A stretch of 33,793 nt of DNA from Bacillota bacterium (lineage in GTDB: Bacteria; Bacillota; Clostridia; Christensenellales; Pumilibacteraceae). How positions within the stretch are numbered: position 1 is the stretch's first letter; every line of letters starts with the position of its first letter. This document shows positions 1-33,793 of this stretch, piece after piece. The position numbers were made by a program, and so were the translations under genes. The stretch lies in assembly GCA_009783515.1 (NCBI GenBank), contig WRDI01000008.1:1-33793 (forward strand), read 5' to 3'. Below the pieces are notes generated by a model. The model had not been told where the DNA came from, ran no database searches, and was given only the letters and a program-made list of their open reading frames with translations.

Positions 1-167
1 ACTCAACGTGGTCGGATAACGAGCGGATTTTTGTCGAGACGGAAACTTGCGAGGCGGGGGTCCAGCGCTACGTACCTGCCGAGCAAGGATTTCGTCCCGG
101 CGAAAAGACGCCGTTAGACGACTACGGAAGTTTTGTTGGGAAGTCTATTATTTTTATGGTGTATTAA
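1..167 (+). CDS. 3' end of an unidentified gene (partial)
   Basis: An open frame enters from the left edge and runs 54 codons to a TAA at 165-167, ending in DYGSFVGKSIIFMVY. Codon choice (GCG, GCC, CGC, GAC) matches neighbouring genes, which supports real coding despite the short visible length. It points toward the minus-strand phage genes, so the two are convergent. I do not recognise the family: the charged stretch followed by a hydrophobic beta-strand-like end gives no diagnostic motif. The start and most of the protein lie outside the window. Confidence 0.55.
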   Translation, partial: STWSDNERIFVETETCEAGVQRYVPAEQGFRPGEKTPLDDYGSFVGKSIIFMVY

Positions 168-534
168 AGTAAAACCGGCGATATTACCGCTTTCCGTACG
201 GCCTCGTTTGTATCGCGCCTTTATACGATTTGTATTGCGCCTTTATACTAACGGATATTTGCGCTAAAAACCTCATAAAGTGCCGGCTTTACGTGAACAC
301 ACCTTAACACCCTGACACAGTCACAGTTAAATTTGCGCACCAAAACGTATATTTAACTGTGTCAGGGTGCTAAGGTAGAAAGTGGAGTTAAGGTCAAATT
401 TTAAGGCACAAAGCAAAACTCATAACACGGGTCAATTGTAAAATATTTTTTGTTTAACCCCACACTAATCTAAACTCCAAGCCTTAACTCCACATGCCGC
501 TCTCCCGGCTTTACACTAATTCCTGTAAACCTGC
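168..534. repeat. Intergenic repeat region with a long imperfect hairpin
   Basis: No gene is seen. Bases 301-332 and 351-376 form an inverted repeat (ACCTTA-CACCCTGACACAGT against its complement, one mismatch, plus a 6-base CACAGT duplication in the left arm). The right side continues into heptamer-type words (GTGGAGT, TTAAGGTCAAATTTT at about 379-400; AACTCC and TTAACTCCAC near 473-494). It separates the convergent genes ending at 167 and 535 and could act as a bidirectional terminator, although no clear U-run follows the stem. Confidence 0.5.
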
Positions 535-1071
535 TTACAGCCAACTTCTTCCCTTTACCCGTTTTTCACTTTTTTGGATAAGCGCCTTAGAAAGCGCGTC
601 CTTATATCTTTTGTCGAACATAGCCGCGTCCTCCGGGCAATTCAATAACGCATATTCGGCGGCAATTCCGTAGGCAACTACCCTTTCGTCTATACGACTA
701 CTAAAAGGTAATTCACTGTCCAAACCGGATAAAACGGGCATATACGAATATTCAACGGTACATTCTCCGCCAAAATTGACCTCTATCCTGTCGTATTTTA
801 TCAAAAACAGCGCGGAAAATCCGTTTTTTATCACCCGAAATACGTCGATTACGGGCTTGGACAATTCGTTAAGCGGTATCAGCCCGTTTTCGTCCGCCGT
901 CACCCTTTCGGCAATCTTCAGCGGATAATAATCGGCGCAAATTTCTGCGACGACGTCCCGCGCGTAAGCCAAAAATCCGTCGTCGGGCGCGCTCCCCGAT
1001 TTATAGGCGTCCGCGGTTTCCCGTAGGCCAAGATACCCCGCCGCCTTAATTATACAATCTCTTAATGTCAT
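535..1071 (-). CDS. Phage head-completion/connector-like protein
   Basis: A 178-aa protein starting at ATG (MTLRDC) behind a good SD (AAGGAGAG, 7-9 bases upstream). An alpha-helical N-terminus (residues 1-50) leads to a beta-rich middle (YDRIEVNFGGECTVEYSYMP) and a helical C-terminal part (VVAYGIAAEYALLN..FDKRYKDALSKAL). This layout resembles small proteins that follow the capsid gene in P22-like Clostridia phages and complete the head or neck. Position supports it: it is the last gene of the packaging/head run terL-portal-scaffold-capsid. The precise role is inferred from order and shape, not from a catalytic motif. An A-type heptamer repeat separates it from the gene upstream. Confidence 0.5.
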   Translation of the reverse strand: MTLRDCIIKAAGYLGLRETADAYKSGSAPDDGFLAYARDVVAEICADYYPLKIAERVTADENGLIPLNELSKPVIDVFRVIKNGFSALFLIKYDRIEVNFGGECTVEYSYMPVLSGLDSELPFSSRIDERVVAYGIAAEYALLNCPEDAAMFDKRYKDALSKALIQKSEKRVKGRSWL

Positions 1072-1104
1072 TTTTCTCTCTCCTTATGTTTCCGATGAGC
1101 CGAA

Positions 1105-1240
1105 ATAATGCTCAATGCACAATGCTCAATGCTCAATATCGGTTGTGTTTTTTTGAGCATTTCACTGCTTCCATTCAAGGCACATTTCTTAAAAATTTGT
1201 CTTTCCTTGAGCATTGCGCATTGAGCATTGAGCATTGCTT
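1105..1240. repeat. Heptamer inverted-repeat element, type A
   Basis: The left arm (about 1105-1139) is tandem GCTCAAT/GCACAAT and the right arm (about 1206-1240) is the complement (GAGCATT/GCGCATT). A 66-base centre contains AAAAATTTGTC, a relative of the recurring AAATTTGACC core. The right arm lies inside the 3' end of the gene at 1189-1560 and supplies its last residues and stop codon. Confidence 0.8.
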
Positions 1241-1560
1241 AAAATGTCCTCCACCTTTTTCTCCGCGTTTTTAGCCGCCAAGTCAATCATCGCCCTTTGA
1301 ATTTGCCTGTTTTCGTCCTCTAATTCCGCCAAAAAGTGCCCCGCCCGTTCATACCTTGTGCGCCGCACCAAATCAAGGGTACGACAGTCCAGCCGCGGAT
1401 AAGGGAGGGCAAGACAAAAACTGCCCCCCCTTTGCTGCCGGTTATGCACCTCGAACCGCCCTTTTTTGTGGTTTCGGACGACAAAATATCCCCTGTCGAT
1501 TTCTTTAAGGCGGCGGCAAATATCCAGCACATCGCTTTTTATTACGGTGCAAAAGTTCAT
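1189..1560 (-). CDS. Small phage structural-neighbourhood protein with repeat-derived tail
   Basis: A 123-aa protein with ATG start and SD AAGGG. Residues about 15-95 (CRRLKEIDRGYFVVRNHKK..FEVHNRQQ..FCLALPYPRLDCRTLDLVRRTR) resemble a small conserved phage protein that I have seen next to capsid genes in Bacillota phages. Function is unknown. A helical segment follows. The final 15 residues (NAQCSMRNAQGKTNF) and the stop codon are encoded by the A-type heptamer repeat at 1206-1240, so the native C-terminus has probably been replaced or truncated. It lies between the capsid gene and the connector-like gene. Confidence 0.6.
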   Translation of the reverse strand: MNFCTVIKSDVLDICRRLKEIDRGYFVVRNHKKGRFEVHNRQQRGGSFCLALPYPRLDCRTLDLVRRTRYERAGHFLAELEDENRQIQRAMIDLAAKNAEKKVEDILSNAQCSMRNAQGKTNF

Positions 1561-1650
1561 AGTTTACCCTTTATCCTTAATTTTATAGAAATTCCGGCGA
1601 TAATTTTGTCATCATAAAAAAAGGAATAGATTCTTCGCTTCGCTCAGAAT

Positions 1651-1744
1651 AAGACCCTGTCAAGGAGCATTCGTGGTCTTGCTCCCTTCGGTCGTAGAAG
1701 ACCCTGTCAAGGAGCATTCGTGGTCTTGCTCCCTTCGGTCGTAG
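1651..1744. repeat. Perfect 47-bp tandem duplication
   Basis: Bases 1651-1697 and 1698-1744 are identical 47-mers beginning AAGACCCTGTC and ending CGGTCGTAG. The preceding bases 1629-1650 hold the ATTCTTCGCTTCGCTCAGAAT word also found near 29.4 kb. This fills most of the 286-base gap between the capsid gene and its downstream neighbour; no gene is seen there. Confidence 0.9.
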
Positions 1745-1782
1745 GACAAAGAAAGAGCAGTTAATGTCTTTTTATCAATCCA

Positions 1783-1819
1783 AAAAAGGCAAAAACCACG
1801 CTTTTTGGCTTTTTTGCCC
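1783..1819 (-). terminator. Intrinsic terminator downstream of the capsid gene
   Basis: Read on the minus strand, GGCAAAAA (from 1818 down) pairs with TTTTTGCC (to 1788), followed by a TTTTTT run at 1787-1782. A-tracts on the other side make it potentially bidirectional. Confidence 0.6.
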
Positions 1820-1826
1820 TTTTATC

Positions 1827-1855
1827 TCGACTTAAAAATGCAGTTTTTAAGTCGA
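1827..1855. terminator. 12-bp perfect stem-loop overlapping the capsid stop codon
   Basis: TCGACTTAAAAA at 1827-1838 pairs perfectly with 1844-1855 around a 5-base loop. The capsid TAA is inside the stem. No long U-run follows directly, so it may work together with the terminator at 1783-1819 or protect the mRNA 3' end. Confidence 0.55.
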
Positions 1856-2998
1856 AGCGGGAGCGGTAATACCGCTTATCTTTGCCTGACCGTTCGGTCT
1901 GTCGCAGATAAGGTCGCAATACTTAACAAGCGTCGCGCTATAGGTCGGCTTGCCCTGCGTCTGCCGCAAAATCTTGCCGTTTTCGGTTTCAAGGTACCGC
2001 CAGTCGCAAAGCTGGTGTAACTTAAACGCGCTCGTATCAAGCAAATACATCGTCCCATTCTCCACAAAACGATCATACACAAGCGGTATCCCGTTAAACG
2101 ACAATGTCCTAAAGCCGCCTGCAAGCTCCATCACGTCGATATTGCGCCTGTACTGCGACAGATAGTCCTGATAGGCGTACTTGACATCGGCTGAGCAAGC
2201 CAAAAAGTCGATGTTGCTACCTGTGTTAAGCTCCAGTTTATCAACTACCGTCTGTATTAACCTGTCCGAAATCGCCCCCGCGCTCGCTTGAATATGCGGG
2301 TTCAAAAAAGGATTGTTCGCCTTGGAAACACCGTAAATCGTCGTACCGTCGAATATCGCGCCAAGGCCGGTAATCTCCTTATCTCTGCTGCCCTGCACAT
2401 AAAGGGAATAGTTGTTCCCTATTGTTGGTGTGGTTGTAAAGGTAACTTTATTGTTTACCCTGTCCACCGAGGCTATCTTAAGGCCGGAGTTAGCTTTAGT
2501 GCTTCCGTTGTAAACATCGACCACCATGCCCTCCACAAGATTGCGTACCGAATCCATAACATAGGTCGCGCCCGTGGTTATGGTGCCCAATTTACCGGTG
2601 CCGTCCCCGAAAAGCATACGACCGAGGTTAAATTTACTGGCAGTCAATAAATCCTCTAACTCCGCAGTCAAAAGGTCGGTAAACGCGCCGCGTCCGTCCG
2701 CGCTCGCCCTTATCGCCTTGTCGCTTATTTCGATTTGGCCGTAAAGGTTTTTAAGCGTGCTGACAAACTGTAAATAGTTGGTCGAGTGCGCGGCGGGTAA
2801 ATCCCCCGTCTCGTCGCCCGCGCCTATGCCGCCGTTGATGCCGTACTTGACAGCCTTTCTGATTTCCTTGCCCCAGACGTCGGCCGAAGTCTGGCGGATT
2901 TTAGTCAACAAAGGATTTACCTTCGTATTAAGTAATTCGGTGACCGTTCCAAGGTACACCGTTTTTAGCGCGTTTTCCGCGTTCTGTAAAGTAACCAT
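1847..2998 (-). CDS. Phage major capsid protein (HK97-fold type)
   Basis: A 383-aa protein, the usual size for a phage coat protein. SD AAGGAG lies 9 bases before the ATG (MVTLQNAENALKTVYLG). The N-terminal helix is followed by an E-loop-like segment (GDETGDLP..STNYLQFVSTLKNLYGQIEISDKAIRAS), a beta-rich A-domain region (about 160-300, including SNIDFLACSADVKYAYQDYLSQ) and a C-terminal 'DRFVENGTMYLLDTSAFKLHQL' type segment typical of coat proteins whose last strands report on metal- or receptor-free shells. It follows portal and scaffold-like genes in the canonical head order. No frameshift or stop is seen, so the gene appears under selection. Host-type repeats flank both sides. Confidence 0.85.
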   Translation of the reverse strand: MVTLQNAENALKTVYLGTVTELLNTKVNPLLTKIRQTSADVWGKEIRKAVKYGINGGIGAGDETGDLPAAHSTNYLQFVSTLKNLYGQIEISDKAIRASADGRGAFTDLLTAELEDLLTASKFNLGRMLFGDGTGKLGTITTGATYVMDSVRNLVEGMVVDVYNGSTKANSGLKIASVDRVNNKVTFTTTPTIGNNYSLYVQGSRDKEITGLGAIFDGTTIYGVSKANNPFLNPHIQASAGAISDRLIQTVVDKLELNTGSNIDFLACSADVKYAYQDYLSQYRRNIDVMELAGGFRTLSFNGIPLVYDRFVENGTMYLLDTSAFKLHQLCDWRYLETENGKILRQTQGKPTYSATLVKYCDLICDRPNGQAKISGITAPAST

Positions 2999-3035
2999 TT
3001 TTTTGAATCTCCTTATAAAAAATTTTTTTGTTATT

Positions 3036-3236
3036 AATGCTCAATGCTCTTTCTTTAATGCTCAATGCTCAATGCTCAATGCTCAATGCTCAATGTCGGT
3101 CAAATCTATAAGAAAACTGACCTCTCAAATTCCCCTCCCTCGGAGGGGTGCCCCACGAACGCTTCCGTGGTAAGGGGCGGGGTGGTCCTAATTAACCCGA
3201 CCTTCATTGAGCATTGCACATTGAGCATTATGAATT
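3036..3236. repeat. Type-A heptamer element with a GC-rich element nested inside
   Basis: Left arm 3036-3095 is tandem GCTCAAT (five near-perfect units at 3057-3095) followed by CGGTCAAATCT. The right arm 3204-3231 is the complementary GAGCATT/GCACATT array. Between them, 3126-3186 is a complete GC-rich element (CCCCTCCCTCGGAGGGG hairpin, then a second stem ending GGGGCGGGGTGGT). The stop codon of the gene at 3228-3623 falls in the right arm. Confidence 0.8.
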
Positions 3237-3623
3237 GATAATCATCTCCGCCAGCCGTTTCGCCTCGGCTAAACTTCCCGGTTTTGCGGGCGGCGTGAGT
3301 GCACTTTTGCCCGTATCGCTCCGCAGCACATACGCACTTCCCTCGCGGGTTAGCGCCGTTAAGTAGTCGTCGATGACCTTGCGGCGAATGTCCTCCCTTG
3401 GTAAGACGTTGGCGGCGACAAATCCCTCGTTCGCCAGCGCCGTAACGGCATATTTATCGTACCGCTGATTATCGTTAAGGTCGGACTTTAACTGCCCGTT
3501 TTCCTTCTCAAACTCCTTCAGCTTTTGGCACCGCTTGCTAAACTCCGCCTCTAAACGTTCATATGCCTTCAATAAGCTCTCCGGCGAGTCGAATTTCCCT
3601 ATTCTTCTGCTAAGCTCGTTCAT
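3228..3623 (-). CDS. Phage scaffold-like protein
   Basis: A 131-aa, highly charged and mostly helical protein. Residues about 12-50 (SPESLLKAYERLEAEFSKRCQKLKEFEKENGQLKS) form a clear coiled coil. It starts at ATG behind GGGGG (7 bases) and lies directly between portal and capsid genes, where P22-like phages place the scaffolding protein. The 'SPESLLKAYERLEAEFSKR' opening is common in Clostridia phage scaffold-like proteins. It is shorter than P22 scaffold (about 300 aa) but of normal size for this group. The TAA stop is supplied by the adjoining A-type repeat. Confidence 0.6.
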   Translation of the reverse strand: MNELSRRIGKFDSPESLLKAYERLEAEFSKRCQKLKEFEKENGQLKSDLNDNQRYDKYAVTALANEGFVAANVLPREDIRRKVIDDYLTALTREGSAYVLRSDTGKSALTPPAKPGSLAEAKRLAEMIINS

Positions 3624-3654
3624 TGCAAACCCCCTTTAATTCCCTGTTCGTGTG

Positions 3655-3893
3655 AGAGAGTGGAGAGTGGAGTTTGGAGAGTGGAATTAAAGTTGCCGCA
3701 AAATCGTAGGGGCGACCATTGGTCGTCCGCAATGTCGTAGGGCGTGACGCCTCGGCGCGCCGCATAAAAAAATGACCGCTTAAAATTCCCCTCTCGAGGG
3801 GTGCCCCACGAAAATTCCCCTCCATCGGAGGGGTGCCCCACGAATGCTTCCCTGACAGGGGGCGGGGTGGTTCTTGCTTGGGGGCGGGGTGGC
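3655..3893. repeat. Composite repeat cluster between portal and scaffold genes
   Basis: Reading left to right: type-B heptamers (GTGGAGA at about 3657-3690), a GTAGGGGCGACC..GGTCGTCCG word (3706-3730), a GTAGGGCGTGACGCC word (3738-3756), then two consecutive GC-rich elements (3780-3810 and 3811-3893, each with a CCCCTC..GAGGGG stem). Open frames here are only translations of repeat DNA. Essentially the whole 294-base gap is repeat. Confidence 0.75.
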
Positions 3894-3917
3894 TGAAATC
3901 GGGTAACGCAGCAAAAC

Positions 3918-5582
3918 TCACTCATTCCTTTGCCCCCCTTCACCGCAAACACTAACCTCCTCCGCCAATGTACCAAACCCCAAAGCCTCCAACAGCTTCG
4001 CCCGCGTTCCCGCGCTCAAAACCCCGTTTTCCCCTTCAAACAGCCCCACCTTAAAAAGCTCAAGCAGCATCAACCGCCGGCTCTGCGCCCCGCCTTCAAA
4101 CTCGTTCTCGCTTTCTATCACGACGTCATCGCCGCATAAATCGCTACCAATAAAGCTCAAAAGCTCGACGCGCCCGCCGTCCCCGGCTACTCTCGACAAC
4201 CTCGGCTGTGACGCGAATTGTTTATACAGCCTAAGGATAAATTGCGCGAGTTTTTTGCCCGCCATGCGGATACGCTCGGCGGTCGCGGACAGGCGCGTGT
4301 CGTCCTGCTCGGTTAGCAACCTTATCGCCGCGCCGCTGCTTAAATTCCCCGGCAAAGCGGACGAGCGCATAATCTCGCTTATACCACTAATTAAGACAAA
4401 CTCATTCAAAAGCTTGTCTTCCTCGTCGGCAAACTCCGCGGGCACGCTGCCTGGATCAAGCAAAGCGGGCGGGGTACTCCCCTGCCGATAAACCAGGATT
4501 TTCCCGGGAGACAGTCCCTCGGTTTCAAGGTTTTCGGTGTCAACACTGCCGTCCTCCACCGCAAGTACCCCCATCGCTATACGATTCAAGAACTCGTGCT
4601 TGCGGTTTTTAACGGCGTTGTAAGCCCTTTGAACGGGAATCGCCCTCTCCACAATGCTGGCGCCGAAAAAGCAGCCCGCTACGGACAACGAATCCTGTTT
4701 TATAAAGGGCAGCGCGTAAGAGCCGTCCTCGCCCAGGCGGAAAGGGAGCGGCCCGTAATGCAAAAGCTTATTCCCCGCAACGACCGCAAATTCGCCGTCG
4801 GGATGATTTGCGCTCGGCGCGGAATAACGTTCGATTACCATCGTATGGCCGCCCGTTTTCCCTCGCCCGTGCTTAATCACAGCACCGGTCATGCCCATAC
4901 CGCCGCTCACTCCCGCGCTCGCCAAACTGACCGTGTCTACGTCCTCCGCGTCCACCATCGCGCCGTAAATGCGGAAGATATCGTCCACCGCGACGGCCTT
5001 TGCGTGGATTATGCTTTGGCAGTCCGATACGTCCTGATACGAAAGGCTGTCGGGAAAGATTTCGTAAGAGGGGCATACGTCAACCCTGACCTCGCCCTCG
5101 TGTACGGGGCTGCCCTCTAAAATCCCTACCTTTTTGCCCGCGCTTTTGTCCCAGCTGACCTTGTAAAAAACGCTACCGACGGTTTCCGACCACTGCGCGC
5201 CCTTTTGCATAAGCTCCTGCAAATTAAGCCTGTCAGAAGCGCTGCGCAGTATTTTTGTGGAGAGTTTGGCGGTTTTTGCGTCGCTCTCCTCGCTCCCCGC
5301 CGCTCTCACGGCCATAACGGGACGCACTCTATTAAGCTTGGCAAGGCGTGTCTCCACAATAAACGCGATATGGTTGAACACCTCGCGCTCCTGCCAATAA
5401 TAATCCTTGCCGCGATCCTCTAAGTTCCCCGCTAAGCTCACGGCGCAATACTGATTGCCGCTTAAAAAGTTGGAATTAAGCTGCCACTGCGCCTCGAAAT
5501 GCCTTCTTCCCTCTCGGCGCAAAAGGTAATCTTCCTTAACTTCCGCCACAAGGTCTTCGGCAAAATCTTTGTCGTATTTCAT
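3918..5582 (-). CDS. Phage portal protein, P22-type
   Basis: A 554-aa protein, normal portal length. I chose the ATG of MKYDKDFAEDL because TGGAGGT lies 6 bases upstream; an earlier in-frame Met has no SD. The N-terminus has the hallmark helical clamp region (YLLRREGRRHFEAQWQLNS..FLSGNQY..WQEREVFNHIAFIVETRLAKLNRVRP), followed by the wing/stem region (VGSVFYKVSWDK, VDVCPSYEIFPD, CQSIIHAKA) and a crown-proximal helix (LISGISEIMRSSALPGNLSSGAAIRLLTEQDDTRLSAT). Portals form the dodecameric DNA entry ring of the procapsid and dock the terminase. It is followed by scaffold and capsid genes on the same strand. No inactivating lesion is seen. Confidence 0.85.
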   Translation of the reverse strand: MKYDKDFAEDLVAEVKEDYLLRREGRRHFEAQWQLNSNFLSGNQYCAVSLAGNLEDRGKDYYWQEREVFNHIAFIVETRLAKLNRVRPVMAVRAAGSEESDAKTAKLSTKILRSASDRLNLQELMQKGAQWSETVGSVFYKVSWDKSAGKKVGILEGSPVHEGEVRVDVCPSYEIFPDSLSYQDVSDCQSIIHAKAVAVDDIFRIYGAMVDAEDVDTVSLASAGVSGGMGMTGAVIKHGRGKTGGHTMVIERYSAPSANHPDGEFAVVAGNKLLHYGPLPFRLGEDGSYALPFIKQDSLSVAGCFFGASIVERAIPVQRAYNAVKNRKHEFLNRIAMGVLAVEDGSVDTENLETEGLSPGKILVYRQGSTPPALLDPGSVPAEFADEEDKLLNEFVLISGISEIMRSSALPGNLSSGAAIRLLTEQDDTRLSATAERIRMAGKKLAQFILRLYKQFASQPRLSRVAGDGGRVELLSFIGSDLCGDDVVIESENEFEGGAQSRRLMLLELFKVGLFEGENGVLSAGTRAKLLEALGFGTLAEEVSVCGEGGQRNE

Positions 5583-5619
5583 TTTTACCTCCATTTTTTA
5601 TTGTTTATCTCTCATTTTT

Positions 5620-5845
5620 AGGTATCAGGTAAGGCCAAAATTAATTTCAAAGCCAACCGCTCAAAATTCCTCCCTCTTGAGGGGGGCGGAGCGTTAAGCA
5701 AATATGCCTGCGGCTTACGAAGTAAGGCCCCAAAACGCTTCATGGCACGGTTTTATGTTTGTATCGGAGCCATGAACGCTTCCCATTCCCCTCCCTCGGA
5801 GGGGTGGAGCGTAGCGCCGGGGTGGTTAGGGGGCGGGGGGGTTAT
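5620..5845. repeat. Repeat-filled gap with two GC-rich elements
   Basis: It begins with an ATCAGGTA (type-G) word at about 5621-5633. A GC-rich element (CCTCCCTCTTGAGGGGGGCGGAGCG) follows at 5664-5692, then CTTACGAAGTAAGGCCCCAA and GGCACGG words that recur inside the dnaE insertion. A second element (CCCCTCCCTCGGAGGGGTGGAGC) lies at 5787-5842. No gene is seen between 5583 and 5868. Confidence 0.65.
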
Positions 5846-5868
5846 AAATATCAAATCCGATCTACCCT

Positions 5869-6075
5869 CTACCCTTTCTCCCCCTGCTTTCTCACCGTCT
5901 CTATACTCCTCGGCACAAGCGGTTCCCCCAAAATCGCGTACAACTCCGCCAAACACGCCTTGCAAATGTGTATTTTGCTCCTTATCCCCGACCTGCTAAG
6001 ATTCACGGTATAGGCCGCTTTTTTGCCGCATTTGTTTACTTCGCATTTTTCTCTTTCATTCTGCGTAAGATACAT
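5869..6075 (-). CDS. Small zinc-finger-like protein of the phage module
   Basis: A 68-aa protein. The start MYLTQNERE is chosen because AAAGGAGG sits 6 bases before the ATG, whereas the longer frame upstream runs through a terminator. Two cysteine pairs (CEVNKC and, about 30 residues later, CKAC) predict a structural zinc site. It lies between a small phage gene and the portal gene. Function is unknown; an accessory DNA-binding or packaging role would fit but is not shown. Confidence 0.55.
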   Translation of the reverse strand: MYLTQNEREKCEVNKCGKKAAYTVNLSRSGIRSKIHICKACLAELYAILGEPLVPRSIETVRKQGEKG

Positions 6076-6105
6076 TTCCTTCCTCCTTTCTTCTTTTTTG
6101 TCACC

Positions 6106-6132
6106 AAAAAACCCCAAAACTCCGTTTTGAGG
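6106..6132 (-). terminator. Intrinsic terminator upstream of the zinc-finger gene
   Basis: On the minus strand CCTCAAAAC (6132-6124) pairs with GTTTTGGGG (6120-6112, one G-U), then TTTTTT at 6111-6106. It lies about 30 bases before the start at 6075, so it can separate or attenuate transcription between the gene at 6313-6573 and the zinc-finger/portal genes. Confidence 0.65.
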
Positions 6133-6312
6133 CTTTTTATGTTTGTCTTTATATTTGAAACTGATTTCTATACTCCGTCTTACGAAATCAGTCATATCGT
6201 CGTAAGAAGGGATGAATCGTTTCGTCTTTTTGTATTAATTCATGGGAGTTTTTTCCAAAGATATGCATCTCCATTCTCTAAACCCCAAACCTCAACTCCA
6301 CTCTCCACTTTT

Positions 6313-6573
6313 TTAATCCCTTGCCCCACTCAACATACCAAGCAGCCTTGCCCTCTCCTCCTTAAGCTCCTCGTCGCTCATCCCCTCGTATGGGTCGACG
6401 GGCAACTGCTCCATCAATAACTTTGCGGCGGCAAGGCAGGGCGGCACCTTTTTCACGGTCTTTTTTTGTTTTTTCAAAATCCCTTCGCCGTCCCATTCCT
6501 CCGCATGCTCAGTGGCGGTATACCCCAGTGCACGCTTAAGTACCGCCCTTAACAGTTTTTCCTTATCGTCCAT
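6313..6573 (-). CDS. Small phage protein, possibly terminase small-subunit-like
   Basis: An 86-aa protein starting MDDKEKLLRAVLKRALGY behind GGAGG; the upstream in-frame extension lacks an SD. The pattern 'KRALGYTATEH..KKVPPCLAAAKLLMEQL' and an acidic helical tail (MSDEELKEERARLLGMLSG) resembles small proteins found beside terminases in Bacillota phages, some annotated as terminase small subunits. I see no definite DNA-binding helix-turn-helix, so this remains tentative. It lies between terL and portal on the same strand. Transcription from the minus-strand promoter at about 7.1 kb would reach it after crossing the antisense of the tRNA-Ser genes. Confidence 0.45.
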   Translation of the reverse strand: MDDKEKLLRAVLKRALGYTATEHAEEWDGEGILKKQKKTVKKVPPCLAAAKLLMEQLPVDPYEGMSDEELKEERARLLGMLSGARD

Positions 6574-6665
6574 CCGCCCTCCGCCAAAAATGTGTGAAAA
6601 AACGATTTTAATGTCCGACTTTATGTAAATTACAAATTTTGCCCCGCTCGACACGCTTAAAACCA

Positions 6666-6694
6666 TTGCAAATTCCGAAAAAATATGCTATAAT
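6666..6694 (+). promoter_or_regulatory. Sigma-A promoter for the tRNA-Ser genes
   Basis: TTGCAA at 6666-6671, 17-base spacer, TATAAT at 6689-6694 with an extended -10 TG. The predicted start is near 6701, about 42 bases before the first tRNA. A 9-bp stem (6703-6711 with 6724-6732) follows in the leader. Confidence 0.8.
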
Positions 6695-6742
6695 TACGGC
6701 GTACTCAAATAGAATGGGCGTTTTATTTGAGTTCACACAAGT

Positions 6743-6831
6743 GGAGAGGTATCGAAGCGGTCATAACGGGGCTGACTCGAAATCAGTTTGTGGGCAACCA
6801 CACGGGGGTTCGAATCCCCCCCTCTCCGCCA
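6743..6831 (+). tRNA. tRNA-Ser (anticodon CGA)
   Basis: Acceptor stem GGAGAGG/CCTCTCC with encoded CCA. The anticodon stem GCTGA/TCAGT encloses the loop CTCGAAA (CGA, reads UCG). A long class II variable arm is followed by the T-arm GGGGGTTCGAATCCCCC. Encoded on the strand opposite the phage genes. Confidence 0.95.
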
Positions 6832-6906
6832 CAAGGCTTGCGTCGCAGCCTTGCATGAACAAATTTGCATATTATCATGCAAGGTCGGCAAACAAGCCCG
6901 CTCTTT

Positions 6907-6997
6907 GGAGAGATGGTTGAGCGGCTGAAGGCACACGCTTGGAAAGCGTGCATACGTTAAACGCGTATCGGGGGTTCGAATCCCCCTCTCTCCGCCA
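6907..6997 (+). tRNA. tRNA-Ser (anticodon GGA)
   Basis: Acceptor stem GGAGAGA/TCTCTCC with encoded CCA. The anticodon stem CACGC/GCGTG encloses the loop TTGGAAA (GGA, reads UCC/UCU). It has a class II variable arm and a standard T-arm. It lies 75 bases after the first tRNA-Ser, presumably in one transcript ended by the terminator at 7006. Confidence 0.95.
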
Positions 6998-7005
6998 GCA
7001 AAAGT

Positions 7006-7042
7006 AAGACCTGAACCCTCGACGGACACGGGTCTTTTTTTT
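7006..7042 (+). terminator. Terminator after the tRNA-Ser pair
   Basis: AAGACC (7006-7011) pairs with GGTCTT (7031-7036), followed by a run of eight T to 7042. The loop is rather large (19 bases) but the position just after the second tRNA fits. Confidence 0.6.
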
Positions 7043-7107
7043 GTGAGTTTTTTTGATTTTCTTTTTTAGTCGGTTCCTGTCGGCGCGTCTTCACCGCTCT
7101 CAAACGT

Positions 7108-7148
7108 ATTATATCACACTAATATTGACACCTGTATGTCAACATTAG
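7108..7148 (-). promoter_or_regulatory. Conserved promoter/operator, copy 1 (towards the phage head module)
   Basis: On the minus strand: TTGACA-N6-TGTCAA (7142-7125) within a longer CTAAT..ATTAG palindrome (7119-7148), then 11 bases and TATAAT (7113-7108). A second conserved block (GTGAAAAAAATTTCAC, 7176-7161) lies 19 bases upstream. Copies 2 and 3 have the same spacings. A proper -35 at 17 bases is absent, which suggests a regulator-controlled promoter. Transcription would run leftward into the phage genes. Confidence 0.65.
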
Positions 7149-7190
7149 CAGATTTGCATTGTGAAATTTTTTTCACTGTTTCAATTCCGC

Positions 7191-7220
7191 TTGTAAATAC
7201 ATAAAAATATGTGCTACAAT
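7191..7220 (+). promoter_or_regulatory. Promoter of the small membrane-protein gene
   Basis: TTGTAA at 7191-7196, 18-base spacer ending TGTGC, TACAAT at 7215-7220. The start is expected near 7227, giving a short leader with SD AAGGAG before the ATG at 7251. It is divergent from the conserved operator at 7108-7148. Confidence 0.65.
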
Positions 7221-7250
7221 CATGACAGCTTCAAATTATAAGGAGCAAAC

Positions 7251-7496
7251 ATGGAAATAGCGAGTTTAATTTTTGGCATTTTTGGACTATTATTTGGTTT
7301 TGGTGGATTTTTCGTTGGGTTACGCGCTTGGATTTGGGCAAAAAAGAACAACGACGAAATCAAGCAATTAAAGCTCACATTAGAAAAAAGAGAAAAAGAA
7401 ATCCGAGAAGTAAAAGAGTGGATTGGCGGAGAAATTATCGAAGGAAAGACTGCAAAAGAACACGGGATAAATTTCCTTGAAAATGGAGAAATGTAA
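7251..7496 (+). CDS. Small membrane-anchored coiled-coil protein
   Basis: An 81-aa protein with SD AAGGAG and ATG. Residues 3-28 (IASLIFGIFGLLFGFGGFFVGLRAW, glycine- and phenylalanine-rich) form one transmembrane helix. Residues 31-58 (KKNNDEIKQLKLTLEKREKEIREV) form a charged coiled coil, then comes a short polar tail. The topology recalls phage holin-like or DUF-type small membrane proteins, but no family is certain. It is the only protein gene on this strand inside the phage block, lies divergent from operator copy 1 and has its own promoter. Confidence 0.65.
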   Translation: MEIASLIFGIFGLLFGFGGFFVGLRAWIWAKKNNDEIKQLKLTLEKREKEIREVKEWIGGEIIEGKTAKEHGINFLENGEM

Positions 7497-7514
7497 CACC
7501 TTTCCTCAAATTTG

Positions 7515-7716
7515 ACCTTAAAAGCGTTGCGAGGGGGTGTCCAGAGGGAGCGCGAGGCGGCGGACGAAGTCCGCAAAAACAGTCCTGTGGACTGTTTTTA
7601 GCACGAGCGGCCGAAAGTGTTCCCCCTCTGGTGCCCTTTTGGACACTTTTGGAATGCCCCAAAAGTGCCATAATAAATGCACACATTCGGTGTGCCGAGG
7701 GCGTCGCGCCCTACGA
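7515..7716. repeat. REP-like hairpin cluster between two genes
   Basis: It starts with AAGCGTTGCGAGG, a word also found at 25256. A perfect 10-bp stem (AAAAACAGTC 7575-7584 with 7590-7599) is flanked by an outer imperfect inverted repeat (GTCCAGAGGGA..CCCTCTGG). It ends with the palindromic GAGGGCGTCGCGCCCTACGA word (about 7697-7716), which also occurs near 25.45 kb. No gene is seen. Confidence 0.6.
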
Positions 7717-9162
7717 TTACCCCCTCAACCCCTTTAACTTCCTCGCCAGTCTCTGCTTATCCCTCTGAATCTCACTCAAAACCGCCGGCGGCTTAAACGG
7801 CTCGGGCCGCGACATGATGTAATACCGCAGCTCGTCAAGGGCGTGGTCGTCCCGTTTCTTGGGAACGTCGCCCTCCCCCCACCAATACGTCTTGAATTCC
7901 CGAATCAAATTTACGCAGGTGTCAAAAATATACAGCCTCTCCCGCACTCCGCCGAGATACTGCTTGACCCTATTAATCCCGCTAAACAAATCCTTGTCCA
8001 CGTTAGTGTTGACCTGAATCCCGTGGTCCAAAAACAACTCTACCACACTTCTTTCGCTCGCCAAAGTCCTTTGCGAAGCCGCGCTGTCAATCAACGCGTT
8101 AAGCCGTCCAAAGTTGTCCGTATGCCACCCGAGTGCCCGCGACTTATCCTTAATCACCCCCGCGTGATACGCGACGCTCTGCCCCGCCCGATAATGCTCC
8201 TCAATTACATAAATATTGTCGTCGCCGTCGACGGCGTACCAGTGGCAGGACAGCGGATTATTCAGTCCGGGGTCAATCGACATCGTATCAAACCACGCAC
8301 GCGGCACGGCAAACGGCGGGATAACATGGACCGCGGGGTCAAATTCAGGATAAACCAGTCCCCGCCCGCCCACAAACCGCCCGTACCGCCGCTGCTCAAG
8401 TTGCTCGCGACTTAACGCCGCGCTAATCCGTTCCACCTCCGCGCTGTCAAGATAGGGGTTGTCCGCCCACTCCATGGCGATTGTCCACGTCTCGTCGTTC
8501 GCCTCCTCGTTCAAAAAAATGCGGTTATACACAAACGTCAGGCCTTTAAGCGGCGTCATGGTACCGAAAATCTCACCCTTTGTGTCCAAAACCCTCATGC
8601 GGCACTCGTCGTATACCTCCTCGGGCGGCTCCTCGTCAAACCACACAAAATCAAGACTCGCCCCCTGAAACTTCTCCCGCCCCATCTCCGCGCTCTTGAA
8701 CACAATTTTGCTTACACCGCCCGAGGCGTGCTTGACCAGAATATAGTCGATTACGCCCCCAGCGGGGAAGCTGCTTTTGCCGCTGTTCATCACAATACTA
8801 TGAATCCAGTCGGGATTGAGGTAATGCAAAATCTTGCTTTGCGCCACCTCGCGCGACACGGCGAGGGTGGGGCTGACCACCCACCCCGTCATGGGCTTTT
8901 TATTGTCACGATACGGGTGAATCCCCCTCGCCAGCCACACGCTTTCGGCGGCGCCGCACTCCGTTTTGCCGCTGCGGTTCCCCCCGAACACCCACCTGTT
9001 TCTTTTCAGGCACTTATGAAACTCCATTTGTTTAAGGTGGACAATTTCACCCGTATTATAATGCAAAAGCCTATTTTTCGCCTTCCTCTCCGCCTGCTTT
9101 TTCTCAATCAGCCGTAATTTGGCGATTATTTCCTTATCCGTCATAACTTTGTTTTTGGGCAT
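7717..9162 (-). CDS. terL: Phage terminase large subunit
   Basis: About 481 aa. The packaging ATPase and nuclease motor. Walker A is at about residue 60 (GGNRSGKTE), Walker B at about 172-178 (FVWFDEE), with the coupling-like motif GTMTPLKGLTF after it. The nuclease domain begins at FDTMSIDPGL (about 292) and carries LIDSAAS and a terminal DDHALDELRY acidic motif. All expected acidic residues are present, so both activities look intact. I prefer the inner start (MPKNKVMTDKEIIAK; GAGGGAAAG upstream). A duplicated start (MPKNKVMTDKEI) lies 33 codons upstream in frame at 9261 with its own SD, produced by a 51-bp duplication around a GC-rich element. It directly follows the dual-OB-like gene on the same strand. 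Confidence 0.9.
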   Translation of the reverse strand: MPKNKVMTDKEIIAKLRLIEKKQAERKAKNRLLHYNTGEIVHLKQMEFHKCLKRNRWVFGGNRSGKTECGAAESVWLARGIHPYRDNKKPMTGWVVSPTLAVSREVAQSKILHYLNPDWIHSIVMNSGKSSFPAGGVIDYILVKHASGGVSKIVFKSAEMGREKFQGASLDFVWFDEEPPEEVYDECRMRVLDTKGEIFGTMTPLKGLTFVYNRIFLNEEANDETWTIAMEWADNPYLDSAEVERISAALSREQLEQRRYGRFVGGRGLVYPEFDPAVHVIPPFAVPRAWFDTMSIDPGLNNPLSCHWYAVDGDDNIYVIEEHYRAGQSVAYHAGVIKDKSRALGWHTDNFGRLNALIDSAASQRTLASERSVVELFLDHGIQVNTNVDKDLFSGINRVKQYLGGVRERLYIFDTCVNLIREFKTYWWGEGDVPKKRDDHALDELRYYIMSRPEPFKPPAVLSEIQRDKQRLARKLKGLRG

Positions 9163-9275
9163 ACACTTTCCCTCGCAAAAAATTCCCCTCCCCCGGAGGG
9201 GTGCCCCAAAGGGGCGGGGTGGTTTTATTTCCTTATCCGTCATAACTTTGTTTTTGGGCATAAACTTTTCCTCGC
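9126..9275. repeat. 51-bp direct repeat flanking a GC-rich element at the terL start
   Basis: Copies 9126-9176 and 9225-9275 match at 49 of 51 bases and each contains a complete SD plus ATG for terL. The 48 bases between (9177-9224) are a GC-rich element (CCCCTCCCCCGGAGGGG stem, then GGGGCGGGGTGGTT) of the family dispersed through this window. Confidence 0.9.
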
Positions 9276-9298
9276 CTTTTGATAAATCGGGATTTATT

Positions 9299-9934
9299 TT
9301 ATAATTCCCTTGTAAAAATCTTAGCCGCAAATTTATAATACAAGTCGTTTTCGCCATAAGGCTCACAAGGTATACTCACGATTAAAATCGCCTTTTTTAG
9401 CTTAAATTTATCCAATTCTTCCTTGCGAAAATCCGGGTCTGTTAGGCAAATCGTATATTCGTTTCCCATATATATAAAAGACACTTTATGATGATGTCTG
9501 CCGTCGCCTTTAAGCGAAGTGTCGAAAACAATATCAAAAACCTCGACCGCGAGCAACGAATGGTTTAACCTTTTTACGTCGTCAGCCGTTAATTCCGCTT
9601 TATCGTTTGCAAAGATAAATTGCGGAGTATCAATTTTTCGGATCCTCAAAACCTCGCTCATAGTTAAGCGACCCTGCCCTATAATCGGCGCATCAACGTC
9701 AAGAAGCCAATTTTCCGTTTGACATTTTTGCGGAATGTGTTCTATCAAATTGACGGCGACAACGTCCAAAACATTGATAGGGTTTTTCTTATCGTCAAAT
9801 AATTCCTTAGAAACCGCCTCGCCGCTTTTTGAGCTTACAAGCCGTATCCATTTACCCGTGCCGACGTCAATTCCCGCCACACAATAAGCCCTATCCTTAA
9901 CCGATTTGGTTAATATGCAAATTTTCTTTACCAT
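9299..9934 (-). CDS. Dual OB-fold-like protein
   Basis: A 211-aa protein with SD GAGGAG and ATG. The N-terminus (KKICILTKSVKDRAYCVAGIDVGTGKWIRLVSSKSGEAVSKEL) and the later VLDVVAVNLIEHIPQKCQTENWLLD pattern match, in my recollection, the dual OB-containing domain proteins often encoded beside DUF488 genes. The C-terminal half (HHHKVSFIYMGNEYTICLTDPDFR) is again beta-rich. OB folds usually bind nucleic acid; no catalytic motif is visible. The DUF488 gene lies just upstream on the same strand, with a terminator between, and terL lies downstream. A joint nucleic-acid-related or defence-type role is inference. Confidence 0.6.
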   Translation of the reverse strand: MVKKICILTKSVKDRAYCVAGIDVGTGKWIRLVSSKSGEAVSKELFDDKKNPINVLDVVAVNLIEHIPQKCQTENWLLDVDAPIIGQGRLTMSEVLRIRKIDTPQFIFANDKAELTADDVKRLNHSLLAVEVFDIVFDTSLKGDGRHHHKVSFIYMGNEYTICLTDPDFRKEELDKFKLKKAILIVSIPCEPYGENDLYYKFAAKIFTREL

Positions 9935-9962
9935 TTTACTCCTCTCTTTGTGTTTGTAATTA

Positions 9963-9999
9963 CAAAAAACGAGAACCGCTTTTTTAAGCGCGATACCCG
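9963..9999 (-). terminator. Terminator after the DUF488 gene
   Basis: On the minus strand CGGGTATCGC (9999-9990) pairs with GCGGTTCTCG (9979-9970; nine of ten positions including wobbles), followed by TTTTTT at 9969-9964. It lies between the DUF488 gene and the dual-OB-like gene. Confidence 0.6.
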
Positions 10000-10025
10000 T
10001 TTTCTAAAACACGAATATATGTTTT

Positions 10026-10637
10026 TTATTTTTTCGGTCTGAAACCGATTTTTTTGTTGTGCTTTTTATAACTTTGCTCTAATAGGTTTTCGCACATATC
10101 CTCACCAAACAAATCGCCCCCGCAAAAGCCGCCCTTAAAATACAGCCCGACAAGCCGCTTTTCCAAATCACTCTGCCTTTCAATCACAACGTCGCCCTTC
10201 ACCGGCACAATATGCAAAACCTCAAAACCTCGGTGGCTAAACTCCTTCCCGCACAATGCGGCGCGGTGGCAATTAAGCGGGTCTTTTTCGGCGCACATCA
10301 AACAAACGCTTTTCCCCGCGTCCGTCAATTCCTCAACAGCCTTTATCCCGCCCATAAATGCCACACTTACCGCAAACTTTTCAAAATCCAAATACCCGTC
10401 CGTGTAATATATCTCATCTTCTTGCCGCGCACCGAATTCGTCCTTTAAATTTCTATACGCGATACCCTCCGTCGCCAAAACCTTCGACAAGTTTTTTTCG
10501 TTGAAAGCGGCAAAATACATCGACCGCGCCACGCTCCGCACGTCAATCACAAAATCAATCCCGACCCGCTTTATCGCCGCGACAAAATCCTCTATCCTAA
10601 ACCCCACATAACCGACTGTGTATATGTCTTTTTTCAT
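10026..10637 (-). CDS. DUF488 family protein
   Basis: A 203-aa protein with ATG start and AAGGA upstream. Family signatures: the opening strand IYTVGYVGFRIEDFVAAIKR, then DFVIDVRSVARSMYFAAFNEKNL, and the core motif LMCAEKDPLNCHRAALC (about residues 112-128) with the conserved Cys-x10-Cys-His-Arg. The biochemical function of DUF488 is not established. The charged C-terminal tail (residues 165-203) is less conserved. It pairs with a dual-OB-like gene downstream, an association seen in other bacteria. It lies between a DUF4417-like gene and the packaging genes. Confidence 0.8.
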   Translation of the reverse strand: MKKDIYTVGYVGFRIEDFVAAIKRVGIDFVIDVRSVARSMYFAAFNEKNLSKVLATEGIAYRNLKDEFGARQEDEIYYTDGYLDFEKFAVSVAFMGGIKAVEELTDAGKSVCLMCAEKDPLNCHRAALCGKEFSHRGFEVLHIVPVKGDVVIERQSDLEKRLVGLYFKGGFCGGDLFGEDMCENLLEQSYKKHNKKIGFRPKK

Positions 10638-10689
10638 ACAAGTCCTTCTTATCGACTGGGCTATCCTTCTTTCTCCTAATTCTTTTTCC

Positions 10690-11466
10690 TTAATTCGACG
10701 GGTAAAGCTCTCCGTTAAGCCGCTTCCGGGTATACTCGCTAAGCCCTAACTTTGCAATCAATTCTTCATGGTTAAACGCGCTATACGCCCTTATATTCCC
10801 CCGCATTTCGTCAAACGCCTCGCCGTAACATACAATCGCGGAGGGCTTAAGCACCTCCAACATTTTGTCATAGTTTCTCAAAAACTCTTTCTTAAATTCC
10901 TTTCTTCTCGCATAGGTTGTCACGGCTACCACAGAACCGACCTCTATGCCGTCAAAGCAAAAATCATAGCTTGCTTCGTCCGAACAAGCAACCGTCGGAA
11001 TAACCCTCATACCTTGCTTTTGCCAAAACGCACCACACCAACGGTTTTTGAATGTGCTGTAAATCTGCAAAGCCCGCGGCATATCAAAATACATACTGAA
11101 ATCGGGCGTCAGCAACGCGTAATATTGATCCAGTTTTTCTAACGCCTCTTCGGGTTTGTTATAAACCGTCTCAAACAGCCAGTCATAAGTAAAAAAGTGA
11201 ATGGTCTTGTGTTTATTGTCTACGTCGTTTTGTTTTGTCTTAACATAACTCCAGGGCTCAATTTTGTCAAGGTCTATATTTTGTTTTTTGATAAGCGGCA
11301 TATTGTACTTACCGACCATCTCAAAGCTGTCCCTAACCAACATTTGTTTCTTCTTCAATTTATCCTCTTCGTAAGGCGTCGGTTCGTCCGTTTGTATAAC
11401 CCTCTTGTTGCTTGCCGCCCTATTACCGGATAACAACTCTTTTATCTGTTTTTCATCAAACATCAT
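10690..11466 (-). CDS. DUF4417-like protein
   Basis: A 258-aa protein; SD AAGGAG precedes two consecutive ATGs. Features recalling DUF4417: TIHFFTYDWLFETVYNKPEE, LTPDFSMYFDMPRALQIYSTFKNRWCGAFWQKQGMRVIPTV, and DFCFDGIEVGSVVAVTTYARRKE..EFLRNYDKMLEVLKPSAIVCYG. The family is common in prophages and accessory islands; its role is unknown. The last nine residues (LNGELYPSN) and 43 bases of DNA are almost identical to the end of the unrelated small gene at 13197-13487. A terminator at 11487-11512 separates it from the upstream CPCC gene. Confidence 0.7.
   Translation of the reverse strand: MMFDEKQIKELLSGNRAASNKRVIQTDEPTPYEEDKLKKKQMLVRDSFEMVGKYNMPLIKKQNIDLDKIEPWSYVKTKQNDVDNKHKTIHFFTYDWLFETVYNKPEEALEKLDQYYALLTPDFSMYFDMPRALQIYSTFKNRWCGAFWQKQGMRVIPTVACSDEASYDFCFDGIEVGSVVAVTTYARRKEFKKEFLRNYDKMLEVLKPSAIVCYGEAFDEMRGNIRAYSAFNHEELIAKLGLSEYTRKRLNGELYPSN
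10691..10733. repeat. 43-bp gene-end repeat, copy 1
   Basis: It matches 13198-13240 at 40 of 43 positions and in both places encodes the C-terminal KRLNGELYPSN at the end of a gene. Confidence 0.9.
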
Positions 11467-11486
11467 TTTTCTCCTTTTTCTCTATC

Positions 11487-11512
11487 AAAAAAGCCAGTTT
11501 AGACCGGCTTTT
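11487..11512 (-). terminator. Intrinsic terminator after the CPCC gene
   Basis: On the minus strand AAAAGCCGGT pairs with ACTGGCTTTT (one mismatch), ending in TTTTTT. It lies between the CPCC gene and the DUF4417-like gene. Confidence 0.75.
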
Positions 11513-11527
11513 CAAAAATTATTTGGT

Positions 11528-11836
11528 TTATGTTTCCTCTTTATTATTTTGACGTCTAAATATCTCTTTTACCAGTCGTCCTTTCAGCCCTGCTCGGCTT
11601 TGACTCATAATTTCTTCCTTATGGTTCAGCCAAACGCTTTTATATTGATTATAATTTATATAATTTGCACCGCCTTCATAATCAGGCTTATCATTTTGGA
11701 CAGAGTCGTCCTCCCAACCGCAAACATCGCAAATGTCATGTATATGCTTAACTTCGTACATGCCGCATAATTTGCATTGATATGGCGGATACTCTATCAT
11801 TTTGCCCGTTCTTTCGTTTTTAATAAAAATACTCAT
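11528..11836 (-). CDS. CPCC-type cysteine-rich protein (possible immunity protein)
   Basis: A 102-aa protein with SD AAGGAGAG. Two CxxC pairs (C21/C24 and C36/C39) are followed by the family signature CGWEDDSVQNDKPDYEGGAN and an N-Y-x-Q motif, matching the CPCC cysteine-rich domain. CPCC proteins are frequent next to polymorphic toxin genes and are often taken as immunity proteins. Here the gene is 15 bases downstream of a toxin-like domain on the same strand. Cognate immunity is therefore likely but is inference. The first pair is CKLC rather than the textbook CPCC. Confidence 0.75.
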   Translation of the reverse strand: MSIFIKNERTGKMIEYPPYQCKLCGMYEVKHIHDICDVCGWEDDSVQNDKPDYEGGANYINYNQYKSVWLNHKEEIMSQSRAGLKGRLVKEIFRRQNNKEET

Positions 11837-11851
11837 ACTTGCTCTCCTTTT

Positions 11852-12178
11852 TTATGAAATAAAATAATCGCCATAATCTATGAATTGATCTTCAAAATAT
11901 TGTTCTCCGCGGTCCGGCTCAAAGTACGTTACTATTTTGCCATTCTTGTCTATGATCATAAATTCGTTCGTTTTCGGGTCATATTTGTAAACCGACCCGT
12001 TCTTCGCTTTAAATTCTTGTATGCCTTTTCCACTATTGTTTGCAAATTGACTTGCGGCTGTCGAATATTGTTCGGGCGTATCAAAACCCATTTCTTCGCC
12101 GTGTCTCTCAAAATGATCCCAAAAATTATTATCCGACGTCCAATTAATTCCCCACAAGCTTGGTCTTCCGTCACCCAT
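11852..12178 (-). CDS. Polymorphic-toxin-like C-terminal domain (orphan cassette)
   Basis: 108 aa. I chose the ATG of MGDGRPSLWG: GAGAGGTGG lies about 5 bases upstream, and the ATG overlaps the stop of a 31-aa ORF (ATGGGTGA). The pattern FWDHFERHGEEMGFDTPEQYSTAASQF..GSVYKYDPKTNEFMIIDKNGKIVTYFEPDRGEQYF is typical of C-terminal nuclease domains of Bacillota polymorphic toxins (BECR/barnase-EndoU-like RNase class), with candidate catalytic His in DHFERHG. There is no secretion, repeat or pre-toxin region, so it is a detached tip, flanked by CPCC genes on both sides. It may be an orphan recombination cassette or a phage-carried toxin. Assignment to a specific nuclease family is tentative. Confidence 0.65.
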   Translation of the reverse strand: MGDGRPSLWGINWTSDNNFWDHFERHGEEMGFDTPEQYSTAASQFANNSGKGIQEFKAKNGSVYKYDPKTNEFMIIDKNGKIVTYFEPDRGEQYFEDQFIDYGDYFIS

Positions 12179-12266
12179 TATACCACCTCTCAAAATACCT
12201 GTCAAGCGGCGGATCATATTCCTCCGACCGAATGTCGGAATCGTCCCATATTTGTTCATTATTCAT
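12171..12266 (-). CDS. 31-aa ORF translationally coupled to the toxin domain
   Basis: MNNEQIWDDS..DIRSEEYDPPLDRYFERWYNG. It has the best SD of the locus (GGAGGTG, 6-8 bases before ATG), while the toxin frame itself has a weaker one. Its TGA overlaps the toxin ATG by an eight-base ATGGGTGA. It is acidic and aromatic. It may be a remnant of the parent toxin's upstream region put out of frame by an indel, or a leader peptide that sets toxin translation. Confidence 0.55.
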   Translation of the reverse strand: MNNEQIWDDSDIRSEEYDPPLDRYFERWYNG

Positions 12267-12293
12267 TTTCGTTTCACCTCCAAAATTTCATTT

Positions 12294-13151
12294 TTAACGC
12301 CGCATTTGACCGGCTTTTTCAACTTTGTCCCAAATGTTTTTGAGCAGTACCCCGCCTATGTTTGCTTTTTCCTCAAATTCTTTGATAGTCGGATAGGACT
12401 GGTACCCTTCTTTTTTGTTAAACTCAAACAATTCAAAGCCATGTCCGTGCCCCGCCAATACCCCGTAGCCCTTTGATTTGTACCAAAACTCCATGTGCAA
12501 AGTCCTATCTAAGCCATCCAAAAAGCCCTTGAAGGTCGGATGAATCCTCTTACCCTCACTCAAAAGTTGCCTTGCTCTATTTAAGGAAACAAGATTCCCA
12601 TAATAACTCACTTCGTCCGGATTTTTTACGTCCCATTCATCTTGATACCAGCCACAAAACTCACATTCTTCGCCAAATTCCCTACTCGGGTGAACAAGAA
12701 TATTTTTACCGCATAAATCGCATATCTTGGGCTGATCTTTATACTCAATCGTAACTTTGTTTTTCTTTAATCCGACTTTTTCCGCGTTAAAGCTAAGCTC
12801 CGCCAAAACCTCGTCCTTCTTTTTATAGACCATTTTGACAAATCCCGCAGATTCGTCTTCAAGTCTTATCTCTACAGCCCCGTGCAATTCCCTCAAAGCT
12901 TTGGAACACTCCATATTTTCCGTTCCAAAAAACACAACGTCCAAATTGTACCTGACCTTTTCTTTTTGCTTATGCGCCTGTTTCCTTTCGTCGACACTGT
13001 GTAACTCGAACCAAAAGGTTTTTATATCCCGCGTATAATTATTTCCGGTATTCGAAAGTTCACACTTTGCATACCTTTCCAAAAACTCTTTGACCGTCAT
13101 ATATTCTCTCGGTTCGCCCCGCACATAAGGCGGAATATGCTCTATTGTCAT
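12294..13151 (-). CDS. Protein with a central CPCC-like zinc module
   Basis: A 285-aa protein with SD AGGAGAGG and ATG. The N-terminal 140 residues are beta-rich (TFWFELHS, VRYNLDVVFFG, AVEIRLEDE, VKMVYKK) without a family I recognise. Residues 144-180 hold two Cys pairs (CDLC, CEFC) followed by GWYQDEWDVKNPDEVSYYGN and NLVSLNRARQLL, parallel to the CPCC domain. The C-terminal part (ELFEFNKKEGYQSYPTIKEFEEKANIGG) is separate. Located immediately upstream of the toxin cassette, it may be a second immunity protein. The role is inferred from position and the Cys module. Confidence 0.55.
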   Translation of the reverse strand: MTIEHIPPYVRGEPREYMTVKEFLERYAKCELSNTGNNYTRDIKTFWFELHSVDERKQAHKQKEKVRYNLDVVFFGTENMECSKALRELHGAVEIRLEDESAGFVKMVYKKKDEVLAELSFNAEKVGLKKNKVTIEYKDQPKICDLCGKNILVHPSREFGEECEFCGWYQDEWDVKNPDEVSYYGNLVSLNRARQLLSEGKRIHPTFKGFLDGLDRTLHMEFWYKSKGYGVLAGHGHGFELFEFNKKEGYQSYPTIKEFEEKANIGGVLLKNIWDKVEKAGQMRR

Positions 13152-13196
13152 TTGCCCTCTCCTGTTAATTGATTTTTCTATGTCTGTCGGGCTTTT

Positions 13197-13487
13197 CTAA
13201 TTCGACGGATAAAGCTCCCCGTTAAGCCGCTTCCAGGTATGGTCATGCGGATTTTTGTGTTTTTCGGGAAATCCATGATCTGAAAAATCTCTATCTTTAA
13301 TCGCCCAACCGTCCGAATCAAACCATCTGCTCATAATTCTGTCTTTCGACTCTTGATGTTGTTCGTCAGGGTATAAGTCCGTTCTTGAATTAGGTTTTCC
13401 GCTTCTATTTTTATCATCTTTTGTAGAATCATCTATCTTTTTTCCAAACATTTTATTTGTTCCACCAGTCGGCTTACACATTGCCAT
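13197..13487 (-). CDS. Toxin-tip-like small protein
   Basis: A 96-aa hydrophilic protein with SD AGGAGG. Its second half (RWFDSDGWAIKDRDFSDHG..HKNPHDHTW) resembles extreme C-terminal segments of Bacillota polymorphic toxins, rich in Asp and His. No N-terminal delivery region is present. The final KRLNGELYPSN is shared with the DUF4417-like protein at 10690 through a 43-bp DNA repeat, which suggests recombination at the 3' end. It lies between the HNH gene and the CPCC-like gene, all on one strand. Activity is unproven. Confidence 0.5.
   Translation of the reverse strand: MAMCKPTGGTNKMFGKKIDDSTKDDKNRSGKPNSRTDLYPDEQHQESKDRIMSRWFDSDGWAIKDRDFSDHGFPEKHKNPHDHTWKRLNGELYPSN
13198..13240. repeat. 43-bp gene-end repeat, copy 2
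   Basis: 40 of 43 bases match 10691-10733 in the same orientation. The two stop codons differ (TAG here, TAA in copy 1). Confidence 0.9.
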
Positions 13488-13526
13488 TATATCATATCCT
13501 CCTATAAATGTATATCATTTTGTTGT

Positions 13527-14483
13527 CTAATTTGCTTTTATCAGCCTAAAATCCATTGAACAAGCCTGCCCACCGTTACCTGTCAATCTGAATCTGACGG
13601 ACACTCCCTCCACGTCCTCGACACAAAATTTTGTGACAAACTTTCCGGCAATATTGTACTTGGTCCTGACAACCTTATCACCGCAAAGCCATTCAATCTT
13701 GCTTGCGTAATCACTGACGACCGCTATCGTGCCGTCGTAATTATTCACGGCTATCGAACGTATTCTGGGCGGCAACGGACAACCAAACACCCTTGCGCTC
13801 TCCGCGACATTTTTCTTTGCCAAAAAATACCTTGCCTTCTTTTCAGGCTTAAGCGGCAAATTATTATCACACGTTTCCTCAAAAGTCAACAGCAAAACCG
13901 TGTGTTTCGCCCCTAAATCCGTTCCGACAAAAAACTCTGTCGGAACTTGCCCTCCGTCCGCCCTCACATGATTGACGATTACCCAGTCAATCCCCTCATA
14001 CGGATTGATAATTATCGGGATATTCCGCTCCCTGACCTCAATCCCCGTCCCGCCGAATTTGTCCAAATCCGCCCTTACCTTCCACCGCAAAACGCCGTTA
14101 CGTTCCTCAAACAAGGCTTGCGCTTCGGCATAATGACCCGCAAAAACAATTTCGCCGCATTCGTTGATTTTCAAAAAATGCCGTTTCGCGCTTTCCTCAT
14201 ACCCTATCCTCTCGGAGTTCCGATAATGCTTGACACCGTGACAGGCGGAACACAGCGCGACAATATCTTTAAGCGCCTGCGTCTTGGTTTTGACGTCAAA
14301 ATCCCAAACCTCGTGCGCGTCAAGCTCCGCATCGTTTGCGCCGCAAACACTGCAATGATTTTTCGCCCTTTTATAGCACGCCTGCCGCAAAATATCCCAA
14401 TCCTTTTTAGGCAGAATCGCGCTAAGGTTATTTCCCCACGCGCCCTTGGGCAAAAGGTTAATCGTTAATTTTAATGTTTTCAT
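13527..14483 (-). CDS. HNH endonuclease domain protein
   Basis: 318 aa. The start MKTLKLTIN is preferred (AAAGGG 6 bases upstream) over an in-frame GTG two codons earlier. Residues 44-86 form an HNH zinc module: CSVC (C44, C47), DAHEVWDFD with the catalytic-type His at about 57, then LKDIVALCSACHGVKHY (C78, C81, H82, H86). The C-terminal 220 residues are beta-rich and unrecognised (VDWVIVNHVRADGG.., VGTDLGAKHTVLLLTFEE, LPPRIRSIAVNNYDGTIAVVSD). HNH nucleases of this type occur in phage and defence settings. Promoter/operator copy 2 lies 39-73 bases upstream. It heads a run of same-strand toxin and accessory genes and may begin that operon. Confidence 0.75.
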   Translation of the reverse strand: MKTLKLTINLLPKGAWGNNLSAILPKKDWDILRQACYKRAKNHCSVCGANDAELDAHEVWDFDVKTKTQALKDIVALCSACHGVKHYRNSERIGYEESAKRHFLKINECGEIVFAGHYAEAQALFEERNGVLRWKVRADLDKFGGTGIEVRERNIPIIINPYEGIDWVIVNHVRADGGQVPTEFFVGTDLGAKHTVLLLTFEETCDNNLPLKPEKKARYFLAKKNVAESARVFGCPLPPRIRSIAVNNYDGTIAVVSDYASKIEWLCGDKVVRTKYNIAGKFVTKFCVEDVEGVSVRFRLTGNGGQACSMDFRLIKAN

Positions 14484-14521
14484 AGCCACCCTTTATTCGG
14501 TTATTCATACATTTCAAAGAC

Positions 14522-14580
14522 ATTTTAACACGCCAATATTGACACATGACTGTCAAGGTATGTACATTTCAAATATGAAA
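14522..14580 (-). promoter_or_regulatory. Conserved promoter/operator, copy 2 (HNH/toxin genes)
   Basis: On the minus strand: TGAGAATAATTTCA (near 14588-14575), 19 bases, TTGACA-N6-TGTCAA (14556-14539), 11 bases, TAAAAT (14527-14522). The predicted start is near 14515, about 32 bases before the HNH ATG. The upstream block and all spacings match copy 1. Confidence 0.65.
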
Positions 14581-14641
14581 TTATTCTCACAGTGTCCTGT
14601 GCTTCGTCAAAAAACTCTCTTTTCCGCGCTTTTTCCCCTTC

Positions 14642-14671
14642 TTGCGCCCCGCCCGTCCGTTATATTATAAA
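14642..14671 (+). promoter_or_regulatory. Possible promoter of the SH3b gene
   Basis: TTGCGC, 18 bases, TATAAA (14666-14671), close to the start at 14689. The -35 is weak. Confidence 0.35.
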
Positions 14672-14688
14672 GCACGAGGGCAAAAACC

Positions 14689-15501
14689 ATGAAAAATAAC
14701 GGAATAAAAAACAATGACACAAATCTAAACAACGTCAAAATACAACCCACGACAAAACCCTTGGCACACCTTTTTTTGATAGTCATCGCGGCGGCAATCT
14801 TGTCGGCGGCGGCGCTTCCCCTTATGGCATCTCATTTTCTTATGCGGACAACCCCCCACATAGGTTTTATCCGCTCGATCGCCCCCTTTGGCGGCACAGT
14901 CCAATACGGCTTAATCGGCGAAAACACCGTTCTTCTTGACAACGACTTGCAACCAATAACAGGACTTCCCGCCACCTACTTCGTCATAATAATAAGCGAA
15001 GACGACGCCCACTACTCCGTCCAATACAGCGACCTGACAGGCATGATCGACAAATCCAAAATTGTCAAAATCGACTACGAGCCCAAAACCAAATTCGGCT
15101 CGGCGTACTTCACGGCTGGCAACGACACGCACCCCGTCAACATCCGCTCCGCGCCGAAAGCCGCCGCAAACGTGGTGGGGACTATCCCCGACGGCGGAGG
15201 CGCGTTCTACTACGGCGCGGTCAGCGGGGACGCACTTATTCCTGCGGCGGGTAGCATGTGGTACTATGTACGCACGAGCGATGGGCAAAAGGGGTATGTC
15301 TACTCCACACAAGGCATTGCGGGAGTCCTCCCCGTCAACTCCGGCGAGCGCGTCGAAACTCCCGAGGGCGACGGAGGGGGCGGGGGCGGCGCGACGTCCT
15401 TCCCCGACTGGGGCTTTATTTTGCTGCTCGCCGTCCCCGCGGTAATCATTACGCTTGCATTGTTTTCGCGCAAGGGCGGGCAGCGAGAGATGAGAGAATA
15501 G
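14689..15501 (+). CDS. Membrane-anchored SH3b-domain protein
   Basis: A 270-aa protein with ATG and GAGGG 8 bases upstream. The short cytoplasmic N-terminus is rich in Asn and Lys. A hydrophobic helix at about 25-46 (AHLFLIVIAAAILSAAALPL) exports the protein. The extracytoplasmic part has an SH3-like strand pair (VQYGLIGENTVLLDNDLQPI) and a bacterial SH3_3 domain at about 140-215 (VNIRSAPKAAANVVGTIPDG..WYYVRTSDGQKGYVYS). A Gly/Thr linker leads to a second helix (about 242-262, WGFILLLAVPAVIITLALF) and a basic tail. SH3b domains bind cell-wall peptides or choline-type ligands. It is the only plus-strand gene between the HNH gene and the RHH gene, so it may be host-derived. Confidence 0.75.
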   Translation: MKNNGIKNNDTNLNNVKIQPTTKPLAHLFLIVIAAAILSAAALPLMASHFLMRTTPHIGFIRSIAPFGGTVQYGLIGENTVLLDNDLQPITGLPATYFVIIISEDDAHYSVQYSDLTGMIDKSKIVKIDYEPKTKFGSAYFTAGNDTHPVNIRSAPKAAANVVGTIPDGGGAFYYGAVSGDALIPAAGSMWYYVRTSDGQKGYVYSTQGIAGVLPVNSGERVETPEGDGGGGGGATSFPDWGFILLLAVPAVIITLALFSRKGGQREMRE

Positions 15502-15549
15502 CGGTTAAAGAATAGAGCGGCGTTGGATTTTTAATACAAAAAAACGGCC

Positions 15550-15660
15550 GCTTAAAATTCCCCTTTCCGAGGGGGGGGGGCGAAGCGTCAAGCAAATGTG
15601 CCAGTGGCACATTTGTAGCAAAGCCCGAGCACTTCCGTGTTAGGGGCGGGGCGGAAAACC
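15550..15660. repeat. GC-rich element with internal hairpin
   Basis: The family opening (AAAATTCCCC..GAGGGGG) and closing (TTAGGGGCGGGGCGG) enclose an extra stem, CAAATGTGCC-AGT-GGCACATTTG at 15594-15616. The AGCGT-AAGCAAAT words also occur near 5690. No gene is seen between 15502 and 15768. Confidence 0.7.
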
Positions 15661-15768
15661 TAATCGGTTTAGTAAAAAAATAATTTGCAATCAGTTCAAA
15701 ACACAAAAAACAAGCCGGTCGAGACTTGCCATCGCCGCGGCCTTGTTAAATTTGATTCCCCTCATTAT

Positions 15769-16011
15769 TCAATTTTCATTTTCCGTAACGTATTGTACCG
15801 CTTCGCATATCGCGTGAAGCTTGTGATGCAGCATTTCCGCAAATTCGCCGACAGCATAGATAAGATTGTCGTTTATTTTGTCGTCGGTTAAATATTTTTG
15901 GCACGATACCGTCACTATCGCGGAAAGAGCGCTCAAACAATACGGTATGCTGTTTAATTCGCCGCATGTTTTAAAATCCGTTTGAATGACGAATTTGTTG
16001 TCAGTAATCAC
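15769..16011 (-). CDS. Small hypothetical partner of the RHH regulator
   Basis: 80 aa. The start is a GTG at 16011 because GGGAGG lies 6 bases upstream (minus strand 16024-16018); the longer frame to 16110 would erase the intergenic operator. The sequence ITDNKFVIQTDFKTCGELNSIPYCLSALSAIVTVSCQKY..GEFAEMLHHKLHAICEAVQYV is helical with three cysteines and His-rich near the end. No family is recognised. It is divergently transcribed from the RHH gene at 16131; such pairs are often toxin-antitoxin or regulator-target units, but this is inference. Confidence 0.55.
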   Translation of the reverse strand: MITDNKFVIQTDFKTCGELNSIPYCLSALSAIVTVSCQKYLTDDKINDNLIYAVGEFAEMLHHKLHAICEAVQYVTENEN

Positions 16012-16044
16012 AAAATACCTCCCATTATGTTTTTGCAAACAATA

Positions 16045-16109
16045 TGCTAACACTTTGTTTATAGATTTGTTAAGCGTTTTTATGGTAAAATAATAACAAA
16101 GTGCTAACA
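16045..16109. promoter_or_regulatory. Candidate RHH operator in the divergent region
   Basis: CACTTTGTT at 16051-16059 is the exact complement of AACAAAGTG at 16095-16103. The word TGCTAACA occurs at 16045-16052 and again at 16102-16109. A possible promoter for the RHH gene (TTGTTA 16067-16072, 18 bases, TAATAA 16091-16096) lies between the arms, so a bound dimer pair could repress both genes. Confidence 0.45.
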
Positions 16110-16130
16110 TTATCGTAAAGGATTGTTGTT

Positions 16131-16307
16131 ATGGCTACTGACAAAGTACAAACCGGTTTGCGACTTGACTATGTTGCTTTAAGAAAAATGACTATCATAG
16201 CTAAAAAACAAATGCGTTCTCTTAATGCCCAACTCGAATTTATAACACAGAATTTTATTGAGCAGTACGAAAAAGAACACGGTAAAATCAATCTCGATGA
16301 ATTTTGA
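16131..16307 (+). CDS. Ribbon-helix-helix (Arc-type) regulator
   Basis: A 58-aa protein with SD AAAGGA 8 bases before ATG. The strand KVQTGLRLDYVALRKMTIIA is followed by two helices (KKQMRSLNAQLEFITQNFIEQYEKEHG), the Arc/RHH pattern in which the N-terminal strand enters the DNA major groove as a dimer. Its length is normal for the family. It is divergent from the 80-aa gene at 15769-16011 with a candidate operator between; autoregulation is likely. It may also be the regulator of other island promoters, though nothing shown links it to the TTGACA-N6-TGTCAA sites. Confidence 0.8.
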   Translation: MATDKVQTGLRLDYVALRKMTIIAKKQMRSLNAQLEFITQNFIEQYEKEHGKINLDEF

Positions 16308-16331
16308 TAAAATTACTTGGGCGATGCCGCT

Positions 16332-16442
16332 AAGTCGTAGGGGCGACCCTCGGTCGTCCGAATTTTATGATGTCGGTTAATATAATAATTGCGCCTGCCA
16401 ACCGCCAACTAACCACTGGTTACCGGCCACTGACCGCTAATT
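16332..16442. repeat. GTAGGGGCGACC word and type-F heptamer array
   Basis: GTAGGGGCGACCCTCGGTCGTCCG lies at about 16337-16360 (a small hairpin), followed by CAGTGGT-type heptamers in complement (AACCGCC, CACTGGT, TACCGGC, CACTGAC at 16400-16442). The last part codes the C-terminal SGQWPVTSG of the gene at 16409. Confidence 0.7.
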
Positions 16443-16906
16443 CCCACACACATTTTCGTGAGCTGCTTTTCATCAAAACCCAGTCCGACTAATATCCTTT
16501 CGCACTTTTTAAGCGCACGGTTAACCCCGCGCAGCCGCCATGCCTCCGTGACCGCCTTTTGGGCAGCCGCAGATTCGTCCGCCGCGCACTCGATTGACCT
16601 AATTCCCACCGTCATTTTTCCCGCGCCCTCCCTCGCCGTATGCGGCATCAATATCCCATCCTGCCGCACTGCCTTATGTAAATCCGCCGTATCCTTTTCA
16701 GAGAGCGCCCCCGCCATAGCCTCATATAGCACGCGCAGGTTGACAAGACCGTCTTTCGCCCGTTGCAACCGCTCGATCCGCTTAAAAAGCACCTGACAAG
16801 GCAGAGAATTATCCAGCGCCGTCCTCTCGATTTTGCGCTGAATTTTCCGGCAACACCCATCTAATGTTTCATTTACGCAAAAAATTAACAAAACCCATCT
16901 TTTCAT
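16409..16906 (-). CDS. Hypothetical helical protein with repeat-derived C-terminus
   Basis: 165 aa from the ATG of MKRWVLLIFCV, chosen for AGGAG about 9 bases upstream. A short hydrophobic N-terminus is followed by a Cys-containing helical region (DGCCRKIQRKIERTALDN, LFKRIERLQRAKDGLVNLRVLYEAMAGALSEKDTADLHKAV) and a second helical part (ESAAAQKAVTEAWRLRGVNRALKKCERILVGLG). No family is recognised. Its last nine residues (SGQWPVTSG) and stop come from a type-F heptamer repeat. Promoter/operator copy 3 lies about 85-125 bases upstream, placing it in the same regulon as the HNH and phage head genes. Confidence 0.5.
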   Translation of the reverse strand: MKRWVLLIFCVNETLDGCCRKIQRKIERTALDNSLPCQVLFKRIERLQRAKDGLVNLRVLYEAMAGALSEKDTADLHKAVRQDGILMPHTAREGAGKMTVGIRSIECAADESAAAQKAVTEAWRLRGVNRALKKCERILVGLGFDEKQLTKMCVGISGQWPVTSG

Positions 16907-16990
16907 TTTAAAAAATCTCCTAAAATAATTTTGCAGATCGATTTGCGCCGAAATAATCAAATAACCGCCGAATAAATCTGCGGTCACTTA

Positions 16991-17031
16991 ACTATAACAT
17001 ACCAATATTGACACATGGTCGTCAATATTGG
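16991..17031 (-). promoter_or_regulatory. Conserved promoter/operator, copy 3
   Basis: CCAATATTGAC (17002-17012) and GTCAATATTGG (17021-17031) form a perfect 11-bp inverted repeat with an 8-base centre. On the minus strand: TTGACG-N6-TGTCAA, 11 bases, TATAGT (16996-16991), the same layout as copies 1 and 2. AT-rich DNA lies upstream. Confidence 0.7.
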
Positions 17032-17094
17032 ACGATTGCACAAAAATTTTTTATTATTTAATCGACAAAATTATACAAGCACAACGTACGTCGC

Positions 17095-18414
17095 TTAACC
17101 CTTTTTCACCCCTCTTTCGCCCCTGCAGTGCGCCCGCAAAACGCCGCTGTCATAGGCAAACGTCAATTTTTGTTTCTTCTCATACTCCCTTACTGCGATT
17201 TCCAATAGTTTATCCACCAAAAGTGGAAAGCCCATCCCGTCAAAAGCGAACAAATACGAGGACAGCGACCCCGGCACGGTATTGATTTCGTTAATAAAAA
17301 GCTCACCGTCCTTAATCAAAAAATCCACCCTCGCCACCCCCGCGCACCCGATTAGCTCAAACGCTTTTTTGGCGGCGGCGCGCACATCGCGGCTCATTTC
17401 GGGCGAAATACGCGCGGGCAGGTATCGACCGGTGTCGCCTTTGCTGCAAGAGTGAGGAGTGGGGAGTGGGGAGTGGGGAGTTAAGGTTGAGTTTGGAGTT
17501 TGGAGTTTGGAGTTTGGAGTTGTGGTCAAATTTGATTGAGTATTTTTGACTTTTTCTAATTCCAACCTTAACTCTCCACTCTCCACTCCCCACTCCCCAC
17601 TCCCCACTCCCCACTCTCCACTTCCCAATTTCCACTCCCCGCTCCCCACTCCCCCGTATTTATTCTCAAAGCTCAAAAAACCACTCGAAACCGGCTGCTC
17701 GACCTCCGACACAACAACATTATACCCACTCCCCAAGACGGCGCAGTTGACCTCGATAAAATCGGTCAAGGCGTTCTCCACAATCACCTTATCGTCCCAC
17801 ATAAACGCCTCGTCCAGTCGCAAAAAAAATTCCTTAAAATCATGCGCCCGCCCTATTCCGATACTGCTCCCCCCCCTCGCCGGCTTAACCATTAGCGGAA
17901 ACGTCAGTTTTTCCTTAACCGCCGCCACCGCGTCGAAAAACCCGTCTTCCAATTCGTGCTTATTAATCCCGATAAACGGCGTCACATTAAGCTCTTCGTG
18001 CTCGAACAGCCTTTTTTGCACGGTTTTGTCCATCCCGACCGCTCCCGCAAGCACCCCGCCGTTGGCGCAAGGAACGCCGCTTAATTCAAGTAGCCCCGCC
18101 AGGCACCCGTCCTCGCCGCCCCTGCCATGACAGCAGTTTATGACGGCGTCCAAGGTCGCAAGCCGCCGCCCCCGCTTTGTATACACCCCACGGTCCGCCG
18201 GACAAAGATGGATTTTTTTCTTTTTATACCCCTTCTCAAGAAAAACGGCGACGCTGTCAAAGCCCCGCCCCGTGTACCACTGTCCCGCTCCGTCTATGTA
18301 AACGGGCGTCACCTTGTGCCCCGCCGCCTTCGCCGCGTTCACCGTCATAACGCCCGTAATTATACTTATATCATGCTCGCACGACCGCCCGCCAAAAAAA
18401 ACGCCGATTCTCAT
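17095..18414 (-). CDS. ddl: D-alanine-D-alanine ligase with an in-frame repeat insertion
   Basis: 439 aa, against about 350-370 usual. ATG of MRIGVFFGGRSCEHDIS with GGAGGAG upstream; a 59-codon open extension further up only translates a type-A repeat. ATP-grasp hallmarks: HGRGGEDGCLAGLLELSGVP, GMDKTVQKRLFE, PLMVKPARGGSSIGIGRA, VIVENAL.., DFLIKDGELFINEINTVPG (metal-binding Glu/Asn and catalytic loop). Residues about 255-322 are a low-complexity insertion of GSGEWGV- and TPHSPLP-type heptapeptides encoded by CTCCACT heptamer arms (17447-17652), between SFENKYGG and GDTGRYLPARIS, near the flexible substrate loop. It forms the D-Ala-D-Ala dipeptide for peptidoglycan. It lies downstream of glmM on the same strand. 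Confidence 0.85.
   Translation of the reverse strand: MRIGVFFGGRSCEHDISIITGVMTVNAAKAAGHKVTPVYIDGAGQWYTGRGFDSVAVFLEKGYKKKKIHLCPADRGVYTKRGRRLATLDAVINCCHGRGGEDGCLAGLLELSGVPCANGGVLAGAVGMDKTVQKRLFEHEELNVTPFIGINKHELEDGFFDAVAAVKEKLTFPLMVKPARGGSSIGIGRAHDFKEFFLRLDEAFMWDDKVIVENALTDFIEVNCAVLGSGYNVVVSEVEQPVSSGFLSFENKYGGVGSGEWKLGSGEWGVGSGEWGVESGELRLELEKVKNTQSNLTTTPNSKLQTPNSTLTPHSPLPTPHSCSKGDTGRYLPARISPEMSRDVRAAAKKAFELIGCAGVARVDFLIKDGELFINEINTVPGSLSSYLFAFDGMGFPLLVDKLLEIAVREYEKKQKLTFAYDSGVLRAHCRGERGVKKG
17447..17652. repeat. Type-B heptamer inverted repeat inside ddl
   Basis: GTGGGGA/GTTTGGA heptamers (17458-17523) face CTCCACT/CCCCACT heptamers (17566-17652). The centre contains GTGGTCAAATTTGATTG, the recurring core. 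The element keeps the ddl reading frame open. Confidence 0.9.
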
Positions 18415-18469
18415 GAAAAAAACTCCTCCGTCCGCCTCTTGAAACAATTTTTCATCGGGAGTTTTTCTC

Positions 18470-18602
18470 TTAATGCGCAATGCGCAATGCTCAATGAAGG
18501 ATAATTTTAAGAATGCACAATGGAACAGCGCACAATGAAGGATACGATAAATATTAAATTTGACCGACATTGAGCATTGAGCATTGCGCATTGCGCATTA
18601 TT
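18470..18602. repeat. Type-A heptamer element between glmM and ddl
   Basis: Left arm GCGCAAT/GCTCAAT (18471-18498); right arm complementary (18568-18600). The centre carries GAAGGATAATTTTAAG and ATTAAATTTGACCGAC. It can fold into a long hairpin in the intercistronic region of the glmM-ddl transcript. Confidence 0.85.
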
Positions 18603-18604
18603 CA

Positions 18605-19900
18605 CTATGTATTTTGTTCATCAACTATCGTCTTAAACCTCTCCAAAAACCTATCCACCAACCCCTCGTCCTCATCCTCCGCCATAATCCGAATCTTTGG
18701 TTCCGTCCCGCTGAGGCGCACTAACACGCGCGATAAAACCCCCTCCGCCTCGCGCGTAAGAGCCCTCAGACGCGAACTTTGCATAATTCCACATCGGCAG
18801 GGTAGCGAAACGGTCTTTTGCGGCACTAATCGCAGCCGCTCAATCTCCCCCCTCAGCCCCGCCATTTTGACCGCCGCCAAAAGCCCGTCCCCCGTCGTCC
18901 GCTCAGGATACAAAATGTAATGCCCGCTCTGCTCGCCGCCCAAACCGCATTTTTTTCTCAGCATAAGTTCCAAAATATGCTTATCCCCCACGTTGGCGGC
19001 AAAAAACGCCTTTCTGTCCGCCTCGACCCGCCTTTTAAGCGCAAGGTTGCTCATCACCGTGCCTACTACCCCGCCTTCCCTATGACGGCTTAGCGCATAC
19101 AAAACCGAGTCCCCGTCCAAAATCTCGTCGCCAAACACCATAACCATTCTGTCCGCATCCCCGTCAAAAGCAAAGCCGTTGTTCAATTCACAATGCTCAA
19201 CGCACTGAAAATTCCCCTTCATCGCTTCCAAAAGCCTCTCCGCATACAACGCCCCGCAATCCACATTTATCATGTTGCCGTCCCCGCCCTCGTTCAAACA
19301 CACGACGGACGCTCCAAGGCGGGTAAAAACCTCCCGCGCAATACTTCCCTGTCCATCATCCAAGACAAACGCACCCGCCGCGCCAAACCCGCAATCCAGC
19401 CACACCTTCTCCCCGTCCAGCCGCTGCGACCCCAAAACAATGTCGTTTATGTAAATCTCCGCGGCGCCGCGCATTTTCGACACCCACCCCCTCGCATCCG
19501 CCGCAACCAAATCGGGGTTGTCGATATAAAATTCGACGGCTTCCTCCTCTTTCGCGCTTAATTTTGCGCCCCCCCGCCCAAACAACTTCAGCCCGTTATA
19601 CTCCGGAGGGTTGTGCGACGCGCTCACCATCACGCCCCCCGCAGCCCGCCTCTTTTTGACTAATAACGCCAGCGCGGGCGTAGGCACGATCCCCACCGTC
19701 AGCGCGTTTCCCCCAGCCGAGTTTAATCCCGCGACAAACGCGTCCAAAAGTGAGGCGCCGCTCACCCTTGTGTCCTGTCCCGCTATACAAACGCCGCAAA
19801 ACAGAAACCCAAAAGCCGCCCCCGCCTTATATGCCAAAGCCTCGGTCATCCCTTGACCGTAGACCCCTCTTATTCCGTCCGTGCCAAAGTATTTTCTCAA
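18605..19900 (-). CDS. glmM: Phosphoglucosamine mutase
   Basis: 431 aa, slightly short for GlmM (about 445-450). The start is TTG with GGAGG 4-7 bases upstream, opening RKYFGTDGIRG. The active-site loop MVSASHNPPEYNGLK places the phosphoserine at about residue 95. The metal loop is FAFDGDADR, the sugar loop GGEQSGHYI, and the C-terminal phosphate-binding loop VRLSGTEPKIR. It converts glucosamine-6-P to glucosamine-1-P for UDP-GlcNAc synthesis. Just before the metal loop, EAMKGNFQCVEHCELNNG is encoded partly by a single A-type repeat unit (about 19186-19206), a small probable insertion. It shares a consensus promoter (20131-20103) with ddl and lies divergent to glmS, giving a compact cell-wall precursor locus. 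Confidence 0.92.
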   Translation of the reverse strand: MRKYFGTDGIRGVYGQGMTEALAYKAGAAFGFLFCGVCIAGQDTRVSGASLLDAFVAGLNSAGGNALTVGIVPTPALALLVKKRRAAGGVMVSASHNPPEYNGLKLFGRGGAKLSAKEEEAVEFYIDNPDLVAADARGWVSKMRGAAEIYINDIVLGSQRLDGEKVWLDCGFGAAGAFVLDDGQGSIAREVFTRLGASVVCLNEGGDGNMINVDCGALYAERLLEAMKGNFQCVEHCELNNGFAFDGDADRMVMVFGDEILDGDSVLYALSRHREGGVVGTVMSNLALKRRVEADRKAFFAANVGDKHILELMLRKKCGLGGEQSGHYILYPERTTGDGLLAAVKMAGLRGEIERLRLVPQKTVSLPCRCGIMQSSRLRALTREAEGVLSRVLVRLSGTEPKIRIMAEDEDEGLVDRFLERFKTIVDEQNT

Positions 19901-19925
19901 GCCGCCTCCAAAAAAAATCTACCAT

Positions 19926-20030
19926 TAAATGCACAACACATGATGAAGCAACGCACAATGAAGGATAATTTTTTAAATTAAATTTGACATTCATTACGCG
20001 TTGCGCGTTGTGCACTGTGCATTATTATTG
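19926..20030. repeat. Degenerate type-A element in the glmM leader
   Basis: GCACAAC/GCACAAT-type units at 19928-19960 and complementary GCGTTGC/GTGCATT units at 19991-20026 flank GAAGGATAATTTTTTAAATTAAATTTGACATTC. It lies in the predicted 5' leader of glmM. No gene is seen between 19901 and 20375. Confidence 0.7.
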
Positions 20031-20102
20031 TACGCTGTCTAATATTTATGAAAAACAAGAGTGAAGTGTGAATTTTTTCAGCCGATTGTTTTTTTTCGTA
20101 TA

Positions 20103-20131
20103 ATTATACCGCATTTTGACATAAATGTCAA
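20103..20131 (-). promoter_or_regulatory. Consensus promoter for glmM-ddl
   Basis: On the minus strand TTGACA (20131-20126), 17 bases, TATAAT (20108-20103): perfect consensus. The -35 lies within the palindrome TTGACATAAATGTCAA (20116-20131), so a repressor could bind there. The expected start is near 20096, giving a leader of about 196 bases. Confidence 0.8.
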
Positions 20132-20187
20132 TTTTTTGTAAGGTTGGCGGAAGCTGTGACAAGTAACAACTTTTACGAATATATAAT

Positions 20188-20345
20188 TCAGTGGTCGGTG
20201 ACCAGTTTTTAGTGATCGGTAATCAGTAAATGTCAGATTTAATTTAAAAATTTGACCGTTCCTAATTCTTATCCATTTGTATCTTGATAAAGATTTTAGA
20301 TAGACTGATATAAATCCCGACCCCTTAACTAGCCACTGACCATTC
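20188..20345. repeat. Type-F heptamer element upstream of glmS
   Basis: Left arm CAGTGGT/CGGTGAC/CAGTTTT/TAGTGAT/CGGTAAT/CAGTAAA (20189-20230), centre with AAAAATTTGACCG, right arm TAGCCACTGACCAT (20330-20344). It ends about 20 bases before the glmS SD. Confidence 0.8.
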
Positions 20346-20375
20346 CCCCCTACCCCCACCAACAGGAGGTCCCTC

Positions 20376-22340
20376 ATGTGCGGTATAGTCGGCTTTTGTG
20401 GCCCTGAAGACGCCCTGCCGTACCTTTTAGACGGCCTAAACAAACTTGAATACCGCGGCTACGACTCGGCTGGAGTGGCAGTGGCAAACGACGGCAAGCT
20501 GACTTCTGTCAAGACCAAGGGACGTATCGCCAACCTGACTAAATTGGTCGAGCACGGCATAAAGGGCGGTACGGGTATAGGCCACACCCGCTGGGCGACC
20601 CATGGCGCGCCCTCGGGCAGCAACGCCCACCCACATATGTCCCGCAGCGGCAAATTTGCGGTCGTTCACAACGGTATAATCGAAAATTACCAGGAAATTA
20701 AAACTTTCCTCATTGACCGCAGCTTTTCCTTCGCCAGCGAGACGGACACGGAGGTCATCGGCCACCTCATAGATTACTACTACCGCGGAGACCCCGTGGA
20801 CGCCATAATCAAGGCGGCATGGCGCCTACACGGCTCGTACGCCCTCGCGATTTTGTGCGCGGACTCTCCCGACCGTCTTTTCGCCACGCGCAAAGAAAGC
20901 CCGCTCGTATTGGGCACCTCGCAAAAGGGTACGTTTTTGGCGTCCGACATGTCCGCTCTCTTATCCTACACCCGTGACTTTATCGTCCCCGAAGCGGGCG
21001 AGGTAGCGATTTTAACCCGCGACGAGGTAAAGGTACTGAATTTCAACCGCGAGAAAGTGGAGAAAAAGAGTATCCGCGCCGACTGGAAAGAAGATTCCGC
21101 CCAAATGCAGGGCTACAGCCACTTTATGCTTAAAGAAATCTATGAGCAACCCCGCGCAGTCCGCGACACGCTTTGCGAACTGGGGCGGCGTATTGACACC
21201 CTCGACACCCTTAAAGGCATCGAAAGGTTGCATATTGTGGCGTGCGGCTCGGCATACCACGCGGCTTTGGCGGCAAAATATTTTATTGAAAAGCTGTGCC
21301 GTATTCCCGTAGAATGCGAAACGGCGAGCGAATACCGCTACAAAAACCCTATTATCCCGTCTAATACGCTGGCGATTGCGGTCAGCCAAAGCGGCGAAAC
21401 TGCTGACACCATCGCGGCGATTAACGAGGCGAAAAAGCGTGCAAAGGTTTTGTCGGTGGTCAACGTCCCCGGCAGCACGATCGCAAGGATTTCCGACGAG
21501 GTGATTTACACGCTTGCGGGGCCGGAGATAGCGGTCGCGACCACCAAGGGATATATTTGTCAAGTGGCGGCATTGTATGCTGTCGGATTGCATTTGCAAC
21601 TGAAAAGAATGCTCAATGCTTGGTGCTCAATGCTTGGTGACGGTCATATTTTAAAAGAGGGGCATCACAATGAGGGGTATCCAAAAAATTCCCTTCTTGA
21701 GGGGTGCCCGCAAACACTCCCTGCTTGGTGCGGAGTAGCTGAAGCAGGGCATAGTGCACAGTGCACAGCGCACAGTGAAGGTCAAATTTATCAACCCCAA
21801 ACCTTAACTTCACTCTCAGCTCTCCACTCTTCACTCTCCACTCTCCCCAACGACATCGCCTCCCTCTTAGAAAAAAAAGAAACATTCCAACAGCTTTCTT
21901 CCCGCTTCTCATTCATCAATTCCGCGTTTTTTATCGGCCGCGGCATAGACTATGCCGTCGCTATGGAGGGCGCGCTAAAACTTAAGGAAATCAGCTATAT
22001 CAACGCGCAAAGCTACCCCGCCGGCGAACTTAAACACGGGACAATTTCCCTCATCGAAGAAGGCACGCTGGTTGTGGCGGTGGCAACCGATCCCGCCCTA
22101 TATGAAAAAATCATAAGCAACATCCGCGAGGTGCAGTCCCGCGGCGCGGTGGTATTGGCGATAACAAGCGGCGACAGCGTGGCGGCTGCGGCAGATTTCT
22201 ACGCGCGCATCCCGGAGGGTATCAACGCCCCGCTTTTGTCCGTCGTCAGTCTGCAATTATTCGCCTACTACACCGCCCTCGCCCGCGGCTGCGACATCGA
22301 CAAGCCGCGGAACTTGGCAAAGTCCGTGACTGTTGAGTAA
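20376..22340 (+). CDS. glmS: Glucosamine-6-phosphate synthase with an in-frame repeat insertion
   Basis: 654 aa, against about 600 usual. SD CAGGAGG 6 bases before ATG. The N-terminal glutaminase has Cys2 nucleophile (MCGIVGF), GHTRWATHGAPS and SETDTEVIGHL. The first SIS domain has VACGSAYHAAL and VSQSGETADT; the second has FFIGRGIDYAVAMEGALKLKEISY and AGELKHGTISL; the C-terminal KSVTVE is the isomerase end. It makes glucosamine-6-P from fructose-6-P and glutamine. Between the SIS domains (residues about 411-490) sits MLNAWCSML.., a GC-rich-element piece (NSLLEGCPQTLP), AQCTAHSEGQIY and TSLSALHSSLSTLP. All of it is encoded by repeat words in frame, adding about 55 residues to the linker. No glmS ribozyme is recognisable upstream. 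Confidence 0.92.
   Translation: MCGIVGFCGPEDALPYLLDGLNKLEYRGYDSAGVAVANDGKLTSVKTKGRIANLTKLVEHGIKGGTGIGHTRWATHGAPSGSNAHPHMSRSGKFAVVHNGIIENYQEIKTFLIDRSFSFASETDTEVIGHLIDYYYRGDPVDAIIKAAWRLHGSYALAILCADSPDRLFATRKESPLVLGTSQKGTFLASDMSALLSYTRDFIVPEAGEVAILTRDEVKVLNFNREKVEKKSIRADWKEDSAQMQGYSHFMLKEIYEQPRAVRDTLCELGRRIDTLDTLKGIERLHIVACGSAYHAALAAKYFIEKLCRIPVECETASEYRYKNPIIPSNTLAIAVSQSGETADTIAAINEAKKRAKVLSVVNVPGSTIARISDEVIYTLAGPEIAVATTKGYICQVAALYAVGLHLQLKRMLNAWCSMLGDGHILKEGHHNEGYPKNSLLEGCPQTLPAWCGVAEAGHSAQCTAHSEGQIYQPQTLTSLSALHSSLSTLPNDIASLLEKKETFQQLSSRFSFINSAFFIGRGIDYAVAMEGALKLKEISYINAQSYPAGELKHGTISLIEEGTLVVAVATDPALYEKIISNIREVQSRGAVVLAITSGDSVAAAADFYARIPEGINAPLLSVVSLQLFAYYTALARGCDIDKPRNLAKSVTVE
21607..21850. 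repeat. Composite repeat inserted in glmS
   Basis: Left to right: GCTCAAT/GCTTGGT heptamers (21609-21640), a partial GC-rich element (AAATTCCC..GAGGGGTGCCC, 21687-21715), GTGCACA/GCGCACA units then GAAGGTCAAATTTAT (about 21752-21792), and CTCCACT/TTCACTC heptamers (21805-21848). It is the same set of modules as the intergenic elements. Confidence 0.88.
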
Positions 22341-22354
22341 GGATTGGAGGTCAG

Positions 22355-22400
22355 GAGTCAGGGGTCGTAGGGTCGGCGACCGTTGACGCACCGCAGGTAT
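22355..22400. repeat. GTCGTAGGG/GTCAGG words after glmS
   Basis: GGTCAGGAGTCAGGGGTCGTAGGGTCGGCGACC, a relative of the type-E and heptamer words, fills the 76-base space between convergent glmS and gatA. No clear terminator is seen. Confidence 0.45.
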
Positions 22401-22416
22401 AAGGTATATAATCTCC

Positions 22417-23754
22417 TTAAACTTCTCCCATCAACAGCTTGCCGGCGGCAAAAATGTCTTTCTCCCTAAAAACCTTCCCCACAAACTGGGTCCCAAGCGG
22501 CAGTCCCTCCGCGTTTTTAAAAAACGGCACGCTCAAACTTGGCAGTCCGGCGATGGACGCAGGTTGCGTAAACATATCTGAAAACTTAATCTCGCGTTTT
22601 GACGGGTCGTCGGCGAGTCTAAACGCGACGGACGGTGCGGTGGGTAGCATAATCACGTCAACCTCGCTCAAAGCAAAAACCATTTCCTCCGCTAATTTGA
22701 TTCTCGCCGCCAGTCCCGCCGCCAGTAGCGCGGGGCTGTCCAGAACAACCTTGCCCGCCAAAACGCGTTTTTTCACCTCGCGCCCAAGCAGCTCCCGCCC
22801 CGCCCCAACCGTCCTCATGCTTTGCGTAATTTCCGCAAAAGCGACGGTCTTATAAATATAATGCGCCGCAATAAACGACGGTACGGACACCTCGCGCACC
22901 TCGCACCCCCGCGCTTTCAGCGTTACAACCGCCGCGTCAAAAGCCGCCGACACGTCGCCGCGGATTTCGGGCAGGCTTTCATTTATCACCCCTACCCGCA
23001 TTGGCGCGGTCCTTATGTCCGAAAAGTCACTCCCGTATCTGTCATATCTTTCCGCCAAAGCCAAAACCTCAAAAACCGCCGCGCAGTCCCCCACTGTCCG
23101 CGTCAGCGGTCCGATCTGGTCCATGCTGGGCGCGAGCGGAAAACACCCCGCACCGCTCACGCTGCCGTGCGTGGGCTTCAATCCTACCACACCGCAGTAA
23201 GACGCGGGCTGACGTATGCTTCCCCCGGTATCCGACCCAAGTGCAAAGAAGCATTGGTGCGTCGCGACCGCGCATGCCGACCCACCGCTACTCCCGCCGG
23301 GCACCCTTTTCATATCGAATGGATTTTTAACCGCGCCAAAAGCGGACGTAAGATTGGACGACCCCATTGCAAACTCGTCCATGTTTGACTTGCCTAAAAT
23401 CACCGCGCCCGCCGCTTTCAATTTTTTAACGACGTCGGCGTCAACTTTTGCGATATTCGCCCTAAAAGCCCCCGACCCACAGGTGCAGGCATACCCCGCC
23501 ACGTCGATATTGTCCTTGATTATTACAGGAATCCCCGCAAGCACCCCTGCCGGCTCTTTTGCGGCAATCGCCATGTCCACTTTATCCGCAACAAAAAACG
23601 CATCCTCCTCAAAAAGCGACAGGATGGCGTTGTAATTGACGCTATAAATATGCTTCACTGTCGCCTCTAACAGTTCCCGCGCCGTAATTTCGCCCTTTTT
23701 TATGTATCGCACGGCTTCAAGCAGGCTAAGTTTTATCATTTCTTCTTTTTTCAT
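22417..23754 (-). CDS. gatA: Aspartyl/glutamyl-tRNA amidotransferase subunit A
   Basis: 445 aa, about 35-40 shorter than typical GatA at the C-terminus. The amidase signature is complete: catalytic Lys at about 80 (GIPVIIKDNID), GKSNMDEFAMGSSN, the cis-Ser region PGGSSGGSA (about 152-160) and the acyl-enzyme Ser in GSDTGGSIRQPA (about 179), then GLKPTHGSVS. With GatB and GatC it converts Glu-tRNA(Gln) (or Asp-tRNA(Asn)) using glutamine. The ATG overlaps the stop of the short upstream gene (ATGA type, 23751-23754), so the two are translationally coupled. gatB is not in the window. Confidence 0.9.
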   Translation of the reverse strand: MKKEEMIKLSLLEAVRYIKKGEITARELLEATVKHIYSVNYNAILSLFEEDAFFVADKVDMAIAAKEPAGVLAGIPVIIKDNIDVAGYACTCGSGAFRANIAKVDADVVKKLKAAGAVILGKSNMDEFAMGSSNLTSAFGAVKNPFDMKRVPGGSSGGSACAVATHQCFFALGSDTGGSIRQPASYCGVVGLKPTHGSVSGAGCFPLAPSMDQIGPLTRTVGDCAAVFEVLALAERYDRYGSDFSDIRTAPMRVGVINESLPEIRGDVSAAFDAAVVTLKARGCEVREVSVPSFIAAHYIYKTVAFAEITQSMRTVGAGRELLGREVKKRVLAGKVVLDSPALLAAGLAARIKLAEEMVFALSEVDVIMLPTAPSVAFRLADDPSKREIKFSDMFTQPASIAGLPSLSVPFFKNAEGLPLGTQFVGKVFREKDIFAAGKLLMGEV

Positions 23755-23948
23755 TCGTCCTTACAGCCTTTTTCGCCGTTTAGCGCGTCCTTGTTTCCGC
23801 CTGCGATACCGATAAAGCTTTCGCCGATACCAAACGCATGGCAAAGCGACCTTAGCCACCGCGTCAACTCTACCGCAAAGTATTCCATATCGTCGTTTAT
23901 CGCTATATTCTCGCCGTCCGCAAGCTTTTGTACAAATTCCTTATTCAA
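23751..23948 (-). CDS. Short gatC-position protein (truncated or diverged GatC?)
   Basis: 65 aa. TTG start with GGGAGG 6-8 bases upstream. The first 40 residues (NKEFVQKLADGENIAINDDMEYFAVELTRWLRSL) vaguely follow the GatC N-terminus (a V-x-x-L-A segment, then a short strand and a helix), but GatC is normally about 95 aa with a conserved C-terminal tail that is absent here. It overlaps gatA by four bases and has its own promoter and leader hairpin, the position expected for gatC. Position is the main argument. It could instead be an unrelated small protein. Confidence 0.45.
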   Translation of the reverse strand: MNKEFVQKLADGENIAINDDMEYFAVELTRWLRSLCHAFGIGESFIGIAGGNKDALNGEKGCKDE

Positions 23949-23970
23949 TACAGTCCTCCCTGCGATAAAT

Positions 23971-24025
23971 TAGACCTGTTCGCTGACCGTAATTGCGGCG
24001 GCTTTACGGTCAGCGAACAGGTCTA
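23971..24025. promoter_or_regulatory. 22-bp perfect palindrome in the gatCA leader
   Basis: Arms 23971-23992 and 24004-24025 (TAGACCTGTTCGCTGACCGTAA and complement, given here as a description of the stem) enclose an 11-base loop, 23993-24003. The right arm abuts the -10 box and the predicted start falls within it, while the left arm ends 8-10 bases before the SD. It is an operator overlapping +1, a 5'-terminal mRNA hairpin, or both. Confidence 0.8.
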
Positions 24026-24053
24026 TTATATCAAAAGCAAGAAATATAGTCAA
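24025..24053 (-). promoter_or_regulatory. Promoter for the gatC-like gene and gatA
   Basis: On the minus strand TTGACT (24053-24048), 17 bases, TATAAT (24030-24025). The expected start is near 24018. Confidence 0.8.
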
Positions 24054-24059
24054 CTTCAT

Positions 24060-24262
24060 GTAATGCTCAATTACATTGTCATACTAATTGCTTACGAGTT
24101 TGAATTAATTTTATTTTAAAATTATCCTTCATTGTTGCATTAAGGCATTGCTTCATTGTGCGTTGCGCATTATTCCTGTCGTTCTTTAGGAAAACCACCG
24201 CGCTAAACCTGTTTTATTAGACCCAACCTTAACTCCACTCCCCACTAACTCCACGCTCCAAA
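24060..24262. repeat. Degenerate type-A and type-B words between gatC-like gene and lgt
   Basis: GCTCAATTACATTG (24064-24077) faces ATTATCCTTCATTG..GCATTGCTTCATTGTGCGTTGCGCATT (24121-24172, type A). This is followed by AACCTTAACTCCACTCCCCACTAACTCCACGCTCC (24224-24259, type B). No gene is seen in this 354-base stretch. Confidence 0.65.
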
Positions 24263-24266
24263 TTCT

Positions 24267-24296
24267 TTGACAATCCCCCCGTCCCTGTGCTATACT
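24267..24296 (+). promoter_or_regulatory. Promoter predicting leaderless lgt mRNA
   Basis: TTGACA (24267-24272), 18 bases, TATACT (24291-24296), then six T and the ATG at 24303. Transcription should begin at or within a base or two of the ATG. No SD is present. Confidence 0.75.
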
Positions 24297-24302
24297 TTTT
24301 TT

Positions 24303-25160
24303 ATGTATCATAAATTTTTCGGATTTTTAGACGCGTGGATGACCATGATTTTTGTCGGCCTTGTCGCCGCCGTCGTCCTCTACCGATTTTTGTCCGTCCG
24401 CCTTAAAATAACCGACGCGGCGTTTTTCCGTTTCGGCATCCTCCTGCTTGCCTCGGTGGCGATAGGGTTTGTGTTCGCCTACCTGTTTCAAAAATTTTAC
24501 GACATTATCGTAAATGTTACCACCGGCACGGACAAACCGATAGACTGGAAAAACGGCGGCGTGACCTTTATGGGCGGCTTAGTCGGCGGCGTCGCCTGCT
24601 TTTTTATCGCTTCCATTATCTCCTTACGCGGTGAAAATAGGAGACAAATCTGGAACGTCACCTGCCTCGCGCCCGCCGCAATCACCGCCGCACATGCCTT
24701 CGGGCGCATAGGCTGTTTCTTGGCCGGCTGCTGCTACGGCAAAACCACCGACAGCTGGATAGGCGTACAATTCCCCGGCGATAATTACAAGGTGATTCCC
24801 ACTCAACTTATCGAGGCGGTTTTTTTGTTCCATCTTTGTGCGGTTTTGCTGATATTGATATTCAACCGTCGCTACGGTCTCACCATGATAATCTACCTTT
24901 TTTCCTACTCGGTTTTCCGCTTTATCCTTGAATTTTACCGCGGCGACCCTGCACGGGGACAATTTGGCGGGCTTTGGGCAAGCCAGTGGCAGTCGATTTT
25001 TATGTTCCTCTGCGCCGCCGCCCTCACCGTTTACATTTTTGCCTTTAAACGCATCCCCTTCAACGGCAAACAACAGGGGGATTTGACCAAGTTTTTGTAT
25101 GAAAAGGAAGAACCGGCACCACCCCAACCCGTGGAAACAGAGGGCAAAAGTGGCCAGTAA
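24303..25160 (+). CDS. lgt: Prolipoprotein diacylglyceryl transferase (Lgt-like)
   Basis: 285 aa, polytopic. The start MYHKFFGFLDAWMTMIF is the first ATG after a consensus promoter. About seven hydrophobic helices (e.g. MIFVGLVAAVVLYRFL, ILLLASVAIGFVFAYLF, GLVGGVACFFIASIISL). The family core is HAFGRIGCFLAGCCYG (Lgt R-I-G-x-F-x-x-G signature with the Cys-Cys-Tyr-Gly ending seen in Bacillota homologues), followed by IPTQLIEAV and FRFILEFYRGD. It transfers diacylglycerol from phosphatidylglycerol to lipoprotein cysteines in the membrane. The last codons (SGQ, stop) lie in a type-F heptamer repeat, so the native end may be altered. Confidence 0.85.
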   Translation: MYHKFFGFLDAWMTMIFVGLVAAVVLYRFLSVRLKITDAAFFRFGILLLASVAIGFVFAYLFQKFYDIIVNVTTGTDKPIDWKNGGVTFMGGLVGGVACFFIASIISLRGENRRQIWNVTCLAPAAITAAHAFGRIGCFLAGCCYGKTTDSWIGVQFPGDNYKVIPTQLIEAVFLFHLCAVLLILIFNRRYGLTMIIYLFSYSVFRFILEFYRGDPARGQFGGLWASQWQSIFMFLCAAALTVYIFAFKRIPFNGKQQGDLTKFLYEKEEPAPPQPVETEGKSGQ

Positions 25161-25200
25161 TCAGTGGTCAGTGACCAGTGAAGGTCAAATTATAAAATAA
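25148..25200. repeat. Type-F heptamer array at the lgt 3' end
   Basis: GTGGCCAGTAATCAGTGGTC-type units (25150-25181, period seven) run into GAAGGTCAAATTATAA. The lgt TAA (25158-25160) is inside the array. Confidence 0.8.
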
Positions 25201-25239
25201 AGGTATAACGGCAACAATTCGCCTCAAATTCCATCACAA

Positions 25240-25460
25240 ATGTCCCCCCACCTTAGAAGCGTTGCGGAGGTTTGGGGACACAATCGCAAGTGTCCCCGAC
25301 GCCTATTTCCACCCCAAAAAATGTTTTGCATTTTTTGGGGACCCCGGTGGTACTTTTTCGGCGTACGAAAAAGTACAAACATAGTCTTAACCAAAAGCAT
25401 TTTCAAAAAAGCGGCAAATGATGAATGCGGCGCGCCGAGGGCGTCGCGCCCTACGACTTC
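25240..25460. repeat. Three-hairpin cluster upstream of nifJ
   Basis: GGGGACAC (25274-25281) pairs with 25290-25297. CCCCAAAAAATG (25312-25323) pairs with 25329-25340. GTACTTTTTCG (25350-25360) pairs with 25366-25376. All are perfect. The region opens with CCTTAGAAGCGTTGCG, like 7515, and ends with GAGGGCGTCGCGCCCTACGA, like 7697. No gene is seen between 25161 and 25716. Confidence 0.8.
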
Positions 25461-25513
25461 GCACGTTTTCACTAAATATTTTTCCGCTTTTCCCCAAAAA
25501 CACGACATATTAT

Positions 25514-25542
25514 TTGACTTAAAACAGGTTAAACTATATAAT
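25514..25542 (+). promoter_or_regulatory. Promoter of nifJ
   Basis: TTGACT (25514-25519), 17 bases, TATAAT (25537-25542). The start is expected near 25549, leaving a leader of about 168 bases. Confidence 0.85.
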
Positions 25543-25560
25543 AGATGTGCGTAGAAAAAC

Positions 25561-25587
25561 GGCGCAATGCGGTTGCGTCTTTTTTTG
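25561..25587 (+). terminator. Terminator-like hairpin at the start of the nifJ leader
   Basis: GGCGCAA (25561-25567) pairs with TTGCGTC (25573-25579) around TGCGG, then TTTTTTT. It begins about 12 bases after the predicted start, so it could attenuate nifJ or block read-through from lgt. Confidence 0.55.
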
Positions 25588-25716
25588 TGTGGAGAGGGAA
25601 AACCCCTCTTTCGTCCGTAAAAATCGGCAAAATAACCAATAACAAAACCCCTTACAACCCACAAAAAACAACGACAAAACAAAAACAAAATATAAAAACG
25701 AATTAAGGAGACTCTT

Positions 25717-28700
25717 ATGAAAAAAATGACAATCGACGGCAATAGCGCCGCCTCTCACGTGTCCTACGCACTAAGCGAGGTCGCCGCCATCTATCCCATC
25801 ACGCCATCCTCCCCCATGGCCGAATACGCCGACGAATGGGCGGCCGAGGGACTGACCAATATCTTCGGTCAAACCGTCCGCCTTGCCGAAATGCAGTCCG
25901 AGGGCGGCGCGGCGGGCGCGGTTCACGGCTCTTTGGCGGCGGGTGCGCTTACCACCACCTACACCGCCAGCCAAGGTCTCTTGTTGATGATACCCAATAT
26001 GTACAAAATCGCGGGCGAGCTCCTGCCTGCCGTGTTTCACGTCAGCGCGCGCGCACTTGCCGCCCACGCGCTCAGCATTTTCGGCGACCATGCGGACGTT
26101 ATGGCTTGCCGCCAGACCGGTTTCGCTCTTTTGGCATCGGGTTCGGTTCAAGAGGCCATGGACTTGGGGTTAATTGCCCACCTTTCCGCCTTACGCGCCA
26201 AGGTTCCTTTTCTGCACTTTTTCGACGGCTTTAGGACAAGCCACGAGGTCAGCAAAATTGACGGCATAGAGTACAGCGAAATCAAAGCCTTGGTCGAAAA
26301 GCTCGGCATTGATAAGGACGTCGCCGATTTTAGAGCGCGTGCGCTTAACCCCGAGCACCCTCACCAAAAGGGTACGGCACAAAACCCCGACATCTATTTT
26401 CAAAACCGCGAGGCCGCCAACAATTATTATGCCGCCACCCCCGCCGTTGTCGAAAACATGATGAAGGCGCTCAAAGATATGACGGGCCGCAATTATGAAT
26501 TGTTCCAATACTACGGCGCGCAAGACGCGGAAAACGTGATAGTGATGATGGGGTCGGGCTGCGAAGCGGCGGAAGAAACTGTCGACTACCTGCTCAAAAA
26601 AGGCGCTAAGGTCGGACTTTTGAAAGTCAGATTATACCGCCCCTTCAGCGTCGCGCACTTTGCCAAAGCCTTGCCCAAGTCGGTTAAGCGCATAGCCGTA
26701 CTCGACAGGACAAAGGAAGCGGGTGCAATCGGCGAGCCGTTGTATTTGGACGTCGTCGCCGCCCTTTCCGAAGCCAACAAAGCCGGCATCAAAGTAATTT
26801 GCGGCCGCTACGGCTTAGGCTCCAAAGAATTTAACCCCTCTATGGTAAACGCGGTATTCGCCAATCTCGCCGCCCAAAATCCCCAAAACCACTTTACGGT
26901 AGGCATAAACGACGACGTTTCCCACGCCTCCCTGGCGGTAAAAGAGTTTATCAACGCCTCCCCCACGGGCACCAGCCGCTGCAAATTCTACGGCCTTGGC
27001 AGCGACGGCACGGTGGGAGCGAACAAAAACAGTATCAAAATCATAGGCGACCACACGGATATGTATGCCCAAGGGTACTTTGTGTACGACTCCAAAAAGA
27101 GCGGCGGTTTTACCGTCTCGCACCTGCGTTTTGGAAATAAACCCATCAAGTCCACTTACCTCATTGACCAAGCCGACTTTTCCGCCTGTCACAACCAGTC
27201 CTATGTCACCCGCTACGACATGACCCGCGACATAAAAGACGGCGGTATATTCCTTTTGAATTGCAAATGGGATTTGGCACGCCTTGAAAACGAACTGCCC
27301 GCCAAAATGAAGCGCGACATAGCCGGCAAAAAGCTTAAATTTTACACGATTGACGCACTGGAAATCGCGCAAAACGCGGGCATGGGGGGCAAAATCAACA
27401 GTGTAATGCAGGCGGCGTTCTTCAAGCTCGCCGAGATTATCCCCTACAAAACGGCCGAAAAATACATGAAGGAAGCCGTGGAAAAAACGTACGGCAAAAA
27501 GGGCGCGGACGTCGTTAAAAAGAATTTCGCCGCCATAGACAACGCAATCTTAGGGCTGCACGAAGTCAAATATCCCGCCGCGTGGGCAAACGCGACGGCG
27601 GGCGCGAAAATAGTGTCCAACAGCGACGACGCATATTACAAGGACTTTATTTTCCCGATTCTCTCGCAGGAGGGCGACAAACTGCCCGTCTCCGCCTTCA
27701 AGCCGGACGGCACCGTCCCCACGGGCACTACGATGTACGAAAAGCGCGGTATCGCCGCGTTATTGCCCGAGTGGATACCCGAAAACTGCATACAGTGCAA
27801 CCAATGCTCCTTAGTATGCCCGCACGCCACCATCCGCCCCGTCTTACTTGACAACGCGGAAAAGGCAGCCGCCCCCGCGTCCTTTGTGACAAAAGCGGCG
27901 ACGGGACTTGACGGCTTAAATTACAGAATGCAGCTCTCCCCCCTCGATTGCGCGGGCTGCGGAAGCTGCGCCAACGTCTGCCCCGCCAAGCAAAAGGCGC
28001 TCGTCATGAAGCCCATAGGCGAATACGCGGACAAGGAACTTCCCAATTACGAACACAGCCTTAAAATCCCGTTGAAAGATGTGACAAACAAGTTTAAACC
28101 CGCCTCCGTCAAGGGCAGTCAGTTCCTCCGCCCCTACTTCGAATTTTCGGGCGCGTGCGCGGGCTGCGGCGAGACCCCGTATATCAAGCTTGCCACACAA
28201 CTTTTCGGCGACCGCATGGTAATCGCCAACGCGACGGGCTGCACGTCGATTTACGGCGGCTCCGCCCCCACCTGCCCCTATTGCAAGGACGAAAACGGCT
28301 GCGGCCCCGCTTGGGCGAACAGCCTGTTTGAGGACAATGCGGAGTTCGGGTACGGCTTCAATTTGGCGTATACGCAACGCCGCAATATGTTGGCGCAGCA
28401 CATCGCCACATTAAAAGACCGCGACTGCTTCAAAGGCTGGGACGAGGGCGTAAAGGCGTGCGAAAATTGGCTTGACAGCAAGGACAACGCAGAAAAAAGC
28501 AAGGCGGCAAGCGCGGAATTAGTTAAAGTGTTAGAAAGCTGTAACGGCTGCGGCTGCGAGGCGGACCAATACTACGCCCCTATCTTAGCCGACAAGGATA
28601 TGCTTGTTAAAAAATCCGTGTGGATTGTGGGCGGCGACGGTTGGGCTTACGACATCGGCTACGGCGGACTTGACCACGTTTTGGCGTGCGGCGAGGACGT

Positions 28701-29253
28701 AAATATCTTGGTTTTGGACACGGAGGTTTACTCCAACACGGGCGGCCAGTCGTCCAAATCCACCCCCACGGGCAGCACCGCCAAGTTCGCGGCGGCGGGC
28801 AAGCGCACAAAAAAGAAGGATTTGGGCATGATGGCGATGAGCTACGGCTATGTTTACGTCGCTCAGGTCGCGATGGGCGCGTCGCAGCAGCAAACCATCA
28901 CCGCCATGGCGGAAGCGGAGGCGTATCACGGCCCCTCTATCGTGATTGCGTACTCGACGTGTATCAACCACGGAATAGATATGTCAAACGGGCAGTTAGA
29001 GACGAAAAAGGCTGTGGACGCGGGCTATTGGCAGATGTACAGATACAACCCCGCGCTTAAAGAGGAAGGCAAAAACCCTTTCACACTTGACAGTAAGGAC
29101 CCGTCGGGCAACTACCAAGATTTCTTGAAAGGCGAGGTGCGATACAAGACGTTGCTTGCGTCCAAGCCCGAACTCGCCGGCGAATTATTCGACCGCGCCG
29201 AACAAGAGGCGAAAGAGCGGCTTGAGAGTTACAAGGTAAAAGCCGGTAAGTAA
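25717..29253 (+). CDS. nifJ: Pyruvate:ferredoxin (flavodoxin) oxidoreductase
   Basis: 1178 aa, the normal single-chain length. SD AAGGAG 7 bases before ATG. The N-terminal domain I has AIYPITPSSPMAEYAD and the conserved Glu in AEMQSEGGAAGAVHG. Domain III has SVKRIAVLDRTKEAGA. The ferredoxin-like domain has two [4Fe-4S] motifs, CIQCNQCSLVCPHA (about 690) and CAGCGSCANVCPAK (about 745). The TPP domain has CAGCGETPY (about 813), a distal CNGCGCEAD region and GDGWAYDIGYGGLDH..DTEVYSNTGGQ (about 973-1010). It oxidises pyruvate plus CoA to acetyl-CoA and CO2, reducing ferredoxin, the central anaerobic step. A consensus promoter and a leader hairpin precede it; nested inverted repeats follow. Confidence 0.97.
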   Translation: MKKMTIDGNSAASHVSYALSEVAAIYPITPSSPMAEYADEWAAEGLTNIFGQTVRLAEMQSEGGAAGAVHGSLAAGALTTTYTASQGLLLMIPNMYKIAGELLPAVFHVSARALAAHALSIFGDHADVMACRQTGFALLASGSVQEAMDLGLIAHLSALRAKVPFLHFFDGFRTSHEVSKIDGIEYSEIKALVEKLGIDKDVADFRARALNPEHPHQKGTAQNPDIYFQNREAANNYYAATPAVVENMMKALKDMTGRNYELFQYYGAQDAENVIVMMGSGCEAAEETVDYLLKKGAKVGLLKVRLYRPFSVAHFAKALPKSVKRIAVLDRTKEAGAIGEPLYLDVVAALSEANKAGIKVICGRYGLGSKEFNPSMVNAVFANLAAQNPQNHFTVGINDDVSHASLAVKEFINASPTGTSRCKFYGLGSDGTVGANKNSIKIIGDHTDMYAQGYFVYDSKKSGGFTVSHLRFGNKPIKSTYLIDQADFSACHNQSYVTRYDMTRDIKDGGIFLLNCKWDLARLENELPAKMKRDIAGKKLKFYTIDALEIAQNAGMGGKINSVMQAAFFKLAEIIPYKTAEKYMKEAVEKTYGKKGADVVKKNFAAIDNAILGLHEVKYPAAWANATAGAKIVSNSDDAYYKDFIFPILSQEGDKLPVSAFKPDGTVPTGTTMYEKRGIAALLPEWIPENCIQCNQCSLVCPHATIRPVLLDNAEKAAAPASFVTKAATGLDGLNYRMQLSPLDCAGCGSCANVCPAKQKALVMKPIGEYADKELPNYEHSLKIPLKDVTNKFKPASVKGSQFLRPYFEFSGACAGCGETPYIKLATQLFGDRMVIANATGCTSIYGGSAPTCPYCKDENGCGPAWANSLFEDNAEFGYGFNLAYTQRRNMLAQHIATLKDRDCFKGWDEGVKACENWLDSKDNAEKSKAASAELVKVLESCNGCGCEADQYYAPILADKDMLVKKSVWIVGGDGWAYDIGYGGLDHVLACGEDVNILVLDTEVYSNTGGQSSKSTPTGSTAKFAAAGKRTKKKDLGMMAMSYGYVYVAQVAMGASQQQTITAMAEAEAYHGPSIVIAYSTCINHGIDMSNGQLETKKAVDAGYWQMYRYNPALKEEGKNPFTLDSKDPSGNYQDFLKGEVRYKTLLASKPELAGELFDRAEQEAKERLESYKVKAGK

Positions 29254-29272
29254 ACTCAATAGCAACGCATCC

Positions 29273-29481
29273 GTAGGGCGCGACACGTCATTAGAGTTGT
29301 CACGAAACCTATTAAAGAGTAATCCTTATGTCATTCTGAGCGAAGCGAAGAATCTTGATTTTATATAGGAAAACATATGTTTTTCGCGTCATGTTTTAAG
29401 ATTCTTCGCTTCGCTCAGAATGACATATTTGTCCTTATTAAAGGGTTTCCGTAACAACTCTAATGACGTGTCGCGCCCTAC
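29273..29481. repeat. 209-base nested inverted repeat after nifJ
   Basis: Outer arms 29273-29300 and 29454-29481 (28 bp, perfect) begin GTAGGGCGCGACACG. Inner arms 29328-29356 and 29398-29426 (29 bp, perfect) contain the ATTCTGAGCGAAGCGAAGAAT word. Intermediate parts match imperfectly. The inner word recurs at 1630-1650. It lies between convergent genes and could fold into a very long stem. No coding potential is seen. Confidence 0.92.
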
Positions 29482-29505
29482 AATAACACAAAACCCAAAA
29501 TAAAC

Positions 29506-29545
29506 AAAAAAACAGCCGACGGAAATTCCCTCCTCGGCTGTTTTT
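29506..29545. terminator. Bidirectional intrinsic terminator (nifJ / XRE gene)
   Basis: AAAAACAGCCGA (29508-29519) pairs with TCGGCTGTTTTT (29534-29545). It has U-runs in both directions and lies between the convergent nifJ and XRE genes. Confidence 0.85.
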
Positions 29546-29641
29546 GCTGTAAAAAACTCATTATTTGTCACGCATCGCTTTACCTCATGCCCTATTTCAC
29601 CCAACCTTATGCCCTTTCCCACCCGACCTCATGCCTCACTC

Positions 29642-29947
29642 TCACTTTACTTTAAGCATAGACAGTATAACCTCTTTGCGCTCCGCCGAAGTATTCCGTA
29701 ATAAGTCCATAATCTGCTTGTCATGCGCATATTGCCGCATATCGTAATAGAAAAACTCCTCAAAGCTCGTGTTGCACACGTCCAAAATATCGCAAAGCGT
29801 CTCAAATGTAGGCGCAAACTTTTTCGACTGTTCCAAATGATGTATATACCCGTCCGTTTTGCCTATCTGTTGCGATAATTTTCTTGCCGAAAGATTGGCG
29901 CGGGTGCGAATATAGGAAATCCTCTCGATAAGTGTATTAAGTTCCAT
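29642..29947 (-). CDS. XRE-family transcriptional regulator
   Basis: 101 aa. The start MELNTLIERI is chosen for GGAGG 7-10 bases upstream; an in-frame Met ten codons earlier lies in the operator. Residues about 5-62 are a Cro/CI-type helix-turn-helix domain: LIERISYIRTRANLSARKLSQQIGKTDGYIHHLEQS..FAPTFETLCDILD. The C-terminal 35 residues (FFYYDMRQYAHDKQIMDLLRNTSAERKEVILSMLKVK) are a helical tail. A perfect inverted repeat covers its SD and predicted start of transcription, so autorepression is likely. It is divergent from the zinc-ribbon/CFI-box gene, which it may also control. Confidence 0.88.
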   Translation of the reverse strand: MELNTLIERISYIRTRANLSARKLSQQIGKTDGYIHHLEQSKKFAPTFETLCDILDVCNTSFEEFFYYDMRQYAHDKQIMDLLRNTSAERKEVILSMLKVK

Positions 29948-29981
29948 AGCGAAACCTCCGTTTTGTTTCGCTATCATTATA
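29946..29981 (-). promoter_or_regulatory. Operator and -10 of the XRE gene
   Basis: ATAGCGAAAC (29946-29955) and its complement (29965-29974) form a perfect 10-bp inverted repeat with the SD in the 9-base centre. The minus-strand -10 TATAAT is at 29981-29976. In RNA the same arms would hide the SD and start codon. Confidence 0.7.
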
Positions 29982-30066
29982 AACTTTGACCGACATTTTT
30001 TAAAAAACTACATTCTACCAAAATATAATATATTACGATAAAATATGCTTTTATACTGCACATTGC

Positions 30067-30095
30067 TTGACATTTGTGCAATTATATTATATACT
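30067..30095 (+). promoter_or_regulatory. Promoter of the zinc-ribbon/CFI-box gene
   Basis: TTGACA (30067-30072), 17 bases, TATACT (30090-30095). The start is expected near 30102, 37 bases before the ATG. Confidence 0.85.
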
Positions 30096-30138
30096 GACAA
30101 AAATCTCGCAAAAGCGAGCCAAAAAAGGAGTATTTATT

Positions 30139-31176
30139 ATGCCATTAGTAGCGGCGAAATGTACAAATTGTGGAGCAAATATTCAGGTTGATTCCACAAG
30201 AGAAGGCGGAATATGCAATCATTGTGGTACTGCGTTTATAACAGAAAAAGTTATACAAAACTATGCTACGACAAACATTTACAACACTACGACAACTATC
30301 AACACAGATAGTGTTATGTTTGCGCTTGATAACCCTGAAAAGCTATTGCAAAACGCTCGTAGGGCTAAGGAATCCAAAAACTACGAGCAAGCTGAAAAGT
30401 TCTATATTGAAGTATTGTCAAAAGTACCCGAAAATTGGGAAGCGATTTTTTACAGCACCTATTGCAAAGCTATGTATGGCAAGATTAAGGATATGTACAG
30501 CGATGCCATTTTAGTTAAGAATTGCATATGCAACAGTTTAAAAGCCCTTATACAGACTAAGGATATTTCGCACATTGAAGGTTTGCGACAAATGGAAACT
30601 GAACTAATTGAGTTTGTTGAAATACTTGTCAGCAACGTAATTGACAAAAACGACTTGTTTAATATCAGTACACGTAGGGAAATTGTAATAGCGGCAGTAA
30701 GCATTTTATTCAAATTCGGACAAGAAATAGAATCCGTATTTGGCAAAGACGAATACACTCTTTCAATTATGATTAATTCCTATGAAAAGGCAATGGTAGC
30801 AGCCAAAGACGCTAACGACAAATTTTGCTTACTTTATTCTGACATAATAGACTTTTCACGAATAGTACAATCTGTTAAACCCGATTATCAAACACCGCCT
30901 GATAGGATTAAGAAAAAGGGTTGTTATATAGCCACAGCCGTTTATGGTTCGTATGATTGCCCCGAAGTTTGGGTACTTAGACGATACAGGGATAATGTGT
31001 TGAGCAAAACAGCTTTTGGCAGACTTTTTATCAAATTATACTATGCTACCAGTCCCAAAATAATTAAACTCGTAGGAAAAACAACGATATTTAATAGGTT
31101 TTGGCAAAAGCGACTTGACAAAAAAGTAACCAAGCTTAGAAAACAAGGATTCATGGACACCCCATACAACGATTGA
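30139..31176 (+). CDS. Zinc-ribbon protein with CFI-box-type C-terminus
   Basis: 345 aa with SD AAAGGAG 8 bases before ATG. The N-terminal zinc ribbon has C8/C11 and C26/C29 (KCTNCGANIQVD..GGICNHCGTAF). A Thr/Asn-rich linker (YATTNIYNTTTTINT) follows, then a helical TPR-like region (ESKNYEQAEKFYIEVLSKVPENWEAIFY) to about 250. The C-terminal module GCYIATAVYGSYDCPEVWVLRRYRD..LSKTAFGRLFIKLYYATSPKI (about 278-325) is the short Cys-rich 'CFI-box' C-terminal domain found on many Bacillota proteins; its function is unknown. The DNA is clearly more AT-rich than the neighbouring housekeeping genes, suggesting acquisition. The adjacent XRE regulator may control it. Confidence 0.75.
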   Translation: MPLVAAKCTNCGANIQVDSTREGGICNHCGTAFITEKVIQNYATTNIYNTTTTINTDSVMFALDNPEKLLQNARRAKESKNYEQAEKFYIEVLSKVPENWEAIFYSTYCKAMYGKIKDMYSDAILVKNCICNSLKALIQTKDISHIEGLRQMETELIEFVEILVSNVIDKNDLFNISTRREIVIAAVSILFKFGQEIESVFGKDEYTLSIMINSYEKAMVAAKDANDKFCLLYSDIIDFSRIVQSVKPDYQTPPDRIKKKGCYIATAVYGSYDCPEVWVLRRYRDNVLSKTAFGRLFIKLYYATSPKIIKLVGKTTIFNRFWQKRLDKKVTKLRKQGFMDTPYND

Positions 31177-31246
31177 TTTGGCTCTATAGGAATAACAAGG
31201 CAGTGCATCCTCAATTAGGATGTTTATTGTTGAGCACAGCGTTCCC

Positions 31247-32224
31247 TCACAACGTCGAATTTGACACAACCTCCGCCATCCTATATAGCTCAAAATCAAA
31301 CTCCTTCTTCATACTCAGCCCCTCGCCGATGTCCATGTCAAAAAAACAGTCCTTCCTTATCCCGCAAATCCTCCCCCCCATGCCGTTTTTCAAAAGCCGC
31401 ACAGCCTGCACCCCCCACGACGTGCCCAAAAACCTGTCGCGGCTACTTGGCGACCCGCCGCGCTGCAAATGTCCCAAAACGGTCGCCCGCACCCCGCCGC
31501 CCATCCTTTCGGCAATCCTCGCCCGCAGTTCCTCCGTATGATACCCCGCCCCCTCGGCAAGCACGATAATGCTGCTGTATTTTCCGCGCGCCCGACAATT
31601 ATCCAGCTCCGCCATAATCTGTTCAAATTCAACGTGAATTTCGGGCACAAGAATAATCTCCGCGCCGCCGCCAATGCCGGTCATAAGCGCGATGTCGCCG
31701 CAGTTTCGCCCCATCACCTCGACTATGCAAATGCGGTCGTGCGAGGACATGGTATCGCGCAGCTTGTTTATCGCGTCCAAAACGGTGTTGCAGGCGGTGT
31801 CAAACCCAAGCGTGTACTGCGTATAGGCAAGGTCGTTGTCGATTGTGCCGGGGATGCCCACCGCCTTTATTCCGCACTCGCATAACGCCTTCGCGCCCAT
31901 AAGGGTGCCGTCGCCGCCAATCACTATCAGCCCGTCAATCCCGTTTTCGCGCAAAAACGCGGCTCCCCTCTCCTGCCCTTCCTTGGTCATAAACTCCGCG
32001 CACCGCGCCGTGCGCAAAATCGTGCCGCCGCGCTGGACGATATCCGACACGCTGCGCATACTCAGCTCCTCCATATCGCCGTCCAAGAGACCCGCGTACC
32101 CTCTTTTTACGCCAAAAACGCGCAGTCCCTCATAAATCCCGTATCTTACGGCGGCGCGGATAGCCGCGTTCATCCCCGGCGCGTCGCCGCCGCTGGTGAG
32201 GATGGCAATGTTTTTCGTTTTCAT
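31247..32224 (-). CDS. pfkA: ATP-dependent 6-phosphofructokinase
   Basis: 325 aa, the usual bacterial length (about 320). ATG of MKTKNIAILTSGGDAPGMNAA with GGGAG 6-7 bases upstream; the longer frame only adds repeat-encoded residues. Motifs: ATP site GGDAPGMNA, GGDGTLMGA, catalytic GIPGTIDNDLAYTQYTLGFDTA, EVMGRNCGDIAL with substrate contacts, VPEIHVEF and LGHLQRGGSPSSRDR. The Gly of GGDGT following the ATP site favours ATP over pyrophosphate. It phosphorylates fructose-6-P in glycolysis. It follows dnaE on the same strand, a common Bacillota order, with a type-A repeat between. Confidence 0.95.
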   Translation of the reverse strand: MKTKNIAILTSGGDAPGMNAAIRAAVRYGIYEGLRVFGVKRGYAGLLDGDMEELSMRSVSDIVQRGGTILRTARCAEFMTKEGQERGAAFLRENGIDGLIVIGGDGTLMGAKALCECGIKAVGIPGTIDNDLAYTQYTLGFDTACNTVLDAINKLRDTMSSHDRICIVEVMGRNCGDIALMTGIGGGAEIILVPEIHVEFEQIMAELDNCRARGKYSSIIVLAEGAGYHTEELRARIAERMGGGVRATVLGHLQRGGSPSSRDRFLGTSWGVQAVRLLKNGMGGRICGIRKDCFFDMDIGEGLSMKKEFDFELYRMAEVVSNSTL

Positions 32225-32242
32225 AATATCTCCCTTTTCAAC

Positions 32243-32369
32243 GCACCATGCACAATGCTCAATGCTCAATTAAGGACAAATTTAAGGAATGTACCATGAG
32301 TGTTAAGCATTGATACGCTCAAAAAAAAACGCGACCATCATTGAGCATTGCGCATTGCGCATTAAGCAT
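32243..32369. repeat. Type-A heptamer element between dnaE and pfkA
   Basis: Left arm GCACAAT/GCTCAAT (32247-32270), core TAAGGACAAATTTAAGG, right arm GAGCATT/GCGCATT (32338-32369). It is intercistronic in the dnaE-pfkA direction. Confidence 0.85.
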
Positions 32370-32374
32370 TTTTC

Positions 32375-33793
32375 TTACTCACTAATCCTCACGTCCCTCA
32401 CGCAAGTATACCCCATCAACTCGTTTTTCAGCATATCGCACACGTCCGCGCCCACACCGTCCAATAAATTTATGACCTTCTTTTCCCCCTCGTTATAGCT
32501 GACGTAGATTTCGTCGCCGCCGGGATACTCTTGCAAAAGCTCCTTAATTTCGGGTAAAGAACCCAAAATCGCGTCCTTGCCGTAAAAATAAATACACATT
32601 TTTTTCTTTTTTACGACAGTACCCGTGTCCCACGCCTCGATTTTGTCCACCCAGACGGTAGCCGCGCCCTCGTCCCGCGTATTCACTCGCCCGTGAATCG
32701 TCACCATGCGGTCGTTTTGCCAAATCCCCCGATAGCGTGCCAGTTTATCAGAACTGATCATGATTTCCGCCGAGCCGACCAAGTCCTCGATAAGCGCGGT
32801 TCCTATTTCCTTACCCGCCTTGGTGTACTTAACCGCCGCGTTTTGCAGCATCCCGCCCAAGGTCACGGAGGAGGGCGGCTCCTCGTCGGGGCTAAAAACG
32901 GCAGTGGTGTGCGGCAATTCTCTTAATTTTTCCGCAAACGCCATCAAGGGATGTCCCGACAGGTACACTCCGGCCACCGTTTTCTCCATTTTCAGCTTTT
33001 CAGCCAAAGAATATTCGGGATAGGGTTTAAGCGAAAGCGCGGAGGGGGCGGACACGAAAGCCATGTCGAAAAACGACATCTGACCGGAGAGGGCGGCGGC
33101 CGCGTCCTTCCTAACGCTGTCAAGCACACTCTCATAGCCGTTTATCAGCGTACTGCGGTTGACCCCTAAACTATCAAACGCCCCGGAATAAATCAAGCTT
33201 TCGAGTAGCTTTTTATTAAGCGCGTTTTTGCCGTCCTTTTGTAAGGCGGCGTTCATCCTCTTTACAAAATCCTCGAAGCTTTTAAAAAGCCCGCCCGTTT
33301 CTCTTTCCTTAACGATAAGCGACACCACGGCGGCACCTACGTTTTTGAGGGCGGCAAAGCCTACACGCACACTCCCGCAGGAGTGGGAAGTGGGGAGTGG
33401 GAAGTGAGAAGTTATAGTAGAATTTGATTTTAAATTTTCGACCGTACTTGATACCTGATACCTGCTACGAAGCAAGCCCCCGAACTCTTCTTGGCACGGG
33501 CTTATACCTGATACCTGACCCCTAATCGCTCCACACTCTCCACTCCTCACTCCCAACTCCCCAAACTCCACAGAAAACTCCACCTCCGACCTGTTAATAT
33601 CGGGTAACAGCACCTCTATTCCGTTCTCCTTAAGGTACATCAAATAATTCGCTATCTCATCAATCCTCGCGATACGGTTATTCAAAACGGCAGTGATAAA
33701 CTCCACCTTGTAATACCGCTTTAAAAACGCCGTTTGGTAGGCCAAAAACGCATAAGCGGCGGCGTGCGACTTATTAAACGCATAATTGGCAAA
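32375..33793 (-). CDS. dnaE: DNA polymerase III alpha subunit, C-terminal part (5' end outside window)
   Basis: 472 codons visible. They open with FANYAFNKSHAAAYAFLAYQTAFLKRYY, the conserved finger-domain end of DnaE. Then come LLPDINRSEVEFSVE, GFAALKNVGAAVVSLIVKERE (helix-hairpin-helix region), FDSLGVNRSTLINGYES, a stretch around YLSGHPLMAF, and an OB-type module (VTLGGMLQNAAVKYTKAGKEI..VTIHGRVNTRDE). It is the replicative polymerase catalytic subunit. About 65 residues between VEFGELG and CGSVRVGFAALKN are encoded by nested repeats (33376-33573) in frame; other DnaE proteins pass directly from this strand to the next. Confidence 0.93.
   Translation of the reverse strand, partial: FANYAFNKSHAAAYAFLAYQTAFLKRYYKVEFITAVLNNRIARIDEIANYLMYLKENGIEVLLPDINRSEVEFSVEFGELGVRSGECGAIRGQVSGISPCQEEFGGLLRSRYQVSSTVENLKSNSTITSHFPLPTSHSCGSVRVGFAALKNVGAAVVSLIVKERETGGLFKSFEDFVKRMNAALQKDGKNALNKKLLESLIYSGAFDSLGVNRSTLINGYESVLDSVRKDAAAALSGQMSFFDMAFVSAPSALSLKPYPEYSLAEKLKMEKTVAGVYLSGHPLMAFAEKLRELPHTTAVFSPDEEPPSSVTLGGMLQNAAVKYTKAGKEIGTALIEDLVGSAEIMISSDKLARYRGIWQNDRMVTIHGRVNTRDEGAATVWVDKIEAWDTGTVVKKKKMCIYFYGKDAILGSLPEIKELLQEYPGGDEIYVSYNEGEKKVINLLDGVGADVCDMLKNELMGYTCVRDVRISE
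33376..33573. repeat. Nested type-B/type-G repeat inside dnaE
   Basis: Outer GTGGGAA/GTGGGGA heptamers (33383-33410) face CTCCACT/CTCCTCA heptamers (33530-33562). Inside lie a core like AAATTTTCGACCGTAC (33432-33446) and two ACCTGAT arrays (33452-33466, 33507-33521) flanking GCTACGAAGCAAGCCCCCGA and GGCACGGGCT words also seen near 5.7 kb. Confidence 0.88.

Follow-up and report, generated by a model that had tools for sequence, protein, structure and literature searches.

Results

The window analyzed here is the whole stretch of 33,793 nucleotides of a contig from a clostridial genome (G000). On its reverse strand it carries ddl (17098-18414), identified by translation, profile matches, and PDB homologues as the gene for a D-alanine–D-alanine ligase of 439 aa, insert included. 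The frame is open for 439 codons, and about 68 of these run through a palindromic heptamer element of ~207 bp on the same strand (17448-17654, nested array included), delimited by sequence, TRF, inverted repeat, alignment, and fold. A sequence-only reading had proposed a heptamer insert in frame in ddl at 17447-17652. Its presence was confirmed by the sequence, by TRF arrays at 17450-17481, 17489-17521, and 17571-17654, by an inverted repeat of 40 nt and 93% complementarity (17450-17489 and 17563-17602), by the open frame, and by the profiles that match on either side. As RNA, the insert is predicted to fold into a hairpin of -106 kcal/mol (z = -7.55 compared with shuffles).

One arm of the ddl element (17450-17489, from inverted repeat I1) reads (GAGTGGG)n GAGT TA AGGTTG and terminates in a subterminal motif of the ARTG-NN-GGTT type. 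At 17489-17521 lies a nested GAGTTTG array of the AGTTTGG type (100% matches in TRF) followed by GTGGTCAAATTT, the end of a second element within the first. The other arm, defined by TRF and the inverted repeat, is CAACCTTAACTC(TCCACTC/CCCACTC)n at 17563-17654. The sequence CTCCACTCTCCACT occurs three times in the window and 0 times in 100 shuffles. The unit CTCCACT, on which the first description was based, does occur, but it is a minority variant, the commonest unit being CTCCCCA/GAGTGGG. Likewise, the heptapeptides GSGEWGV and TPHSPLP are the translation of CTCCCCA, whereas CTCCACT encodes SGEWRVE and LHSPLST. Computation bore out the proposal that a heptamer repeat yields the identical heptapeptide in all three frames, with the restriction that this applies per strand.

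The insert separates two conserved parts of the enzyme. The NCBIfam and Pfam Ddl matches form two stretches flanking it, the matches of Ddl in relatives are split in the same way (about 1-255 and 325-430), and the Ddl homologues in the PDB match residues 1-253 and 331-412, skipping the insert. We ran the alignment with related Ddl proteins that had been suggested as a check and found that all 29 aligned family members are without an insert at this site. The site is bracketed by the invariant Lys252-Tyr253 and Pro333-Ala334 and falls in a loop that varies in length among relatives, probably the omega loop closing over the active site; the family-invariant residues are retained on either side. 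This placement rests on alignments because the single-sequence AlphaFold model of Ddl was poor (pLDDT 34.5) and was not used. Sharing of the insert by orthologues as a conserved domain had been named as a refuting observation; the orthologues looked at lack it, and it is therefore not an ordinary conserved domain. The Ddl of another family genome, G016, has its own heptamer-derived insert at a different position in the protein.

Two further genes in the window carry in-frame mosaic inserts. In glmS (20376-22340, forward strand), which matches NCBIfam PRK00331/TIGR01135 in two stretches, the first reaching residue ~411, several repeats make up the insert at 21608-21849 (forward strand): an AATGCTC-type end, a GGGGTGCCC repeat, an AGTGCAC end with AAGGTCAAATTT, and a CACTCTC array (TRF 21610-21639 and 21811-21846). 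The 3' part of dnaE (32375-33793, reverse strand; NCBIfam DNA polymerase III alpha) runs off the contig and contains, at 33382-33590 on the same strand, an AGTTTGG/AGTGGGG-type array, AGGTATC arrays with CGGTCGAAAATTT, and an inverted CACTTCC array (TRF 33380-33406). Repeat, TRF, and motif searches found four more elements. An AATGCTC-type element with both arms (1107-1237) overlaps the start region of a small ORF and otherwise lies between genes; an AATGCGC/AATGCTC-type element (18472-18606) is intergenic, immediately upstream of ddl; an AATGCAC/AATGCTC-type element (32243-32370) occupies the gap between a phosphofructokinase-like gene and dnaE; and an AATGCTC-type element with a long left array (3055-3222; TRF; inward ends 3078-3101 and 3199-3222) lies in the phage-like part of the window. 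This part (535-9366) holds genes that are terminase-, portal-, and capsid-like by eye, with several heptamer elements between or near them. The window also contains a perfect 47-bp tandem duplication (1651-1744) and, at 3782-3844 and 21670-21720, a second palindromic repeat family of the GGGGTGCCC type, with peptides like HPAPPPRPLSGKPSWGTPQEGNEEAFVGTPPREGN. Elsewhere this family lies inside genes of L103, L107, L120, and L093, and its repeats are found in frame in PriA, PheT, an AddB-like protein, GlmS, and others.

Across the genome, the elements typically follow a common plan: (ARTGNNN)~4-ARTG-NN-GG[TA][CT], an A/T-rich stretch, a short center, and an inverted copy, together capable of forming a long hairpin. 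The most frequent size is 120-135 bp. Neighboring arrays no more than 300 bp apart face inward in 67 of 74 pairs and outward in one. Array length is narrow, with three to four units in 209 of 231 arrays, and GG[TA][CT] stands within 10 nt of 151 of the 231, exactly 2 nt beyond the last ARTG in 142 of these 151, leaving about 80 arrays without the motif; these counts are to be read with a detection minimum of three units and a unit pattern, ARKKNNN, that preselects the first four positions. In AATGCKC, the class met most often, 38 aligned copies share a center of ~60 nt. Other heptamer classes are built on the same plan, among them AGTGGGG, AGTGACC, AGGGGTC, AGGTATC, and AATTACA. Of 65 elements, 60 have arms of the same heptamer class, compared with a shuffled mean of 49, and 0 of 5000 shuffles reached 60. 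Units are more alike within an array than between arrays, and elements are found nested within other copies. A separate subfamily of AATGC elements (L131:6455-6626, L107:11857-12028, and L127:8000-8304) is distinguished by a second subterminal variant, in which CAATTACGTTGTAAAATT replaces CAATGAAGGTCAAATT.

The survey of G000 covered 1.16 Mb of the 1.49-Mb assembly (~78%), itself 86% complete, and found about 186 heptamer elements. Period-7 arrays numbered 194 in the 1.16 Mb; the counts for periods 5, 6, 8, 9, and 10 were 0, 1, 0, 7, and 0. ARTGNNN arrays were present in 23 of 74 family genomes, with 364 hits in G000, 220 in G032, 105 in G020, and 44 in G007, and this search found none in G001, a genome of the same genus. 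The end motif was found with other heptamers in G032 (33 hits), G020, G007, G016, G028, G004, G062, and G070, and reversed-pattern controls gave 0-1 hits. Arrays occurred in 52 of the 398 genomes sampled from the phylum as a whole. The richest of the distant ones, G258 (211 array hits) and G386, have about 200 ARTGNNN array hits each without GG[TA][CT]; because the motif is absent we did not count them as the same element, and their repeat may be a separate heptamer system. The exact AATGCTC end had no match in viral contigs. The suggestion that the repeat could be an assembly artefact is unlikely, because the same pattern recurs across several genomes and a large number of genes, and because the termini of the stretches read show no excess of arrays.

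In-frame copies occur in at least sixteen genes of G000, whose products are conserved and, in the main, essential. Profile-verified hosts are Ddl, GlmS, DnaE, TsaD, MurG, UvrC, PheT, PriA, TopA, and WhiA, and further profile-checked ones are AddA-like and AddB-like proteins, an AMP-binding enzyme, a GHMP kinase (IspE-like), a ferredoxin-type protein, and a tocopherol-cyclase-like protein. The AddB-like frame (L120:2-3163) contains three separate heptamer elements and a repeat of the second family. The AddA-like helicase frame (L118:8457-12278) has a whole GNAT acetyltransferase domain beside an AGGTATC array, between two helicase domains. In relatives, the hosts include GpmI, MnmA, RsmA, GltX, MnmE, and an amidohydrolase. 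Searching NCBIfam and Pfam with the insert peptides returned nothing significant.

The list of in-ORF copies was compiled by seeking open frames, so that its in-frame excess is biased; only four cases come from a frame-blind search. In this comparison with relatives, the four clean intragenic cases (Ddl, MurG, PriA, and GlmS) each have an insert that is a multiple of three, with flanks in one frame. Freedom from stop codons had been put forward, together with the frame-independent heptapeptide, as what makes the heptamer unusually tolerable inside genes. The stop-codon argument holds only in part, since 8264 of the 16384 possible heptamers are stop-free in six frames, yet its direction is supported: AATGCTC, the commonest heptamer type of G000, carries a stop in some frame, and elements of the AATGCKC type, with a stop in one arm, never occur in verified genes of this genome (0 of 108, compared with 18 of 78 for other types; P = 4.5e-8). 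AATGC-type arrays are nonetheless found within genes in G007 (L208) and in L223, read in the stop-free direction, which fits the same explanation. The property does not extend from the arms to the whole element. The center of the ddl element contains stops, and the element is open in two of six frames, both on the ddl strand and one of them the ddl frame; it is the center, not the arms, that determines which frames are open.

Discussion

We consider it likely that the ddl insert represents a mobile repeat, short, palindromic, and non-autonomous, that resembles Rickettsia palindromic elements (RPEs) and is translated as a tolerated loop. The first description had already drawn a likeness in principle to RPEs as a tolerated in-frame insert; this holds, and more broadly than could be seen at ddl, in many genes and several genomes. 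The lineage-specific presence, conserved plan, nesting, and dispersal of the element support its insertion as a whole. Once inserted, the element would be transcribed and translated within the host protein and would add a flexible loop that the enzyme tolerates, in Ddl between the KY and PA motifs. Selection would purge copies that break the frame or carry stops, which would then persist only between genes.

One alternative is that polymerase slippage built up these arrays where they stand as ordinary simple-sequence repeats, heptamers being favored by the polymerase footprint and no mobile element being involved. Heptameric repeats are over-represented in many bacteria, for which slippage has been proposed (PMC4692102), and the greater likeness of units within than between arrays is what slippage would produce. 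However, slippage leaves unexplained the inward orientation of 67 of 74 pairs, the size of about four units, the spacing of GG[TA][CT], and the ~60-nt center common to 38 copies, and we regard it as very unlikely.

Just as improbable is that the elements are REPINs moved by a RAYT of the Y1 family, in which case the tetranucleotide accompanying the two inverted REPs would be GG[TA][CT]. The size and inverted-pair layout are comparable, and Y1_Tnp genes of RAYT-like length (251-270 aa) are present in the heptamer-rich G032, G020, G016, and G028. Against this, the one Y1 trace in G000 (assembly 86% complete) is a relic with different GTAGGGGC repeats at its borders, not a full gene; G258, with 211 array hits though without the GG motif, yielded no Y1 gene; the heptamer-free G233, G288, and G338 have RAYT-length genes; and Y1 genes are not specifically bordered by heptamer arrays. 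The Y1 relic of G000 (L071:6955-7521) is bordered and interrupted by REP-like GTAGGGGCGACCATTGGTCGCCC repeats encoding the in-frame peptide GTVGATIGRPP.

The least credible alternative, to which we give hardly any weight, is that the insert is lost from the transcript or the protein, in the manner of an intron or intein, or is skipped by ribosome bypass, to give a protein without it: long hairpins in conserved genes do resemble bypass elements and the ddl insert folds strongly, but removal needs neither an open frame nor a length in threes, both of which are kept in 4 of 4 clean frame-blind cases, the stop-bearing heptamer type is excluded from genes, Rfam finds only tRNAs in the window, and the inserts have no intron or intein match in NCBIfam or Pfam.

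If the ddl insert is a copy of a mobile repeat, its movement would require a trans-acting factor that acts on the hairpin ends. A multicopy ORF search in ~78% of G000 found no transposase-like family and no related autonomous transposon. As candidate autonomous copies we considered two heptamer-bounded stretches of 4.3 kb and 1.7 kb and rejected them, as what they hold are housekeeping genes, namely carB-dapF-like, two-component-system, and rimO-like ones (names by eye). A reverse transcriptase was likewise set aside as the mobilizer, RVT_1 not having been found in G000, G020, G007, G016, and G028. Direct repeats in the flanks were as frequent as in shuffled pairs, with no target-site duplication above chance. 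Because the two arms agree in heptamer class, we infer copying between hairpin arms, and the common heptamer on both arms is probably maintained by template switching between the paired arms. A bolder and rather doubtful idea is that the terminal arrays are rewritten on movement, the scaffold (ARTG every 7 nt, about four units, GG[TA][CT]) staying fixed while the three free bases of the heptamer vary from lineage to lineage and are reset together at both ends. Such a joint reset would imply a repeat-making or arm-copying step within movement and, if true, a steady supply of new loops in essential bacterial enzymes.

Among known systems, the closest in behavior are the RPEs, hairpin repeats of 105-146 bp that lie between genes and in frame in conserved protein genes, whose target-site duplication is uncertain; for the RPE-bearing enzyme Gmk, translation and activity have been demonstrated (PMC2229807; PMC10969869). 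The elements described here share with them a short palindrome with a long hairpin and in-frame copies in many unrelated conserved genes. They differ in a distant host group and in ends that are heptamer arrays of many types, which the cited texts do not describe for RPEs. No homology appeared at the protein-model level, at which the insert peptides have no NCBIfam or Pfam match. On this protein-level comparison, we class the heptamer element as working like an RPE and not as a member of the group. Like MITEs, it has terminal inverted repeats, is short, and contains no coding gene, but the target-site duplication typical of MITEs was not found.

Heptamer repeats themselves have precedents. In Xanthomonas, GGGAATC heptamers form convergent pairs able to fold into stem-loops, with 70 cases in Xcc, but one heptamer was studied per genome, mainly intergenic, and the study reports no general link to mobile elements (PMC4692102); the present elements combine many heptamer types with a single scaffold and lie inside essential genes. 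The cyanobacterial STRR and the TAACTGA repeat of Beggiatoaceae are likewise genome-wide 7-bp repeats of patchy distribution but are described as direct repeats, not as paired hairpin arms, and TAACTGA, with stops in one direction, lies mostly at gene ends in its Beggiatoaceae genome (PMC4679880). Correia/NEMIS elements of Neisseria obey the same stop-codon logic, the stop-free subtype being fused inside genes and the subtype with stops in all frames not (PMC2229807), but they have TA ends and target-site duplications and no heptamer arrays. No element that unites a constant end scaffold with interchangeable heptamers and also invades essential genes in frame turned up in the open-access literature searched.

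Invasion of essential genes by in-frame palindromic repeats has so far been discussed mainly for Rickettsia. The same phenomenon is met here in several genera of an unrelated family, clostridial by gene content, brought about by an element that appears to change its end sequence while keeping its geometry. Gene callers and assemblers may mistake such genes for errors. They also amount to a natural collection of essential enzymes with new loops, in which tolerated insertion can be tested outside an obligate intracellular parasite.
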